Positions 1-64,000 of a DNA stretch of 64,000 nt are shown in pieces. The notes under the pieces were generated by a model, which saw nothing but the letters and a program-made list of their open reading frames with translations, had not been told where the DNA came from and searched no databases. Location: NCBI RefSeq assembly GCF_009469695.1, contig NZ_SSSR01000001.1, positions 186,001-250,000 of the forward strand, read 5' to 3'. Position 1 is the first letter of the stretch, and the number at the start of each line of letters is the position of its first letter. The stretch comes from Propionivibrio limicola. Its GTDB lineage: Bacteria > Pseudomonadota > Gammaproteobacteria > Burkholderiales > Rhodocyclaceae. A program made the translations under genes and the position numbers.

Positions 1-906
1 GCGCAAACGATAGCGCAACCAGATTGCCAGTCCGTTCATGGCCAGAGTCATGAGAACCAGTATGAAACCAGCTGCCGCGGCGTTATTCAGAAACGCCGCC
101 TCGGGGCGCGATGTCCAGTTGAACATCTGGATGGGCATCACGGTAAAGGGGGCAAAGAGCCAGTCGAACACACCGGCCGGCGGATCCCCCGCAAACGGCA
201 TCGGCGGCAGGAACGCGATAAAGGTCAGCGCCCCCACTGTAATGATCGGCGCCGTTTCCCCGATCGCACGCGCCATGCCGATAATCACGCCGGTCAAAAT
301 ACCGGGGCTGGAATAAGGGACAATGTGGTCGCTAACAACCTGCCAGGTCGTAGCCCCACAGGCGTACGCGCCCTCGCGGATAATTTGCGGAATCGACCGA
401 ATGGCTTCCCGGGTCGCAACGATCACGACTGGCAGAATAAGCAGCGCGAGCGTCAATCCGGCGGTCAAAATACTTTGACCGAAGCCGAATGTATAAACAA
501 ACAACCCCAAAGCCAGCAAACCGTAAATGATCGACGGAACGCCAGCCAGATTGGTCACATTGATTTCAATGACGTCAGTCAGCCAGTTCTTGGGCGCATA
601 TTCTTCAAGATAGACACCTGCCGCAACGCCAAGGGGAACGGCGGCACATGCCGTCACCAGCATAACGAGCACCGAGCCGACCCAAGCCGAGAGAATCCCG
701 GCATTTGCCGCGCGACGGGACGGGAAGGAGGTCAGAAAATCGATATCGATCCGCCCCAGGCCATTTATCGCCATGTCGATGAACAGCGAAGCGAAGGTCA
801 TCAAAGCGACCATCAAGGCCAGAATACCAAGCACGCCGAACATCCAATCCCAGCGCTTGTGCGCCGCGATGATGGCGCGAAGGGCTTGTAAATCCTGCTC
901 TTTCAT
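1..906 (-). CDS. pstA: phosphate ABC transporter permease PstA (3' end cut by window edge)
   Basis: This is the second membrane permease of the high-affinity phosphate importer PstSCAB. The minus-strand frame is open for 302 codons from an ATG at 906 to the window edge. It encodes several hydrophobic membrane spans and the permease signature around the segment reading EAIRSIP...REGAYACGAT, followed by ARAIGETAPII. The last visible residues (LAIWLRYRLR) look like the normal C-terminus, so only a few residues should be missing. The start codon shares one base with the pstC stop codon (TGATG), so the two are probably translationally coupled. The ATPase gene pstB would be expected just beyond the window. 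Confidence 0.93.
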   Translation of the reverse strand, partial: MKEQDLQALRAIIAAHKRWDWMFGVLGILALMVALMTFASLFIDMAINGLGRIDIDFLTSFPSRRAANAGILSAWVGSVLVMLVTACAAVPLGVAAGVYLEEYAPKNWLTDVIEINVTNLAGVPSIIYGLLALGLFVYTFGFGQSILTAGLTLALLILPVVIVATREAIRSIPQIIREGAYACGATTWQVVSDHIVPYSSPGILTGVIIGMARAIGETAPIITVGALTFIAFLPPMPFAGDPPAGVFDWLFAPFTVMPIQMFNWTSRPEAAFLNNAAAAGFILVLMTLAMNGLAIWLRYRLR

Positions 907-1817
907 CAATACACCTCGCGATATTTCTTGCGCATGTAATAACCAACCAGATTGAAGGAGAGCGTCAGCAGCATCAACGTCAATCCCGCAGCAAAAATGG
1001 TCTGGTAGCCGATACTGCCGTGCGGCAAGTCTCCCAACGCCACCTGAACGATAAATGAAGTGACCGTTGCCCCCGGTTCGGTTGGATTGAACGTCAGGTT
1101 CGGCTGCATACCCGCCGCGACCGCGAGGATCATCGTCTCGCCGACTGCCCGGGAAACCCCCAGAATAAACGCGGCTGCAATCCCGGAGATGGCCGATGGC
1201 ACCACGACCCGAAGCGCCGTCTGCAGACGGGTCGCACCGGTCGCGTACGACCCCTCGCGCAACGCCATCGGCACCGCCCGCATTGCATCCTCCGAGAGTG
1301 AAGCGACATACGGGATAATCATGATTCCCATGACGATACCGGCAGAGAGAAGGTTAAACCCGGGCAAATCCGGATAGACCTTCTGCAACAATGGCGTCAG
1401 GAAGAGCAGTGCGAAATAGCCGTAAATAATGGTCGGGATACCGCCCAGCAACTCCAAGAATGGCTTGGCGATTTCACGCACAGAAAACGGAGCGAACTCA
1501 GAGAGATAAATCGCGATGACTGTCCCGAGCGGAATTGCCACGAGCAAGGCCACGGCTGAACTTGTAATCGTCCCCGACAGCAAGACCATGATGCCGTAAT
1601 GTGCATCATCGAAAAGCGGGGTCCACTGTGTGTCGAACAGAAAGTCGGTCAGCGGAACATGCTGGAAAAAGACCCACGATTCCTTTATCAAAATATAGAC
1701 AATAGCTGTCGTGGTGAAGACTGACACACAGGCAGCAAGCAACAAAACGGCTTCGATCAGCCGTTCTTTAATGTGACGCGTATGGTCTTTTTTTAGACGA
1801 TCACTGGGTACGGTCAT
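906..1817 (-). CDS. pstC: phosphate ABC transporter permease PstC
   Basis: This inner-membrane permease pairs with PstA to form the phosphate channel of PstSCAB. The protein has about six hydrophobic spans. The conserved permease loop (SLSEDAMRAVP followed by REGSYATGAT) and the motif SRAVGETMI lie in the second half. I chose the ATG at 1817 (protein beginning MTVPSDRLKK), which has an AAAGG-like ribosome site upstream. A longer frame reaches 1856, but its first 13 residues do not resemble the family. It follows pstS after about 140 bases and overlaps pstA by one base. Confidence 0.94.
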   Translation of the reverse strand: MTVPSDRLKKDHTRHIKERLIEAVLLLAACVSVFTTTAIVYILIKESWVFFQHVPLTDFLFDTQWTPLFDDAHYGIMVLLSGTITSSAVALLVAIPLGTVIAIYLSEFAPFSVREIAKPFLELLGGIPTIIYGYFALLFLTPLLQKVYPDLPGFNLLSAGIVMGIMIIPYVASLSEDAMRAVPMALREGSYATGATRLQTALRVVVPSAISGIAAAFILGVSRAVGETMILAVAAGMQPNLTFNPTEPGATVTSFIVQVALGDLPHGSIGYQTIFAAGLTLMLLTLSFNLVGYYMRKKYREVY

Positions 1818-1920
1818 AAAATCAAGCCTTTCGGCGGTTGTAGCACACGAATCCAACGACTCCTCCCATCATCCGGGCAGAGCACAGTTTTTCCGGCTGC
1901 GCCCGGGAACCCACATTTCA

Positions 1921-1947
1921 CTCCAGCCGGAACTCCCCCGGCCGGAG
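1921..1947. other. stem-loop between pstS and pstC
   Basis: An inverted repeat of ten pairs with one mismatch (CTCCaGCCGG and CCGGCcGGAG, seven-base loop) lies just after the pstS stop. There is no run of T after it on the minus strand, so it is unlikely to be a full terminator. Stem-loops at this place in pst and other binding-protein operons commonly protect the binding-protein part of the transcript. That role is inferred here. Confidence 0.45.
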
Positions 1948-1959
1948 CGGAAAGCGGAG

Positions 1960-2958
1960 TTACTTGGCTTCCAGTTTCATCAACTGTTCGATCGTAATAC
2001 CAACCTTGTTTTCGCCACCAAATTTGGTGCCCTTGGCACGCTTGGCAAGTTGGTCAAGGTTGTAAGCATAAGCCTTGGCTGGCAACGGAACGTACTTCAC
2101 TTCCTTGGTCAGTTTTTCGCCGTTCTTCATGTAGAACTCGACAAATTCCTTGACTTCGGGACGCTCAGCCGCTTTGGCGTTAACGTAGATAAAGATGGGG
2201 CGCGCCAACGGCTGATACGTACCGTTCACCACTGCCTCAAGCGACGGAGCCACCGCCGGCTTGCCCGGAGCAGCTACGACAGAAACAGCACCCAGCTTCT
2301 CTTTGTTCTCGATGTAATAAGCAAAGCCAAAATACCCGAGACCACCAACGTCGCGCGAAACGCCCTGCACGAGCACGTTATCGTCTTCCGAAGCGGTAAA
2401 GTCGCCACGCGTCGCCTTGGACTTGCCGTTAATCGCCTCAGTAAAGTATTCAAACGTCCCCGAGTCGGCACCCGGACCATACAACTTCAATGGCCGATCA
2501 GGCCATGCCGGATTGACCTGCTTCCAGCTGGTGATTTTACCCTGCGCCGCCGGCTCCCAGATCGCCTTGAGTTCGGCGACAGTCATGTTCTTTGCCCAGT
2601 CATTCTTCGGGTTGATCACAACCGTCAGCGCATCGTAAGCAACAGGCATCTCGATGTACTCAACACCAGCCGCCTTGCAGCTTTCCATTTCCTTTTTGGT
2701 AATGGGGCGGGAAGCATCCGCAACATCCGTCTCCCCGCGGCAGAATTTCTTAAAACCACCACCGGTACCGGAAATACCCACCGTCACACGAACTGCGTTC
2801 TTTTTGGCTTTCTGGAAGTCCTCGGCCACAGCCTCGGTAATCGGATACACCGTAGAGGAGCCATCAATCTTGACCAGCGCCTGGGCATAAGAAACGCTGG
2901 TTGCGACAACCCCGGTCAGCGCGAACGCAGCGGCAGCAGCATATTTCGTCATCTTCAT
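1960..2958 (-). CDS. pstS: periplasmic phosphate-binding protein PstS
   Basis: This periplasmic receptor delivers phosphate to the PstCA permease. It is 332 residues long with a typical signal peptide (about residues 1-25, cleavage after SYA). Phosphate-binding loops are visible: DGSSTVYPI soon after the signal and [12 protein letters not shown] further on. [10 protein letters not shown] lies near the middle. A strong AAGGAG ribosome site lies about ten bases before the ATG. It is the first gene of a pst operon and has a candidate Pho box upstream, overlapping the end of glmM. Confidence 0.96.
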
Positions 2959-3022
2959 GCAACACTCTCCTTGAATAGTTACGATGGGTTTTCATGCAAC
3001 GAAATCAAGTCTATCCATGGAA

Positions 3023-3040
3023 TATTACAGCTCTGTTACA
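3023..3040 (-). promoter_or_regulatory. candidate Pho box upstream of pstS
   Basis: On the minus strand the sequence reads TGTAACA GAGC TGTAATA: two seven-base direct repeats spaced by four bases. This is the layout of a PhoB-binding site. About ten bases further toward pstS is TAGACT, a plausible -10. The site overlaps the last codons of glmM and lies about 65 bases before the pstS start. Phosphate-starvation control of pst by PhoB is well established; its use here is inferred. Confidence 0.6.
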
Positions 3041-4418
3041 TGACGCCACTATCAGGATGCAGAGCATCGCGCACGGCTGACGCGAGCTTTTCCGCCGCAG
3101 CCAGAACCTTGGCCGCATCGCGCCCCTCGACCATCACCCGCAAAAGAGGCTCAGTGCCGGAGGCTCTCAACAGAACCCTGCCCTGCCCGGCCAATTCGGA
3201 CTCGACCAGCTGCCTCGCCTCATCGATACGCGGATGCGCGTTCCACGGGAACCCCTTGATCAGAGGCACATTGATCAGTTGCTGCGGATACAGCGCCAGT
3301 TTGCCGAGCAGCGATTGCAGGCTGCCGCCTTCCTCACACAAAGCAGAAAGCACTTGCAGCGCCGAAACGATGCCGTCGCCGGTCGAATGCTTGTCGAGGC
3401 ATAAGATATGACCGGAGTTCTCGCCGCCAAACAGCCAGTTTTTTTCGCGCAGCATTTCCACGACATAGCGGTCGCCCACGGCTGCCCGCGCAAAAGGCAC
3501 CCCGAGTTCATCCAATGCATGCTCCAGAGCAAGATTCGTCATCAGCGTGCCAACCACCCCGGCCACCGGTCCTTGTCGCAAGCGACTGCGGACAACCGCC
3601 AGCAACAACTGGTCGCCGTCATACACGTTACCCGCCGCATCGACCATCATCACGCGGTCGGCATCGCCATCCAGCGCAATCCCGAGGTCGGCCCGGTGAG
3701 CGAGGACAGCCTTGCTCAGCGTATTTGGCGCCGTGGCTCCCACATCCTTGTTGATATTCAGGCCATTCGGCTCGGCACCGATCGCAATGACCTCCGCACC
3801 CAGTTCATGAAAGACGTGAGGGGCGATGTGGTAGGCCGCGCCGTTCGCGCAATCGACAACGATCTTGAGTCCGCGCAGGTCGAAGTCGTTAGGAAAAGTA
3901 CTTTTACAGAATTCGATGTAGCGTCCCGCCGCGTCGTCGATGCGACGGGCCCGCCCCAGCTCAGCCGAGGAGACACAAACCAGAGGTTCATCGATCCCGG
4001 CTTCGATTTCGGCTTCGATCGAATCGTCGAGCTTGGTTCCCTGCGCCGAAAAGAATTTTATCCCGTTATCGTAATAGGGGTTGTGGGAGGCGGAGATCAC
4101 GATCCCGGCCTGCAAACGCAGCGCGCGCGTCAGATAAGCAACGGCCGCCGTGGGCATCGGCCCGACAAGACAGACATCCACTCCAGCCGCCGCGAAACCT
4201 GCCTCCAGCGCCGCCTCCAGCATGTAACCGGAAATACGGGTGTCTTTGCCGATGAGAACGGCCGGTCGTTCCCCGGCCTTCAGATAACCGCGCTCGGCGC
4301 CATGGGCAACCAGCACCTTCCCGGCCGAGTAACCAAGGCGCATGACAAAATCGGGAGTGATGGGTGATTGCCCCACGCGGCCACGCACACCATCCGTTCC
4401 GAAATATTTTCTCGCCAC
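3036..4418 (-). CDS. glmM: phosphoglucosamine mutase GlmM
   Basis: GlmM converts glucosamine-6-phosphate to glucosamine-1-phosphate, on the way to UDP-GlcNAc for peptidoglycan and lipopolysaccharide. The protein begins [13 protein letters not shown]. The phosphoserine loop SASHNP (Ser111), the metal loop DGDADR near the middle and the phosphate-binding RASGTEP near the C-terminus are all present. I chose the GTG at 4418 because AAAGGAG sits seven bases before it and the family begins there. An open frame continues to 4484 with non-homologous residues. The usual betaproteobacterial neighbour folP is about 4 kb away, separated by three inserted genes. Confidence 0.96.
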
Positions 4419-4565
4419 TCTGTTCTCCTTTCCCGGGCCAATTCCGCCCCACTTCAAGCCGGCCCAATCAAAAAGTGCGGCCAACCTAACTAAAAGCCCG
4501 TCATTGTACTGAAACCTTCGCCCGCTAAGCTAAACCTGAACACATCCCCACCAGGAGCCTCCATC

Positions 4566-6410
4566 ATGCATGCGGCGATGGCCAACATCCGACCTTCTTC
4601 AGTTCTCCACGTCGACTTCAATCCGCGCAACGGCCATCAAGGGGAAGCAGCCGCGCTGGCTGAAATCATTCAAACCGGCAAATTGACGGCGGTATTCCAG
4701 CCGATAATGGATTTTCGCAACAATGCGTATATTGCATTTGAAGGGCTCATTCGCGGCCCCGAGGGAACGGAGCTTCATTCTCCGCATCAGCTTTTCTCGG
4801 CCGCCGAACGCCACGGCCTGTACCGCGAACTGGAGCGTGCGAGCAGGGAGGCCGTTTTCCGAAGCTTCGCCCGTCAAAATCTTCCCGGCAAGCTCTTCAT
4901 CAACGCCACGCCGGACAGCCTTTGCGACGAATTCTTCCTTGGCGATGCGACCCTTGAACTGCTGTATCAGCTCGGGCTGGCCCCCAACCGGATCGTCATT
5001 GAAATCACGGAAAACCAGCGCATCCATGACTTTCCAGGGCTTCAAGCCGCCCTCGGACAATTCCGCAACATGGGCTGCCAGATTGCCATCGACGATCTCG
5101 GCGAAGGCTTCTCCAATCTGCGCATGTGGTCAGAAATTCGCCCGGACTTTATCAAAATCGACCGGCACTTCATCAACGGCATCGCCGAAGACAATATCAA
5201 GCATCAATTCGTCAAAGCGATGCAAAGTCTTGCCGAGATATGTTCCGCCAAAATTGTGGCCGAAGGCATCGAAAGCGAGGCGGACTGCCTCGCCGTACGC
5301 GATCTCGGCATCGCACTCGGACAAGGCTACCTGATCGCGATGCCAGTCGCCGAACCGAGACCAACGCCGTGCGAGACGTTGATCCGCATCATCAGGCAGC
5401 GAACGATCTCGGTTTTCCCGCCGACGACCCGGATGGCCGGAAAAATCACGGTCCGCAGCCTCACCCGCCCGGTCGGACCAGTCACCCCGCAAACTCCCAT
5501 CGAAACACTGTATCGGCGCTTCGAAAGCGAACCGGAGCTTACGTCGATGCCCGTCGTCGCCGAAGACACCCCGCTCGGGCTGATCAACCGGCACGAGATG
5601 TCCGATCGCCTCGCCAAGCCGTATTTCCGCGAACTCTATGGGCGCAAATCCTGCTCCCAGTTCATGGACGCTTTGCCGCTGTGCATCGACGAGTCCTCGA
5701 CCGTTCAGGACGCAGCATTGCTGATCAGCCGCTCGGCGCGCCACCATATCTACGACGGCTTCATCGTTACCCGCCATGGAAAATATTGCGGCATCGGCAG
5801 CGCGCACGATTTGATGGGCATGATCACGGAAATGCAGATTCAGGCGGCCCGCTATGCAAATCCGCTCACCCAACTGCCCGGCAACGTACCGATCAACGAG
5901 CATATCGACCGCTTACTCGAACACCGCGCCAGTTTTCACGCCTGCTATTTCGACATCGACAATTTCAAGCCTTTCAACGACGTCTTCGGCTACCGGCGGG
6001 GCGACGACGTCATCGTCATGCTTGCACAGGTACTTGGCCAGATCACCAACCCGTCCATCGACTTTTGCGGCCACATTGGCGGCGACGACTTCATGGTGCT
6101 GTTCCAAAGCTCAGACTGGGAAAAGCGTTGCCAAGACGCGCTCGATCTTTTCGATCGCAAGATCAGCACGCTCATCGATGAGACTGAGTTGATGGACAAT
6201 CATTACCAAGGCGAAAACCGCCGGGGCGAAACGGTTTCCTATTCACTCCCCAGCCTCTCCATCGGCGCCGTACCGGTCGATAACGCCACGGCACTTGATT
6301 CGCACCGGGAAATTTCTGCCGCGGCGACGGAAGCAAAACGTAACGCCAAGAAGACGCCGGGCAGTTGCCTGTTCATCGAACGGCGTCAGTTGCATCGAAA
6401 GGCAGAATAA
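4566..6410 (+). CDS. c-di-GMP phosphodiesterase/cyclase-like protein, EAL-CBS-GGDEF
   Basis: This is a cytoplasmic 614-residue protein of three parts. The N-terminal EAL domain (about 20-260) retains catalytic residues: EGLIRG, EITEN, AIDDLGEGFS, DFIKIDR, VAEGIES and GQGYL. A central region (about 285-400) looks like a CBS pair. A C-terminal GGDEF domain (about 430-600) has the variant motif GGDDF. The EAL part is probably an active c-di-GMP phosphodiesterase, while cyclase activity with GGDDF is uncertain. AGGAG precedes the ATG. The gene is transcribed away from glmM and has no partner on its strand. Confidence 0.9.
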   Translation: MHAAMANIRPSSVLHVDFNPRNGHQGEAAALAEIIQTGKLTAVFQPIMDFRNNAYIAFEGLIRGPEGTELHSPHQLFSAAERHGLYRELERASREAVFRSFARQNLPGKLFINATPDSLCDEFFLGDATLELLYQLGLAPNRIVIEITENQRIHDFPGLQAALGQFRNMGCQIAIDDLGEGFSNLRMWSEIRPDFIKIDRHFINGIAEDNIKHQFVKAMQSLAEICSAKIVAEGIESEADCLAVRDLGIALGQGYLIAMPVAEPRPTPCETLIRIIRQRTISVFPPTTRMAGKITVRSLTRPVGPVTPQTPIETLYRRFESEPELTSMPVVAEDTPLGLINRHEMSDRLAKPYFRELYGRKSCSQFMDALPLCIDESSTVQDAALLISRSARHHIYDGFIVTRHGKYCGIGSAHDLMGMITEMQIQAARYANPLTQLPGNVPINEHIDRLLEHRASFHACYFDIDNFKPFNDVFGYRRGDDVIVMLAQVLGQITNPSIDFCGHIGGDDFMVLFQSSDWEKRCQDALDLFDRKISTLIDETELMDNHYQGENRRGETVSYSLPSLSIGAVPVDNATALDSHREISAAATEAKRNAKKTPGSCLFIERRQLHRKAE

Positions 6411-6455
6411 TCGCCTCCTCCTTGGGACTCTTCACGCCCTACGGAGGCTCTCCGT

Positions 6456-6968
6456 TCAGTCCCGCAACGACTTGATCATGAACGCCGCGGATGCCTCGTA
6501 AGCGGACAGTTTCGCCGACAAATGATGAAGAACAACACGGCGGAACCCCTGCTTTTCCCAGAACGACCGGGAGCCATTGACCGCAACGAGGCTCATCGAG
6601 TCGAATCCCCACGCCGCTGCGTCGGCCGCCATCTGCGCCACGACATTTCTGGCTGCACCGATTCCTTGAGCTGCCGTTAGCAAAGCGAGGTCGTGAATGT
6701 AGTACGTCGTCCGCTGAATCACCGATCGTGGCAGCTCGACCAACAGACTGTTCAGCGCCGGTATCGCCTCAGGCCACCACGGGTGGCTGATCAGATAACC
6801 GCAGGGCTGGCGATCGATCTCAAGCAACCTGGCACCTTTCGGAAACAAACGTTGCCGCTCTGCAAAAACGGCCCTCTCCTCGTAAAGCCCTGGGTGCACC
6901 TGGCTGGCGATAAGCTCCACCGAATCCACATCGCTGGGGAGCATCTCGCGCCACGCCACGCTCTTCAT
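6456..6968 (-). CDS. GNAT family N-acetyltransferase
   Basis: This protein of about 170 residues resembles GCN5-related acetyltransferases. A central segment (YYIHDLALLTAAQGIGAARNV) matches the acetyl-CoA-binding strand and loop. The C-terminal segment ending in FWEKQGFRRV is the usual closing strand. The substrate cannot be read from the sequence. I chose the ATG at 6968, with GGTGAG nine bases upstream. A GTG two codons earlier is too close to that site. It follows the CYTH-CHAD gene by about ten bases and is probably cotranscribed with it. Confidence 0.85.
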   Translation of the reverse strand: MKSVAWREMLPSDVDSVELIASQVHPGLYEERAVFAERQRLFPKGARLLEIDRQPCGYLISHPWWPEAIPALNSLLVELPRSVIQRTTYYIHDLALLTAAQGIGAARNVVAQMAADAAAWGFDSMSLVAVNGSRSFWEKQGFRRVVLHHLSAKLSAYEASAAFMIKSLRD

Positions 6969-6978
6969 GAACACGGAC

Positions 6979-8499
6979 TCACCATGGCTGCTTTAGCGTC
7001 ATGAAGCGACCCAATTCCTTATCGAGCGCAGAAACGAGTAAATGTTTGCGTCCGGCAATCCACCCCTTGAGCAGCGGAACTGATTTTCCTTCGGGCTGCA
7101 TTTCCATGATCAAGCGGGACGCCGTTTCCTGATCATTGAGTGTTCCCAACAGATCCTGAAGGGCCGACAACGAAGCTTGGTAGGCCACGAGTCGCCTCCC
7201 CCCCAGGATCGGGGCGAAGAAATCAAGCGCATAACGCAGCTTCTTGAAAGCAATACGCAACTGGTGACGCCGCTCGGCACTCATCTTGCCGCGCTCGTTG
7301 ATGATCCGCTCAATCACTCCCGCACGCCGCGCCAACCGGCGCGACGCAAACTTGTGCAAATTCGCAACGGGGCGAGCGTCCACCTGTTCAATCGTTGGCG
7401 GTTCAACCCGGAACAGCGCTGCCAAAAAGGCGAGCAGCAGTTGGCTGTACTCTTTCTCTTTCAAGGCGATACGAGCCGCCGCTTGCGCTTGCCCCTGTGC
7501 CGTTTCGGCATGGGTGCGCAGTGCTGCGAGATCGGGATTGGCAGGGAACGCATCCTCCAATGGAGCGAGCGTTTCCGACAAGAAAACATCCCAATCGCGC
7601 GCGCCCCCCAACCGGCTCGCCGATGCTCCCCAGCGAGGCGCATAGACATCGATGAACGCCGGCATGAGCACAGGCGCGAATACCTTGAATGCCGATCGCA
7701 AGCGCCGGATCGCCACGCGTGCCTGATGAAGATATTCGGGCTGACTCCCCGCAATGGCCCCGCCTTCGTTCCGTTGCAAGTGCAGCACGCATGACAACGC
7801 TATCGCCCGGAAGGCGTCGACGGCCGACATGTCACTGTTGATCGGCGAACACACCGCTTTGGCGGGCTGCGACATTTCGGAACCCGCAAGTAAATAGCCG
7901 CGCTCGGCCTTGCTCAGAATCTCGGGATGCAATTCGAAATCCTGGGCCAACTCAATCGCAATTTCGAAAAGTGCGTCGGGTGAATCTCCAGAGAGAAGTT
8001 CAAGTTCAAGCTCGCAAATCGGCTCGCTGGAGACAGATGATTTGCCTCCGCCATCCGCCGGCTTGATTTCACCCCGATCCAGCGCCACCTCAACGACCGC
8101 TCGGGCACGCTCGAGCCGCCACGTAATACGCGTGAAATCGGTCGAAAACACGGGCTGCAGAAGCGCCCGCTTGCACTCCAAAAACTCGCGCAATCCCTCG
8201 TCGGTCACGATACTCAAATCGAACACTCCGGGCTGCGTGGGCGCCTCCCACTCCCGACGTTGCGCAAGTGCCCCGCCGTTTGGATCGCTGCCCTTGACGG
8301 TAATCAGCCACGAGGACCAGCCTTTGCGCCGAAGGCGTAACGCGATGCACTGCTTGCGCAGATCGGAATCAGGCGTGTCGTAGTAAGTGTTGAACAAGCG
8401 GAATTTCTGCCCGGGGGTGGCGACCAGCAACCGGTGCTTTATCAATTGCCTGGCCTCAGCGGGCGACAAACGCAGCTTGAGTTCAATTTCCGTTGGCAA
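6979..8499 (-). CDS. CYTH and CHAD domain protein (triphosphatase-like)
   Basis: The N-terminal CYTH domain (about 1-200) starts with the ExExK signature (EIELKL), which binds triphosphate and metal. The C-terminal CHAD domain (about 225-500) is a histidine-rich helical domain that binds polyphosphate. This fusion matches the E. coli YgiF type, an inorganic triphosphatase. It probably acts in the cytoplasm on triphosphate or near polyphosphate granules. The start is a TTG preceded by a strong GGGGAGG ribosome site. The gene is placed between folP and the GNAT gene on the same strand. Confidence 0.9.
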   Translation of the reverse strand: MPTEIELKLRLSPAEARQLIKHRLLVATPGQKFRLFNTYYDTPDSDLRKQCIALRLRRKGWSSWLITVKGSDPNGGALAQRREWEAPTQPGVFDLSIVTDEGLREFLECKRALLQPVFSTDFTRITWRLERARAVVEVALDRGEIKPADGGGKSSVSSEPICELELELLSGDSPDALFEIAIELAQDFELHPEILSKAERGYLLAGSEMSQPAKAVCSPINSDMSAVDAFRAIALSCVLHLQRNEGGAIAGSQPEYLHQARVAIRRLRSAFKVFAPVLMPAFIDVYAPRWGASASRLGGARDWDVFLSETLAPLEDAFPANPDLAALRTHAETAQGQAQAAARIALKEKEYSQLLLAFLAALFRVEPPTIEQVDARPVANLHKFASRRLARRAGVIERIINERGKMSAERRHQLRIAFKKLRYALDFFAPILGGRRLVAYQASLSALQDLLGTLNDQETASRLIMEMQPEGKSVPLLKGWIAGRKHLLVSALDKELGRFMTLKQPW

Positions 8500-8645
8500 T
8501 CTTCTTCCTCCCCTCTCGCTTGAAGAGCAGCAATTCCAATCGGTAGTAAATCAGACTAGCAGAGATTCCACGACCAAACCATGCCATAAAGATTTCGTGG
8601 CAATAGAACAACCGATCCCTTTTTCGGAGCGTTGATACCGCGACG

Positions 8646-9485
8646 TCAGCATTCGAACGCGCTTACTGCCTGCCAAACAGCCAGCGCATCGCGCGTCGCC
8701 GCAACGTCATGCACGCGCACGATCCGGGCTCCTCGCTGCACGGCGATCAATGCGGCCGTCACGCTTGCTGGCAAGCGCTCATTGACTGGTTGCCCGGTAA
8801 TTGCGCCAAGCATTGATTTGCGCGACATGCCGGCGAGAATCGGGAAACTTCCGATGGAAGTTCGAAGCTTTGTTTTCTCCAGCCTGGCCAGCAGTATCAG
8901 ATTGTGCTCGAGGGTCTTGCCAAAACCAAAGCCGGGATCAAGGACGATGCGCTCAGGAGCGATCCCGGCGGCCACGGCCGCCTCAACCCGATTCTTCAGA
9001 AAATCACGTACGTCACCAAGCACATCTGAATAGTCGGGATGGGCCTGCATGGTCAGGGGCTCGCCTTGCATGTGCATCAGGCAAACACCGCAGTCGCTGG
9101 CCGCAACGGCTTCGAGAGCACCTGGGCGCCGCAAAGCGTAAATGTCGTTGATCAGGGCGGCACCGTTTTCGATTGCCGCACGCATGACCTCCGGTTTGTA
9201 GGTGTCGATGGAAATCGGTACACCACACCCAGCCAAGGCCTCGAGTACGGGCACCAAACGCTCCAGTTCCTGTTCCTGCGTTGCTGGAATTGCTCCCGGC
9301 CGCGACGATTCTGCGCCCAAATCCAGAATGTCAGCACCCGCCGCAATCTGCTGGTGGGCGTGCTCAACGGCGCGAGCCGTATTTGCCGCCACGCCATCCC
9401 CGGAAAAAGAGTCAGGGGTGAGATTGACAATCCCCATAATCAATGGACGATCAAGTGAAAGCTCAAATTTCCCGCAACGGAACAT
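8646..9485 (-). CDS. folP: dihydropteroate synthase FolP
   Basis: FolP joins para-aminobenzoate to the hydroxymethyl-dihydropterin pyrophosphate in folate synthesis and is the sulfonamide target. The 279-residue protein carries family motifs in order: GIVNLTPDSFSGDG near residue 20, DLGAESSRPGA near 60 and GFGFGKTLEHN near 185. GMSRKSML lies near 220. The gene follows ftsH, as in many proteobacteria, but a strong intrinsic terminator separates the two, so folP may rely on readthrough or its own promoter. glmM, its usual downstream neighbour, is displaced by three other genes. Confidence 0.96.
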   Translation of the reverse strand: MFRCGKFELSLDRPLIMGIVNLTPDSFSGDGVAANTARAVEHAHQQIAAGADILDLGAESSRPGAIPATQEQELERLVPVLEALAGCGVPISIDTYKPEVMRAAIENGAALINDIYALRRPGALEAVAASDCGVCLMHMQGEPLTMQAHPDYSDVLGDVRDFLKNRVEAAVAAGIAPERIVLDPGFGFGKTLEHNLILLARLEKTKLRTSIGSFPILAGMSRKSMLGAITGQPVNERLPASVTAALIAVQRGARIVRVHDVAATRDALAVWQAVSAFEC

Positions 9486-9535
9486 AGGATTAAACCCGAC
9501 AGAGAAGAATTACTGGGTCCGAATTCCACATAGGA

Positions 9536-9570
9536 CCAAAAACAAAAATGCCGGGGTTGTGTCCCGGCAT
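9536..9570 (-). terminator. intrinsic terminator after ftsH
   Basis: On the minus strand a perfect eight-base stem (ATGCCGGG and CCCGGCAT, seven-base loop) is followed directly by TTTTTGTTTTTGG. It lies about 20 bases after the ftsH stop codon and before folP. Confidence 0.88.
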
Positions 9571-9590
9571 CAAAGAATACGTTTCAGGTA

Positions 9591-11483
9591 TCAGCCGCCA
9601 TCACTTACCGCAGCTGGCGCACTGGGCGCAGCGCTCGGTGGAGTATCGGCCGGAGCCGACATTTTCGGACGAATGTCCTTGGGCGGCCGCGGCGGATTCC
9701 CCGCCATGATGTCATCGATCTGTTCTGCATCGATCGTTTCCCATTCAAGCAACGCTTTGGTCATTGCCTCCACCTTGTCGCGATTCTCATCCAGGAGGCG
9801 GCGGGCCAAAGCATATTGCTCGTCGATGATGCGCCGGATTTCGCCATCAACTTTCTGCATCGTCGCTTCCGAAACATTCTTGTGGGTCGTCACCGAACGA
9901 CCCAGAAACACCTCGCCCTCATTCTCGCCGTAGACCATCGGCCCGAGCGCATCTGACATTCCGTAGCGGGTCACCATGTCACGCGCCATCTGCGTCGCAC
10001 GCTCGAAGTCGTTCGAAGCCCCGGTGGTCATCTGGTTCATGAACAGTTCCTCGGCAATTCGGCCGCCGAACAGCACTGCAATACGGCTCAGCAAATAAGT
10101 GCGGTCATAGGCATAACGATCCTCTTCGGGCAACTGCATGGTCAGTCCCAATGCACGCCCACGCGGAATGATCGTCACCTTATGCACGGGGTCGGATTTC
10201 GGTACCAGCTTGGCGACTACGGCATGCCCGGACTCGTGGTAGGCCGTATTGCGCTTTTCTTCCTCGTTCATGACCATGCTGCGGCGCTCTGCCCCCATCA
10301 TGATCTTGTCTTTGGCCTTTTCGAAATCCTCCATATCGACCAGACGCTTGTTGCCACGCGCCGCAAACAGCGCCGCCTCATTCACGAGGTTGGCAAGATC
10401 GGCTCCCGAAAAGCCCGGCGTACCTCGCGCAATGATGTCGGCCTTGACGTCCGGCGCCAACGGCACCTTGCGCATGTGCACCATGAGAATCTGCTCACGC
10501 CCCCGGATATCGGGCAGCGGCACAACGACCTGACGGTCAAAACGCCCCGGTCGCATCAACGCGGGATCAAGTACGTCCGGACGGTTGGTCGCGGCGACAA
10601 CAATCACCCCGGAACTGGCTTCGAAGCCGTCCATTTCGACCAGCATCTGGTTCAGGGTCTGTTCCCGCTCATCGTTACCGCCCCCCAGTCCGGCGCCGCG
10701 CTGCCGCCCCACGGCATCCAGTTCATCGATAAAAATGATGCACGGTGAGTGTTTCTTGGCGTTCTCGAACATGTCGCGCACCCGCGCCGCCCCTACGCCA
10801 ACAAACATTTCAACGAAATCCGAACCCGAAATCGAGAAGAAAGGCACCTTCGCCTCCCCGGCAATCGCTTTCGCCAATAGCGTCTTGCCAGTCCCCGGAT
10901 TGCCAACCAGCAGCACCCCCTTCGGAATCCGGCCGCCGAGTTTCTGGAATTTCGACGGGTCACGCAGAAAGTCGACAAGCTCTGATACTTCCTCCTTGGC
11001 TTCGTCACAGCCCGCTACATCAGCAAACGTAATCGTATTGGTGGATTCGTCAAGCAGTCGCGCCTTGCTTTTTCCGAACGAGAAAGCGCCGCCTTTGCCC
11101 CCGCCTTGCATTTGGCGCATGAAAAACACCCAGACGCCGATCAGGAGAAGCATCGGGAACCAGCTGACGAAAATGCTCATCAAAAACGATTGCTCTTCCT
11201 CAGGCTTCGCTTCGACCTTCACACCATGCTTCAAAAGATCAGAGACCATCCACAGATCCGCCGGCGCATAGCTTGTCAGCTTGCGGCCATCACTCGTCGT
11301 TGCTTTGAGAACACGCCCTTCAATCACGACCTTGGAAATGGCTCCCCGCCCCACCTCTTCCATGAATTGGGAATACTCCATGGTCGATTGGCTGACCTGA
11401 CGCGAACTGAATTGGTTAAACACCGTCATCAGAACTACACCAATCACCAGCCAAATGGCCAGATTCTTGAACATGTTATTCAC
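9591..11483 (-). CDS. ftsH: ATP-dependent zinc metalloprotease FtsH
   Basis: FtsH is a hexameric inner-membrane AAA protease that degrades damaged membrane proteins and short-lived regulators such as LpxC. The protein has two N-terminal membrane spans (about 6-24 and 103-121) around a periplasmic loop. An AAA module follows with Walker A GNPGTGKT (near 195), Walker B IIFIDELD and the second region of homology. The zinc protease motif HESGH is near residue 417. The start is a GTG eight bases before the internal ATG of MFKNLAIW, with GAGGAAA upstream. Length (630 residues) is normal. The rlmE-ftsH-folP order is conserved. Confidence 0.97.
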
Positions 11484-11667
11484 TGCGCAATTTCCTCATA
11501 ACCCCTCGCAACGTGCCGGAGGGCTTGCTGTTGCAGAAAAGATCTCATTCTAAACCTACTCCGCTGCTTCAGGCACTTATCCAACACCTTCCCTGCAGCC
11601 CAACAAGCAAATAGCAGCGCCAAATGACTGCCATCCGTGACCGATGCACCGCTTACTCAAGTCCCGC

Positions 11668-12285
11668 CTATTTCAGTCCTTTTCCGAGCAAATAAACTTC
11701 CGAACTACGATCTCTCGACGCATCAGGCTTGCGCGTCACGACGGTCCGAAACACCCGGCGCATTTCGCCGACAAATTCCTCATAGCCATATCCCTGAAAC
11801 AATTTGACCAGGAAAGCGCCATCCGGTTTCAGCCAGTTTCTCGAGAAATCAAGCCCCAATTCGGCCAAATGCATCACGCGAGCCTGGTCTGACACGGGTA
11901 CGCCAGAGATGTTGGGCGCCATATCGGACAGCACCAAGCCGACTTTTTCTCCGCCAAGTGTCGCCTCCAGCTGTTGCAGCACCGCGTCTTCCCGAAAATC
12001 GCCCTGAATGAAGACCACGCCGGCCAAGCCATCCATTTCAAGCAGATCGAGTGCAACGACACGCCCCTTCCCCTTCATCCGTTGCGCAGCCACCTGCGAC
12101 CAGCCTCCCGGCGCAGCCCCCAGATCAACCACGACATCCCCCGCCCGAATCAGATGATCCCGGTCGTCAATTTCCATCAGCTTGAAGGAAGCGCGGGAGC
12201 GATAACCCTCCGCCTTGGCACGTTGAACATAGGAATCGGTGACGTGCTCGTGCATCCACGCCTTGCTCGTCCGAGTTCGCTTCAT
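11668..12285 (-). CDS. rlmE: 23S rRNA 2'-O-ribose U2552 methyltransferase RlmE
   Basis: RlmE (FtsJ/RrmJ) methylates U2552 in the A loop of 23S rRNA, late in 50S assembly. The SAM-binding segment [12 protein letters not shown] and the catalytic-region motifs SDMAPNISG and LVKLFQG are visible, along with the early [14 protein letters not shown] chose the ATG at 12285 because AGGAGG lies seven bases before it. The frame extends upstream to 12321 without homology. It is read divergently from yhbY, another ribosome-assembly gene, and in the same direction as ftsH, about 180 bases away. That gap shows nothing recognisable. Confidence 0.96.
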
Positions 12286-12383
12286 TTTTGATCCTCCTGC
12301 AAACAGCGCCCATCGAAACATGGGCTAATCTCTGCCTAAATACGGCCCAACCCGGTAAAATGCACGTTTTTAAAGGTCTCCGA

Positions 12384-12770
12384 ATGCTCGAAATCGATCC
12401 CCATCAACGTCGCGCCCTGCGCGCCAGCGCTCACGCCCTCAATCCGGTCGTCATCATCAGCCAGAACGGGTTATCCGACTCCGTTCTAAAAGAAATAGAC
12501 ACCTGCCTGAGCCGGCATGAGCTAATCAAGATTCGCGTTTTCAGCGATGAACGCGAAATTCGCGACCAATATCTTCAAAGCATTTGTGAAAAACTCGAAG
12601 CGGCGCCGGTACAGCATATCGGAAAGCTGCTGGTCGTATGGCGGCCATCCCCAGACGACGCGTCAACGCACGCAGGACTCAAGTCCTCAATGGCGTCTCG
12701 CCATGGAAAAGCCATCTCGCGTCGCAACGAACCCCGTCGCACAAAACGCAGTTTTCAGAGCGGCGGCTAA
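12384..12770 (+). CDS. yhbY: YhbY-type (CRM domain) ribosome assembly RNA-binding protein
   Basis: This is a single-domain CRM/YhbY RNA-binding protein associated with pre-50S particles. The first 95 residues match the family: R-x-x-LRASAHALNPVVIISQNGLSD, then LIKIRVFSDEREIR and the closing GKLLVVWR. A basic tail of about 30 residues (rich in R, K and S) follows and is likely disordered. I chose the ATG at 12384, preceded by AAAGG. The frame extends to 12288 but without similarity. It is divergent from rlmE, a common arrangement of two 50S-assembly genes. Confidence 0.93.
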   Translation: MLEIDPHQRRALRASAHALNPVVIISQNGLSDSVLKEIDTCLSRHELIKIRVFSDEREIRDQYLQSICEKLEAAPVQHIGKLLVVWRPSPDDASTHAGLKSSMASRHGKAISRRNEPRRTKRSFQSGG

Positions 12771-12821
12771 CGTTAAGTTGATAGCAGCCGTAGCCCCCTG
12801 ATCTCCGAACTTCACCTGGCG

Positions 12822-12846
12822 AAGGCAGCCTTAATCCAGCTGCCTT
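12822..12846. terminator. hairpin between convergent yhbY and greA
   Basis: A perfect eight-base stem (AAGGCAGC and GCTGCCTT, nine-base loop) sits between the ends of the convergent genes yhbY and greA. Neither strand has a good T run after it, so it may be a weak bidirectional terminator. Confidence 0.5.
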
Positions 12847-12889
12847 CTCTGAAAAGACTCCGAGAGCCATCCGGAGCCCCGCGCGAGAC

Positions 12890-13366
12890 TCACTCGTAGC
12901 GGACGTCCAGCACCTCGTATTCACGCAATCCGCCAGGCGCCTGGACCTGGGCGATATCGCCTGCATATTTCCCGATCAACGCACGCGCAATCGGCGAATT
13001 AACCGAGATCTTGCCGGCTTTGATATCAGCCTCGTCCTCACCGACTATCTGATAGGTCACCTGATCGCCGGAATCCTGATCCTCAAGATCAACCGTCGAA
13101 CCGAACACGCAACGACCATCCGCATCCAATAGCGCTGGATCGATGATCTGCGAATTCGCCAGCTTTCCTTCTACTTCCTGAATTCTGCCTTCGACAAACG
13201 CCTGCCGCTCCTTCGCTGCATCGTATTCAGCATTCTCGGAAAGATCGCCATAGGAACGGGCTTCCGCAATCGCGGCAATCACATTAGGGCGCTCAACAGA
13301 CTTCAGGTGCTGCAATTCGGCACGGAGCTTCTCAGCCCCCTTGATTGTGAGAGGAACCTTACTCAT
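12890..13366 (-). CDS. greA: transcription elongation factor GreA
   Basis: GreA rescues backtracked RNA polymerase by stimulating cleavage of the transcript 3' end. The N-terminal coiled coil carries the family pattern ([19 protein letters not shown]) with its tip acidic residues, and the C-terminal FKBP-like domain ends in [10 protein letters not shown]. The protein is 158 residues, the family norm. The ATG at 13366 begins [14 protein letters not shown]. No strong ribosome site is seen. The start lies only about 16 bases beyond the U-tract of the terminator that follows carB, so that hairpin would be part of any carB-greA transcript. Confidence 0.96.
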
Positions 13367-13381
13367 AGTCAGTCGTACCAC

Positions 13382-13424
13382 CAAAACAAAACCGCCGGCT
13401 GGCCCAAGGCCCAGTTCCCGGCGG
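13382..13424 (-). terminator. intrinsic terminator between carB and greA
   Basis: On the minus strand CCGCCGG pairs with CCGGCGG and encloses a second GGCC-rich stem. It is followed by TTTTGTTTTGG. It begins about 18 bases after the carB stop and ends about 16 bases before the greA start, so readthrough would control greA. Confidence 0.85.
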
Positions 13425-13441
13425 CTCAAGGATTGAAAAAA

Positions 13442-16400
13442 TTAAAGCTGGGTGTGGAGTTCCTGGATCGGATAAACCATCAACTCACCGCGGTTCTTGA
13501 TGCCGACGGCGGCTGCTTCAGCTCCCCAGACCGTGGTAAACATCGTCACCCGTGCAGCCAACCCAGACGTCCGGATGGAGCGCGAATCGTTGATCGCCTT
13601 GCGCTTCTCCTCCACGGTGTTAATGATCAAGGAAATTTCATTGTTCTTGATCATATCCACAATATGCGGACGCCCTTCGGTCATCTTATTGACCGCGACC
13701 ACGGGGATACCTGCAGCGGCAATCGTCGACGCGGTACCGCGCGTCGCCAAGATGTGGAAACCAGACTCATGCAGATCCTGGGCGATTGCCACGACCTTGT
13801 CCTTGTCGGAATCCTTGACACTGATGAAGACCTTACCGGACGTCGGCAATTTGACGTTCGTCGCCATCTGGCTCTTGACAAACGCTTCCTCGAACGTCTT
13901 GCCGACCCCCATTACTTCGCCGGTAGATTTCATCTCCGGCCCGAGAATCGTATCCACGCCGGGGAATTTATTGAACGGGAAAACGGCTTCCTTGACCGAG
14001 AAATACGGCGGCACGACTTCGCGGGTCACACCCTGGCTGACGAGCGAACGCCCCGCCATGCAACGGGCCGCAATCTTGGCCAACGGCAAGCCGGTCGCCT
14101 TGGAAACAAAGGGAACCGTTCGCGAAGCACGCGGATTCACTTCCAGCACGTAAACCACATCGTTCTGGATAGCAAACTGCACATTCATCAGGCCACAGAC
14201 ATTAAGTCCTTTCGCCATCAGCTTGGTCTGGCGGCGCAGTTCATCCTGAACTTCCTGCGACAGCGAGTACGGCGGCAGCGAGCACGCCGAATCCCCGGAA
14301 TGGACGCCTGCTTGTTCGATGTGCTCCATGACACCGCCAATAATGACCTCGTTGCCGTCGGACAAGGCATCGACGTCCACTTCGCAGGCATCGTTAAGGA
14401 AGCGGTCCAGCAGCACCGGAGAGTCGTTCGAAACCTTGACGGCTTCACGCATGTAGCGTTCGAGGTCGCGCGACTCATGCACGATTTCCATGGCCCGGCC
14501 GCCCAGCACGTAAGATGGGCGAACAACGAGCGGATAACCGATTTCATCGGCCAGACGAAGCGCTTCCTCTTCGTTGCGGGCCGTCCGGTTGGGCGGCTGC
14601 TTGAGCCCGAGGTCCTGGAGCAGTTTCTGAAAGCGCTCGCGGTCTTCAGCCGCATCGATCATGTCAGGAGACGTACCGATGATCGGCACACCGTTGGCTT
14701 CAAGATCACGCGCGAGTTTCAGCGGCGTCTGTCCACCAAACTGGACGATCACGCCAACTGGCTTCTCGATGGCCACGATTTCCAGCACATCCTCAAGCGT
14801 CAGCGGCTCAAAATAAAGACGATCCGACGTATCGTAGTCGGTCGACACCGTCTCCGGGTTGCAGTTGACCATGATCGTTTCGTAACCGTCTTCGCGCATG
14901 GCCAGCGCAGCATGCACACAGCAGTAGTCGAATTCGATCCCCTGGCCAATGCGGTTCGGGCCACCGCCGAGTACCATGATCTTCTTTTTGTCGCTCGGAT
15001 TGGCCTCGCACTCTTCCTCGTAAGTCGAGTACATGTAGGCGGTCCCCGTCGCAAACTCGGCGGCACAGGTATCGACCCGCTTGTACACCGGCCGGATACC
15101 GAGAAGGTGCCGACGGGCACGCACGTCCGCTTCACTCACTTTCAGTAGCTTGGCGAGCCGGCGATCCGAGAAACCTTTGCGCTTCAGCTGGAACAAGGTA
15201 GGCGCATCGATGTTGTTCAACGACATGTCGTCCAGCATCATTTCGATGCGCACGATGTCCTCGATCTGCGCCAGGAACCACGGATCAATGTGGGTCAGTT
15301 TGTGGACTTCATCAAGCGTGAAACCGTTTTCGAAGGCATCGCCCACGTACCAGATGCGCTCGGGACCGGGCTCGCCGAGTTCCTTTTCCAGTTCTTCGCG
15401 GTCGGTCGTGCGCTGATTCATGCCATCAACGCCAACTTCCAGACCACGCAGGGCCTTCTGGAACGATTCCTGGAAAGTGCGGCCAATCGCCATCACCTCA
15501 CCAACCGACTTCATCTGCGTCGTCAGGCGCGAATCGGCGGTCGGGAATTTCTCGAACGCGAAGCGCGGCACCTTGGTAACGACATAGTCGATCGACGGCT
15601 CGAATGACGCCGGCGTCTTGCCACCGGTAATTTCGTTGGCCAGTTCGTCAAGGGTGTAACCGACAGCCAGTTTGGCCGCCACCTTGGCGATCGGGAAACC
15701 AGTCGCCTTCGAAGCCAGCGCCGACGAACGCGAAACGCGCGGATTCATCTCGATGACGATCATCCGACCGTCATCCGGATTGATCGAGAACTGGACGTTG
15801 GAGCCGCCAGTATCGACGCCGATCTCGCGCAGCACGGCAACCGACGCGTCGCGCATGATCTGGTATTCCTTGTCAGTCAGCGTCTGTGCCGGCGCGACCG
15901 TAATCGAGTCGCCGGTGTGCACGCCCATCGGATCAAGGTTCTCGATCGAGCAAACGATGATGCAGTTGTCCTTTTTATCACGAACAACTTCCATCTCGAA
16001 TTCTTTCCAGCCGATCAGCGATTCCTCGATCAGCAGTTCCTGCGTCGGGCTCGCTTCGAGTCCGCGCTTGCAGATATCGACAAACTCTTCCTGGTTGTAG
16101 GCAATGCCACCACCCGAACCACCCATCGTAAACGACGGGCGGATGATCACCGGGAAGCCGATCATCGCCTGCACCTGCTGCGCCTCTTCCATCGAGTGCG
16201 CAACGGCGGAGCGCGCCGAACCGAGACCGATCTTGGTCATCGCCTCCTTGAACTTCTGGCGATCCTCAGCCTTGTCGATTGCCTCCTCGGAGGCGCCGAT
16301 CATTTCGACGTTGTACTTCTCGAGCACACCGTTGTGCGCGAGATCGAGTGCGCAGTTGAGGGCCGTTTGCCCGCCCATCGTCGGCAACAGCGCGTCGGGA

Positions 16401-16645
16401 CGCTCCTTCGCGATGATCTTCTCGACGACTTTCCAGTTGATCGGCTCGATATAGGTCACATCGGCCATTTCCGGATCGGTCATGATCGTCGCCGGATTGG
16501 AGTTCACCAGAATGACCCGGTAACCCTCTTCACGCAGGGCCTTGCACGCTTGCGCGCCGGAATAGTCGAATTCGCAGGCCTGACCAATGATGATCGGGCC
16601 AGCGCCAATAATCAGAATGCTTTTAATGTCTGTACGCTTCGGCAT
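13442..16645 (-). CDS. carB: carbamoyl-phosphate synthase large subunit CarB
   Basis: CarB makes carbamoyl phosphate from ammonia delivered by CarA, bicarbonate and two ATP, feeding arginine and pyrimidine synthesis. The 1067-residue protein shows the expected internal duplication: two ATP-grasp halves, each opening with a GAGPIIIGQ- or GGGPNRIGQ-type loop. An oligomerisation segment lies between them, and the C-terminal MGS-like allosteric domain begins near residue 930. The ATG at 16645 starts [17 protein letters not shown]. It follows carA by three bases, so the two are cotranscribed. An intrinsic terminator follows. Confidence 0.98.
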
Positions 16646-16648
16646 GAG

Positions 16649-17797
16649 TTACTTCCCCTCGGCCTTTTTGTCTTGCATCATCTTAATGAACCGGTCGAAC
16701 AGGTACGCCACGTCGTGCGGACCCGGACTCGCTTCGGGGTGCCCCTGGAAAGAAAACGCCGGCACATCGGTGCGGGCAATTCCCTGCAGGGAGCCATCGA
16801 ACAACGACACGTGTGTTGCACGTACGTTCGCCGGCAACGTGTTGGCATCGGCAGCGAAGCCATGGTTCTGACTGGTGATCATCACCTGTCCCGTTTCGAG
16901 ATCCTTGACCGGATGGTTCGCGCCATGATGGCCGAACTTCATCTTGGCGGTCTTGGCACCGGAGGCCAGTGCCAGCAACTGGTGGCCGAGGCAAATGCCG
17001 TAGATCGGCATGCCCACGGCGAGCAGTTCGCGAATCGCCGTGATTGCGTAATCACAAGGCTCAGGGTCGCCGGGGCCGTTGGACAGAAAAACGCCGTCCG
17101 GCTTGTACTTGAGCACTTCCGACGCCGGCGTCTGTGCAGGAACTACCGTCACTTTGCAACCACGCGAAGCCAGCATGCGCAGGATGTTGTATTTGACGCC
17201 AAAATCGTACGCGACCACGTGGTACTTGGCTTCAGTCGGAGACGCATAGCCTTTCAGCGTCCATTCGCCTTGCCCCCACTCGTAAGGCGCATCGACGCTC
17301 ACTTCCTTGGCCAGGTCCATGCCAGACAAGCCGGGGAAGGCACGTGCCTCGGCAAGCGCCTTGGCTTCGTCAACATCGCCAGCCATGATGCAGCCGGACT
17401 GGGCGCCCTTTTCACGCAGGATGCGCGTCAGCTTGCGCGTATCGATACCGGCAATCGCCACGACTCCATGCTTCTTGAGGTAGTCGGACAACGTATCCTG
17501 CAAACGCCAGTTTTCGGCGCGCAGCGGCAGATCCCGAATAACGAGGCCGGCAGCAAAGTTGGCGCGAGATTCAAAATCTTCTTCATTACAGCCAACATTG
17601 CCGATATGCGGATAGGTCAACGTAACAATCTGGCGGCAATATGACGGGTCGGTGAGAATTTCCTGATAGCCGGTAATCGCGGTATTGAACACCACCTCAC
17701 CACTGGTGGAGCCAAGAGCGCCAATGGCGTGACCGCGAAAGACGGTCCCATCGGCAAGTACGAGAACAGCGGGCGGAAGAGAGGGTAGCAATGACAC
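16649..17797 (-). CDS. carA: carbamoyl-phosphate synthase small subunit CarA
   Basis: CarA is the glutamine amidotransferase subunit that hydrolyses glutamine and channels ammonia to CarB. The N-terminal domain is characteristic ([13 protein letters not shown], then [12 protein letters not shown]). The class I amidotransferase domain carries the nucleophile loop [10 protein letters not shown] and the closing histidine/glutamate in [11 protein letters not shown]. The start is a GTG at 17797 with AGGAG six bases before it. A long hairpin lies in the leader, which may end the upstream transcript or attenuate carA. Confidence 0.97.
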
Positions 17798-17826
17798 GAA
17801 GGACTCCTGTTCCGTAGCTTAGATAC

Positions 17827-17860
17827 GCAAAAGCGGGCAAGGCACGATGCCTTCCCGCTT
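17827..17860 (-). terminator. terminator or attenuator hairpin in the carA leader
   Basis: On the minus strand a long stem (AAGCGGGAAGGCA against TGCCTTGCCCGCTT, one bulged base, three-base loop) is followed by TTTTGCG. It lies about 35 bases before the carA start and about 110 bases after the stop of the upstream gene. It could terminate that gene or act within the carA leader. Confidence 0.6.
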
Positions 17861-17967
17861 AATTGTTTGATAACAGAAGAATTGTACCGGAGAGCACAGT
17901 TTTCGGCAATTTTCCCGCAGTGCTTTTTTAACCAGTGCTTTATTGCCGTACCACCGTACAGCGGCGC

Positions 17968-19098
17968 CTAGTTTCCTCCATCGGAGCCATCGGCCGGCGG
18001 TTGCTCAAGCGCCCCCAACGCCCAACCAAGATTCAGTTCGCGATCAAGAAGAGCAAGCAACGGCAACAAGCGACTGCCGAGCGCTTTGAGATGCGGAAGA
18101 ACATCGTCCTCTCGCCCCATTTCGATGAACGAGAGCGCTCGCTCGAGCGTCAACGCAGGCGTCGCCCGCTCCACCGCCCCCCGACCGCCGCCCACAACCT
18201 GGTTGCCACCACCCCGCTGCGCCGCGTTCATCCGCGCCACCGCCAGTTCGATCAGCGCGCCCGCCGAAGCGACATTGTCAGCCGGACTATTGGCGACCCC
18301 GGCACTGACCGACAACTGCAAGCGCTGACCGTGCACGGCAACGTTCGCTGCATTGATCGCCTCGCGCAGGCGATTGGCAAACGATTCGCAGGCCGCGACT
18401 GTCGTCCCGGGCGCCACCACAACCAACTGGCTCCCGGCAAAATGGCCGAGACTGTCCTCCTTGCGGACCTTGCCGAGCAGCATCGTGACGAAACGTTTTT
18501 GCAACTGCTCGACGATCTCCGCTCCATGCTCGTCACGCAAAGCACCAATATTGTCAAAACAGAGGACGATTACGCTCACTTCGCCACCGTGGCGCAGCGC
18601 GTGCGACATGGCCTGGGCGGCCTGCAACTCAATATATTTACGGGTAAAAAGCCCCGTTTCCGGATTCTGCACCTGCTGCTCGAGGCTATCTTTGAGCTCG
18701 CTTTGCACGTGCGAGAAGCGGAGTAGCGAATCGACACGAGACAGCAATTCGGAAGTCCCGGCAGCGCGATTGATGAAGTCGGAAGCACCAAGGGATTTGG
18801 CGCGCCCGATCGCCTCCTCGTTATCGCCGGCGATCATCAGCATCGGCATTTGCGCCAAGCGGGGCAAGCGCGACGAACGCAGCCGCGCCAGCAAACCGTT
18901 GCCATCAAGCACCGGCAACGAGAGCGAACAAATCACCAGCTTGATGGAATGGTCCAGAACCAGCACCTGCCACGCCGCCTCGCCATCCGACTCCTCCCGA
19001 TAATCATAGAGATCGCGTATTTGCCGTGCGAGCATGGCCCGCACCATCCGCGACGCATCAACAATCAGGATACGAGGCAATTGGTTCGTTTTTTCCAT
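17968..19098 (-). CDS. pseudo-receiver and degenerate GGDEF protein
   Basis: The N-terminal 125 residues have the fold pattern of a response-regulator receiver, but the phospho-acceptor aspartate is replaced by serine (SLSLPVLDG, Ser58). One residue of the acidic pocket is alanine, and the usual lysine is arginine. The C-terminal part (about 150-310) follows the GGDEF family (NPETGLFTRKYIELQ, then CFDNIGALRDEHG), but the active-site motif is AGSQL rather than GGDEF. The protein is therefore unlikely to be phosphorylated in the usual way or to make c-di-GMP, and may be a binding or scaffold protein. The ATG at 19098 has GAGGGA upstream. A start five codons earlier is possible. Confidence 0.8.
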   Translation of the reverse strand: MEKTNQLPRILIVDASRMVRAMLARQIRDLYDYREESDGEAAWQVLVLDHSIKLVICSLSLPVLDGNGLLARLRSSRLPRLAQMPMLMIAGDNEEAIGRAKSLGASDFINRAAGTSELLSRVDSLLRFSHVQSELKDSLEQQVQNPETGLFTRKYIELQAAQAMSHALRHGGEVSVIVLCFDNIGALRDEHGAEIVEQLQKRFVTMLLGKVRKEDSLGHFAGSQLVVVAPGTTVAACESFANRLREAINAANVAVHGQRLQLSVSAGVANSPADNVASAGALIELAVARMNAAQRGGGNQVVGGGRGAVERATPALTLERALSFIEMGREDDVLPHLKALGSRLLPLLALLDRELNLGWALGALEQPPADGSDGGN

Positions 19099-19339
19099 TG
19101 TTCCCTCAGCCATTCAATCCGCATCGCACATCAAAACACCCGCCAACTATCTGGCTCTTTCAAGAATAACAACCCTCTTCGCCGCTTTCCAGCGATCCGG
19201 ATGACTATATTGCCTCAAGAAAACAAAGCAACCCGACAAACCCCCAATCCCGGCACATTTCACGCCTGTGCCGATCAACAAAATGACAACTTTTCGTCAT
19301 AAAACAAAAACATGATTCGTAGTTGCAGTGTCGGAAAAG

Positions 19340-19368
19340 TTTACACATCGCAAATTTTCTTTTAGATT
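19340..19368 (+). promoter_or_regulatory. candidate sigma-70 promoter for the NlpC/P60 gene
   Basis: TTTACA (five of six to the -35 consensus), a 17-base spacer and TAGATT (four of six to the -10) lie just before the start at 19377. A transcript starting about seven bases after the -10 would have almost no leader, which fits the absence of a ribosome site. Confidence 0.5.
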
Positions 19369-19376
19369 GCGCCCCC

Positions 19377-19898
19377 ATGTCTGCAAAGAAATCCCTCACC
19401 ATTTTGCTCAGCGCTCTCGCCATGACGCTTGCCAGCCCGCTTTCCGGGCTCAGCGCGGCGCACGCTGCCGAGCAGCAAGGGTTCCCGGAGGAGCAGTCCT
19501 TTTTCGAGCGCTACACCAACAGCGCTCAGGACTTGGTGCTCAAAGGCCTGGAACTGGTGGGGATCGGCTACCGGTTTGGGGGCACTAACCCGGACACCGG
19601 CCTCGATTGTAGCGGCTTCGTTCAGATCGTTTTCAAAGACGCGATCGGCAAGCTCTTACCGAGAACAGCCAGGGAGCAAAGCGAGATCGGCGTCGCGATC
19701 GACGCTAAGGAGCTAAAGCCGGGCGATCTCGTGTTTTTCAACACCATGCGCCGCGCCTTCTCCCATGTCGGCATCTACCTCGGCAACAACCAGTTCCTGC
19801 ATGCTCCGCGCACCGGTTCCCAAGTCCGGGTTGACGACATGAGCAAGAGCTACTGGGTTCAACGCTACAACGGTGCCCGCCGGGTGCTTGAGCGCTAA
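19377..19898 (+). CDS. exported NlpC/P60 cysteine endopeptidase
   Basis: This is a small peptidoglycan hydrolase that likely cuts stem peptides in the periplasm. It has a signal peptide (about residues 1-31, ending AHAAEQ) and an NlpC/P60 domain. The catalytic cysteine is in LDCSGFVQ, and the two histidines are in FSHVGIYLG and FLHAPRTG. The length of 173 residues is typical of single-domain members. The ATG at 19377 is the best start, since the signal peptide begins there. No ribosome site precedes it, and a candidate promoter ends eight bases upstream. It is divergent from the pseudo-receiver gene and followed by murI, also a cell-wall gene. Confidence 0.92.
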   Translation: MSAKKSLTILLSALAMTLASPLSGLSAAHAAEQQGFPEEQSFFERYTNSAQDLVLKGLELVGIGYRFGGTNPDTGLDCSGFVQIVFKDAIGKLLPRTAREQSEIGVAIDAKELKPGDLVFFNTMRRAFSHVGIYLGNNQFLHAPRTGSQVRVDDMSKSYWVQRYNGARRVLER

Positions 19899-19992
19899 CG
19901 GCTCCGCGCATCCCACACCATTCCTATAAGCCGGCCGGCAGGCGTAGAATTCCGACTTTCCGAATTCAATCCAGCCAAGCAGCGTCTTCCCC

Positions 19993-20778
19993 ATGATCGG
20001 CGTTTTCGATAGCGGCCTCGGTGGCCTCTCTGTACTGGCAGCCATTGCCCGTTCACTCCCCCTCACCGACCTCGTCTATTTTGCAGATACAGCGCACGTT
20101 CCCTACGGCGACAGGGACGATACCTTTATCCGCCAACGCGTGCTGCGCATCGGACACCATCTTGCCGATTCGGGATGCCGCCAAATCGTCGTCGCCTGCA
20201 ACACCGCCACCGCCGCCGCTGTCGCGGTATTGCGTGAAAGCCTGCCGGAAATTCCCGTTGTCGGCATCGAGCCTGGGGTCAAGCCCGCGGTTGCTGCTTC
20301 GAAAAGCGGCCGTATTGCCGTATTGACGACACCGTCCACGGCCCGTAGCGAGCGACTGGCCCGCCTTATCCGCCAACACGCCAAAAACACCCACGTCGAC
20401 GTCCTTCCCTGCCCCGGATGGGCGACACGCGTGGAGACGCTGAACCTGAGTGACGCAGACTTCGCCGCCGCTGCCCGCCGTCACCTTGAACCGGCGCTGG
20501 AAGCAGGCGCCGACCAGATCGTCCTCGGCTGCACGCACTACAGCTTTCTCTCACCGGTGCTTGAACCGATCGCCACCGGGCGAGCGGCGCTCGTCGACGT
20601 CGCCAATGCGGTCGCCCGCCAATGCGTGCGCCTCGCTCACAGTTCGCAAGGTGCCAGTGGCCGCCTGACCCTGCTCGCCTCAGCCCACCCGGAACGGCTC
20701 CAAGCCTCCTTTCCTGTGCTCGGCTTGAGCCACCTTGCCCCCCGTCTGGCCGGTCCGGCCCGACTGGTCACGGCCTGA
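19993..20778 (+). CDS. murI: glutamate racemase MurI
   Basis: MurI makes D-glutamate for the second residue of the peptidoglycan stem peptide. The 261-residue protein opens with the signature IGVFDSGLGGLSVL. It has both catalytic cysteines: ACNTATA in the first half and GCTHY in the second. The PYGDR segment that binds substrate is present near residue 37. The next gene starts five bases after the stop, so the two are probably cotranscribed. Confidence 0.96.
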   Translation: MIGVFDSGLGGLSVLAAIARSLPLTDLVYFADTAHVPYGDRDDTFIRQRVLRIGHHLADSGCRQIVVACNTATAAAVAVLRESLPEIPVVGIEPGVKPAVAASKSGRIAVLTTPSTARSERLARLIRQHAKNTHVDVLPCPGWATRVETLNLSDADFAAAARRHLEPALEAGADQIVLGCTHYSFLSPVLEPIATGRAALVDVANAVARQCVRLAHSSQGASGRLTLLASAHPERLQASFPVLGLSHLAPRLAGPARLVTA

Positions 20779-20782
20779 CCCG

Positions 20783-22042
20783 ATGCACGGGGGCAAGACA
20801 ATCGCCATCGTCGGCGGAGGCCCCGCCGGCTTGATGGCGGCCGAGCGGCTGAGCCACTCAGAGAGAAACATCGACGTCGTCGTTTTCGACGCCATGCCGT
20901 CGGTCGGACGCAAATTCCTGATGGCCGGCAAAGGGGGGATGAACATCACGCATTCGGAGCCGGCCGCCGATTTTTATTCCCGCTATGGCAAGCAGCAAAA
21001 TCGTCTCGCGCCGCTGCTCGACGCCTTCGGACCAGCGGCGATACGCGACTGGATGGGGACGTTGGGCGTCGATTCGTTTGTTGGCTCCTCGGGGCGCGTT
21101 TTCCCGGTCGGCATGAAAGCGGCGCCTCTTTTGCGTGCCTGGCTGCATCGACTGCGCGACGGCGGCGTGCGATTCCATGTTCGCCACCGCATGCACGCGC
21201 TCCAGCAACTGCCAAATGGCCGCTACGCGTTGCTTTTTTCCACCCCGGGCGGCGAAGAGCGCTACGAGGCGGATGCCGTGGTGCTCGCGCTGGGCGGCGG
21301 CAGTTGGCCGCAACTGGGTTCCGACGGTCGCTGGGTTCCGCTGCTCGAACATCTGGGCCTTCCGGTCGCCCCCTTACGCCCGGCCAATTGCGGCTTTAAC
21401 GTCGCCTGGAGTAATTTTCTGCGCCAGCGCTTCGCCGGGGAGCCGGTCAAATCCGTGGAAGCAAGCCTGCTGGATGCAGACGGCCACTGGCATCGACGCC
21501 GCGGGGAATTTCTGATCACCCAACACGGCATCGAAGGCTCCTTGATCTACGCGCTGTCCGCTCCGATCCGCAACACCATCGACGCATCGGGAAACACCAC
21601 CCTCCAACTCGATCTGTTACCCGACGTCGACGAAGCACGGGTCATTGAGGAAGTCTTCCACCCACGCGGTTCGCGCTCCCTTTCGAGCCACTTGCAAAGT
21701 CGGCTTGGGCTGAAGGGCATCAAGACGGCACTCCTGCATGAATGCCTCCCGCGTGACGACCTGGCCGATCCGTTGAAGCTGGCTAAAGCCATCAAACATT
21801 TGCCGTTGCAACTGATCTCACCACGCCCCCTGGAAGAGGCCATCAGCAGCGCCGGCGGCGTGAAATTCGAAGCGCTCGACGATGAACTCATGCTGCGCGA
21901 TCTGCCTGGCGTTTTTTGCGCCGGCGAGATGCTCGACTGGGAAGCGCCGACCGGCGGGTATCTGCTAACCGCCTGCCTGGCCACCGGCCGCGCCGCCGGG
22001 GCTGGCGCGCTCCGTCACTGCACCGGACACGATTCCCCATGA
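20783..22042 (+). CDS. NAD(P)/FAD-dependent oxidoreductase, PP_4765/HI0933-like flavoprotein
   Basis: The N-terminus has a dinucleotide-binding fold (IAIVGGGPAGLMAAERL) and the motif GRKFLMAGKGGMNITHSE typical of HI0933-type flavoproteins. A later segment, VVLALGGGSWPQLGSDG, and the C-terminal CAGEMLDWEAPTGGYLL complete the pattern. The 419-residue length fits the subgroup named for Pseudomonas PP_4765. Substrate and role are unknown. The start at 20783 lies five bases after the murI stop, and the stop overlaps the next start by four bases (ATGA). Confidence 0.9.
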   Translation: MHGGKTIAIVGGGPAGLMAAERLSHSERNIDVVVFDAMPSVGRKFLMAGKGGMNITHSEPAADFYSRYGKQQNRLAPLLDAFGPAAIRDWMGTLGVDSFVGSSGRVFPVGMKAAPLLRAWLHRLRDGGVRFHVRHRMHALQQLPNGRYALLFSTPGGEERYEADAVVLALGGGSWPQLGSDGRWVPLLEHLGLPVAPLRPANCGFNVAWSNFLRQRFAGEPVKSVEASLLDADGHWHRRRGEFLITQHGIEGSLIYALSAPIRNTIDASGNTTLQLDLLPDVDEARVIEEVFHPRGSRSLSSHLQSRLGLKGIKTALLHECLPRDDLADPLKLAKAIKHLPLQLISPRPLEEAISSAGGVKFEALDDELMLRDLPGVFCAGEMLDWEAPTGGYLLTACLATGRAAGAGALRHCTGHDSP

Positions 22043-23049
22043 CCAATCCCGGCCAACCGACCTTTCACGACTACACGTCCTGGATACTCGCCGCGCTCGG
22101 CATCCTCTTCGTGCTGCATTTCCGGTTGCTGCCGGCGCTCATTGCCGGCCTGCTGGTATATGAACTGGTGCACGCCCTCTATCCACTGTTTTCGTGGCGC
22201 CTCCCCACCTGTCGAGCCAAGGGCGTGGCGGTCGTCGTTGTCGTCCTGATCGTCGTCGCGCTGGTGTCGGCGGCCGGATTTGGCGTCTTTGCCTTCATCA
22301 AACGCGAGGGAAGCCTGCCCACCCTGCTCGCGAAGATGGCGGAAATTCTCGAAGACTCGCGGGCGCATCTGCCGGCCTGGCTGGGCAGTCTGCTTCCGAA
22401 CAGCGCGCAAGGCATCAGTGAAGGCGCCAGCCGCTGGCTGCGCGAACATGCGAACGATTTGCAGCAGTTCGGCAAGGAGACGGCGCATTCGCTCGCCCAC
22501 GTCCTGATCGGCATGGTCATCGGTGCCATGGTTTCGTTGCACGAGGTGCTGGACCGCGATGCGCGCGGCCCGTTGGCCAGAGCGCTCGTCGAACGGCTTT
22601 TCCGGCTCGGCGAAGCCTTCCGCCGCATCGTATTCGCGCAGGTCCGCATTTCCGCCGTGAATACCACGCTGACCGCCCTTTACCTCGCCGTGGCGCTGCC
22701 GCTGTTTGGCGTCTCGCTGCCGCTCACGAAGACGATGATCGTCGTCACCTTCATTGCCGGCCTGCTGCCCGTCATCGGCAACCTGATCTCGAACACAGTG
22801 ATCTTTGTCGTCAGCCTCGCGCATTCGACGCTGGTGGCGTTTTCATCGCTCGGCTTCCTGATCGTGATCCACAAGCTCGAATATTTCCTCAACGCCCGCA
22901 TCGTCGGCGGCCAGATCAACGCCAAGGCCTGGGAGCTGCTCACCGCCATGCTGATCATGGAAAGCGCGTTCGGCGTCAGCGGGCTGATTGCCGCGCCGAT
23001 CTGCTACGCGTGGCTCAAGGACGAGCTCGGCAAGCGCTGCCTGATCTGA
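22039..23049 (+). CDS. AI-2E family transporter (YdiK/PerM-type membrane protein)
   Basis: This 336-residue inner-membrane protein has about seven to eight hydrophobic spans: two near the N-terminus, one near 65-90 and a cluster from 200 onward. The conserved C-terminal stretch reads [15 protein letters not shown], and [12 protein letters not shown] and INAKAWELL follow. Members include exporters of small molecules and Na+/H+ antiporters, so the family name does not establish autoinducer-2 transport. The ATG overlaps the stop of the flavoprotein gene, indicating coupling. Confidence 0.9.
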
Positions 23050-23128
23050 ATCGTCCGACGGGAAAGCCGGGAGCACCCGCTTCTTCGGTATACTCCCGCC
23101 CTTGTTTTTTGCCGTGGAACCCTGCCCG

Positions 23129-24742
23129 ATGAGCACCACCAGCCCCTTCCCTCCCGAAATTCTGCGCGACGTGCAGAAGCGCCGCACGTTTGCGATCATC
23201 TCGCACCCGGACGCGGGCAAGACAACGTTGACCGAGAAACTGCTGCTGTTCGGCGGCGCCATCCAGCTCGCCGGCACGGTCAAAGGGCGGAAAAGCGCTC
23301 GCCACGCCACCTCCGACTGGATGGAAGTGGAAAAGCAGCGCGGCATTTCGGTGACCAGCTCGGTGATGCAGTTCGAGTACCAGGACCACACCGTCAACCT
23401 GCTCGACACGCCGGGCCACGAGGACTTCTCGGAAGACACCTATCGCGTGCTGACCGCCGTCGATGCAGCGGTGATGGTCATCGACGCCGCCAAGGGCGTC
23501 GAGGCGCAGACGATCAAGCTGCTCGACGTTTGCCGCATGCGCAACACGCCGATCATCACCTTCATCAACAAGCTCGACCGCGAAGTGCGCGACCCGTTCG
23601 ACCTGCTCGAAGAAATCGAATCGGTACTCAACATCGAATGTGCGCCGATCACCTGGCCGATCGGCATGGGCAAGGCCTTCCGCGGCGTCTATCACCTCGG
23701 CAACGACAGCCTGCTCCGCTTCACCCCCGGTGAAGAAAAGGTCACGGAAGCCGAAAAGATCGACGGCATCGACAACCCGGTGCTCGACCGCGACTTCCCG
23801 CTCGAAGTCGGCAAGCTGCGCGAGGACGTCGATCTGATCCGCAGCGCCAGCAGTCCGTTCAACCTGGTCGACTTCCTCGCCGGCCAGCAGACGCCAATCT
23901 TCTTCGGCTCCGGGATCAACAACTTCGGCGTGCAGGAAATCCTGCAGGCGCTGCTCGACTGGGCACCGCCACCGCAGCCGCGCAACGCCGGCGCGCGCAT
24001 GGTCGAACCGGCCGAAGCGCCCTTTTCCGGTTTCGTCTTCAAGATTCAGGCCAACATGGATCCGAAGCACCGCGACCGCATCGCGTTTTTCCGTGTCTGC
24101 TCCGGCCGCTACGCCTCGGGCATGAAGGTGCATCATGTGCGCATGGGGCGCGAGATGAAACTCGCCAACGCGCTGACCTTCATGGCCAACGAACGGGTAC
24201 TGATGGAAGACGCCGTCGCCGGCGACATCATCGGCATCCACAACCACGGCCAGCTGCACATCGGCGACACGCTGACTGAAGGCGAGAAGCTCGGCTTCAA
24301 GGGCATTCCCTACTTCTCGCCCGAACTCTTCCGCGTCGCCCGTCTGCGCGATCCGATGAAGAGCAAGCAGTTGCAGAAAGGCTTGCAGGAACTCGGCGAG
24401 GAAGGCGCTATCCAGGTCTTTGAAAATCTCGCTTCCGGCGAACTGATGCTCGGTGCCGTCGGCGTCCTGCAGTTCGAAGTCGTCGCCCAGCGTCTGCAGA
24501 CCGAGTACAAGGTCGATGCCATCTTCGAACAGGCGGACATCCACACCGCCCGCTGGCTCACCTTCCCGGACGATCTGACCCGCCGCAATTTCGAGCGCGA
24601 ACAGCAGCACCGCATGGCAAAAGATGTGGACGGCAACCTCGTCTATCTGGCCAGCACGCGTTACAACCTCGACGTCACGCGCGAGAAGTGGACCAAGGTC
24701 GGCTTCCACGCCTCGCGTGAGCACGGGCAGGTTTTCGGCTGA
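23129..24742 (+). CDS. prfC: peptide chain release factor 3 PrfC
   Basis: RF3 is a translational GTPase that recycles RF1 and RF2 from the ribosome after termination. G-domain motifs are clear: HPDAGKTT near residue 23, the switch I region [28 protein letters not shown] and NKLDR. The protein has 537 residues, close to the family norm. The ATG at 23129 gives the usual short N-terminus before [17 protein letters not shown]. It stands about 80 bases after the previous gene, and the HAD gene follows 11 bases after its stop. Confidence 0.97.
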
Positions 24743-24753
24743 CAAGCGGCACC

Positions 24754-25542
24754 ATGCCCAACATCTTCTTCTTCGACATCGATAACACGCTGCTCGACCT
24801 GCGCACGCTGACCATCCCGCCGTCGGCACTCACCGCCATCGGCGACCTTCATCGCGCAGGCCATACGGTAGTCGTCGCTACCGGACGGGCCCATGCCCAC
24901 GCAAAACCATTTATCGACCAGGTGCAGCCCGCCTACGTCATCACCCAGAATGGCGCCCGCATCCTGCGCGACGAAGAAGAAGTTTTCAGCCTCCCGATGC
25001 CCCGCGCCCGACTCGTCGCCTTGTTTGACTGGATGGAGGCGCAGGGCTACCACTTTGGCGTCAATGGGGGAACATCGGGCTACCTCAGCACCCAGGTTCC
25101 GATGACGACCGAACCGCTCGACACGGTGGAGATGCCTTACCAGTCAGACGACCCATTCCACCTCGAACGGGACGTCTACCAAGGCTGGTTGTTCTTCGAC
25201 GAAGCGCTCGACGCGACGCTGATTCCAGCGATCCGGGAGCGCTTTCCCGAATTCGACATCGTGCGCTGGCACCGCTGGGCCGTCGACGTGCAGCTTCGTG
25301 ACGTCAACAAGTGGAGCGGTTGCCAGTGGGTCATGGCCCAAACCGGCTTCAGCAACGAACAGGCCATTGCCTTCGGCGACGGCTTGAACGATCTGGAAAT
25401 GCTGCGGGGAGTTGGCTTGGGGATCGCCATGGACAACGGTCACCCCGACCTCATGGCGGTCGCCGACAAAATTGCGCCGGCGGTGCACTGCAACGGCGTC
25501 GCACGCATGTTAGCGGAACTCATCCCGACGCAAGGAAACTGA
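24754..25542 (+). CDS. HAD-superfamily hydrolase, Cof-like
   Basis: This is probably a cytoplasmic sugar-phosphate or nucleotide phosphatase. The nucleophile motif FDIDNTLLD opens the protein. Motif II is in VVATGRAHAH, and motif III/IV GDGLNDLEML lies near residue 210. The large cap domain in the middle places it with Cof/YbiV-type HAD enzymes. The substrate cannot be told. It is 11 bases after prfC and likely cotranscribed. Confidence 0.9.
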   Translation: MPNIFFFDIDNTLLDLRTLTIPPSALTAIGDLHRAGHTVVVATGRAHAHAKPFIDQVQPAYVITQNGARILRDEEEVFSLPMPRARLVALFDWMEAQGYHFGVNGGTSGYLSTQVPMTTEPLDTVEMPYQSDDPFHLERDVYQGWLFFDEALDATLIPAIRERFPEFDIVRWHRWAVDVQLRDVNKWSGCQWVMAQTGFSNEQAIAFGDGLNDLEMLRGVGLGIAMDNGHPDLMAVADKIAPAVHCNGVARMLAELIPTQGN

Positions 25543-25545
25543 TCT

Positions 25546-25734
25546 TCATCGCTGCAATTGGCGGAATGCGGCGATCTCCCATTCGCGTAGCGCCAGCAGC
25601 ATACCGACACCGCGCCGTTTGGCCAGCGGTGAGGCCAGACTTTCATCATGCAGTTCAGCCAGACACTGCCGCAACCGATCGAGCATCACCAGTTTCCGGA
25701 CGCACTCGGCTTCGCTTATTTGATACGTCGCCAC
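25546..25734 (-). CDS. small hypothetical protein (62 aa)
   Basis: This is a short minus-strand frame with a GTG start preceded by AAGGA five bases upstream. It ends three bases from the stop of the convergent HAD gene. Codon use is GC-rich at third positions like its neighbours, and the protein is mostly predicted helix with several charged residues (RKLVMLDRLRQCLAELHDE). I do not recognise a family. It could be a spurious frame, since the other strand is also open here. Confidence 0.45.
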   Translation of the reverse strand: MATYQISEAECVRKLVMLDRLRQCLAELHDESLASPLAKRRGVGMLLALREWEIAAFRQLQR

Positions 25735-25799
25735 AATATCCTTGACCGTCCAGTGGTTCAGTGAGCAGAACCACCTTCACTCAGGAACGGAGCAAAGAC

Positions 25800-26561
25800 A
25801 TGAGACCCGCTTTCAGGCACCTCCCCATCGCCGTCGTCACCCTGCTCGCCTTAGCGGCGCTGTGGTACGGCCCGATCGCTCAACTGCCGAACTACCACGC
25901 GTTCGCCGACCAGCGCACGCTATTCGGCATCGCGCATTTTGCCGATGTGGCATCGAATATTGGTTTCGCACTGGTCGCCGTAGTGGGGGGATACGCTTTG
26001 ATTCCGCACACCTCCGATGAAACTCTGGTGCACGGTTGGGCAGGCTACCGGCTCTTCCTCGCCGGTTTGCTGCTCACCGCTTTCGGCTCTTCTTACTACC
26101 ATCTGGCACCGGACAACGCCCGCCTCGTATGGGATCGTTTGCCGATCGCCCTCGCCTGCGGAGGCCTGCTGGCTGGCGTTTGGGGAGACGTGATGAAAAA
26201 ATCCGCCGCCACGCTGGCGGGCTGGCTAGCTTTGCTCTCGCTCTGGAGTGTCGGTTGGTGGTACGTCACTGAGATGACGGGCAACGGTGATCTGCGGCCC
26301 TACCTGATGTTCCAGGCCTTGCCGTTTGTACTCATCCCCCTCTGGCACTGGATATACCGGTCGCCAACCGGAGATCGTCTGGCCTTCGGTGTCGCTCTGC
26401 TGCTTTATGCCCTTGCAAAAATTGCCGAACTAATCGATCACGAAATTGCCACCGCGACCGGCCTACTGACGGGGCACACGCTCAAGCATCTGCTCGCCAC
26501 GGTAGCCGCCGCAATCATTGTCTTGCGTCTTCATCAGCGCAGACGTACCAGCAAAACATAG
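25800..26561 (+). CDS. ceramidase-like (CREST family) membrane protein
   Basis: A 253-residue protein with about seven hydrophobic spans. It has polar family signatures: ADVASNIGFALVA in the second span, GSSYYHLAPDNARLVWDR and GHTLKHLLATVAA near the end. These S-x-x-x-H, D and H-x-x-x-H residues match the metal site of the CREST superfamily (alkaline ceramidases, PAQR receptors). An enzyme cutting a lipid amide or a related bond is possible; no substrate is known for bacterial members like this. The ATG at 25800 has GGAG eight bases upstream. A GTG 39 bases earlier is less likely. Confidence 0.8.
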   Translation: MRPAFRHLPIAVVTLLALAALWYGPIAQLPNYHAFADQRTLFGIAHFADVASNIGFALVAVVGGYALIPHTSDETLVHGWAGYRLFLAGLLLTAFGSSYYHLAPDNARLVWDRLPIALACGGLLAGVWGDVMKKSAATLAGWLALLSLWSVGWWYVTEMTGNGDLRPYLMFQALPFVLIPLWHWIYRSPTGDRLAFGVALLLYALAKIAELIDHEIATATGLLTGHTLKHLLATVAAAIIVLRLHQRRRTSKT

Positions 26562-26670
26562 GCAAACTCATCACCAACAATGGGAAAATGGACGCCTTGG
26601 TTGCCTTTTCCATTTTCCCTTCCCCTTTTCCGATAGCCTTCCCGCGCCTGTCGCTCCGCACAATCTTTCC

Positions 26671-27036
26671 ATGATCAACACCTTAACCTTGTTGCTGCTC
26701 TTTCAGCTGGGAGGCGAGTTGTTCGTTCGCCTGCTGGGTTTGCCGATTCCCGGCGCCGTCATTGGCATGAGCCTGCTTTTCCTGACCTTACTCGTCCGGG
26801 GCGAAGCGAGCCATGCGCTGAAAAAGGACACCAGCGCCTTGTTGCAACATCTCTCGCTGCTGTTCGTGCCGGCCGGCGTCGGGATCATGTTGCATCTGCA
26901 GCGGGTCGGCCGCGAATGGCTGCCGATCACGCTCGCACTCGTCATCAGCACGTTTCTCGGGATGGCGGTCGCGGCCGGCATCATTGGCTGGCTGGCGCTC
27001 AAAGACACTCGGAGAGAAGAAAGGGGAAAGCCGTGA
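26671..27036 (+). CDS. CidA/LrgA family membrane protein
   Basis: A small holin-like inner-membrane protein of 121 residues with four hydrophobic spans and the family motif LPIPGAVIGMSLLF. LrgA-type proteins pair with LrgB and have been tied to murein hydrolase control and, in some species, to export of organic acids such as pyruvate. I start it at the ATG at 26671, where the first span begins. The upstream frame to 26518 runs through the end of the previous gene. It overlaps lrgB by four bases (GTGA). Confidence 0.9.
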   Translation: MINTLTLLLLFQLGGELFVRLLGLPIPGAVIGMSLLFLTLLVRGEASHALKKDTSALLQHLSLLFVPAGVGIMLHLQRVGREWLPITLALVISTFLGMAVAAGIIGWLALKDTRREERGKP

Positions 27037-27749
27037 CTCCGCTGCCGCTGACCGATATCTGGACGCTCCTGAGCGGCACGCCGCTCCTCGGCCTCACCGT
27101 CACGCTGATCGCCTATCTGTGTGGTGGCTGGCTGTTCAAACGCAGCCGCCAGCACGCGCTCGCCAACCCGGTCCTGATCGCCATCGTGCTGATCACGCTC
27201 CTGCTGTGGGCCACCGAAACGCCTTATCCGCGCTACTTCGAAAGCGCCAGCCTGATCCATTTCCTGCTTGGTCCGGCGACAGTGGCGCTGGCGGTTCCGC
27301 TGCACGCGTACTGGCGGCGCCTCCGGCAAATGGCGTTGCCGCTGCTGCTTGCCCTGCTCGCCGGATCGGCGACGGCTGCGTTCTCGGCCATGATCATCGC
27401 CGACCTGCTCGGCGCGTCGCCGGAAACTGTCCATTCCCTCGCCCCCAAGTCGGTGACGACGCCGATCGCCATGGGTGTCGCCGAACAGATCGGCGGCATT
27501 CCGTCGCTCACGGCGGTACTCGTCATCCTCACCGGCATTCTGGGTGCGGTCGGATTTCCTGCGTTTTTCCGCCTGCTCCGCATCCGCAGCCATGCGGCGC
27601 AGGGCTTCGCGGTCGGTCTCGCCTCGCACGGGCTCGGCACGGCGCGCGCCTTCCTCGTCAGCGAGGAGATGGGCGCCTTTTCGGCCCTGGCCATGGGACT
27701 GAACGGCATCCTGACGGCCGTTTTTTTGCCGCTACTACTGCATCGCTGA
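27033..27749 (+). CDS. lrgB: CidB/LrgB family membrane protein
   Basis: The partner of LrgA: 238 residues, mostly hydrophobic. It has the conserved LGPATVALAVPLH segment near residue 80, SVTTPIAMGVAEQIGGIPSLTAV in the middle and ASHGLGTARA near the C-terminus. The GTG at 27033 overlaps the lrgA stop and has GAAAGGGGAAA upstream, so the two are translationally coupled. The pair may move pyruvate or another short acid, or act in cell-wall turnover; the sequence does not decide. Confidence 0.92.
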   Translation: MTPLPLTDIWTLLSGTPLLGLTVTLIAYLCGGWLFKRSRQHALANPVLIAIVLITLLLWATETPYPRYFESASLIHFLLGPATVALAVPLHAYWRRLRQMALPLLLALLAGSATAAFSAMIIADLLGASPETVHSLAPKSVTTPIAMGVAEQIGGIPSLTAVLVILTGILGAVGFPAFFRLLRIRSHAAQGFAVGLASHGLGTARAFLVSEEMGAFSALAMGLNGILTAVFLPLLLHR

Positions 27750-27903
27750 CCCGGCCTGGAATCGCGCTGCCCCCGTCGGCCATCACGAAAGGGCGGAAAT
27801 TTGGCGCGCGACACCGCCGCGGGTTCATTTATACTCATGCCATAAAAACTCCCCCGCCACCGGCGCGTAACAATCACGTAGTGCCCGACCTGGAAAGCGT
27901 CCT

Positions 27904-28635
27904 ATGAGTATTTTTACGCAAATCCGTTCGATTCTCGGCAAGACGGATGAAGCCCCTCCCCCTGCCGACAGGCTGCCGGACGAGCCGGTCGAGCGCCGGC
28001 ACCGCAAGCGGTTGAGCCACAAGGGGCGACGCATCCTCATCATCGACGACTCGCCGACGATCGTTGCCGCCCTGAGGAAAATGCTGCAATCGGCCGGGTG
28101 CATTACCTTCGAAGCGCTCACGGCGGAAAAGGGACTCGAAATCGTCGAGACCGAAAAGCCCGACCTCGTCTTTCTCGACATCGTGCTTCCCGGCATGAAC
28201 GGATTCGCCGCCCTGCGGCTGATCCGCCGCAATCCCGCCACAGGTGACACACCGATCATCATGATCAGCGGCAACGAGCAGGCGACCGAGCAGTTCTACG
28301 CGAAGAGGATCGGGGCCAACGACTTCATGAAGAAGCCCTTCTCCCGCCATGAGGTTTTCGCCCGTATCGAGCAATTGGTACTAAACAACACGTTGACCAG
28401 ACTTTCCACGCTCCCCGGAAGCGTTACCCGCGCTCCGGCCGCGCCCGCGGCGGTACAGGAAGTCGCAGCTTCCTTCCTCGAAGCGCGCAGACAACTGACG
28501 GCGATGGGCCTGCAGTATTACAGCCAGGAACAATACCTCGCCGCCATCGAGCGCGGCGACACGCTGGCCGCCGATCTTTTTGTCGCCGGCGGCGGCATCA
28601 AACCCGTCGGCCAGACAACCGCTCCGTCCGCATGA
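27904..28635 (+). CDS. response regulator with receiver domain and unassigned C-terminal tail
   Basis: A receiver domain occupies about residues 42-165: acidic pocket LIIDDSPT, phospho-acceptor Asp92 in FLDIVLPGMNG, and the lysine in MKKPF. A 40-residue basic N-terminal extension precedes it. The last 70 residues have no DNA-binding fold; a segment reading ITAMGLQYYSQEQ-like then LAAIERGDTLAADLFVAGG recalls an ankyrin-type helix pair. It is likely a phosphorylation-controlled protein that binds a partner. The stop overlaps the next start (ATGA), tying it to the SpoIIM-MoxR-DUF58 run downstream. No histidine kinase is adjacent. Confidence 0.85.
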   Translation: MSIFTQIRSILGKTDEAPPPADRLPDEPVERRHRKRLSHKGRRILIIDDSPTIVAALRKMLQSAGCITFEALTAEKGLEIVETEKPDLVFLDIVLPGMNGFAALRLIRRNPATGDTPIIMISGNEQATEQFYAKRIGANDFMKKPFSRHEVFARIEQLVLNNTLTRLSTLPGSVTRAPAAPAAVQEVAASFLEARRQLTAMGLQYYSQEQYLAAIERGDTLAADLFVAGGGIKPVGQTTAPSA

Positions 28636-29654
28636 AGGAACTCCAGTTCATCGCGTCCCGGCAGCATGAATGGGCGGCGTGGGATCACTGGTTGCGCACG
28701 GGCAGTCATTCCTCCAGCCGCAAGGCGCGCGAAGAGAAAGCCGCCGCCGAAGATGACACCGTGCAGCCAATGGCCATTGCTGATCTGCCGGCGGCCTATC
28801 GCCGACTGTGCCGCGATCTGTCGCTGGCACGCGATCGCCACTATTCGAGCGCCCTCGTTCACGCGCTGCACGACCGGGTGCTGGCCGCCCACCAGCGCGT
28901 TTATGGAGCGCGCAAGCGCGTTGCCGGCGCGTGGCTCGAATTCATCGCCAGCGGTTTCCCGCGCCTCGTGCGGCAGGAAGCCGGCTTCGTTCTCGCGGCG
29001 GCAGCGCTGTTTTTCATCCCGCTCCTGCTGTCGCTGGCCCTGCTCCAGATTTACCCGGATGGCGTCTATCTGGTGCTGTCCTCGGACAGTGCCGCGCAAT
29101 ACGAAGAAATGTACGCGCCCGACGCCCAGCGCCTCGGCCGTCCGGCCGCACACGGCGCCGCCCGGGAGTTGTCGATGCTGGCGTTTTACATCAGCAACAA
29201 CGTGCGCATCGATTTCCAGTGCTTCGCCGGCGGCATCGCTTTCGGTCTCGGCAGCCTGTTTTTCCTCGGCTATAACGGGCTGATGATCGGCGCCACGGCC
29301 GGTCATCTGACACAACTCGGATACATCGAGACGTTCTGGGGCTTTGTCGCCGGCCACAGCGCGCCGGAATTGATCGGTGCGGTTCTGTCGGGCGCGGCCG
29401 GACTGAAGATCGGCCTTGCGCTGATCGCTCCCGGCAGGAAACGGCGGCTCGACGCGCTGAAGCAGGCGGCGCATCCGGCAATCCGGCTGCTCTATGGCGC
29501 CGCCGCCCTGACTTTCAGCGCGGCGTTCATCGAGGCGCTGTGGTCGCCGAACCGGGCATTGCCTTTCGCGGTGAAGATCGGCACCGGCATCGCCGTCTGG
29601 CTGTTGTTGCTGGCCTATCTGCTCTTCGCCGGACGGGGGTCGCGTGCAGCTTGA
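28632..29654 (+). CDS. SpoIIM-like (stage II sporulation protein M family) membrane protein
   Basis: A 340-residue inner-membrane protein with a 110-residue N-terminal cytoplasmic part and about five spans. The family core is visible: NNVRIDFQCFAGGIAFGLGSL, then GLMIGATAGHL and VAGHSAPELIGAVLSGAAG. In non-sporulating bacteria this family sits beside MoxR ATPases and DUF58 proteins, as here. It overlaps the response regulator (4 bases) and the next gene (11 bases). The function is unknown; a role in membrane remodelling is only suggested by the sporulation homologue. Confidence 0.88.
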   Translation: MKELQFIASRQHEWAAWDHWLRTGSHSSSRKAREEKAAAEDDTVQPMAIADLPAAYRRLCRDLSLARDRHYSSALVHALHDRVLAAHQRVYGARKRVAGAWLEFIASGFPRLVRQEAGFVLAAAALFFIPLLLSLALLQIYPDGVYLVLSSDSAAQYEEMYAPDAQRLGRPAAHGAARELSMLAFYISNNVRIDFQCFAGGIAFGLGSLFFLGYNGLMIGATAGHLTQLGYIETFWGFVAGHSAPELIGAVLSGAAGLKIGLALIAPGRKRRLDALKQAAHPAIRLLYGAAALTFSAAFIEALWSPNRALPFAVKIGTGIAVWLLLLAYLLFAGRGSRAA

Positions 29655-31206
29655 CCGGATCGAGCTCAACCTGCGTCGCCGCCATCCGTGGGAAGCGATC
29701 GACCTCGGCCTTGTCATGCTTCGCCAATGGCACAAGCCGGTTTATCTGGCGTGGCTATCCACCTTTATCGCCTTCGCCGCGCTGACCAGCGCGGTCCTCT
29801 GGCAATGGCCGATGCTCGTCATGTTCATCGTCTGGTGGTTGAAGCCGCTGTTCGACCGGATTTTGCTGAAAGTATTCGCCGAAGCCACCTTTGGCGCGCC
29901 GCCATCGATACGCGATGTCTGGCGCGCCCTACCCGGACTCATCGGTCACACGGGCCTGTTTTCCGCACTGACTTTTCGCCGCTTCAATCCGCACCGTTCG
30001 TTCGACCTCCCCATCTGGCAGCTCGAAGGCCAGCGCGGCAAAGGCGCCCGGAACCGGCGCCGCGTGCTCAGCCGAAAGACGGCCGGGTACGCCTTCTGGC
30101 TGACCTTTGTCTGCACGCACTTCATCGTGATTTTCGAGTTCGGACTCGTCGGTCTCGTGAGCTTCCTGACGCCCGGCGACGGCATCGACGATCCTTCGCT
30201 GTTCGGCATGTTTTTCGGGGATGCCGAATTGTGGCAATTGCATCTGTTCAACGTCGCCTGGTTGGTCGCCGAAACGATCGTCGAACCGTTCTACATCGCC
30301 GCCGGATTTTCCCTTTACATCAACCGCCGCAGCGACCTCGAAGGCTGGGATATCGAAGTGGCTTTCCGACGCATGGCGGCACAGCACGCCCATCGCGGGG
30401 AATTTTCAACGGCTCCGCGCCGGGCCGGTGCAATTTCGCTGCTGATTCTGGCGTGCCTGCCGGCACTCCTGACGATAACCCTTGCCTCCACGCCGGCAAT
30501 GGCACAGGAAGCTTCACCGCCCGCCATTTCGGCCTCACCGGCCCCACCATCGCCGCAGCCGCCAAGCGGACGGATCAAAAAGACGGCCGAAACCATCGTC
30601 GCCGATCCAGTTTTTGGTCGCGAAGTCGAGGAACTAAGCTGGCAGCCCAAGAAAAAAGAGAATAAGGAAACCTCCGAGGCCATGCCGCCATGGATCGAGC
30701 GCCTCGCCAAGGTCGCCGACTGGCTGGCCTTCGGTCTGCGCGGCATCGTCTATGCGGCGCTCGCCGTCGGTGCCGTCGCGCTGATGCTTCTCCTCTACCG
30801 CAACCGCCACCGTTTCGTGCGCACTGGCGGAGTGTCGAACAAGGCGCCCTCCACCCTGTTCGGCCTCGACTTGCGCCCCGACGCGCTGCCCGACAACATC
30901 CCCGCCGCCGCGCACGCCGAACTTGATGCCGGCCGCGTGACGGCCGCCCTCTCCCTGCTCTATCGCGGCGCCCTCGTCTCGCTGATCGAACATCACGGCA
31001 TCGAATTTGCGGAAGGCGATACGGAAGGGAATTGCCTGTCGCGCGTCAAAGGCCGCATCGCGCCCAACGCCGTGCAGTATTTCGGCGAACTCCTCGACGC
31101 GTGGACGCATGCCGCCTATGCCGCCGAACCGCCCGCGAAAAACACGGCCAGCGACCTCTGCCAGCGCTGGGCGACGCACTTCAGCGAACGGAAATCGGCC
31201 GCATGA
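29644..31206 (+). CDS. DUF4129 domain membrane protein
   Basis: A 520-residue protein that starts at a GTG overlapping the SpoIIM-like gene. The N-terminal 300 residues hold four to five membrane spans; a Pro/Ala-rich stretch near 290-315 follows a hydrophobic segment. After another span near 365-385 comes a cytoplasmic tail with the DUF4129 pattern (AHAELDAGRVTAALSLLYRGAL, then EGNCLSRV and WATHFSE). DUF4129 is found next to MoxR/DUF58/DUF4350 genes in many phyla, with no proven role. It is coupled to DUF4350 by an ATGA overlap. Confidence 0.85.
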   Translation: MQLDRIELNLRRRHPWEAIDLGLVMLRQWHKPVYLAWLSTFIAFAALTSAVLWQWPMLVMFIVWWLKPLFDRILLKVFAEATFGAPPSIRDVWRALPGLIGHTGLFSALTFRRFNPHRSFDLPIWQLEGQRGKGARNRRRVLSRKTAGYAFWLTFVCTHFIVIFEFGLVGLVSFLTPGDGIDDPSLFGMFFGDAELWQLHLFNVAWLVAETIVEPFYIAAGFSLYINRRSDLEGWDIEVAFRRMAAQHAHRGEFSTAPRRAGAISLLILACLPALLTITLASTPAMAQEASPPAISASPAPPSPQPPSGRIKKTAETIVADPVFGREVEELSWQPKKKENKETSEAMPPWIERLAKVADWLAFGLRGIVYAALAVGAVALMLLLYRNRHRFVRTGGVSNKAPSTLFGLDLRPDALPDNIPAAAHAELDAGRVTAALSLLYRGALVSLIEHHGIEFAEGDTEGNCLSRVKGRIAPNAVQYFGELLDAWTHAAYAAEPPAKNTASDLCQRWATHFSERKSAA

Positions 31207-32378
31207 TGCGACGACTGATCTGGGCACTGGTCGCCGTCGCCGGTCTCGGAACGCTGGCGACGTTCTGGTTCTTCGAGAATTTCGAACGCGTCCCGAAAAA
31301 ACACTGGGAATCGCCGCAAAAGGAAGCGCGCCGGAACTCCTTTCTGGCCACCGAACGCCTGTTCAGCCACCTGCAACGACCGATCGACCGGATCCGTTCG
31401 CCAAAGTCGCTCGACGCGATGACGCCCAACGGCACGCTGATCCTCGCCGCCAACCGGCACCGGCTCATCGACCGCCAGCGCGCCAACCGGCTGCTGCAAT
31501 GGGTCGAAGCCGGCGGCTATCTCATCGTCGAAGCCGAACGGGCCGGCACCGACCCGCTGCTCGAACGGCTCGGCGTATCGCGTTACAAAAAGCCGCCCGC
31601 ACCGCCACAGCCAGAAGGCGAAAAGAAACAACCGGTAGCGAAAAAAACGCCAGCCAACCCGCCCGTCGCCAACGTCGTTCTCTCCGACCAGAATATCCGT
31701 TACCGACTCATTTTCCACGGCAACGGCCTGATCCGTCAGGCCGAACGGGCTCCCGCGTCCGCGTGGCGCGCCGGCCCGAGCGAGGAAGAAAGCTCCGTCA
31801 TTCACCTCGCCTGGGGCAAAGGCCAGATCACCGTCTTCGATTCGCTGCATTTCCTGCACTTCCGGCAAATCGCCAAGGAGGATCATGCCGAGCTGATCTG
31901 GGCGCTCGTGCAGCACTACCAGCCGCGCGGCGCGATCCACCTCGCCGCCCGCATGGATTTCCAGACGCTGTGGCAATGGCTCGCGGAATCGGCGTGGATG
32001 GCCCTCATCAGCGGCATTGTGCTGATCCTGCTCTGGCTCTGGCGGATCGTGCCGCGCTTCGGCGGCATGCAGCAGGCGCGCCTTGATGAGCGCCGCGACC
32101 TCGCGCAGCATCTCCACGCCATCGGCCGCAGCCTCTGGCGTGAAGGCGGACTCGCTCATCTACGCGAAATCGTCCGCCAGTCCGTCCTGCAACGGCTGGC
32201 CCTGCGGCATCCCCGGCTCGCCCGACAGACGCGCCCCAAACAGCACAGGGCGCTCGCACGCCTCGCCGGCTACAGCCAGCGCGACATCAATGCTGCGCTG
32301 TCCTCCGCCGCCGCGCCGACGCCCGACACTTTCACCAAGGCCATGCGCATCCTGCAGCGCCTCGAACGCAAACTCTGA
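31203..32378 (+). CDS. DUF4350 domain protein
   Basis: A 391-residue protein with a membrane span at residues 5-25 and another near 265-285 (LISGIVLILLWLWRIVP). The region between, outside the cytoplasm, contains the DUF4350 pattern: NSFLATERLFSHL near the start, then LIVEAERAGTDPLLERLGV. The cytoplasmic tail is rich in arginine. It has a Lys/Pro-rich insertion at about 125-150. Its ATG overlaps the DUF4129 stop, and MoxR follows after 15 bases. DUF4350 proteins are uncharacterised but often share operons with MoxR and DUF58. Confidence 0.85.
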   Translation: MMRRLIWALVAVAGLGTLATFWFFENFERVPKKHWESPQKEARRNSFLATERLFSHLQRPIDRIRSPKSLDAMTPNGTLILAANRHRLIDRQRANRLLQWVEAGGYLIVEAERAGTDPLLERLGVSRYKKPPAPPQPEGEKKQPVAKKTPANPPVANVVLSDQNIRYRLIFHGNGLIRQAERAPASAWRAGPSEEESSVIHLAWGKGQITVFDSLHFLHFRQIAKEDHAELIWALVQHYQPRGAIHLAARMDFQTLWQWLAESAWMALISGIVLILLWLWRIVPRFGGMQQARLDERRDLAQHLHAIGRSLWREGGLAHLREIVRQSVLQRLALRHPRLARQTRPKQHRALARLAGYSQRDINAALSSAAAPTPDTFTKAMRILQRLERKL

Positions 32379-32393
32379 CTTTCCGGAACCCAC

Positions 32394-33371
32394 ATGAACA
32401 CGCTCAACGAAGAACAGACGACCAAAGCCACCTCCCTGCTCAACGCCCTGCGCGCCGAACTGCGCAAGGTCATCATCGGCCAATCGGCGGTGGTCGACGA
32501 AGTGCTCATCGGCCTCCTGGCCGAAGCGCACGTCCTGCTCGAAGGCGTGCCGGGCCTCGGCAAGACGCTGCTCGTCAAGGCGCTGGCCAAGACTTTTTCC
32601 GGCCAGTTCGCGCGCATCCAGTTCACGCCCGACCTGATGCCGTCCGACGTAATCGGCCATTCCATCTTCGATCTGGCCAGCAACACCTTCGTCACCCGGC
32701 GCGGGCCAGTATTCACCAATCTGCTGCTCGCCGACGAGATCAACCGCGCCCCGGCCAAAACGCAGTCGGCGCTGCTCGAGGCGATGCAGGAATATCAGGT
32801 CACGCTCGAAGGAACGGCCTGCCCGCTGCCCAAGCCGTTCATGGTGCTGGCCACGCAAAACCCGATCGAGCAGGAAGGCACCTATCCGTTGCCGGAAGCG
32901 CAGCTCGACCGCTTCCTGCTCAAAATCCGCATCGACTACCCGGATGCGCGTGAAGAAGCCGCCCTGACGCGTAGCGTCACCGAGCGCAACACCGGCGCCG
33001 ACCTCGGCGTCGACCGCATTTCCACGCTGATCGGTCCAAAGCATGTCGAATCGCTGCAAATGGCCGCCGCACTGGTCGATGTCGATGAGCGCGTGCTCGA
33101 CTATGCGGTCAAGATCGTGCGCGCCACGCGCGAAAACAACGGTTTTTCGATCGGCGCCGGACCGCGCGGCAGCATCGCCCTCGTTCGCGCCGCCCGGGGC
33201 GCCGCCCTGTTGCAAGGACGCGCCTTCGTCACGCCCGACGATATCAAGCGCATCGCCCTGCCCGCCCTGCGCCACCGGGTCACGATTTCGCCGGATGCCG
33301 AAATCGAAGGTTTCACCAACGACGCCCTGCTCACCTCGCTGCTCGACAGCGTGCCGGCGCCTCGCCTCTGA
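32394..33371 (+). CDS. MoxR family AAA+ ATPase
   Basis: A 325-residue cytoplasmic AAA+ ATPase of the MoxR branch, thought to act as a chaperone or cofactor-insertion factor on vWA-type partners. Walker A (EGVPGLGKTLLVKALA) is near residue 50. Walker B (LLLADEINRAPAKTQSALLEAMQE) is near 115, sensor 1 (VLATQNPIEQEGTYPLPEAQLDRF) is near 150, and the family segment GPRGSIALVRAARGAALLQGR is near 258. Motifs are intact, so it should hydrolyse ATP. The DUF58 partner follows 20 bases on. Confidence 0.95.
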   Translation: MNTLNEEQTTKATSLLNALRAELRKVIIGQSAVVDEVLIGLLAEAHVLLEGVPGLGKTLLVKALAKTFSGQFARIQFTPDLMPSDVIGHSIFDLASNTFVTRRGPVFTNLLLADEINRAPAKTQSALLEAMQEYQVTLEGTACPLPKPFMVLATQNPIEQEGTYPLPEAQLDRFLLKIRIDYPDAREEAALTRSVTERNTGADLGVDRISTLIGPKHVESLQMAAALVDVDERVLDYAVKIVRATRENNGFSIGAGPRGSIALVRAARGAALLQGRAFVTPDDIKRIALPALRHRVTISPDAEIEGFTNDALLTSLLDSVPAPRL

Positions 33372-33391
33372 TCGGCGTTTGAGCGTTTTTC

Positions 33392-34717
33392 ATGCTGATT
33401 CCACACCGCCACCTGCTACTCGTCGTCGGTCTCTGGCTGGCCGGATCGTTTGTCGCCATCTGGCTGCCACCGGCCCTGGAAATCTGGCAATCGGCTGGCC
33501 TTGCCTTGCTGATCCTCGGCCTCGGCGACGCGTGGAGCGCCATCCGGCTGGGCAATCCGATCGTGCTCGAACGCAAGATGGCACAAGTCTGGCCCGTCGG
33601 CGTCGAGCAGACGATTCGCCTGCGCCTGATGCTGCGCGACGGAAGCGATGGCTGGGGGTCAGTGCGCGGTCAAATTTACGACCGCCATCCGGACGACTTC
33701 GCCGCCCGGACGCTGCCGCTGGCGTTCAAGGCCACACCCGGCGAATGGGTCGAAACGGCTTACCACCTGCAACCCGACGAGCGCGGCGACCACACCTTCC
33801 GGCCGGCGCACATCAGAATCGACTCACCGCTCCGGCTCTGGCAAACGCAACATGAGGTCGGCGACACGGAAACTGTCCGCGTCTTCCCGAACTTTGCCCG
33901 CATCACCCAATACGCCCTGCTGGCGACCGATAACCGGCTGGCGCAGATCGGCGTCCTGCGCCGCCGCCGGCGTGGCGAAGGTTCCGACTTCGACCAACTG
34001 CGCGAATACCGGCGCGACGATTCGCCGCGCCATATCGACTGGAAAGCCACGGCCCGCCTGCGCAAGCCGATCGTGCGCGAGTTCCAGGACGAGCGCGACC
34101 AGCAAATCGTCTTTCTGCTCGACTGCGGCCAACGCATGCGCAGCCGCGACGACGCGCTGTCGCACTTTGACCACACGCTCAACGCCATGCTGCTGCTCTC
34201 GTACGTCGCACTGCGCCAGGGCGATGCGGTGGGTTTCGGCACCTTCGCCCATGCCGACCCGCGTTTCTTTGCGCCGCGCAAATCGCTGGCCACCGTGCAG
34301 ATGCTGCTCAACGCCACCTACGACCTGCAACCAACGCTGCACACTCCCGATTATCTGGCCGCCAGCGACCTGCTCGTCCGCCGGCTGCGCAAACGTTCGC
34401 TCGTCGTTCTGCTCACCAATCTGCGCGACGAGGATGATTCGACCTTGCAGCCGGCGCTCGCCCAACTGCGCCGGCATCATCTCATGCTCGTCGCCAGCCT
34501 GCGCGAAACGGGGCTGGAGCGGCTGCGGCACACGTCGGTCGGTGACTTTGACGAGGCGCTCGGTTATGCTGCCGCAATGGACTATGCGCTGGCGCGTCAG
34601 AAGCAACAGGCCCGTTTGCGGGCCCAAGGAATCAGCGTGCTCGACACACAAGCCGCACAGTTGCCGGTCGCCTTGGTCAATCGCTACTGGGATATCAAAC
34701 GCAGCGGTCTTTTTTAA
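33392..34717 (+). CDS. DUF58 (vWA-like) membrane protein, MoxR partner
   Basis: A 441-residue protein with two membrane spans at the N-terminus (about 5-45) and a DUF58/vWA-like domain. The DUF58 hallmark is strong: EGSDFDQLREYRRDDSPRHIDWKATARL near residue 205, followed by a MIDAS-related strand QQIVFLLDCGQRM. The acidic residue at the start of that strand is present, but the full DxSxS motif is not (DCGQR). Genes of this type almost always follow MoxR, as here. A role as the MoxR substrate or effector is inferred from the family. Confidence 0.93.
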   Translation: MLIPHRHLLLVVGLWLAGSFVAIWLPPALEIWQSAGLALLILGLGDAWSAIRLGNPIVLERKMAQVWPVGVEQTIRLRLMLRDGSDGWGSVRGQIYDRHPDDFAARTLPLAFKATPGEWVETAYHLQPDERGDHTFRPAHIRIDSPLRLWQTQHEVGDTETVRVFPNFARITQYALLATDNRLAQIGVLRRRRRGEGSDFDQLREYRRDDSPRHIDWKATARLRKPIVREFQDERDQQIVFLLDCGQRMRSRDDALSHFDHTLNAMLLLSYVALRQGDAVGFGTFAHADPRFFAPRKSLATVQMLLNATYDLQPTLHTPDYLAASDLLVRRLRKRSLVVLLTNLRDEDDSTLQPALAQLRRHHLMLVASLRETGLERLRHTSVGDFDEALGYAAAMDYALARQKQQARLRAQGISVLDTQAAQLPVALVNRYWDIKRSGLF

Positions 34718-34762
34718 TCCGTCTTACCAACAACATCAAACACGACCCACGGGAGGGAAATC

Positions 34763-35584
34763 ATGTCTGACAGCAATTCTTCCGATAAGAACCAGCGGCC
34801 AATCCCCGCGGCTTGGACCAAAAATCCATTTGAAGCGCCGACAGCACACGTCGAGGATCCGAAAACACACGTCGACGAATCGCTGGCCAGCGAGCCGAAC
34901 CGTTGCGAAGCCGGTCGCGGCTCCGCGTGGTGGGGCGAGGGCTGGGGTCTCTTCCGCGAAGCAACCGGCACCTGGATCGGCATCGCCGTCGTTCTCGTGC
35001 TGATCAACATTGTGCTGGGGCTCATTCCGGTCATTGGCGACTTCGCCACCACTTTCCTGATGCCGGTTTTCGGCGCCGGACTGATGCTCGGTTGCCGCAG
35101 TCTCGACTCGGGCGAGGAACTGACATTGGGCCACCTGTTCGCCGGCTTCCAGAAGAATTTCGGCCAACTGATTCTCGTCAGCGTGTTTTACCTCGTGGGC
35201 TTCATCCTCGTCTTTCTTGTCGGCTTCGCGCTCGGCTTTGGCGGCGGTTTCGCCGGAGCCATGAGCGGTGGCGCGAACGGTGTTGCGGCCGGAGTCGGCT
35301 TGGCCGTACTCGTCGTTCTGGCGCTCAGCATTCCGCTGGCGATGTCCATCTGGTTCGCGCCGGCGCTCGTCGCGCTCAATGACGTGCCCGCTTTCGAGGC
35401 CATGAAGCTGAGTTTCCGCGGCTGCCTGCGCAACATGCTGCCGTTCCTGATCTACGGCATCCTGTTCATCCTGCTCGCCATCGTCGCCACCATTCCGCTC
35501 GCGCTCGGCTGGCTGGCCCTGCTGCCGACGATGTTCTGTTCAACCTACGCTTCCTACCGGGACATCTTCACGCACGGGAACTAG
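34763..35584 (+). CDS. BPSS1780-type multispanning membrane protein
   Basis: A 273-residue protein with a 55-residue soluble N-terminus and about four to five membrane spans, resembling the uncharacterised BPSS1780 family (WWGEGWGLFREATGTWIGI, then FLMPVFGAGLMLGCRSLD). A glycine-rich stretch (near 155-180) separates two spans. GGGAGGG-like bases precede the ATG. It sits 45 bases after DUF58 and three bases before the RDD gene, within the same run. The role is unknown. Confidence 0.82.
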   Translation: MSDSNSSDKNQRPIPAAWTKNPFEAPTAHVEDPKTHVDESLASEPNRCEAGRGSAWWGEGWGLFREATGTWIGIAVVLVLINIVLGLIPVIGDFATTFLMPVFGAGLMLGCRSLDSGEELTLGHLFAGFQKNFGQLILVSVFYLVGFILVFLVGFALGFGGGFAGAMSGGANGVAAGVGLAVLVVLALSIPLAMSIWFAPALVALNDVPAFEAMKLSFRGCLRNMLPFLIYGILFILLAIVATIPLALGWLALLPTMFCSTYASYRDIFTHGN

Positions 35585-35587
35585 GAA

Positions 35588-36343
35588 TTGGCGGGCTTGC
35601 ACAACATCCGGCCCGCCCCGGCGCGGCTTCCGCAACCACTTTGCGCACCGCTCGACACGGTGCGGAAAGTGGCCACGCCGGAAGGCTGCGAACTCAGCCT
35701 GCGGCTCGCCGGCCCCGCCGTTCGCGTACGCGCCTGGCTCTTCGATTTCGTCATCCGTCTGATGATTTTTGCCGGCGCGATGATCGTGGCCGGCTATCTG
35801 GGCCGCCTCGGGGCCGGCGTCGCGGCACTGCTCGCGTTTGTGCTTGAATGGCTGTATCCGACGCTGTTCGAGGTTCTCTGGCACGGTCAAACCCCCGGCA
35901 AGAAGTTTTCGAACCTCGTCGTGCTGAACGACGACGGAACCCCGGTCGGCTGGGGCGCCTCATTCGCGCGCAACACCCTGCGTTTTGTCGACTTTCTGCC
36001 CTTTGCCTATGCCTGCGGGCTGTTCAGCCTCTGGCTCACCCCCGATGCAAAGCGCCTTGGCGACCTGCTTGCCGGCACCGTGGTTGTTTATCGCGACGAG
36101 ACCAGATTTCCTAAGCTGGCGGATGACCACTTCCAGAGCGAACCGCCCCCCTTCCCGCTCACGCTGGCCGAACAACGGGCCTTGATCGAATACCGGTTAA
36201 GAGCAACAAACCTGACGACGGCCCGCGCCGAAGAATTGGCGGAACTGGCCTTGCCGCTCACCGAAGGAATGCACCCCGAAGCCGCTCAGGCACGCCTCTT
36301 CCGCATCGCCAACGGCCTGCTCGGCCGGCACAAGCAGGGCTGA
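35588..36343 (+). CDS. RDD family membrane protein
   Basis: A 251-residue protein with an RDD domain: Arg in AVRVRAWLFDFVIRL, a central SPAN ending LYPTLFEVLWHGQTPGKK, and the acidic/arginine pair near LGDLLAGTVVVYRDE. RDD proteins are small membrane proteins of mostly unknown role, some linked to Na+/H+ exchange. The C-terminal 70 residues are soluble. The start is uncertain: TTG at 35588 is listed, and TTG at 35597 has better spacing to AGGAA. It ends ten bases before the convergent exporter gene and closes the MoxR-DUF58 run. Confidence 0.85.
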   Translation: MAGLHNIRPAPARLPQPLCAPLDTVRKVATPEGCELSLRLAGPAVRVRAWLFDFVIRLMIFAGAMIVAGYLGRLGAGVAALLAFVLEWLYPTLFEVLWHGQTPGKKFSNLVVLNDDGTPVGWGASFARNTLRFVDFLPFAYACGLFSLWLTPDAKRLGDLLAGTVVVYRDETRFPKLADDHFQSEPPPFPLTLAEQRALIEYRLRATNLTTARAEELAELALPLTEGMHPEAAQARLFRIANGLLGRHKQG

Positions 36344-36353
36344 AGCCCCCCCG

Positions 36354-37025
36354 CTAAGCCAAGGTCGCGCAGGCCAGCTTGATGCCGAAGCCGACAAACA
36401 ACCCGCCGACCCCGCCCGTCGCCGAAGCCGACAGCCAGCGATGACGCCGGAAGCGGGCCGCCAGGCGCGCGCCACCGAAAATCAGCGCGGACAGGTAGAC
36501 GAAGCTGCATGTCTGGACGATCGCGCCGAGAATCAGGAAAGACACCGCCGGCCGTTCATAGCCGGGCGAAACGAACTGGATGAAGAAAGAAATGAAAAAC
36601 AGGATGGCCTTCGGGTTCATCAGGCTGATGAGCAAGGCCGTTCGCAATGGGCGTGCGGCGACGAGAGAAGAATTCCCGGCTAGCGCTTCCTGCTCCATCC
36701 GCGTCGAAGACTCTTCCTTACGGCGCCAGGTTCGCAACGCCGAGCGCAACATGCTGACGCCAAGCCAGGCCAGATAACCACCCCCGGCATACTTGAGCAC
36801 CATGAAAAGCGCCGGGATGCCATGCAATAGCGACGCGACACCCATCGCCGAAAGCGCCATCAGGATCGTATCGCCGATGAAAATGCCCATCGCCCCGCGA
36901 TAGCCCATCGCCACGCCCTGCCGGGAAGCCACCGTCATCACATAAAGCGAATTCGGGCCGGGCAGAAGAACGATAAAGATCGTGCCCAGGATGAAAGTCG
37001 TGATGTCCGTAATGCCGTAGAACAT
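36354..37025 (-). CDS. leuE: LysE/RhtB family exporter, LeuE-like
   Basis: A 223-residue inner-membrane exporter with about six spans. The N-terminal half has LPGPNSLYVMTVASRQGVAMGYRGAMGIFIGD, typical of RhtB/LeuE; the C-terminal half has LRTALLISLMNPKAILFFISFF. LeuE in E. coli exports leucine and related amino acids, and the N-terminal match to it is good. The ATG at 37025 has GGTGG upstream. It follows the LysR gene by about 60 bases on the same strand, so that regulator may control it. Confidence 0.85.
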   Translation of the reverse strand: MFYGITDITTFILGTIFIVLLPGPNSLYVMTVASRQGVAMGYRGAMGIFIGDTILMALSAMGVASLLHGIPALFMVLKYAGGGYLAWLGVSMLRSALRTWRRKEESSTRMEQEALAGNSSLVAARPLRTALLISLMNPKAILFFISFFIQFVSPGYERPAVSFLILGAIVQTCSFVYLSALIFGGARLAARFRRHRWLSASATGGVGGLFVGFGIKLACATLA

Positions 37026-37083
37026 GGGATAACCACCGCGCAAAGGTTAGATTCTAAATCCAGCAGAACCTTCACGACCGCTA

Positions 37084-38016
37084 TCAAACGCTCTCGCTTC
37101 TGTCACGCATGAACAAGGAGGCGCATAGCCCGCGGAGCCAGCGATTTCCCGGATCGTTGTGATAGCGCGAGTGCCAATGCTGCTTGACCGTAAACCCCGG
37201 GATGGGAATCGGGCAGGAAAAGACGCGCAGCCCGCCGAGCTTGGCTAGCGTCTCGCCAATCTGCCGCGGCAACGTCACGAGAAGGTCGGTCGTGGAAATA
37301 ATCGCGGTCAGGCCGAGAAAGCCTGGCAGTTCCAGCGCGACACGCCGGTCGAGATGATGCCGCTCCAGGCTGGCATCGAGCAGGTGATGGCCCGTGCCGG
37401 AAACAATCGTGACGTGTTTCTCCTGCTGATACGCCGCCTCGCCAAGCGCATCGGTAATGCGCGGATGGTTCGGATTCACCAGACACACCCAGTCCTGGTT
37501 GAACAGGCTCTGCTGGTAAAAGCCAGCCCCCAGCTCCGGAATCAAGCCCACCGCCAGATCGGCCTCGCCTGATTCCAGACGCTGGGCGATCCGGTCGTCG
37601 ATCCGTTCGGCGCCGAGACGGACATTCGGGGCCACCGACTGCATGTGCGCCAAAAGTTGCGGCAGCAAGGTGATGTGGCTCGCGTCAGTCATGCAGATAC
37701 GGAAGCGCCGTTCGCTAGTCGCCGGATCGAAGCGGGATTCGCGCTGGGCGAGAAAACGCAGCGAATCGATGGCCTGCCGCACCGTCCCGATGAGCGCATC
37801 GGCCTCCGGCGTCGGCAGCATGCCGGACGGCGTGCGGACAAACAGCGGATCGTTGAGCTGCTGCCGGAGCTTGGCAAGCCAGATGCTCACCGTCGGCTGC
37901 GCCAGTCCGAGGTGTTCGGCGGCGCGCGTCACGCTGCGCGTGTCGTAAAGCAACTCGAACAGGAGCAGGAGGTTGGCATCGAGCAACGGCAGCGGAGGCG
38001 TACTTTTTTTTACCAT
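37084..38016 (-). CDS. LysR family transcriptional regulator
   Basis: A 310-residue DNA-binding regulator. The N-terminal helix-turn-helix reads LLFELLYDTRSVTRAAEHLGLAQPTVSIWLAKLR, a LysR signature, and the effector domain runs from about 95 to 300. The LLLLFELLYDTRSVTRAA form resembles NahR/LigR-type activators of aromatic-acid pathways, but the inducer cannot be read. It lies next to the TRAP binding protein and CoA-transferase (upstream on the same strand) and LeuE (downstream). Confidence 0.93.
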   Translation of the reverse strand: MVKKSTPPLPLLDANLLLLFELLYDTRSVTRAAEHLGLAQPTVSIWLAKLRQQLNDPLFVRTPSGMLPTPEADALIGTVRQAIDSLRFLAQRESRFDPATSERRFRICMTDASHITLLPQLLAHMQSVAPNVRLGAERIDDRIAQRLESGEADLAVGLIPELGAGFYQQSLFNQDWVCLVNPNHPRITDALGEAAYQQEKHVTIVSGTGHHLLDASLERHHLDRRVALELPGFLGLTAIISTTDLLVTLPRQIGETLAKLGGLRVFSCPIPIPGFTVKQHWHSRYHNDPGNRWLRGLCASLFMRDRSESV

Positions 38017-38111
38017 TCGGATCGGCGGACAACAGGTCTCTGTGATTACGCGGGGTGCTCAAAGCATGATAACGATGCCGCAGCTTTCCTGAAACCCGTC
38101 CCGATAAAGCG

Positions 38112-38133
38112 AAAACCGGCCGGAGCCGGTTTT
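38112..38133 (-). terminator. intrinsic terminator after the first TRAP binding protein
   Basis: A nine-base stem (AAAACCGGC and GCCGGTTTT, four-base loop) just after the stop of the gene at 38155. The stem is symmetric and T-rich at one end, so it could work on both strands. Confidence 0.75.
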
Positions 38134-38154
38134 TCCTGCGATTGGCGCCCGAGC

Positions 38155-39189
38155 TTACTTGTGCGCGCTGCGATATTTCTGCAGTTCGGACATCATTTCG
38201 CCGACAAACTCCGGACCGATCTGCTGGGTGTGCTTCTCGATGACGGGCTTCAGACGGTCACGCATCTTGTCCAGTTCGGCGGGCGGCAGAACGGTGACGG
38301 TCACGCCCTTGGCCTTCAACTGGTCGAGTGACTTGGCAGCCACGTCGCGCGACAGCTTGCGTTGATAAACCCCGGCTTCGGTGGCCGCTTCCTCGATGAT
38401 CTTCCTTTCATCGGCGGTCAGCTTGTCGTAGAGCCGCTTGCTCATGCCGAGGAAGGACGGCTGATAAACGTGATTGGTAATCGCCAGGTTCGGGCTGACT
38501 TCGTAGAACTTGCCATCCACCATGTTGATCAGCGGGTTCGACATGCCGTCGATCGTGCCTTGCTCAAGCGCGGTATAGGTTTCGTTGAAGCCCATCGGAA
38601 CGGCATTGGCGCCCAGTCCGTTGACGAGATCGATATACACCGCCGTCGTTTGCACGCGCAGCTTCTTGCCATTGAAGTCGTCGGCTGTCTTGATCGGCGC
38701 ACCCTTGCGCGTATGGAAGTGGCGGAATCCGAGTTCGAAGAAGGCGAGGTCGACGATGCCCTTCTCGGCCATCTTGTCCTTGATCTTCTTGCCGATCGGG
38801 CCGTCCATGATGAAGTCAGCTTCGTCCGCCGACTTGAACAGGAACGGGAATTCAAGCGCCAGCGTTTCCTTGACGGTACCGCCAAAGTTGTTGAGCGTGC
38901 CGATCATCATGTCCAGCGATCCACCCTGCAAGGCCGCCATGCTCTGACCATCGTTACCGAGCGCGCCGTTCGAGAACATCTTGGCCTTCATCTTGCCGCC
39001 GCTCTTCTTTTCGAGCAGTTCGGCAAATTTGAATCCCCCCTGGTTTTGCGGGTGGGTTTCACTGTTGGCCGCAGAGATTCTGAACAGGTGGGTATTGACC
39101 TGTGCGGAAGCGTTGCCGATCGCCGAGAAATACATGACGCCCGGAACAATCAATGCAGCAAGCAATGGCGAAATCCGTTTGACCATCAT
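38155..39189 (-). CDS. TRAP transporter solute-binding protein DctP (copy 1)
   Basis: A periplasmic receptor of a tripartite (TRAP) organic-acid importer. It is 344 residues with a signal peptide (cleavage near ASA/Q, residue 30) and a DctP fold: SNGALGNDGQSMAALQGGSLDMM near 75, the LFKSADEADFIMDGPIGKK segment and the ligand-pocket region LRVQTTAVYIDLVNGLGANAVPM near 180. A ribosome site AAGGAG precedes two adjacent ATGs (39189, 39186). No dctQ or dctM permease genes are in the window. It likely shares a transcript with the YdiF-type CoA-transferase upstream. Confidence 0.92.
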   Translation of the reverse strand: MMVKRISPLLAALIVPGVMYFSAIGNASAQVNTHLFRISAANSETHPQNQGGFKFAELLEKKSGGKMKAKMFSNGALGNDGQSMAALQGGSLDMMIGTLNNFGGTVKETLALEFPFLFKSADEADFIMDGPIGKKIKDKMAEKGIVDLAFFELGFRHFHTRKGAPIKTADDFNGKKLRVQTTAVYIDLVNGLGANAVPMGFNETYTALEQGTIDGMSNPLINMVDGKFYEVSPNLAITNHVYQPSFLGMSKRLYDKLTADERKIIEEAATEAGVYQRKLSRDVAAKSLDQLKAKGVTVTVLPPAELDKMRDRLKPVIEKHTQQIGPEFVGEMMSELQKYRSAHK

Positions 39190-39237
39190 CCTTCTCCTTA
39201 AGACATGAGTGTATTGCCGGTTCTAGTTGTGAGAGCT

Positions 39238-39266
39238 GGATCCGCCCGACCGGCGCGGGCGGATCC
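39238..39266. other. perfect 11-base stem-loop between ydiF-like gene and dctP
   Basis: GGATCCGCCCG and CGGGCGGATCC pair without mismatch around a seven-base loop. It lies about 50 bases before the dctP start. No T run follows, so it is more likely an mRNA processing or stabilising structure than a terminator. Confidence 0.5.
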
Positions 39267-39338
39267 TGTTGCTACGAGATAGGTAATTCCTCCGTTTTTT
39301 TAACGACAAGACAGGCGTTGCGCGGCATCAACCGCGAG

Positions 39339-40928
39339 TCAACCACGGTTGCGCCACTCGTCCTTGATGCCCATGATTTCCGGACGGAACATGCGCTCAT
39401 CCATGGTCTTGAGATTGGCCGCCATCTTCGGCTGGAAGTCCATGTGCGCGAGGATGTCGCGTTCGATATCGACGCCCAGCGCGACTTCGGTCAGTTCGAC
39501 GCCTTCGTTGGTCAGACGGAACACGGCGCGCTCGGTGACGAAGACGACCTCCTGGCCGCGCCGCACGGCGTCGGCGCCGTTGAAGGTCACTTCCGGCACA
39601 TTCGCGATCAGCTTGCGGAACTTGCCTTCGTTGTCGATCTTCAGCTTGCCGTCGGCGAACGAGACCTTGAGGCCGCCGGCGGTCAGCGTGCCGCAGAAGA
39701 CGACTTTCTTGCTGTTCTGCGAGATGTTGATGAAGCCGCCGGTGCCGACGATCTTGCCGTTGAAGCGGTGCACGTTGACGTTGCCCTGCTGGTCGAACTC
39801 GGCAAAACTCAGGAAGCTGGCGTTGAGACCACCGCCGTCGTAGAAGTCGAACTGCGACGGCATCTCCATCAGCGCCTGCATGTTGGCGGTGGCGCCGAAG
39901 AAAATGCCTTGCGCGCCGACGCCGCCGACCGGGCCGGTTTCGACGGTGAGCGTGAAGTCCTCATTGACACCTTCTTCGCGGGCGATGACGCCGATGCCGT
40001 CAGCGATACCGACGCCGACGTTGCCAACGTTGCCCGGGCCGATTTCCATCAGGGCGCGACGGGCGACCAGCTTGCGCTCGGTCAACGGCAGCGGCACAAC
40101 GTCGCCTTCTTCCATGGTGAAGTCGCCGGAGAAGAAGCGGCTGGTGCCGGTGTAGAGCTGGGTCTGTTCCGGGACGACGACCAGCGCATCCACGAGGTAG
40201 CCGGGGATGCGGACGGTGCGCGGGTGCAGCGTCCGCGCCTTGACGACCTTCTCGACCTGACAGATGACGAGGCCGCCGTTGTTGTGCGCGGCTTGCGCCA
40301 GCGCCAGCGTGTCGAGGTAGCAGATTTCGTCTTCCATGCTGATGTAGCCGTCGGCGTCAGCGGTGGTGCCGCGAATGAAGGCGACATCGATCGGTACGGT
40401 CTTGTAGAACAGGCATTCCTTGCCATCGATGTTCATCAGCGTGACGAGGTCATCCTTGGTGCGCTCGTTCAGCTTGCCGCCGGTCTGGCGCGGATCGATG
40501 AAGGTGCCGAGGCCGACGTGCGTCAGGATGCCGGGCTGGCCAGCGGCGGCGGCGCGCACGAGCTGGCTCATGACGCCTTGTGGCAGGTTGTAGGCTTCGA
40601 TTTCGTTGTTCTGTGCCATGTCGGCGAGACGCGGCGATTGCGCCCAGTGGCCGCCGACGGCACCCTTGACGAGCCCGGGCTGGGCCAGCACCGACATGCC
40701 GCGCTCGGCGCGATCGCCCATGCCCGTCGAATGATAGAAGGTCAGGTCGCGCGGTTGCTGCGTAGCCTTGAACCGGTCGGCCAACGCGTTGATCAGCGCG
40801 GTCGGCTCGACCACGCCACCGCCGGCGCCGCAGATGGCCACCGTGGCTCCCGACGGGATCAGGTTGATGGCCTCATCGGCCGACATCTGGTTAACACGGG
40901 TGCCTTTGCGTTTCAGTCTCGTTTCCAT
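39339..40928 (-). CDS. YdiF-type acyl-CoA:carboxylate CoA-transferase
   Basis: A 529-residue fused (alpha-beta) family I CoA-transferase that moves CoA between carboxylic acids. The N-terminal half has GATVAICGAGGGVVEPTALI. The C-terminal half has GNVGNVGVGIADGI followed by the catalytic glutamate in TVETGPVGG (Glu330, matching E333 of E. coli YdiF). The closing FCGTLTAGGLKVSFADGK and ITERAVF-type segments match YdiF throughout. In E. coli ydiF lies beside the shikimate/quinate genes ydiB and aroD, while here aroE and aroQ lie about 10 kb away. It is divergent from a LysR gene that may control it, and cotranscribed with dctP. The acid activated is unknown. Confidence 0.93.
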   Translation of the reverse strand: METRLKRKGTRVNQMSADEAINLIPSGATVAICGAGGGVVEPTALINALADRFKATQQPRDLTFYHSTGMGDRAERGMSVLAQPGLVKGAVGGHWAQSPRLADMAQNNEIEAYNLPQGVMSQLVRAAAAGQPGILTHVGLGTFIDPRQTGGKLNERTKDDLVTLMNIDGKECLFYKTVPIDVAFIRGTTADADGYISMEDEICYLDTLALAQAAHNNGGLVICQVEKVVKARTLHPRTVRIPGYLVDALVVVPEQTQLYTGTSRFFSGDFTMEEGDVVPLPLTERKLVARRALMEIGPGNVGNVGVGIADGIGVIAREEGVNEDFTLTVETGPVGGVGAQGIFFGATANMQALMEMPSQFDFYDGGGLNASFLSFAEFDQQGNVNVHRFNGKIVGTGGFINISQNSKKVVFCGTLTAGGLKVSFADGKLKIDNEGKFRKLIANVPEVTFNGADAVRRGQEVVFVTERAVFRLTNEGVELTEVALGVDIERDILAHMDFQPKMAANLKTMDERMFRPEIMGIKDEWRNRG

Positions 40929-41013
40929 GTTGCCTCCTCGAAAATTGAGGCCATGGTATAGTGGCGCGAATGAAACATAATTAGCACTTTTATTGATTCA
41001 CTATCAACACATC

Positions 41014-41946
41014 GTGGATAACCTACCTGCACTTTCGGATCTCAGTCTGTTCTGCGTCGCGGCGCGTCGCTCGAGCTTTGTGGCGACGGCGACCGAGCTC
41101 GGAAAATCGTCGGCCTTCGTCAGTAAACGCATCGCCATCCTGGAAAAAACGCTCGGCGTCAAACTCTTTCACCGGACGACCCGGCAAGTGGCGATTACCG
41201 AGGATGGCGAGTCTGTTTTCCAGTGGGCGCAGCAGATCCTCGAAGCGGCCAACGGCCTGACCGAGATGGTGGGCGGGCGCGACGTCGAACCGAAGGGGAT
41301 GGTGCGCATCACCTCAAACTTCCGTATCGGGCGATTGCATCTGGCGCCGCTGCTGTCAGAACTGGAGCAGCGTCACCCGGGACTGGAAATCTGGCTGGAG
41401 GCGATCGACCGCCCGGTCGACCTGATCCGCGACGGCATCGATATCGATATTCGCATCGGCACTGTGACCGAACCGCATTTGTTCGCGCACCGCATCGTCG
41501 AGTCCCGGCGCATCCTGTGCGCCGCGCCTTCCTATCTCGAAAAGCGCGGGGTCCCGAAATCGCTCAACGAGCTGTCACAACACGCCTGTCTGGTCCTCCG
41601 GGAGCGCGATCAGGCATTCGGCGTCTGGCGGCTCGATGGGCCGAACGGCCTCGAAACCGTGAAGGCCACCGGCTCGATGTCGACGAACAACGGTGATGTC
41701 GCCCGCGTCTGGGCACACGCCGGACAGGGCATTTTTCTCGTCTCGGATCGCGACGTCGCCGACAGCCTGGCGAACGGGGAATTGGTGCACATCCTTCCCG
41801 ACTACTTCCAGCCCGCCGACGTGTGGGCGGTGTGCCGGACTCGCCTTTCCGATTCGCTGAAACTCCGCGTTTGCGTGGAGTTCCTGCGCGAGCAACTGAC
41901 CTCGGGGCCGTACGCGCTGGTCAAGCCCAAGGTCGAACAGAGCTGA
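41014..41946 (+). CDS. LysR family transcriptional regulator (second)
   Basis: A LysR regulator of about 310 residues with helix-turn-helix FCVAARRSSFVATATELGKSSAFVSKRIAIL and effector domain from about 90. The pattern resembles DmlR-type regulators of dicarboxylate and hydroxy-acid use. It is divergent from the CoA-transferase gene with an 85-base gap holding an imperfect palindrome (CCTCgaaaattGAGG), and converges with the tannase-family gene 18 bases on. The GTG at 41014 starts the family-like LPALSDLSLF. A TTG 21 bases earlier is also possible. A fragment of a similar gene lies near 45.6 kb. Confidence 0.9.
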   Translation: MDNLPALSDLSLFCVAARRSSFVATATELGKSSAFVSKRIAILEKTLGVKLFHRTTRQVAITEDGESVFQWAQQILEAANGLTEMVGGRDVEPKGMVRITSNFRIGRLHLAPLLSELEQRHPGLEIWLEAIDRPVDLIRDGIDIDIRIGTVTEPHLFAHRIVESRRILCAAPSYLEKRGVPKSLNELSQHACLVLRERDQAFGVWRLDGPNGLETVKATGSMSTNNGDVARVWAHAGQGIFLVSDRDVADSLANGELVHILPDYFQPADVWAVCRTRLSDSLKLRVCVEFLREQLTSGPYALVKPKVEQS

Positions 41947-41963
41947 TTTCAGACCGAGCCCGA

Positions 41964-43796
41964 TCATAAGCAGACGAAACTGGTTTCCGTCTCGATAGAG
42001 CCTTCGCCGAGGTAGCGCGCAATCTGCGGATACGGACAGAGTGGGCGCGTCCTACCTTCGGGCCACGTAGGATTGGTTTCGCTGTTTTCTCTGACCGGTC
42101 GAGTAGAAGCCACGATGCGTTGCGGGGCGATGCCTTTCTCAACCCAATCGACGATGGCGGTCACCATGTCGAACTTGTCAGCCGCCGGCCCACCATAGGA
42201 ATGCAGCATGCCGGGAACAACGAACAGCCGGACGAATTCCGCCCGATTACGGTGATTTTTTGCCAGCGCCTCGTACCAGCGGATCGTGTCATTGACCGAG
42301 AAAACCGGATCGGCGGTGCCGTGATAAACAATCATCTTTGCGCCGCGCTGACGAAATGCCGCCAGATCGTCTGGGTGCGGCGGCGTGTATTCGTCATAGG
42401 GCGCCTCCGCGTAGCCGTTGCCCGTGGCAAAGATTTTCAGCGCATCGGCGCCTTCGCCATTCATGCGAAAACCCATGACGTAGTCGAAGATCGTTGTCCC
42501 CTGACCGGTAAGAACATCCGGAGATTGCGGCGGATTCGAAAACATGAACGCCATCCCCGGGCCGGTCAGCGTCATGATCCGGCTGGTCGGATTGCTGGCG
42601 GATGCCGGGCCCTGGGCATTCGCAAAATCGCCCATCTGCCATTGCCGCCAGCCAAGCGCTCGCATGCCGGGGTCGAATGGCCATTCGGCGTAAAGCGCGT
42701 TCCCGTGCCGGTCTTTCGGCCCCTGCATCATTTTGTCGAGCGTGTTTTTCTTCGCCGCCGTCAGGCAATTGGTTTCCAGCGCCGACGAGCAGGTCGGCAC
42801 ATCGTCCTTCAACGAAAAAGCCTGACGACACGCTTGGATGTCGAACACCAGACCATCGTCGAGTCCATCGAGAGCATCGCAGCGCTCCAGAACCCTGTTG
42901 GCGACGAGGTCCATGTCCGCTTGGGAAAAACTGCGCGAGATATCGGCCTTGCCATCAACGAGCGGCGCAATGGCTGCCATCGCCTGCGCATTCCAGATCG
43001 CGGCCAGCACCGCTTTCGGCAGGTTGAACGCCGGCGGACCGGAAACGATACCGTCGAACAACGCCGGATAGCGCGCCGCCGTAACCATGCCGACACGCCC
43101 GCCGTTTGAGGTGCCGACCATGTACGAGCGATCTGGCGCTTTTCCGTAGGCCGCTGCGATCAACTTTTTGGCCATCGGCGTCACGACAGCTACGTAGCCG
43201 TGGGCGTTTTCCGTGCGCGCCTGCGGATCGATCCCGAACACTTGCTGCCGGATGGCGGGAGCGACGGAAGTATTGGCACTACCGTCATGCCCGGAATCAG
43301 TCGTGACCACGGCAAAGCCGCGCTGCAACGCCGTATCGACGGGACTGCCGCCCAGCGTTCGTCCGTAGGCCTGAACCATCGGTACGGCCAACGAGCCCTC
43401 CACGCCACCGTTAGGCTGGAAAAACAGGCGGCCGTTCCAGTCCTTCGGCAAGCTCATCTCGAAACGGATGGCATAGCCTTGCCCGTCGACAGGACTCGTG
43501 CGCTCGTTCATGCGCCCGCGCACGTAGCAGTGCTCGGGCAATTGGTAGGCCACGCCGTCGATGCTGACCTGCTTGCCGTGCGGGATCGTCTCGGCGGAAA
43601 GCATACGCAGGCTGGTGTGCGAGAAATCTAGCAATTCGGCACATTTCTCACGCACCGCACCAGACGCCACCGTGAGTTGCGGCACGGCCGGTTCGGCGCC
43701 GGCGCCGGCGGGCGGTCGCCCAGCGCATCCTCCGACAAACGTACAGAGCAATGCGCCAGCGGCCACGACCAGCGTTTTATTCCTGTTTTTTTGCAT
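41964..43796 (-). CDS. tannase/feruloyl esterase family lipoprotein
   Basis: A 610-residue exported esterase. The N-terminus is a lipoprotein signal with lipobox VGGC (Cys24), so it should be anchored in the outer membrane or periplasm. The serine nucleophile is Ser230 in GTSNGGR, an aspartate lies in YHGTADPVF and the histidine in PGMLHSYGG (His532). Family members cleave gallate or ferulate esters. Here the two cysteines that usually flank the serine and histidine (CS and HC) are threonine and serine, so the usual disulfide is absent. AGGAGG lies five bases before the ATG at 43796. Confidence 0.9.
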   Translation of the reverse strand: MQKNRNKTLVVAAGALLCTFVGGCAGRPPAGAGAEPAVPQLTVASGAVREKCAELLDFSHTSLRMLSAETIPHGKQVSIDGVAYQLPEHCYVRGRMNERTSPVDGQGYAIRFEMSLPKDWNGRLFFQPNGGVEGSLAVPMVQAYGRTLGGSPVDTALQRGFAVVTTDSGHDGSANTSVAPAIRQQVFGIDPQARTENAHGYVAVVTPMAKKLIAAAYGKAPDRSYMVGTSNGGRVGMVTAARYPALFDGIVSGPPAFNLPKAVLAAIWNAQAMAAIAPLVDGKADISRSFSQADMDLVANRVLERCDALDGLDDGLVFDIQACRQAFSLKDDVPTCSSALETNCLTAAKKNTLDKMMQGPKDRHGNALYAEWPFDPGMRALGWRQWQMGDFANAQGPASASNPTSRIMTLTGPGMAFMFSNPPQSPDVLTGQGTTIFDYVMGFRMNGEGADALKIFATGNGYAEAPYDEYTPPHPDDLAAFRQRGAKMIVYHGTADPVFSVNDTIRWYEALAKNHRNRAEFVRLFVVPGMLHSYGGPAADKFDMVTAIVDWVEKGIAPQRIVASTRPVRENSETNPTWPEGRTRPLCPYPQIARYLGEGSIETETSFVCL

Positions 43797-43950
43797 ACGC
43801 GCCTCCTGTGGGAAGCGCTCATTATTCAATTGTCACGCAAGCCACGCGACACGCAGGGCGTGAATAGTGAATTCACGTTTGAAAAAGAACAATTGGCTGA
43901 AGGCCACACCTTCGATCTGCAAACACCGCTTGGATCGCACCGCGCGTTCT

Positions 43951-44088
43951 TATTGTTCCGGACCGATGAAGTAGAAAGTTGTCGTCATACCGGCGAAGGC
44001 CGGTATCCCGTGTCGGAGAGCCATCGCCGACTGTACCCCGGCGTTCGCCGGGGTGACGAATTCAAACATCAACGGGCCGGATCAATAA
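43951..44088 (+). repeat. 138-bp inverted repeat, left copy
   Basis: The 357 bases between the tannase-like gene and qorR contain no gene. This 138-bp segment recurs in inverse orientation at 45681-45818 with 134 identical positions and no gaps. It includes two hairpins, ACCGGCGAAGGCCGGT and CCCCGGCGTTCGCCGGGG. With the other copy it brackets the qorR/qorB pair. The rest of the gap shows nothing recognisable. Confidence 0.9.
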
Positions 44089-44153
44089 CGTTCGGAGCGG
44101 GATCAAAAGCAGTCGTTACTGTCGCTTCGGGATATCGATCTATTGTTTCCCTA

Positions 44154-44606
44154 CTAACGAAGTCGATGCGTTACCACACCGGGTACCGTCTGTAACGCAT
44201 CGCTCTTCTCCGTTCTTGCCTGCAGGATTGCCGGCAACTTAACTTCAATCCAATCTGCGAGATCACGAACTAGAAGTCCCACTTCATTCCCGAGTGGAGT
44301 TAACGAGTATTCCACACGAGGCGGGATGACCGGATAAGACACGCGCAGCACAAAACCATCCGTTTCAAGCCATTGCAGCGTCTGCGCGAGCATCTTTTCG
44401 CTGACACCGCCAATCTTGCGCCGTAGATCACTGAAACGATGTGTCCCGGTCAGCAGCGCTACGAGGACTAATACCCCCCAGCGACTGGTCACGTGCTTCA
44501 GAACTTCACGCGACGGACAGGCCTCGGCAAACAGATTCCCACGTAAAAACTGCTCTGTAAGCGTGACAGGCATGTCTGCGGATTTGTCGGTTGACTTTGA
44601 TTGCAT
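44154..44606 (-). CDS. HxlR family regulator, QorR/YtfH-like
   Basis: A 150-residue winged-helix regulator of the HxlR family: CPSREVLKHVTSRWGVLVLVALL, then HRFSDLRRKIGGVSEKMLAQTLQWLETDGF. This family includes QorR and YtfH, which sit divergently from the quinone reductase qorB/ytfG, exactly as here. It probably represses itself and the reductase; members often sense quinones or oxidants through an N-terminal cysteine, and Cys30 here is in the expected place. The ATG at 44606 has AAAGG eight bases upstream. Confidence 0.92.
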   Translation of the reverse strand: MQSKSTDKSADMPVTLTEQFLRGNLFAEACPSREVLKHVTSRWGVLVLVALLTGTHRFSDLRRKIGGVSEKMLAQTLQWLETDGFVLRVSYPVIPPRVEYSLTPLGNEVGLLVRDLADWIEVKLPAILQARTEKSDALQTVPGVVTHRLR

Positions 44607-44625
44607 ACACTAACCTTTAAGTGCG

Positions 44626-44644
44626 TACTTACGAGAAGTAAGTA
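44626..44644. promoter_or_regulatory. candidate QorR/HxlR operator
   Basis: A perfect inverted repeat, TACTTAC-gagaa-GTAAGTA, lies in the 88-base gap between the divergent regulator and reductase genes. GATAAT, a possible -10 for the reductase, follows. HxlR proteins of this type bind ACTTACN-type inverted repeats, so this is a likely shared operator. Confidence 0.65.
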
Positions 44645-44694
44645 TAAGCGATAATGTAGGCGCTCCTTCAATACATCACACAGGAGCATTTACC

Positions 44695-45546
44695 ATGATT
44701 GTTATTACCGGAGCTTCCGGCCAACTCGGCCGTCTCGTTATCAAGTCTTTGCTGGCCAAGGTTCCTGCATCGCAAATCGCCGCCACTGTACGTAATCCCG
44801 AGCGCGTTTCCGATCTCGCGGCTTTGGGGGTGCAAATCCGAAAAGCGGATTATTCAAACCCGGCATCTCTCGAAACGGCGTTTCAGGGCGCTGAAAAGGT
44901 ATTGCTGATTTCATCGAGTGAAGTCGGGCAACGTCTTGCTCAACACAAGAATGTCATCGATGCCGCCAAGAAGGCGGGCGTCGCTCTGCTGGCCTATACG
45001 AGCTTGCTGCACGTCGACACGTCGCCTCTGTTCTTGGCCGGGGAACACAAAGAAACCGAAGCCTATCTCAGGCTGTCGGGTGTCCCGTTCGTGTTGCTGC
45101 GCAACGGTTGGTATACGGAGAATTATCTGGCGAGCATCCAGCCCGCTCTGCAACATGGAGCATTCATTGGCAGCGCAGGCGAAGGCCGCATCGCCTCTGC
45201 CGCACGTGCTGATTATGCGGAGGCCGCCGCCGTTGTGCTTACCAGTGCCGGACAAACTGGCAAGGTATATGAACTCGCCGGCGAGGAGTCCTATACGCTG
45301 GCAGAATTTGCTGCTGAATTGAGCCGTCAGTCAGGCAAACAGATTCCATATGTCAATCTGCCGGAAGCCGAGTTCAAGGCCGCATTGGTTGGCGCTGGAT
45401 TGCCAGAGCCGCTCGCCGGGGTTCTGGCGGGCTCGGATGTTGGTGCCTCCAAAGGGGGGCTGTTTGATGACAAACGCCAACTCAGCGCTTTGATTGGTCG
45501 AGCGACAACACCACTTTCCTCGCTTATCCAAGCGGCTTTGAAGTAA
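44695..45546 (+). CDS. qorB: NAD(P)H:quinone oxidoreductase QorB (YtfG), NmrA-like
   Basis: A 283-residue atypical short-chain dehydrogenase of the QOR2 type, which reduces quinones with NADPH. The nucleotide loop is GASGQLGRLVI at the N-terminus, and the protein has LIRNGWY-type segment (FVLLRNGWYTENYLASI) near residue 140. The E. coli YtfG sequence has the same plan. The ATG at 44695 has CAGGAG upstream. It is divergent from the HxlR regulator, and both lie between the 138-bp inverted repeats, an arrangement suggesting they travelled as a unit. Confidence 0.93.
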   Translation: MIVITGASGQLGRLVIKSLLAKVPASQIAATVRNPERVSDLAALGVQIRKADYSNPASLETAFQGAEKVLLISSSEVGQRLAQHKNVIDAAKKAGVALLAYTSLLHVDTSPLFLAGEHKETEAYLRLSGVPFVLLRNGWYTENYLASIQPALQHGAFIGSAGEGRIASAARADYAEAAAVVLTSAGQTGKVYELAGEESYTLAEFAAELSRQSGKQIPYVNLPEAEFKAALVGAGLPEPLAGVLAGSDVGASKGGLFDDKRQLSALIGRATTPLSSLIQAALK

Positions 45547-45582
45547 TCAACCAAAGCGGCGTCGGTTTAGTCGGCATAAGTG

Positions 45583-45687
45583 TTGAAGCTCCGGGGCGAC
45601 GTGGAGTTCCTGCGCGAGCAACTGACCTCCGGGCCGTATGCATTGGTCAGGACGCCAGCCAGCAACAAATGCAACATTGCTTATTGA
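45583..45687 (+). pseudogene. 3' fragment of a LysR regulator gene
   Basis: The frame from 45583 to a TGA at 45687 encodes LKLRGDVEFLREQLTSGPYALVR and 11 more residues. The first part matches the C-terminus of the LysR protein at 41014-41946 (LKLRVCVEFLREQLTSGPYALVK) almost exactly. The stop is supplied by the first bases of the right inverted repeat. The rest of the gene is missing, so this is a remnant of a LysR gene, not a duplicate of the whole. Confidence 0.7.
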
Positions 45688-45818
45688 TCCGGCCCGTTGA
45701 TGTTTGAATTCGTCACCCCGGCGAACGCCGGGGTCCAGTCGGCGATGGCTCTCCGACACGGGATACCGGCCTTCGCCGGTATGACCGCAACTTTCTACTT
45801 CATCGGGCCGGAACAATA
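45681..45818 (-). repeat. 138-bp inverted repeat, right copy
   Basis: The reverse complement of this segment matches 43951-44088 at 134 of 138 positions without gaps. Its outer end runs into the 3' end of the cbiM fragment and supplies that gene's last codons and stop. Its inner end touches the LysR fragment. Confidence 0.9.
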
Positions 45819-46387
45819 GCGAGTCGTTGTGGCGCGGATTGTTGCAGCAGTCTGACCAGAATCGCTCCGAATACGCCGACCAGTATTACGCCAGCCAAAC
45901 CGGAAAGTGCAGTGGAAATAGCCCCTTCTCCCAAAGCAGGAAGCGTGTAGTCAGGCAGCGGCGCAATGAACAACGGGGCTCCTTCTTTCAAGAAGCCATA
46001 TTGCCCGGCCACCCATTCCAGACCGTCTGGATAGGTGCAGGCAAATGGGCTCAACAGCGTAGCGGTCAGCAATGCGCCCAGGAATGGCGCGGCGTGTTTG
46101 CATTGGTTTGTCGTAGCATTCTTGCTATCGAGGGTGCGAACCAGAATCAGCGTAACGAGTGCTTCACCGACCCCGATCAAGGCGTGGACGCTGAGCATGG
46201 CGGGCACTACTTTGCCCGCCGCAATTGTGTCGCTGACCGCCAGTTCAATGCTGCAAGCGGTTGCGGCCAGCAAAGTAGAAGTCCATCCCGCCAGTATCAG
46301 GGCAATGTTGTCGTTCGCCCCCCGTTTCAGCAAGAATTCGTACAGCAACCTAGTTGGACACCCGCCCCTGCCACTCTCCCACGTCAA
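45800..46387 (-). pseudogene. 5'-truncated cobalt transport gene cbiM
   Basis: The frame encodes the C-terminal part of a CbiM-type cobalt/nickel energy-coupling-factor permease: ALILAGWTSTLLAATACSIELAVS, then HALIGVGEALVTL, and the PDGLEW motif of the fused PDGLE/CbiN region. The N-terminal 120 to 130 residues of the family, including the first membrane spans, are absent, and the stretch upstream is unrelated. The last codons fall in the inverted repeat. No cbiQ or cbiO genes follow. It is probably a decayed remnant, although a product of 195 residues could be made. Confidence 0.75.
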
Positions 46388-46498
46388 TTGTAAAAAGCAA
46401 TTTTATTGATTGTATCCATTGCATAGCAGAGACCGAATCTGACGACTAGAGTGACTGCAACGTTCAACGACATTCAAAAACGTGGCAAGGAGCTCGAA

Positions 46499-47437
46499 GT
46501 GAAAATTTGCATATTGGGCGCAGGCGCCTTGGGTTGCTCGATCGGCGGCGTGCTGGCCATGGGCGGTTCGGATGTGATCCTGATTGACCGCAATCAGCCG
46601 CACGTCGATGCCATCAACGGCGCAGGCCTGAAGATGCGCATCGGCGACGAAGAGAAAACCGTCAAGGTCAAAGCCTACACCAGCCCGGCCGGGCTTGAGC
46701 CGGTCGACCTCGTGGTCATCCTCGTCAAATCGTTTGCCACGCGGGCGGCCATCGAATCGGCACGCAATCTGGTCGGCCCGGACACGCTGGTCATGTCGAT
46801 CCAGAACGGGCTGGGGCATGAGGAAATCCTCGCCGAGGTCGTCGGCCGCGAACACGTACTGGCCGGCAAGACCTACGTCGGCGGCGTTTTCCTCGAACCG
46901 GGCCGCATCATCTCCGGCTACAAGGGCAAGCACACCTACATCGGCGAACTCGATGGCCGGCTGACGCCGCGCCTGCAGGCCGTCGTCGGCGAGTTCAACA
47001 AGGCCGATCTATTGACCACGGCCAGCACCAACATCATGGGCACCATGTGGGACAAGCTGATGGTCAACGTCGCCGCCGGCGCGCTGTGCGGCATCACGCG
47101 GCTGCCCTATGGCTGGCTGTACAAGATTCCCGAAATCGAGGAAGCCGGCGTGGCGGCGGTGGCCGAAGCCATCGCCGTGGCCAAGGCCAACCACATCAGG
47201 CTGACATCGGAAGAACCCAAGTACTACTGGGATCTGGCGGCCGAAGGGCTGCCCGCCGACTTCAAGACTTCCATGCTGCAAAGCCTGGAAAAGGGGCAGA
47301 TGACCGAGATCGATTTCATCAACGGCGCCGTCGTCCGCTGGGGCGAGCGTTCCGGTATCCCGACGCCGGTCAACAGGACGCTCGTCGCCTGCATCAAGGG
47401 CATCGAAAACTGGATCGTCAGTTTCGGCAACCAATAA
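46499..47437 (+). CDS. ketopantoate reductase-like (PanE family) oxidoreductase
   Basis: A 312-residue NADP-dependent reductase of the PanE/ApbA fold. The Rossmann loop is ICILGAGALGCSIGG at the N-terminus, with SIQNGLGHEE near residue 100 and the C-terminal domain with the lysine in KLMVNVAAGALCGI near residue 185. PanE reduces ketopantoate, but family members in catabolic clusters act on other 2-oxo acids. The GTG at 46499 has AAGGAG six bases before it, which fixes the start. It opens a run of catabolic genes on the plus strand, followed by a TRAP binding protein. Confidence 0.88.
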   Translation: MKICILGAGALGCSIGGVLAMGGSDVILIDRNQPHVDAINGAGLKMRIGDEEKTVKVKAYTSPAGLEPVDLVVILVKSFATRAAIESARNLVGPDTLVMSIQNGLGHEEILAEVVGREHVLAGKTYVGGVFLEPGRIISGYKGKHTYIGELDGRLTPRLQAVVGEFNKADLLTTASTNIMGTMWDKLMVNVAAGALCGITRLPYGWLYKIPEIEEAGVAAVAEAIAVAKANHIRLTSEEPKYYWDLAAEGLPADFKTSMLQSLEKGQMTEIDFINGAVVRWGERSGIPTPVNRTLVACIKGIENWIVSFGNQ

Positions 47438-47572
47438 CACAACACGCCGAAACGGCGCGGGGGCGCACACGCGTAACAAGAGTAACGAGATTCGTCAGGA
47501 CAGGGCTTTCCCGGTCATCGAATGCGGAGATTCCGCGCAATGCTTCAAGTCTTTTTTCAACAGGAGGTTCAA

Positions 47573-48580
47573 ATGCATCTGAAGAAGAAAATCGGTCTGG
47601 CAGTTGCCGCAGCGTGCTGCATGATGATGGTCGGCGGGGCGCAAGCGGAGATTCGCGAGCATTCCTTCCGTTTCTCGACGACGAACCCGAAAGGCCACCC
47701 GATCCCGGCCGGCGGTGAAAAATTCGGCGAACTGCTCGCCAAGAAGAGCGGCGGCAAGATGACCGTCAAGCAATTCCCGGGCGGCGTGCTCGGCGGCGAC
47801 GTGCAGGTCCTCTCCGCCGTGCAGGGCGGCACCATCGACCTGACCTCGATGAACGCCGGCATCCTGCAGGGCCAGATCAAGGAATTCGCGATCGTCGACC
47901 TGCCCTTCCTCTTCGCCAACGGCAAGGAAGCCGACGCCGTACTCGACGGCCCGGTCGGCCAGAAGATGGCCGCGCTGATGCCGGCCAAGGGCATGATCAA
48001 CCTCGCCTACTTCGACCTTGGCTTCCGCCAGCTGACCAACAGCAAGAAGCCGGTCAAGACGGCAGACGACATCCCCGGTTTGAAGCTGCGCGTCGTCCAG
48101 TCGCCGACCTACATCGACACCTGGACCGCGCTCGGCGCCAACGCCGTCCCGATGCCGATCACCGAGGTCTACACCGGCATGGAACAAAAGATGATCGACG
48201 GCCAGGAGAACCCGTTCTCCGTAATCGAGATCAACAAGTTCTACGAAGTACAAAAGTACCTGACGGTGACCAACCACATGTACAACCCGCAAGCCTTCTT
48301 CATGAGCAAGAAGTCGTGGGACAAGCTCAACGCCGACGAGCAGAAGGTCGTCATGGAAGCGGCCAAGGAAGCCGCCGTCTGGCAACGCCAGTTCTCGCGT
48401 GACTCGCAAGACAAGGCGCTGGCCAACCTGAAGAAGACGATGGAAGTGAGCGAACTGACGCCGGCCGAAGTGGCCAAGCTGCGCGCCAAGGTCAAGCCGG
48501 TGATCGACAAGTACAGCACCACGATCGGCGCCGACTTTACCAAGGAATTCCTCGCCGAGATCGAGAAGGTCCGCAAGTAA
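47573..48580 (+). CDS. TRAP transporter solute-binding protein DctP (copy 2)
   Basis: A 335-residue periplasmic TRAP receptor with a signal peptide ending AQA/EIRE (about residue 25). The core matches DctP: FRFSTTNPKGHPIPAGGEKFGELL, VLGGDVQVLSAVQGG and the ligand region LRVVQSPTYIDTWTALGANAVPMP. It resembles the receptor at 60.2 kb much more than copy 1 (shared GQENPFSVIE and VQKYLTVTNH). AGGAGG lies six bases before the ATG at 47573. A strong terminator follows. No permease genes are nearby. Confidence 0.93.
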   Translation: MHLKKKIGLAVAAACCMMMVGGAQAEIREHSFRFSTTNPKGHPIPAGGEKFGELLAKKSGGKMTVKQFPGGVLGGDVQVLSAVQGGTIDLTSMNAGILQGQIKEFAIVDLPFLFANGKEADAVLDGPVGQKMAALMPAKGMINLAYFDLGFRQLTNSKKPVKTADDIPGLKLRVVQSPTYIDTWTALGANAVPMPITEVYTGMEQKMIDGQENPFSVIEINKFYEVQKYLTVTNHMYNPQAFFMSKKSWDKLNADEQKVVMEAAKEAAVWQRQFSRDSQDKALANLKKTMEVSELTPAEVAKLRAKVKPVIDKYSTTIGADFTKEFLAEIEKVRK

Positions 48581-48617
48581 GCATAATGCGTTCGGCTGAG
48601 TCAGCCCGATAGTTTGG

Positions 48618-48672
48618 GCTCCGGTGACTCTATGCGGCGACCTCCTAGCGCCGCATGCCGGAGCTGTTTTTA
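48618..48672 (+). terminator. intrinsic terminator after DctP copy 2
   Basis: A nested hairpin: GCTCCGG pairs with CCGGAGC around ATGCGGCG and CGCCGCAT, followed by TGTTTTT on the plus strand. It lies about 40 bases after the stop and before the VOC gene. Confidence 0.9.
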
Positions 48673-48727
48673 GACCCGTGACAACCAGATTGGCCTGACC
48701 GGGCTAGAGGAAGAAGAGGAAGCAAAA

Positions 48728-49120
48728 ATGGCCTACACGAAAAAAGCGTACGTCGAACATGTCGCGATCCGCGTCAGGGATATCGACTGGCACATCCGCT
48801 TCTTTCGCGACGTGCTCGGCATGACGGTGAAGGAAGTGCATGGATCGGAAGAAGCACCGATCAGAGCCTGGACGATCGGCGGCATGCAATTCAACCTCGA
48901 TCAGGATTTTCAGCGCCCGGACGGGCTGCTCGATCACATCGGCCTCATGGTCGAGGACCTCGAAGCCGTACTGCGCGAGGCGCAAGGCTGGGGCATCAAG
49001 GAAGGGCCGATGGGGCGCAACTGGCTTCAATTGCCGGAGGGCCTGATGCTCGAGATTAACCAAGCACATGGCAACGCGGTAGCGGAAGCGCTTGCCGTCC
49101 AGCCACAACCGAAACCGTAA
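48728..49120 (+). CDS. VOC (glyoxalase-fold) protein
   Basis: A 130-residue single-domain vicinal-oxygen-chelate protein. Metal ligands fit the family: His11 (VEHVAIR), His70 (LLDHIGLM) and Glu109 (LMLEIN). A metal-dependent isomerase, lyase or dioxygenase-type enzyme is possible. It has few residues beyond the fold, so the reaction cannot be predicted. It begins the run VOC-MaoC-CaiB-AroE-AroQ-citryl-CoA lyase on the plus strand, with 20-base spacing to MaoC. Confidence 0.9.
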   Translation: MAYTKKAYVEHVAIRVRDIDWHIRFFRDVLGMTVKEVHGSEEAPIRAWTIGGMQFNLDQDFQRPDGLLDHIGLMVEDLEAVLREAQGWGIKEGPMGRNWLQLPEGLMLEINQAHGNAVAEALAVQPQPKP

Positions 49121-49140
49121 CGATTTCAAGTGAGACCGCA

Positions 49141-49596
49141 ATGACCAAGAAAGAACTGTATTTCGACGAAATCAAGGTGGGCGACAAAGGCATCAGCCCG
49201 ACCTACACCTTCACCGAAGCACGCATCAACGCCTACGCCGAACTGACCGGTGATTTCACCCCGGTGCACGTCGACGAGGAATACGCGAAAAAGACACCGT
49301 TCGGCACGCGCGTCGCACACGGCCTATTCGGCCTGTCGGTGGCCGACGGCCTGAAGACACAAAGCGAATACTGCTTCCAGCCGGGCATGTCGCTGGGCTG
49401 GGAATGGAGCTTCGTTCTGCCGATCAAAATCGGCGACACGTGTCATATCGAGTTTGTGGTGGCAAGCACGCGCGAGTCGAAAAGCCGCCCGGGCTGGGGC
49501 ATCGTCGTCGTGCCGGTGGAACTCATCAACCAGCGCGGCGAAGTCGTGCAGAAGGGCGAGCATCGCGTCATGGTGCCGTGCCGTCCGAAGGCATAA
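49141..49596 (+). CDS. MaoC-like hotdog-fold hydratase
   Basis: A 151-residue hotdog protein with the hydratase motif (GDFTPVHVD: Asp38, His43), the catalytic pair of MaoC enoyl-CoA hydratases, plus the following HGLFGLSVADGL helix. It would add water to, or remove it from, a CoA thioester. Its neighbours are VOC (20 bases upstream) and a CoA-transferase (20 bases downstream), which suggests that the transferase activates the substrate that MaoC hydrates. Confidence 0.92.
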   Translation: MTKKELYFDEIKVGDKGISPTYTFTEARINAYAELTGDFTPVHVDEEYAKKTPFGTRVAHGLFGLSVADGLKTQSEYCFQPGMSLGWEWSFVLPIKIGDTCHIEFVVASTRESKSRPGWGIVVVPVELINQRGEVVQKGEHRVMVPCRPKA

Positions 49597-49616
49597 GCCA
49601 AAATCAGAAGTCCATC

Positions 49617-50861
49617 ATGAAAACCCAACCTCTTCCGCTATCCGGTATTCGTGTCATCGATTACAGCCACTTTCTGGCCGGCCCCTATGTGTCGCGGTGT
49701 CTGGCGGCGCTCGGCGCCGAAGTAATCAAGGTCGAGCGCCCGACGGAAGGGGAAGCCGGCCGGGCGCATCCCTATTTCATCAAGGGACAGAGCGGCTATT
49801 ACCTGCAGCAGAACATGGGCAAGGAAGGTCTCCGCATCGATATGAAAGACCCGCGCGGTCTCGCGTTGATGCAGAAACTGGTGGCATCCGCCGACATCTT
49901 CGTCGAGAACTACCGGCCGGGAACGCTCAAGAAGCTTGGGCTGGGCTACGAAGAGCTGTCGCAGATCAATCCCGGGCTCATCTACTGCTCCATTTCGGCC
50001 TACGGGCACACCGGGCCGGATTCGCACCGCCCGGGATATGGACTGATTGCGGAAGCCAAGAGCGGCATCATGTCGATGATCGGCTCGTCCGGCGAAGCGC
50101 CGCCGCTTCTGCGCATCGCGCTGGGCGACGTGCATACCGGGGCGAACGCCGTCGGCGCCATCTGCGCCGCGTTATTCGGGCGAGTCAAATCCGGGCGCGG
50201 CCAGCATATCGACATGGCGTTGTACGACAGCCTTGTGTCGATGCACGAGTACGCGGTGCAGTGCTACACGCTGTCCGGCGGCAAGGAAATCCCCGTGCAG
50301 ACGGGGCACGACCTGCCGACATCGACGCTCTACGGTGTGTTCACGGCAACTGACGGCTACGTGGTCATCGCCGCGCAGGTCGATGAGGCCTGGAAACGCT
50401 TCGCCAAGCGGGTGGGCGGCGAGGCCCTGGCGGCCGATCGCCGCCTCCATTCCGCAGCGGGGCGCAACGCGCACCGTCTGAAAATTCTGGCGATCGTGCG
50501 CCCGTGGGTGGCACAGCGCCGCGTCGCCGAGTGTCTGGCAGCGCTGGAGGAAATCGATGTACCCGCCGCCAAGGTGCAGAACATCGAAGAAGTGCTTGCC
50601 GATCCGCAGATCAAAGCGCGCGGCATGCTGGTCGAGCAGGAACATCCGGTGCTCGGGAAGGTGCAGTTGGCCAACCTTCCGTATCACTTCTCCGAATGCG
50701 ATACCACGTTAAAGACAGCGGCTCCGTTGCTGGGCCAGCATAACCGCGCCATTGCCGCCCGTTTGGGCTACAGCTCGTCGGAAATCGATGCACTGGTCCG
50801 CGATGGCGTTTTGTACGCCGAAGCGGCCGTCGCAGAAATCACCGAGAGTGCCACGAAATAA
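49617..50861 (+). CDS. CaiB/BaiF (family III) CoA-transferase
   Basis: A 414-residue family III CoA-transferase. The N-terminal IRVIDYSHFLAGPYVSRCLAALGAEVIKVE is diagnostic, and the catalytic aspartate is Asp171 in ALGDVHTGANA. These enzymes move CoA from one acid to another (for example formyl-CoA:oxalate, carnitine or itaconate types). It starts at 49617, 20 bases after MaoC, and ends 14 bases before aroE. Activation of an organic acid for the MaoC and lyase enzymes in the same run is a reasonable inference. Confidence 0.93.
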   Translation: MKTQPLPLSGIRVIDYSHFLAGPYVSRCLAALGAEVIKVERPTEGEAGRAHPYFIKGQSGYYLQQNMGKEGLRIDMKDPRGLALMQKLVASADIFVENYRPGTLKKLGLGYEELSQINPGLIYCSISAYGHTGPDSHRPGYGLIAEAKSGIMSMIGSSGEAPPLLRIALGDVHTGANAVGAICAALFGRVKSGRGQHIDMALYDSLVSMHEYAVQCYTLSGGKEIPVQTGHDLPTSTLYGVFTATDGYVVIAAQVDEAWKRFAKRVGGEALAADRRLHSAAGRNAHRLKILAIVRPWVAQRRVAECLAALEEIDVPAAKVQNIEEVLADPQIKARGMLVEQEHPVLGKVQLANLPYHFSECDTTLKTAAPLLGQHNRAIAARLGYSSSEIDALVRDGVLYAEAAVAEITESATK

Positions 50862-50875
50862 TTGGAGCTTTGACA

Positions 50876-51712
50876 ATGACTGACAAGTACGCCGTGATCG
50901 GCAACCCCATCGGCCACACCAAGTCGCCGCTGATTCACATGACGTTCGCCGAGCAGACCGGCCAGGACATCGAGTACACGGCCATCGAAGGCTCGCTCGG
51001 CGGCTTCCGCGAAGCGGCCGAGGCGTTCCGCGCGGCCGGCGGCTGCGGCATGAACGTCACCGCGCCGTTCAAGCTCGACGCCTTCGCCTACGCGACCGAC
51101 CTGACCGAACAGGCGCAGCTCGCCGGCGCCGTCAATGCGCTGAAGTTCGCCGACGGCAAGGTGTACGCGCAGAACTTCGACGGCATCGGCCTGACCCGCG
51201 ACATCGTGCATAACCTCGGCTACCCGATGCGCGGCAAGCGCGTCCTGCTGCTCGGCGCCGGTGGGGCCGCGCGCGGCGCGATGCTGCCGTTCCTCAAGGA
51301 GAAGCCCGCCCAGTTGGTGCTGGTCAACCGGACCGTCAGCAAGGCCAAGGAATTGTTCGAGCAATTTTCTCCCTATGCCGGCGATACCGATTTTTCATTC
51401 TGCGCGTATCCCGAACTCGGCGACTTGTCCGTTCAGTTCGACATGGTCATCAACGCCACCTCGGCCAGCCTGCGCGGCGAGTTGCCGCCGGTGCATACCG
51501 GCGTCTTCAAGCCGGGATGTCTGGCCTATGAACTGGCTTACGGCAAGGGGCTGACACCGTTCCTGCGGTTGGCCCAAGGCGCGGGTGCACAAAAACTCGC
51601 CGACGGCGTCGGCATGCTCGTCGAGCAGGCCGCCGAAGCCTTCGAGTGGTGGCGCAGCGTGCGCCCGGAAACCGCACCGATGATTGCCACCCTGACGGTT
51701 CCGCTGGTTTGA
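50876..51712 (+). CDS. aroE: shikimate (or quinate/shikimate) dehydrogenase AroE-like
   Basis: A 278-residue shikimate dehydrogenase. Substrate-binding and catalytic residues are intact: SPLIH near residue 17, Lys66 in VTAPFKLDAF, Asn87 and Asp102 in QNFDGIGL. The NADP loop is GAGGAARGAM with NRT after it, which favours NADP. It interconverts shikimate and 3-dehydroshikimate. The ATG at 50876 has GGAG nine bases upstream. Its place between a CoA-transferase and dehydroquinase suggests a catabolic copy, perhaps one of several in the genome. Confidence 0.92.
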   Translation: MTDKYAVIGNPIGHTKSPLIHMTFAEQTGQDIEYTAIEGSLGGFREAAEAFRAAGGCGMNVTAPFKLDAFAYATDLTEQAQLAGAVNALKFADGKVYAQNFDGIGLTRDIVHNLGYPMRGKRVLLLGAGGAARGAMLPFLKEKPAQLVLVNRTVSKAKELFEQFSPYAGDTDFSFCAYPELGDLSVQFDMVINATSASLRGELPPVHTGVFKPGCLAYELAYGKGLTPFLRLAQGAGAQKLADGVGMLVEQAAEAFEWWRSVRPETAPMIATLTVPLV

Positions 51713-51772
51713 GCGGGACGTTTGAATAGTGTTTCTTGATCGTCTGTTTAATTTTTTCAAAGGAGTGAAATC

Positions 51773-52219
51773 ATGAAAGTTCTGATGCTGCACGGGATCA
51801 ACCACAACATGTTCGGCAAACGCGACCCGAAGCAATACGGCACGATCACGCTCGACGAAATCGACGCCACGCTGCGTGAAGTCGGCGAGGAACTCGGTTG
51901 CGAAATCGAGAGCTTCCAGACCAACGACGAAGGCGCGATGTGCCTGCGCATTCACCAGGGCTTCCTCGACGGTGTCGACGCCGTGCTGATCAACGCCGGC
52001 GCCTGGACGCACTACAGCTACGGCATCCGCGACGCACTGGCCATCCTGACCTGCCCGATCGTCGAACTGCACATGTCGAACATCCATTCCCGCGAGAAGT
52101 TCCGCCACTACTCGTGCTTCGGCGAAATCGTCAATGGCTCGATCTGCGGCTTCGGCGTCGACAGCTACACGCTGGCCCTGCGCGCCGCCGTATCGGCCGC
52201 CAAGGCGAAGAAGGCCTGA
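51773..52219 (+). CDS. aroQ: type II 3-dehydroquinate dehydratase (divergent)
   Basis: A 148-residue type II dehydroquinase, which interconverts 3-dehydroquinate and 3-dehydroshikimate. The catalytic and binding residues are retained: Asn10, Arg17, Tyr22, Asn74, His80, His100, Arg107 and Arg111 (NAGAWTHYS, ELHMSNIHSREKFRH and ICGFGVDSY segments). The opening motif is unusual (LHGINHNMFGKRDP instead of LNGPNLN-LG-R-P), so it belongs to a divergent branch. It follows aroE by 60 bases with its own ribosome site (AAAGGAG). Confidence 0.9.
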   Translation: MKVLMLHGINHNMFGKRDPKQYGTITLDEIDATLREVGEELGCEIESFQTNDEGAMCLRIHQGFLDGVDAVLINAGAWTHYSYGIRDALAILTCPIVELHMSNIHSREKFRHYSCFGEIVNGSICGFGVDSYTLALRAAVSAAKAKKA

Positions 52220-52247
52220 CAGGTCAAAAACGGGGCAGACAAATGCT

Positions 52248-52338
52248 TCACCACCAAGACACCAAGAGCACAAAGATTCACCAAGAAAACAGAGCTTTTA
52301 CTTGGTGCTCTCTTGGTGTCTTGGTGCCTTGGTGGTTC
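52248..52338. repeat. palindromic CACCAAG repeat, copy A
   Basis: The 184 bases between aroQ and the lyase gene contain a long imperfect palindrome. Its left arm is made of CACCAAG-type units, and its right arm of the reverse units CTTGGTG. A second copy with the same ordering lies at 54796-54877. Confidence 0.8.
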
Positions 52339-52403
52339 GCGTTTTTCGCTGTCTGATTACCAGCGTTGTCTTTCCCCTGCTGTTTCAAAAGGAGTTACGC
52401 ATC

Positions 52404-53228
52404 ATGAGTCAAATGACCAATGAAGAAAAAGTGAAGGCGGCGTCGGACTGGTGGTCGACGAGCATCATCGACGTTCAGCGAGGCGCAATCGGTATTCGCG
52501 GCTATGCCATTCAGGATCTGATTGGCAAGGTCAGCTTCCCCGAGATGATCTGGCTGATGTTGAAAGGCGATTTGCCGTCGCGCGCCCAGGCGCAACTCCT
52601 CGAAGCAGCGATGGTTCCCTGCGTTGACCACGGGCCGCAGGCTCCCTCGTGCGCCATCGCCCGCATGGCGGTGACGTGCGGCTTGCCGGTCAATGGCGCC
52701 CTGGCTTCGGCCATCAACGCGCTCGACGACATTCACGGCGGGCCGGCGCAACGGTGCATGGAGATTTACAACGAAATCGATGCCGAAGCCGGGGCGGATG
52801 GCGACCTGCTGGCCGCAACGGCCGCGGTGCTGGCGCGCAGCGAGAAATACATGCCGGGCTTTGGCCACCGCTGGCATCCGATCGACCCGCGCGTCGCGCC
52901 GCTGTTTTCGCTGGTCGACAAGGCCGTTGCCGACGGCACGATCTCCGGTCGCTTCGCCGCCATTGGCCGCGCCGTGGAAGTGGTGCTCAAGGAGAAAAAA
53001 GGCCGCACGATCCCGATGAACATCGACGGCGTCACCGCCGCCATCTTCTGCGAACTCGGCTTCCCGCCCGAACTCGGACGGGGGATTTTCATCCTTGCCC
53101 GGTCGGTCGGCCTCTTAGCGCATGCCTGGGAACAGAAGCAGGCAGGAGTGCGCATCAAGGGGCCGCTGCCGAAGGAAATCCCTTATACCTACACGGGGCC
53201 GGCGCCACGGGAATTGCCCGAACGGTAA
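52404..53228 (+). CDS. citryl-CoA lyase-like protein (citrate synthase fold)
   Basis: A 274-residue short member of the citrate synthase fold, like the citryl-CoA lyases. The catalytic triad is retained: His111 (DDIHGGPAQ), His155 (PGFGHRWH) and Asp208 (NIDGVTAA). It lacks the N-terminal domain of full-length citrate synthase (about 430 residues; one lies at 61.5 kb). It would split a 3-hydroxy-acyl-CoA such as citryl-CoA to acetyl-CoA and an oxo acid, or run in reverse. AAAAGGAG precedes the ATG at 52404. It is the last gene of the run. Confidence 0.88.
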   Translation: MSQMTNEEKVKAASDWWSTSIIDVQRGAIGIRGYAIQDLIGKVSFPEMIWLMLKGDLPSRAQAQLLEAAMVPCVDHGPQAPSCAIARMAVTCGLPVNGALASAINALDDIHGGPAQRCMEIYNEIDAEAGADGDLLAATAAVLARSEKYMPGFGHRWHPIDPRVAPLFSLVDKAVADGTISGRFAAIGRAVEVVLKEKKGRTIPMNIDGVTAAIFCELGFPPELGRGIFILARSVGLLAHAWEQKQAGVRIKGPLPKEIPYTYTGPAPRELPER

Positions 53229-53260
53229 CCGAATCGAGCAACTTAAGGGAACGCTGAAGT

Positions 53261-53334
53261 ATTCGTCACCCCGGCGAAAGCCGGGGTCCAGTTCGTTGAT
53301 TTTGTGGATTCCGGCGTTCGCCGGAATGACGAAT
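53261..53334. repeat. 74-bp two-hairpin repeat with ATTCGTCA ends
   Basis: The element has 8-base terminal inverted repeats (ATTCGTCA and TGACGAAT) and two hairpins, CCCCGGCGAAAGCCGGGG and ATTCCGGCGTTCGCCGGAAT. It lies between the lyase gene and the convergent lpdA gene. The same hairpin core occurs in the 138-bp repeats near 44 and 45.7 kb. Confidence 0.85.
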
Positions 53335-53355
53335 CTGGCCTAAATCAGCACTTCA

Positions 53356-54780
53356 TCAAAAATGCAGCGGCCGCTTGTCGCAGGCCAGCGCGGCTTCGTG
53401 CACAACTTCCGACAGCGTCGGATGGGCATGGCAGATACGGGCGAGATCCTCGCTCGCGGCGCCGAATTCCATGGCGACGACGCCTTCTGAAATCAGCTCG
53501 GAGGCGTTCGCGCCGATGATGTGCACGCCGAGGATGCGGTCGGTCGCCGCATCGGCCAACATCTTGACGAAACCGGTCGTCTCGCCAACGCCGAGCGCCC
53601 GGCCGTTGGCGGCGAACGGAATCTTGCCGACCTTGTAGGCCACACCCTCTTCCTTGAGCTGCTGCTCGGTCTTGCCAACCCAAGCGATTTCGGGGCTGGT
53701 GTAGAGCACCCAAGGGATCGTGTCGAAGTTGCAATGCCCGGCCTGACCGGCCATCAGTTCAGCGACCATCACCGCTTCTTCCATCGCCTTGTGCGCCAGC
53801 ATCGGGCCGCGCACGACGTCGCCGACCGCCCAGACACCCGGCAGGTTGGTGCGGCAGTGGTCGTCAACGGCGATGCGGCCACGTTCGTCGATTTGCAGCC
53901 CGACAGTCTCGGCATTGAGGCCCTCGGTATTCGGCACGCGCCCGATCGAAACGATCAATCGGTCGGCCTCCAGTTGTTTTGCCGCGCCGTCCTTGGCGGT
54001 GTAAGCCACCGAAACGCCCTTCTTGGTCGTCTTGACTTCGCCTATGCTGACGCCGAGTTCGATCGCCAACCCCTGCTTGGCGAACACCTTGGCGGCTTCC
54101 TTGGCGACGTCGGTATCGGCCGCGCCGAGAAAATCAGGCAAGGCTTCGAGGATCGCCACTTCGGCGCCGAGACGGCTCCAGACGCTGCCCATTTCGAGGC
54201 CGATCACACCGGCACCGATGATCGCCAGCTTCTTGGGCACGGCGTCGATGTCGAGCGCCCCAACGTTGTCGCAAACGCGGACGTTGTCGACCGGCACGCC
54301 GGGCAAATGCCGCGCCCGCGAGCCGGTGGCGACGAGGACCTGTTTGGCCTCGACCACCTCCTCGCCCACCTTCACCTGCCAGCCGTTCTCCGTCTGGCCG
54401 ACGAAGGCGCCGTGGCCGTTGAGCAGCGTGACCTTGTTCTTCTTGAACAGCCCCTTGATGCCGGTAGTGAGCTGGCCGACGATCGTGTTCTTGCGCTTGA
54501 CCATCGTCGGCACGTCGATTTTCGGCGTATCAACGAGAATCCCTTGCGCGGCGAAACCATGCGCGGCTTCGGCAAACAGGTGCGAGGTATGGAGCAGCGC
54601 CTTCGACGGGATGCACCCCACGTTCAGACAGGTGCCGCCCAGACGCGGCTCGCCCTTCGGATCAGCATAGGGATTGGACTCGCAACAAGCGACCGAAAAG
54701 CCGAGCTGGGCCGCACGGATAGCACCCACGTAGCCGCCGGGACCACCACCGATGACCAGCACATCAAAATTCTTTGCCAT
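53356..54780 (-). CDS. lpdA: dihydrolipoyl dehydrogenase LpdA (E3)
   Basis: The FAD-dependent E3 subunit that reoxidises lipoyl groups of the 2-oxoglutarate dehydrogenase complex. The protein starts [20 protein letters not shown] and has the redox disulfide [17 protein letters not shown] second nucleotide loop ([13 protein letters not shown]) lies mid-protein, and the closing [15 protein letters not shown] gives the catalytic His/Glu pair. It is 474 residues, the normal length. The ATG at 54780 has AGGAG six bases before it. It is third of sucA-odhB-lpdA, separated from odhB by a palindromic repeat. Confidence 0.97.
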
Positions 54781-54795
54781 ACAAACTCCTAAATC

Positions 54796-54877
54796 TTCAC
54801 CACCAAGACACCAAGGGCACCAAGATTCACCAAGAAATACTTGGTGCAACTTTGTGTTCTTGGTGCCTTGGTGGTTT
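54796..54877. repeat. palindromic CACCAAG repeat, copy B
   Basis: An imperfect palindrome of CACCAAG units and their reverse complement, with the same order of units as copy A. It sits between odhB and lpdA, which are otherwise one operon. Confidence 0.8.
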
Positions 54878-54889
54878 GCATTTTTTTCA

Positions 54890-56146
54890 TTAAACGCCGA
54901 GCAGCAGACGAGTCGGATCTTCCAGCGCTTCCTTCATGGCGACCAGGCCGAGGACGGCTTCGCGGCCGTCGATGATGCGGTGGTCGTAGGACATCGCCAG
55001 GTAGTTCATCGGGCGGATGACGATCTGGCCGTCTTCGACGACCGGCCGGTCCTTGGTCGCATGCACGCCGAGGATCGCCGATTGCGGCGGGTTGATGATC
55101 GGCGTCGACAGCATCGAGCCGAACACGCCGCCGTTCGAAATCGAGAACGTGCCGCCGGCAAGGTCTTCCATCGACAGCTTGCCGTCCTTGGCCTTCTGCC
55201 CGAATTCAGCGATCTTCTTCTCGATGTCGGCAAAGCTCATCTGGTCGGCATCGCGCAGGATCGGCACGACCAGACCGCGCGGACTGCCGACGGCCACGCC
55301 GATGTCGATATAGCCGTGATAGACGATGTCGTTGCCGTCGACCGAGGCGTTGAGGATCGGGTATTTCTGCAGCGCGGCCACGGCGGCCTTGACGAAGAAG
55401 GCCATGAAGCCGAGGCGCACGCCGTGTGCCTTCTCGAACTTCTCGCCGTACAGCTTGCGCAGCTCCATCACCGGCGCCATGTTGACCTCGTTGAAAGTGG
55501 TCAGGATGGCGTTGGTCGATTGCGACTGGATGAGCCGTTCGGCGACGCGGGCGCGCAGGCGGGACATCGGCACGCGCTGCTCCGGACGGTTGGCCAGCGG
55601 CACGGGCACCGGGGGCGCTGGCGGCAGCGTTGGCGAAACAGCCGCTACCGTCGCCGGAGCAGCAACGGTCGCCGGCGCTGCGGCTGGTTTGACGGCCGCC
55701 AGCGCATCGGCCTTGGTCACCCGCCCGCCGCGACCGGTGCCGGGCACCTCATCCACGGCAATCCCCTTTTCATCGAGGATCTTGCGCGCCGCCGGCATGG
55801 CGACGCCTTTGGCGTCCGGCACAGCCGGAGCAGGTGCTGCACTTGGCTGCGGCGTGGACTTGGCAACCGGCGCCGCAGATTCGGCGCTGGGCGATTCGGT
55901 GGCCGTCGCGTCTGTATCGATGCGGGCGATCACCTCCTCGGCCACGACGGTCGCGCCGTTGGCCTTGATGATTTCAACCAGCACGCCGTTCGCCGGCGCC
56001 GGCAGTTCGAGCACGACCTTGTCGGTTTCGATGTCGATCAGGTTCTCGTTGCGTTTGACGGCCTCGCCAGCTTTCCGGTACCAGGACAGCAGGGTGGCTT
56101 CGGCGATGGACTCCGAGAGTTGGGGAACTTTGACGTCGATCAGCAT
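54890..56146 (-). CDS. odhB: 2-oxoglutarate dehydrogenase E2, dihydrolipoyl succinyltransferase
   Basis: The core acyltransferase of the 2-oxoglutarate dehydrogenase complex. A lipoyl domain occupies residues 1-75 with the modified lysine in [12 protein letters not shown] Pro/Ala linker follows, then the E3-binding domain ([14 protein letters not shown], residues about 120-155), a second linker and the catalytic domain with the HxxxD motif ([13 protein letters not shown]) near the C-terminus. The 418-residue length is usual. It is 15 bases after sucA, and AGGA precedes the ATG at 56146. Confidence 0.97.
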
Positions 56147-56161
56147 GATCAGTGACTCCGA

Positions 56162-59011
56162 TTAAGCGGGTTTGTACGGTCCGATGGCACCCAGAGCGGA
56201 CTCGATCAGCGCTTTCTTTTGCGCGTTGTGTTTGCTCAGATAGCCTACCGCCGGCGAGGGCGACGCGGGGCGCGAAACCAGCAACAGGTGCTGGTTTTTC
56301 TTCAACGACCGGTCGAGGTGTTGGCGCGAGGCGATCCAGTACCAGGCGCCCTGATTGCGCGGCTCATCCTGGCACCAGAGGATTTCGGTGGCGTTCGGGT
56401 ATTTGGCCAGTTCCTCGTCGAACGCCTTTTGCGGGAACGGGTAAAGTTGCTCGATCCGCGCAATCGTGATGTGGTCGATGTTCTTCTCGCGACGGGCCGC
56501 CAAGAGATCGAAGTAGATCTTGCCGGAGCAGAAGACGAGGCGCGTCACCTTCTTCGGGTCGATCGGATCGACTTCGCCGATCAGCGGCTGGAAGCGCCCC
56601 TTGGCCAGCTCGTCAAGCGTCGACACGGCGTCCTTGTGGCGCAGCAGCGATTTCGGCGTGAAGACGATCAGCGGCTTGCGCTGCTTGCGGATGGCCTGCC
56701 GGCGCAGCATGTGGAAGACCTGCGCCGGCGTCGTCGGCTGGCAGACTTCCATGTTCATCTCGGCGCAAAGCTGCATGAAACGCTCGATGCGCGCCGACGA
56801 GTGTTCCGGCCCCTGCCCTTCGTAACCATGCGGCAGCAGCAGCACAAGCCCACACGCCTTGCCCCACTTTGTTTCGCCCGAGGCGATGAACTGGTCGATC
56901 ACCACCTGCGCGGTATTGGCAAAGTCGCCGAACTGCGCTTCCCAGACAACCAGATCGAACGGGTTCGAGGTCGCGTAGCCGTATTCGAAGGCGAGCACGG
57001 CTTCTTCCGACAACACTGAATCGAAGCACTGGAACGACGCCTGCTTCTCCTGCAAATGGGCCAGCGGGTAATGGACGCGGTGCTCGTAAATATCGCAACC
57101 CTGATCGTGCACCGAAGCGTGCCGATGGAAGAAGGTGCCGCGACACACATCCTCGCCCGACAGGCGCACGCCGTGCCCGGAAACGAGCAGCGAGGCATAG
57201 GCGAGGTTCTCGGCCATTCCCCAATCGAAGGAGAGGTCACCCTGTCCCATCCGGCGGCGGTCGTCGATGATCTTGCGCACGCGGCTGTGCAGCGTGAAAT
57301 CGTCCGGAATCGCCGTCAGGCGCTCGGCCAGGCGCTTGATCTCCTTCAACGGCACCGTCGTATCGCAGTTCTCGATGTATTTCTTGGGCAGGAACGGCGT
57401 CCAGTCGATCAGCAACGGGTTCGTGTAGCCGGCGAGCACCGGGTTGTAGAGCAGTTCGCCGCGGTCGAGGTGATCGCGGTAGCTTTCGATCATGTCGTCG
57501 GGGCCGCTTGCCGGAAGTACGCCCTCGGCCACCAGCCGGTCGGCGTACAGCTTGCGCGTGCCGGGATGCTCGGCGATGCGGCGGTACATCGAGGGCTGCG
57601 TGACCATCGGCTCGTCCTGCTCGTTGTGACCCAAGCGGCGGAAGCAGACGATATCGACAACGGTGTCCTTCTTGAATTCCTGCCGGAACTCGAAAGCAAG
57701 GCGGATGGCCAGCGCCACGGCTTCCGGGTCGTCACCATTGACGTGGAAGATCGGCGCCTCGGCCATCTTGAACACGTCGGTGCAGTAGAGCGAGGAGCGC
57801 AGATCGCGCGGGTCGGACGTCGTAAAGCCGATCTGGTTATTGACGACGATGTGCACCGTGCCGCCGGTCCCGTAGCCGCGCGTTTGCGCGAAGTTGAGCA
57901 TCTCCTGATTGACGCCCTGACCGGCCACGGCGGCGTCGCCGTGGATGAGGACCGGCAATACTTTTTCCTGCGCGCCTTCGCCGCGTCGGTGTTGGCGGGA
58001 ATAAACGGCACCGGCGACGACCGGATTGACGATTTCCAGATGCGACGGATTGAACGCGAGCGTCAGCTGGCACGGGCCGCCCGGCGTCGACACGGAAGAG
58101 GAGTAACCAAGGTGGTATTTGACGTCGCCAGACGCAAGTTCCTGCGCCTTTTTGCCTTCGAACTCCTCGAACAGCATTGAGGGTTCCTTGCCCAGCGTAT
58201 TGACCAGCACGTTCAGACGACCGCGGTGCGCCATACCGATCACGATGTCATCGACTCCGGCGCCGCCGGCAACGTTGACCAACTCATCGAGCGCCACGAT
58301 CAGCGATTCGCCGCCTTCGAGCGAGAAACGCTTCTGGCCGACGTAACGCGTGTGCAGGTAACGCTCCAGCGTCTCGGCGGCAGTCAGCCGTTCCAGAAAG
58401 CGCAGCTTCTGCGCCGGCATATAGGTCGCCTTGGCGCGGATCGGTTCCAGCCGCGCCTGCAGCCAGCGCCCTTCGGTGATGGTATTGATGTACATGTACT
58501 CGACACCGATCGAGCCGCAGTAGGTTTCCCGCAGGGCGTCGAGAATCTGGCCGAAGCTGGAGTGTTCCGGCACGCCGAGGAAGGAGCCGACGTTGAACAC
58601 CGCGTTGGCGTCGGCATCGGAAAAACCATAGAACGACGGCTCAAGCTCGTTAATTTTCGGCCGCGTTTGCCGCTTGAGCGGATCGAGGTCGGCCCAGCGC
58701 ACGCCGAGCGTCCGGTAGGCCCGGATCATCTGCAGCACGCGCACCTGTTTCTTGTCGTTCACCGGTTGGGCGGCGACTGCCCGGTAGCCGCCCTGCTTCG
58801 CCTGTTCGGCAAAGGCGTGAATCACCGGCTGGTGCGGCACATCGCGCGCGACGGGCGCGGGCAACTGGGCGAGCTTGTCGAAATAGGCCCGCCATTCATC
58901 AGGCACCGAAGTGGGGTCGCCGAGATAGTTTTCGTAGAGTTCCTCGATGAACGGCGCGTTGCCGCCGAAGAGATACGAGGTCGAGAAAAGCTGATCGAGC
59001 TGAGTCGTCAT
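56162..59011 (-). CDS. sucA: 2-oxoglutarate dehydrogenase E1 component
   Basis: The thiamin-diphosphate E1 of the 2-oxoglutarate dehydrogenase complex, which decarboxylates 2-oxoglutarate. Of about 950 residues, the N-terminal segment (SYLFGGNAPFIEELYENYL) is the family E2-binding part. GMAHRGRLNVLVN, HGDAAVAGQGVNQE and VNNQIGFTT mark the TPP domain. The C-terminal transketolase-like half is complete. ATG at 59011 is taken; a GTG at 59020 overlaps the stop of the oxidoreductase gene upstream. It heads sucA-odhB-lpdA. Confidence 0.97.
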   Translation of the reverse strand: MTTQLDQLFSTSYLFGGNAPFIEELYENYLGDPTSVPDEWRAYFDKLAQLPAPVARDVPHQPVIHAFAEQAKQGGYRAVAAQPVNDKKQVRVLQMIRAYRTLGVRWADLDPLKRQTRPKINELEPSFYGFSDADANAVFNVGSFLGVPEHSSFGQILDALRETYCGSIGVEYMYINTITEGRWLQARLEPIRAKATYMPAQKLRFLERLTAAETLERYLHTRYVGQKRFSLEGGESLIVALDELVNVAGGAGVDDIVIGMAHRGRLNVLVNTLGKEPSMLFEEFEGKKAQELASGDVKYHLGYSSSVSTPGGPCQLTLAFNPSHLEIVNPVVAGAVYSRQHRRGEGAQEKVLPVLIHGDAAVAGQGVNQEMLNFAQTRGYGTGGTVHIVVNNQIGFTTSDPRDLRSSLYCTDVFKMAEAPIFHVNGDDPEAVALAIRLAFEFRQEFKKDTVVDIVCFRRLGHNEQDEPMVTQPSMYRRIAEHPGTRKLYADRLVAEGVLPASGPDDMIESYRDHLDRGELLYNPVLAGYTNPLLIDWTPFLPKKYIENCDTTVPLKEIKRLAERLTAIPDDFTLHSRVRKIIDDRRRMGQGDLSFDWGMAENLAYASLLVSGHGVRLSGEDVCRGTFFHRHASVHDQGCDIYEHRVHYPLAHLQEKQASFQCFDSVLSEEAVLAFEYGYATSNPFDLVVWEAQFGDFANTAQVVIDQFIASGETKWGKACGLVLLLPHGYEGQGPEHSSARIERFMQLCAEMNMEVCQPTTPAQVFHMLRRQAIRKQRKPLIVFTPKSLLRHKDAVSTLDELAKGRFQPLIGEVDPIDPKKVTRLVFCSGKIYFDLLAARREKNIDHITIARIEQLYPFPQKAFDEELAKYPNATEILWCQDEPRNQGAWYWIASRQHLDRSLKKNQHLLLVSRPASPSPAVGYLSKHNAQKKALIESALGAIGPYKPA

Positions 59012-59016
59012 GTCGG

Positions 59017-60084
59017 TCACTTGCCGTTAGAAGATCCTGGATAAATAGAGACGCAATCCTCAGATGACGATTTTGCGCTCCGCGAAATCGCCTCCAAAGT
59101 TGCCGCGATATCGATACTCGTTTGGGCGGCGCGTTCGAAGCTGGCGGTGTCGTTTTCCCGAACAAGCTTTGCAAACGCTTCTGCCGCGAACAGGAAGCCG
59201 CTCCCCGTTGCTGCCTGAATTTCCTCAAACGGAATATTGAAGGCAATGCCGCGTCGCATCCGCAGCTGGCTTGGCAAATAACCGTAGGGGTTGTCGCCCG
59301 GCTGAGCGGCCGTATGGTTCAGATATTCCGTTTCGATGACGCCCTGGCTGCCAACGATGGTTGCCCGCCGGTGATTGGCTGCATTCATGGCGCAGGAAAC
59401 CTGGGCGCGCCGACCATCCGCGTAAAAAAGCGTCGCCACCGTGCTGATATCGACGCCGGAATCAACCCACGAGGACTTTGCCATTACCTTGACCGGCGCT
59501 TCGCCCATCACCAGCCGGATCAGGGCCACCGGATAGCTGCCGGCATCCAATAGCGCGCCCCCGCCCATCTCCGGACTCATGCGGATGTTGCCGTCCGGCG
59601 AAAGCAGGGTAAAGCCGAAGGATGCCTGAACGCTGCGCACTTCGCCGATAACGCCTTCATTCAGCAAAGACGCCATCTCGCGAATCTGCGGCTGGAAGTA
59701 GAAAGGATAGGCTTCGAGCAAAAACACACCGTTGCGCCGCCCGGCATCGAACATCGCTGCGGCCTCTTCACGGTTCAGCGCCAGCGGCTTCTCGCACAGG
59801 ACATGTTTGCCCGCCTCGGCCGCCTTGATCGCCCATTCCGCATGCAGACTGTTCGGCAGCGGCACATAGACGGCCTCGATCTGAGGATCACGGAGCAGCG
59901 CTTCGTAGCTGTCAAAGTATTCGGGCAGACCAAACTTCTCCGCAAACTCCCTGGCTTTGGCCGCGTCGCGGCTGGCAACCGTCTGAATCTGAACAATCGA
60001 ACTGCCTGCAACATCGCGCACGAATTGTTTTGCAATGTTCGCGCAACCGAGCACACCGAGTTTTAGTGGTGAAGCAACTGACAT
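59017..60084 (-). CDS. Gfo/Idh/MocA family oxidoreductase
   Basis: A 355-residue NAD(P)-dependent oxidoreductase. The Rossmann loop GVLGCANIAKQF is at the N-terminus, the conserved EKPLALN (lysine of the family) near residue 97, and the C-terminal half forms the GFO_IDH_MocA_C domain. Substrates in this family are sugars, polyols or trans-dihydrodiols. The ATG at 60084 has GGGAG five bases upstream. Its stop sits a few bases before sucA, so it could be cotranscribed with the dehydrogenase complex, but a shared pathway is not evident. Confidence 0.9.
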   Translation of the reverse strand: MSVASPLKLGVLGCANIAKQFVRDVAGSSIVQIQTVASRDAAKAREFAEKFGLPEYFDSYEALLRDPQIEAVYVPLPNSLHAEWAIKAAEAGKHVLCEKPLALNREEAAAMFDAGRRNGVFLLEAYPFYFQPQIREMASLLNEGVIGEVRSVQASFGFTLLSPDGNIRMSPEMGGGALLDAGSYPVALIRLVMGEAPVKVMAKSSWVDSGVDISTVATLFYADGRRAQVSCAMNAANHRRATIVGSQGVIETEYLNHTAAQPGDNPYGYLPSQLRMRRGIAFNIPFEEIQAATGSGFLFAAEAFAKLVRENDTASFERAAQTSIDIAATLEAISRSAKSSSEDCVSIYPGSSNGK

Positions 60085-60181
60085 GAACACTCCCTTTTAG
60101 AGACCGGCTGTTTGGCATTCACGCGCTATTTTTGTTCCCAACGTGTCGCGTGAAGATCACCCATTGGCGGAAACTGACATA

Positions 60182-60219
60182 CAAAAAAGCCGCCTGTCCG
60201 AAAACGGCTCAGGCGGCTT
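60182..60219 (-). terminator. intrinsic terminator after DctP copy 3
   Basis: On the minus strand AAGCCGCCT pairs with AGGCGGCTT around a 15-base loop, followed by a run of six T. It lies about 20 bases after the stop of the TRAP binding protein. Confidence 0.88.
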
Positions 60220-60241
60220 GCCGAATAATTAAGAGTGTTGA

Positions 60242-61255
60242 TTACTTCTTGGCGCGGCCTTTATCGAGCTCAGTCTGCAATTCCTTGACCAGTTCCGGTC
60301 CGGCAGTGGCGCTGTACTTGTCAAGCACGGGTTTGATCTTGGCCCGAATCTTGGCAATCTCTTCCGGCGCCAGAACGGTGACCTGCAAGGATTTTTTCAG
60401 CGCATTCAGCGACTGGTCGGCAAGTTTGCGTGCATTTTCACGCTGCCATTTCGTGGCTTCCGCAGCCGTCGACATCAGCAGTTCTTGCTCATCCTTGGTC
60501 AACGCATCCCATTTCTTTTTGCTCATCAGCACGGACTGAGGGTTATAGATATGGTTGGTGACTGTCAGATATTTTTGTACTTCATAGAGCTTGCTGGTCT
60601 CGATCACCGAGAAGGGATTTTCCTGCCCGTCGATGATCTTCTGCTCGAGGCCGGTATAAACCTCGGTAAAAGGCATCGGAACAGTGTTCGCCCCAAGCGC
60701 GTTGAAGGTATCAAGGTAGATCGGCGACTGGATCACGCGGATTTTCAGCCCCGCCATGTCCTCCATCTTGGCGACCGGCCGCTTGCTGTTGGTCAGTTCG
60801 CGGAAACCCAGTTCCCAATAGCCCATGCTAACCAGCCCCTTGGCCGGTAGCAGGGCGGCAATTTTCTTGCCGAAAGCACCGTCAAGAATGGCATCTGCCT
60901 CCTTGCCCGACTCAAACATGAACGGCAAATCGAAAATGGCGAATTCTTTAATCTGCGACTGCAGGATGCCGGAGTTCATCGCAGTCAGGTCGATCGTCCC
61001 ACCCTGAACGGCGGAAAGAACTTGCAAGTCACCACCGAGCGTGCCGTTGGAAAACACTTTGAGCTGTAGTTTTCCGCCACTCTTCTGTTTAAGAAGCTCA
61101 GACCATTTTTCGGCCCCCATGACTGCCGGGTGCCCAGGTGCGCCAGCGGTTGCAAAACGGAACGTGCGATCGTTAATTTGAGCCTGACTTGCCGACGCGG
61201 CAAACAGAGCCAAAAGCGCCAACGATGTCCCCTTAATGATTCCCGAAAATTTCAT
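60242..61255 (-). CDS. TRAP transporter solute-binding protein DctP (copy 3)
   Basis: A 337-residue periplasmic TRAP receptor with a signal peptide (cleavage near SQA/QIND, about residue 25). The core reads FRFATAGAPGHPAVMGAEKWSELL, GTLGGDLQVLSAVQGG and IRVIQSPIYLDTFNALGANTVPMP, close to copy 2 at 47.6 kb. It likely binds a similar organic acid. The ATG at 61255 has GAGGGATC upstream. It stands alone, with a terminator downstream and no permease gene. A candidate FNR-type site lies about 160 bases upstream. Confidence 0.93.
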   Translation of the reverse strand: MKFSGIIKGTSLALLALFAASASQAQINDRTFRFATAGAPGHPAVMGAEKWSELLKQKSGGKLQLKVFSNGTLGGDLQVLSAVQGGTIDLTAMNSGILQSQIKEFAIFDLPFMFESGKEADAILDGAFGKKIAALLPAKGLVSMGYWELGFRELTNSKRPVAKMEDMAGLKIRVIQSPIYLDTFNALGANTVPMPFTEVYTGLEQKIIDGQENPFSVIETSKLYEVQKYLTVTNHIYNPQSVLMSKKKWDALTKDEQELLMSTAAEATKWQRENARKLADQSLNALKKSLQVTVLAPEEIAKIRAKIKPVLDKYSATAGPELVKELQTELDKGRAKK

Positions 61256-61413
61256 GTTTGATCCCTCAAAGAAACGACAACAATTCACGTAGTTGTTGCA
61301 AACAATCTCATGAGATCGGTCAAGTCATACTGCGCTTACCGACAGGAATGAGCGGCAGCGTACGAGTAAATACTTACGCGCTCACCGGGGCAACAATACA
61401 AGAAACATCCGTT

Positions 61414-61427
61414 CTGATAATTATCAA
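61414..61427. promoter_or_regulatory. candidate FNR-type site
   Basis: CTGATAATTATCAA matches the FNR/ANR consensus TTGATNNNNATCAA at nine of ten defined bases, and its inner 12 bases are a perfect palindrome. It is about 160 bases before the TRAP binding protein and about 110 bases after gltA. The remaining gap shows a short A/T-rich hairpin (CTTTGTT with AACAAAG) and nothing else. Confidence 0.45.
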
Positions 61428-61536
61428 ATTTGTTTTTTGACAATTAGCCACAGGTCAATAATCAACCAAAGAAGATCGCCTTTGTTGCACAAAACAAAGC
61501 GCAAATCACACTCACACGATCACCTGATTTTGATTT

Positions 61537-62832
61537 CTAACGCTTGTCGAGGGACGGCACGTCGCGCCGTGGCGCACCGACATAAAGCTGGCGTGGGCGG
61601 CCAATTTTGTACTCGGGGTCGGAAATCATCTCCTCCCACTGCACCATCCAGCCGACAGTCCGCGCCAGGGCGAAGATGCAGGTAAACATCGACGTCGGAA
61701 TACCGATCGCCTTCTGAACGATGCCGGAATAGAAATCGACGTTCGGATAGAGTTTCTTCTCGACGAAGTAGTCGTCCTCAAGCGCGATCCGCTCAAGTTC
61801 GAGCGCCAACTCAAAGAGACGGTCATTCACCAGCCCCAGTTCATGAAGCACTTCGGCGCAAATCTTGCGCATCAGCTTGGCGCGCGGATCGAAGTTCTTA
61901 TAGACGCGATGACCAAAGCCCATCAGCTTGAACGGATCATCCTTGTCCTTGGCGCGGCGGATGTATTCGGGCACACGCGAGATGTCGCCGATCTCTTCGA
62001 GCATCTTGAGGCATGCCTCGTTGGCACCACCGTGCGCCGGCCCCCAGAGACAGCCGATACCGGCAGAAATGCAGGCGTAGGGGTTGGCCCCCGACGAACC
62101 GGCCAGACGAACCGTCGATGTCGAGGCATTTTGTTCGTGGTCGGCATGCAGAATAAAGATCGTGTCGAGCGCCTTGACCACCACCGGATTCGGCACATAT
62201 TCCTCGCACGGCGTACCGAACATCATGTGCAGGAAATTGGCCGTGTAGCTCAAATTGTTGCGCGGGTACATGAACGGCTCGCCCATCGAGTACTTGTAGG
62301 CAAGCGCCACGATGGTCGGCAGTTTGGCGACAATGCGATTGAAATTGATGTTGCGCTGCCGCGGGTCGGTGAAGTCCTCGGCTTCGTGGTAGAACGCCGA
62401 CAACGCGCCCACCACACCGACCATCACCGCCATCGGATGCGCATCACGACGAAAGCCCTGATAGAACCTGGCCATCTGTTCGTGAATCATCGTGTGCGTC
62501 TTGATGATGTTCTCGAATTCTGCCTTCTGTTGGGTATTTGGCAGTTCGCCGTGCTTCAGCAGGTAGGCGACATCGAGGAAGTTGCACTGCTCGGCCAACT
62601 GTTCGATCGGATAGCCGCGGTAAAGCAACTCGCCCTTGTCGCCATCAATATAAGTAATCGCCGAGCGGCACGACGCCGTCGACATATAGCCGGAATCGTA
62701 GGAGAACATCCCGGTTTTGGCGGCAAGATTCCGGAAATCGACACACTCGTTGCCATGCACTGGCGTCAATACAGGAAACTCTTGAGGCTCATGCCCTTCG
62801 ATGATCAGTGTTGCCTTGCGTTCGCTCGTCAT
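61537..62832 (-). CDS. gltA: citrate synthase GltA (type II)
   Basis: Citrate synthase joins acetyl-CoA and oxaloacetate at the entry to the TCA cycle. The 431-residue protein is the hexameric type II form, with an N-terminal domain before the core. Active-site histidines lie in [14 protein letters not shown] and [13 protein letters not shown]. The ATG at 62832 has GGAGG six bases upstream. It follows sdhE by 87 bases on the same strand, a usual betaproteobacterial order, although the sdhCDAB genes are not in the window. Confidence 0.97.
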
Positions 62833-62919
62833 ACCAACCTCCCGTTCAATCTTGTCAATTCAGAAAGCAGAAAGCCATCGAGATTCCGGTGATGCATTTG
62901 CCGCACTTCAAGTTCTGCG

Positions 62920-63174
62920 CTACGCCACCTTCAAATTGCGCAACATCGACACAACCTCTGCCTGCACTGGATTGACACATTCACGCCGCCCGCTGACCAG
63001 CGCCCATAAATCGAGATCTTCCATTTCGACCAGTTGCTCGAATGCTGCGGTCTGCGCCGGGTTCAACCCGACGTAATATTTATCGAGAAAACTCCCGAGC
63101 AGGTAATCGGCTTCCGCCATCGAGCGCCGCGTGCATTTCCAACGCAACCGGCCCAGCTTCTTTTCCGTATCCAT
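62920..63174 (-). CDS. sdhE: succinate dehydrogenase assembly factor SdhE
   Basis: A small (84-residue) cytoplasmic protein that helps FAD attach to SdhA. The short helical protein has the family core: RLRWKCTRRSMAEADYLLGSFLDKYY. The RGxxE motif that contacts the flavoprotein appears as RSMAE, one residue away from the usual form. C-terminal EMEDLDLWALVSGRRE is typical. The ATG at 63174 has AAGGAAG upstream. It precedes gltA and is followed upstream by an intergenic stretch of about 190 bases and the GntR gene. Confidence 0.92.
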   Translation of the reverse strand: MDTEKKLGRLRWKCTRRSMAEADYLLGSFLDKYYVGLNPAQTAAFEQLVEMEDLDLWALVSGRRECVNPVQAEVVSMLRNLKVA

Positions 63175-63363
63175 TCAATCTTCCTTTGCATTGTTGAGAA
63201 CTCCACTCGCCCTCAGTGTAGCCGGGGAAAGAGCAAAAATGGCCGTTCACGTTGCCTGTAGATTTCTTTGCTTTTACGACCCGACGCCTTTTGGAAAGTT
63301 CAAGTGCATTAAAACGCCTCTCGCGCCAAGTGCCATACGCCGCGCCGGCTGGCGCCCTTGGCC

Positions 63364-64000
63364 TCAAACCAGTTCGTTCCGATAGTGAAGATGCCGAGTG
63401 GAAAAAATGCTACGACGGAACTCGACCGGTCTGTCGGAGTAACTGAACGTCGTGCGTTCGACGAGCAATAATGGCTCACCCTCCGCGACCTGCAGAAATC
63501 TCGCACTGACGGGATCCGCCAAAATCGCCCGCACACGCTCCTCTGCCCGGATAACGCGTACGCCAAACTGGCTTTCGTAGAGACCATAGAGCGACACATC
63601 CCCCGCCAAGAGCGTTTCCTGTGTCAGATCCGCGAAGAAATCCGCCGCCAGATAGACCTCATCGAAGATGGCGGGCATTTCGCCCGACAGCACCACCCGA
63701 CGCACCAGCATGACGGAGGCACCTTCTTCGACATTCAGGGCATGGCAAATATCGCTCCCCGCTTTCACGCGCCAACACCCGAGCGGCTCACTGCGCAGGG
63801 GCTGCAGATCTCCGTCGTTTGCAGCAACGCGCAGGAAGCGCGAAAAAATCCTTGGATCAGCATGAGTCGCAACGAACGTCCCCTTGCCTTGGCGGCGCAC
63901 AAGAAGATGCTCCGCAGCCAGTTCGTCGATCGCCTTACGCACCGTCCCCTGGCTCACCCCATAGCGTGCCGCCAGCAATGTTTCGCTCGGAATGACCTCA
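63364..64000 (-). CDS. GntR family regulator with UTRA domain (5' end cut by window edge)
   Basis: The 3' part of a GntR/HutC-type regulator. The frame is open to the window edge; the first visible residues (VIPSETLLAARYGVSQGTVRKAIDEL) are the C-terminal half of the winged helix. A 140-residue UTRA ligand-binding domain follows (RRVVLSGEMPAIFDEVYL, then LLLVERTTFSYSDRPVEFRRSIF). HutC-type members respond to small acids or amino acids. The ligand is unknown, but its place beside sdhE and gltA is a usual one for regulators of central carbon genes. The gap before sdhE shows no recognised site. Confidence 0.9.
   Translation of the reverse strand, partial: EVIPSETLLAARYGVSQGTVRKAIDELAAEHLLVRRQGKGTFVATHADPRIFSRFLRVAANDGDLQPLRSEPLGCWRVKAGSDICHALNVEEGASVMLVRRVVLSGEMPAIFDEVYLAADFFADLTQETLLAGDVSLYGLYESQFGVRVIRAEERVRAILADPVSARFLQVAEGEPLLLVERTTFSYSDRPVEFRRSIFSTRHLHYRNELV

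Follow-up and report, generated by a model that had tools for sequence, protein, structure and literature searches.

The eight-gene run at positions 46499-53228 of the window (the whole 64,000-nucleotide stretch of Propionivibrio limicola DNA analysed here) is two things rather than one chain: an operon, referred to here as module B, and a single gene of a second set, module A. Elsewhere, module A comprises AroE/AroD/AroQ homologues, a xylose-isomerase-like TIM barrel, an acetolactate-synthase-like ThDP enzyme, an acylating aldehyde dehydrogenase and a lyase. By phylogeny and linkage, the citryl-CoA-lyase homologue (CCL) of the run belongs to this set. Judged by its genes, the system very probably serves hydroaromatic catabolism. 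The narrower reading, given about an even chance, is that module A breaks down quinate and shikimate along the lines of inositol catabolism, via the ring-cleavage route proposed below and with no aromatic stage.

All eight genes are intact and on the plus strand, as the first-pass annotation described, and their families were matched with Pfam and NCBIfam profiles (Table 1). The gaps, from PanE through CCL in order, are 135, 147, 20, 20, 14, 60 and 184 bases; the tight spacing claimed for the run holds within VOC-AroQ (14-60 bases) but does not extend to the lyase, which lies beyond the 184-base gap with its hairpin repeat. This repeat, CTTGGTGNCTTGGTG, has 5 matches in the window at up to 2 mismatches versus 0.32 expected, and in the AroQ-CCL gap its RNA fold gives a z of -5.25. 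Catalytic residues, earlier called intact, look so by eye where their motifs could be read: Asp of GD in the CoA-transferase, D..P.H in MaoC, H/H/D of the citrate synthase fold in CCL, K/D in AroE and R/Y/N/H in AroQ. The TRAP receptor is an orphan, the run holding neither DctQ nor DctM. The VOC protein has weak similarity to methylmalonyl-CoA epimerase (TIGR03081, 24.9 bits) and scores 21.9 bits as catechol 2,3-dioxygenase (TIGR03211), both far under cut-off. AroQ falls just short of the equivalog TIGR01088 (165.3 bits, cut-off 169.85). The genome carries two canonical AroE and two AroQ copies, those on contigs C22 and C32 being 52% and 69% identical, respectively, to their window counterparts.

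Table 1. Features of the run and of its surroundings in the window
Feature	Position	Strand	Basis and remarks
LysR regulator	37084-38016	-	homologues (73-85%) divergent at head of six congener operons
Second TRAP receptor paralogue	38155-39135	-	
Acetyl-CoA hydrolase/CoA-transferase-like protein	39339-40928	-	FadX 397.6 bits, below cut-off 750
Tannase/feruloyl-esterase family protein	41964-43796	-	PF07519 379.8 bits
PanE/ApbA ketopantoate-reductase-family dehydrogenase (module B gene 1)	46499-47437	+	GTG start; PF02558/PF08546; TIGR00745 239 bits, cut-off 141
DctP, TRAP transporter solute receptor	47573-48580	+	PF03480, TIGR00787
VOC-fold protein (module B)	48728-49120	+	PF00903 E 4.2e-6, weak Glyoxalase match
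MaoC-fold hydratase (module B)	49141-49596	+	PF01575
CoAT3, family III (CaiB/BaiF) CoA-transferase (module B)	49617-50861	+	PF02515 387.6 bits
AroE, shikimate dehydrogenase (module B)	50876-51712	+	NF001310 335 bits, cut-off 221
AroQ, type II 3-dehydroquinate dehydratase	51773-52219	+	NF003805 (subfamily) 193.7 bits, cut-off 146
Spacer of 184 bases between module B and lyase, with dispersed hairpin repeat	52220-52403		repeat count and RNA fold
CCL, citryl-CoA-lyase homologue, short citrate synthase fold (module A gene)	52404-53228	+	NF004864 407.5 bits, cut-off 261
lpd, dihydrolipoamide dehydrogenase homologue	53356-54849	-	named by eye and position; adjoins odhB, sucA
odhB	54890-56146		beside lpd; named by eye and position
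sucA	56162-59020		beside odhB; NF006914 1310.5 bits, cut-off 764

The operon PanE-(DctP)-VOC-MaoC-CoAT3-AroE-AroQ, with some gene losses, was found in all six MaoC-bearing congeners and at nine of ten plasmid loci fetched. Because PanE-VOC-MaoC, mostly then CoAT3-AroE-AroQ, recurs at these six congener and nine plasmid loci, the gene order is beyond chance. The gene set singled out in the first-pass annotation thus recurs in other genomes as far as the seven-gene operon goes, losses included, but no citryl-CoA lyase adjoins it at any of the 15 other operon loci (6 congeners, 9 plasmids; 11-20 kb each). MaoC is the best conserved operon gene (93-95% in five congeners, 78% in G009); of the 59 genomes, 7 have it, and each of these has the ThDP gene as well (7/13 ThDP genomes, 0/46 others). 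A PanE homologue, 74-80% identical, heads the operon at 6/6 congener loci, following a TRAP receptor at L163, and VOC keeps its order at all six. DctP also stands between PanE and VOC at L162, L164 and L165, and paralogues of it adjoin AroE-like or TIM-barrel genes on contigs C20, C22, C28 and C54. CoAT3 is present at 5/6 congener loci (77-82% identity; absent from the G027 operon, L165) and in nine plasmid operons (64-71%). Neighbours of the operon include the tricarballylate genes tcuAB in Burkholderia multivorans, a protein annotated as acetyl-CoA hydrolase/CoA-transferase family in Caballeronia (L207) and, in Massilia putida, a second AroE together with a fusion protein, TIM-barrel/HPPD-type, built like QuiC. 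The module A route gives no role to CoAT3, MaoC, VOC or PanE. Module B may supply or convert a further hydroaromatic acid in the form of its CoA thioester, the feeder role being doubtful.

The genes decisive for reading the role of the lyase are on other contigs, outside the window. In the lyase tree CCL groups, with support, in a 16-row clade, next to the lyase of locus L003; 14 of the other 15 rows are ThDP-linked, though for one of these 14 (L022) the link is no more than a fragment where the contig stops. The L003 lyase, 78% identical to CCL, sits between an acylating aldehyde dehydrogenase and the ThDP enzyme. The source genome has module A scattered over several contigs, away from the window: the ThDP enzyme (86% to that of L003) and acylating aldehyde dehydrogenase (61%) on C9, the TIM barrel on C20 (81%) and, truncated where the contig ends, on C9, and an HMG-CoA-lyase homologue on C11. 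Linkage was counted over 80 citryl-CoA-lyase loci, 33 with and 47 without the ThDP gene; the loci are related and no p-value is claimed. The TIM barrel c4 is present at 26/33 ThDP loci versus 0/47 others, and any AroE/AroD/AroQ homologue at 27/33 versus 3/47. With CCL in that clade, the hydroaromatic-acid link first drawn from the window gains support. Exceptions are L030/L031, with neither Aro genes nor TIM barrel nearby, and Azoarcus KH32C, where a QuiC-N-like barrel (38%) replaces c4.

Of 59 genomes, 13 have the ThDP gene and these same 13 have the TIM barrel, a match that points to a joint substrate; none lies outside the genus. Twelve of the 13 carry the acylating aldehyde dehydrogenase (at least 61%) and 11 a citryl-CoA lyase or HMG-CoA-lyase homologue (at least 89%). 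In 9 of the 12 congeners with ThDP and TIM genes, an HMG-CoA-lyase homologue fills the lyase slot beside the acylating dehydrogenase, visibly with the ThDP enzyme in six; eight of the nine gave no citryl-CoA lyase, and in two congeners scanned the homologue reached 319 and 326 bits with NF004283 (cut-off 246). Such interchange of unrelated lyases fits a tertiary 3-hydroxyacyl-CoA as the substrate cleaved. The exchange is not strict, since the source genome and G026 hold both lyases.

Gene families, linkage and co-occurrence were observed; from them we infer the following scheme, both in its substrates and in the sequence of its steps. An AroE-type dehydrogenase would convert quinate to 3-dehydroquinate; shikimate would reach it via dehydroshikimate, AroQ/AroD acting as hydratase. 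The TIM barrel would remove the C5 hydroxyl, giving 1-hydroxy-3,4-dioxocyclohexane-1-carboxylate, and the ThDP enzyme would open the ring by hydrolysis between the two keto carbons, yielding HO-C(COOH)(CH2-CHO)(CH2CH2COOH). Homocitryl-CoA would then be formed by the acylating aldehyde dehydrogenase (by an aldehyde dehydrogenase and a CoA-transferase in other species), and either type of lyase would split it to acetyl-CoA and 2-oxoglutarate; CCL is accordingly proposed as a homocitryl-CoA lyase. As book-keeping, quinate to acetate plus 2-oxoglutarate leaves exactly 4 electrons, or two NAD-linked steps. The route agrees with earlier suggestions of a CoA thioester, of acetyl-CoA release by the citryl-CoA-lyase homologue and of a dispensable aromatic intermediate, all of which may hold. 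The 2-oxoglutarate dehydrogenase (lpd/odhB/sucA) beside the run could take up the 2-oxoglutarate; in G009 (L167) the module B operon likewise adjoins lpd/odhB/sucA homologues, together with a gltA homologue. The tannase-family protein might free quinate from its esters; a 43% homologue of it adjoins module A in G012 (L153). Homologues (44-45%) of the acetyl-CoA hydrolase-like protein occur in lyase loci L004 and L008, and L023/L024 carry a PQQ dehydrogenase from the family that acts on glucose, quinate or shikimate, scoring 448 and 473 bits against a cut-off of 832.65. No description of a two-part, oxygen-free quinate/shikimate route bypassing the aromatic ring was found.

It is improbable that the barrel is instead a plain dehydroshikimate dehydratase, with protocatechuate as the fate of quinate and shikimate and with some other substrate for the ThDP enzyme, aldehyde dehydrogenase and lyase. 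The structures closest to the barrel model (pLDDT 94.6) are IolI, Listeria Lmo2234 and, at rank 5, 5HMQ, named as the dehydroshikimate dehydratase QuiC in PMC9324987; IolE follows from rank 34. QuiC-like halves at 10/33 ThDP loci make a protocatechuate branch possible there, and the Massilia putida neighbourhood speaks the same way. Against this, those 10 loci already hold a separate QuiC-like pair, the ThDP and TIM genes share their 13 genomes, and no ring-cleaving dioxygenase was found among the neighbouring genes whose families were scanned, HPPD-like QuiC-C halves apart.

Even less credible is a dione that arises not through dehydration but through oxidation of the C4 hydroxyl by a second dehydrogenase, the lyase yielding acetyl-CoA and 4-hydroxy-2-oxoglutarate, later pyruvate and glyoxylate. 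Two AroE-family genes are seen at 4/30 loci, an extra Gfo/Idh/MocA dehydrogenase at L014, L160 and L161, and c4 is missing from Azoarcus KH32C and L030/L031. However, a dehydratase-type barrel is the rule at ThDP loci, 26/30 loci have at most one AroE-family gene, and enzymes using 2-oxoglutarate or a 2-oxoacid recur beside the genes. The C11 HMG-CoA-lyase homologue adjoins a 2-oxoacid:acceptor oxidoreductase (alpha 576.9 bits, cut-off 482.75; beta below its cut-off), and NADP-isocitrate dehydrogenase and citrate lyase genes lie near module A in G023 and G027. That CCL acts on imported citrate or a similar tricarboxylate, its place beside the operon being accidental, is quite unlikely: the dispersed repeat before it and the 47 loci without the ThDP gene (41 with a family III CoA-transferase homologue, 21 with a Tct-type tricarboxylate transporter gene) would suit this, whereas its ThDP-linked clade beside L003 and the ThDP module in the source genome do not. 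The itaconate-type chain first proposed, in which CoA-transferase makes the thioester, MaoC hydrates and CCL splits, shares its adjoining families with Ict-Ich-Ccl/RipABC, looks catalytically intact and could draw on the tcuAB association, yet is very unlikely, as in relatives the lyase sits with the ThDP/acylating aldehyde dehydrogenase/TIM module, the other 15 operons lack an adjoining citryl-CoA lyase, MaoC scores 56.7 bits with the RipB/Ich model (cut-off 340) and CCL, folded like citrate synthase, is not of the CitE/RipC type.

The proposed quinate/shikimate route can be set beside several known systems. Catabolism of quinate and shikimate to protocatechuate uses QuiA, AroD/QuiB, AroE and QuiC. 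The entry enzymes are shared, and some clusters offer a quinate context in their QuiC-like halves and in a regulator of PcaU/PobR type, none of which reaches its cut-off; however, the window run lacks a dehydroshikimate dehydratase, and that pathway has no ThDP enzyme, acylating aldehyde dehydrogenase or lyase of this kind. With the citryl-CoA lyase known from the reductive citric acid cycle, CCL shares the NF004864 family and the type of reaction, and the best PDB match is 6hxp, a citryl-CoA lyase, but clade and linkage would point to hydroaromatic-derived homocitryl-CoA, not citryl-CoA. HMG-CoA lyase resembles the alternative lyase, which exceeds the NF004283 cut-off in the two congeners scanned but adjoins the acylating aldehyde dehydrogenase and, in six congeners, the ThDP enzyme. 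In Azoarcus 22Lin, a pathway runs through cyclohexane-1,2-dione hydrolase, of the same ThDP superfamily, which opens a hydroaromatic dione. By sequence the module A ThDP enzyme is nearest to acetolactate synthase and glyoxylate carboligase, the hydrolase coming later, and its best score, as an acetolactate-synthase-like protein, is below every cut-off shown; its model (pLDDT only 70) matches the hydrolase (2pgn/4d5e/4d5g) at rank 25 with about 24-25% identity. The module A substrate would, moreover, bear a tertiary alcohol and a carboxylate, with an acyl-CoA stage and lyase added. Inositol catabolism relies on IolG dehydrogenase, IolE dehydratase and IolD, a ThDP ring hydrolase: the cyclic polyol is oxidised, a xylose-isomerase-like TIM barrel dehydrates it to a 1,2-dione and the ThDP enzyme opens the ring. 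Dehydrogenases of the Gfo/Idh/MocA type (IolG-like, below cut-off) are present at L014, L160, L161, L207 and L209. Module A would follow the same order of oxidation, TIM-barrel dehydration to a 1,2-dione and ThDP ring opening, differing in its acetolactate-synthase-like ThDP enzyme, in CoA-thioester products cut by a lyase and in the presence of AroE/AroQ/AroD in the set.

The eight plus-strand genes of the run are present as the first-pass annotation described them, and their families are confirmed as PanE/ApbA, DctP, a weak VOC/glyoxalase match, MaoC, family III CoA-transferase, shikimate dehydrogenase (AroE), type II dehydroquinase (AroQ) and a citryl-CoA-lyase-type citrate synthase fold. 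No dehydroshikimate dehydratase lies within the run, again as had been noted. Intergenic gaps, in run order, are 135, 147, 20, 20, 14, 60 and 184 bases, and the 184-base gap ahead of the lyase holds a dispersed hairpin repeat (RNA fold z -5.25) with CTTGGTGNCTTGGTG arms, for which there are 5 matches versus 0.32 expected. Genes for 2-oxoglutarate dehydrogenase follow directly after the run on the opposite strand. The AroE of the run scores 335.4 bits with model NF001310 (cut-off 221). Two canonical AroE and two AroQ genes are found in the window's own genome (G000), and since each thus has a second copy, a merely biosynthetic role for the AroE and AroQ of the run was rejected, though either copy may be the biosynthetic one. 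The G+C content is 59.9% in the window and 58.6% in the G000 sequence sampled (182,559 bases, with some overlap), compared with a listed value of 61.6% for Propionivibrio limicola (PMC11881992).

Coordinates of the run and associated features in the window and on other contigs (C-numbers) of the same genome
Feature	Sequence	Position	Strand	Remark
Eight-gene run	window	46499-53228	+	
Homologue of the LysR regulator of the congener operons	window	37084-38016		8.5 kb upstream of the run
Orphan TRAP receptor	window	38155-39135	-	
Tannase/feruloyl-esterase family protein	window	41964-43796	-	2.7 kb upstream of the run
TRAP receptor	window	47573-48580	+	
Hairpin repeat	window	52252-52334		
Hairpin repeat	window	54801-54873		
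Orphan TRAP receptor	window	60242-61120	-	
HMG-CoA-lyase homologue (HMGL)	C11 (contig of the window)	256630-257562		6.6 kb beyond the window end
TIM-barrel copy	C9	67492-67902		cut by contig end
TIM-barrel copy	C20	9575-10393		

The tannase-family esterase, a 43% homologue of which adjoins module A (defined below) in the congener G012 (locus L153), could perhaps, judging from its family, free quinate from chlorogenate-like esters. The orphan TRAP receptor family is expanded, with three members in the window and others on contigs C20, C22, C28 and C54; those on other contigs adjoin AroE-like or TIM-barrel genes, and on C28 two of them flank one AroE-like gene.

The lyase of the run scores 407.5 bits with the citryl-CoA lyase model NF004864 (cut-off 261), a family defined by cleavage of citryl-CoA to acetyl-CoA and oxaloacetate. 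Relatives were sought across 84,980 species genomes; 83 were found and 80 loci kept. Genes in these loci were called by codon usage, and the counts rest on that caller, an earlier one based on ORF length and GC having been discarded for its many antisense ORFs in GC-rich loci. Under strict clustering, a ThDP enzyme of about 588 aa (cluster c2) occurs in 30 of the 80 loci, a SauS-like acylating aldehyde dehydrogenase (c3; 487 bits in locus L021, under the cut-off of 600) in 26, and a xylose-isomerase-like TIM barrel (c4, PF01261) in 25. These genes are mostly adjacent or close to the lyase, and many of the loci also have AroE homologues, AroD or AroQ, and TRAP or branched-chain ABC transporters. 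The combination of ThDP enzyme, acylating dehydrogenase, barrel, AroE/AroD/AroQ homologue and lyase is here called module A.

With ThDP genes assigned by looser homology (33 loci), an Aro gene is found in 27/33 ThDP loci versus 3/47 loci lacking the ThDP gene (L004, L012 and L019), the c4 barrel in 26/33 versus 0/47, and Tct-type transporters in 2/33 versus 21/47, the identities of Tct and TRAP genes having been checked on one example per cluster. Some of the 80 loci are contig fragments; among loci of at least 15 kb, Aro genes are present in 16/20 ThDP loci versus 1/35 others. This split argues that the lyase family comprises a hydroaromatic-linked set and a set often linked to tricarboxylate transporters. 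The 47 loci of this second group (e.g. L049-L053, from alphaproteobacteria) mostly carry another family III CoA-transferase and presumably serve a tricarboxylate. In a tree of 78 rows, from which sequences under 230 residues were left out and to which the window and Azoarcus sp. KH32C were added, the window lyase pairs with that of L003 in a supported 16-row clade; 14 of the 15 other members are ThDP-linked, the link of L022 being a fragment at a contig end only.

Among plasmid records, 29 hold a relative of the citryl-CoA lyase, and two were fetched. The KH32C plasmid has the order AroD-AroE-ThDP-lyase-CoA-transferase-barrel-HPPD-like-IclR, its barrel being QuiC-N-like (38%); the c4 barrel is absent there and from L030 and L031. 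In L023 and L024 the cluster also includes a PQQ dehydrogenase from the glucose/quinate/shikimate family, with scores (448 and 473 bits) that stay under the cut-off of 832.65. A variant cluster in congeners G005 and G026 (L160, L161) holds an Asp/Glu racemase family gene, split transketolase N and C subunits and a divergent ThDP enzyme (63%), along with a barrel, an AroE-like gene, a TRAP gene and an IolG-like dehydrogenase; perhaps it serves another cyclitol acid.

The distribution of module A was followed in 59 genomes, i.e. the window's own, 27 congeners, 7 others of the family and 24 of the order. The ThDP gene occurs in 13, all within the genus, and the TIM barrel in the same 13. Twelve of these have the acylating dehydrogenase at 61% identity or more (a 43% paralogue in G015 was left out of the count), the one lacking it being G004, which is 86% complete; in G005 the dehydrogenase lies at contig ends. 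An HMG-CoA-lyase homologue (HMGL, at least 89%, paralogues of 37-45% elsewhere being left out) is found in 10 of the 13 and the citryl-CoA lyase in three, namely the window's own genome, G009 and G026. Either lyase is present in 11/13 (exceptions G004 and G005), with both carried by G000 and G026. The HMGL adjoins the acylating dehydrogenase in nine congeners (G006, G010, G012, G017, G021, G023, G025, G026, G027), the order in G026 being acylating dehydrogenase, HMGL, citryl-CoA lyase, ThDP enzyme, barrel and AroE, and in G009 the slot is filled by citryl-CoA lyase alone. G009 appears to be the genome from which L003 comes, the genes of the two being 100% identical. That one slot takes two unrelated lyase folds argues for one kind of reaction, in which a tertiary 3-hydroxyacyl-CoA undergoes retro-Claisen cleavage and releases acetyl-CoA plus a 2-oxo acid. 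Near module A in G023 and G027, beyond a PcaU-like regulator, lie an NADP-isocitrate dehydrogenase (1322.7 and 1332 bits; cut-off 950), of monomeric type in both loci (L218, L220), and citrate lyase genes.

Within G000 (3.1 Mb, 56 contigs, 97.9% complete) the module A genes are scattered. Contig C9 carries the ThDP enzyme (86% identical to that of L003), with the acylating aldehyde dehydrogenase immediately ahead (61%) and a truncated TIM barrel after it. C20 carries a second barrel (81%) with, as its neighbour, a TRAP receptor that shares 81% identity with the window's. The two barrel copies share 95% DNA identity over 411 bases, a repeat that probably broke the assembly at the C9 end. AroE-like genes also occur on C28 and C56, and C54 has a more distant barrel (49%). 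The HMGL on the window's own contig adjoins subunits of a 2-oxoacid:acceptor oxidoreductase and is 90% identical to that of G017; the G017 and G026 copies score 326 and 319 bits with the HMGL subfamily model (cut-off 246).

The remaining genes of the run form an operon of their own, module B, with the order PanE, TRAP receptor (in some), VOC, MaoC, CoA-transferase, AroE and AroQ. In congeners, PanE, VOC and MaoC keep this order in 6/6 loci, all headed by a divergent LysR regulator; the CoA-transferase is present in five (absent in G027), AroE in five (absent in G009) and AroQ in four, the G027 contig stopping ahead of the AroQ position. A TRAP receptor separates PanE from VOC in three loci (L162, L164, L165), and in G006 one separates LysR from PanE. 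In L165, from G027, the lack of a CoA-transferase between AroE and MaoC is either a loss or an assembly fault. A relative of the CoA-transferase is held by 19 plasmid records, of which 10 were fetched, and nine of these ten have the five-gene core PanE-VOC-MaoC-CoA-transferase-AroE, in hosts from Caballeronia, Paraburkholderia, Burkholderia, Massilia, Variovorax and Bradyrhizobium. AroQ lies within the plasmid operon or a few kb further in seven (37% in Bradyrhizobium). Two plasmid operons come with a Gfo/Idh/MocA dehydrogenase; on the Massilia plasmid the operon is joined by a second AroE and by a TIM-barrel/HPPD-type fusion that has the architecture of QuiC. The five-gene core is not in the tenth fetched locus, L210 of a Janthinobacterium lividum plasmid, where a 63% CoA-transferase homologue sits amid polyketide/peptide-synthase-like genes, with genes annotated as shikimate dehydrogenase and sugar phosphate isomerase nearby. 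In L014, L021, L033 and L035, the last from Castellaniella defragrans DSM 12141, some genes of module A directly adjoin some of module B. The window's MaoC is found in 7 of the 13 ThDP genomes and in none of the 46 others. On these data the operon is real and hydroaromatic-linked. Tricarballylate was rejected as its substrate, since tcuAB is annotated next to the operon on a single plasmid, with three of the nine plasmid records lacking annotation. At a guess, the substrate of module B is a third ring acid, handled as its CoA thioester and converted to dehydroshikimate or dehydroquinate.

A citryl-CoA lyase, the one lyase sought here, is beside the operon in none of the 15 other operon loci (6 congener and 9 plasmid; stretches of 11-20 kb). 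The gene set and order of the first-pass annotation thus recur elsewhere as far as module B goes, without the lyase, and the single chain it had drawn from CoA-transferase through MaoC to lyase is not supported. What had been observed stands; what had been made of it is supported in part.

The data on module A are compatible with an O2-independent route for quinate and shikimate, as yet undescribed. Quinate and citrate share a carboxylate-bearing tertiary alcohol. The ring of 3-dehydroquinate would be dehydrated at C5, with the regiochemistry of dehydroshikimate dehydratase, and the C1 hydroxyl would block aromatisation. The ThDP enzyme would then hydrolyse the resulting 3,4-dione. Oxidation of the aldehyde arm adjacent to C1 to a thioester would give homocitryl-CoA, which the lyase would split into acetyl-CoA and 2-oxoglutarate. 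Shikimate could enter through AroE and then AroQ or AroD acting as hydratase. Candidate takers of 2-oxoglutarate are the 2-oxoglutarate dehydrogenase after the run and the 2-oxoacid oxidoreductase beside the HMGL. The electron book-keeping is exact, with the 28 electrons of quinate giving acetate (8) and 2-oxoglutarate (16) with no carbon lost; the four left over imply two dehydrogenase steps. In a fermenter, 2-oxoglutarate would be part oxidised and part passed through reductive carboxylation and citrate cleavage, and a fermenting member of the genus is predicted to yield about 1.75 acetate, 1 propionate and 0.5 CO2 per quinate, a computed balance and not a measured yield. A second dehydrogenase acting in place of the dehydration is improbable, because two AroE-family genes occur in only 4 of the 30 strict ThDP loci.

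The whole reading, a plausible one that stops a little short of probable, is then of inositol-like dehydration and ThDP ring hydrolysis leading to homocitryl-CoA, cleaved by either of two unrelated lyases (citrate-synthase or HMG-CoA-lyase fold), and accompanied in some Burkholderiales and Rhodocyclaceae, with matches on Burkholderiales and Bradyrhizobium plasmids, by a second undescribed operon, module B, which would act on a related ring acid in the form of its CoA thioester. To our knowledge, growth of fermenters on quinate or shikimate with no aromatic stage has been an open matter since specialised hydroaromatic fermenters were first isolated, and the title of the Propionivibrio limicola species description names such a bacterium. 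Among the matches listed from the open-licence PMC literature, no paper links citryl-CoA lyase, homocitryl-CoA or a ThDP ring hydrolase to quinate, which does not imply absence from print. If true, the reading gives a full, testable gene list for a quinate/shikimate route, accounts for a citrate-synthase-fold lyase adjoining AroE and AroQ, and adds a further means of hydroaromatic ring opening without oxygen; some homologues of citryl-CoA lyase, acetolactate synthase and shikimate dehydrogenase would then need their annotation corrected.

Compared with known systems, the linkage of transferase, hydratase and lyase in itaconate degradation (RipABC/Ict-Ich-Ccl) is not kept in the 15 other operon loci as far as a citryl-CoA lyase goes. 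Two enzymes of the run also differ from those of that pathway, the MaoC scoring 56.7 bits against a RipB/Ich equivalog cut-off of 340 and the lyase having the citrate synthase fold, not the CitE/RipC type. Extra AroE and dehydroquinase copies are shared with the route from quinate and shikimate to protocatechuate. As to QuiC, the dehydroshikimate dehydratase of that route, no NCBIfam model matched the c4 barrel of L021 at E 1e-10, but c4 resembles QuiC in fold. For the ThDP enzyme, the best 25 of 51 NCBIfam matches are led by an acetolactate synthase model, below its cut-off, and do not include IolD. With a structure model of the ThDP enzyme (pLDDT 70.4), cyclohexane-1,2-dione hydrolase matches in fold at rank 25, after glyoxylate carboligase and acetolactate synthase, and the model does not discriminate dione hydrolases from acetolactate synthases. 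The gene association is strong and the chemistry predicted; the route is likely a new one that follows a known principle, the opening of a hydroaromatic dione ring by a ThDP enzyme. It has a parallel in inositol (Iol) ring cleavage, module A likewise having an IolE/IolI/QuiC-type TIM barrel next to a ThDP enzyme; the closest structures to the c4 barrel model (pLDDT 94.6) are IolI and Lmo2234, followed by QuiC from rank 5 and IolE from rank 34.
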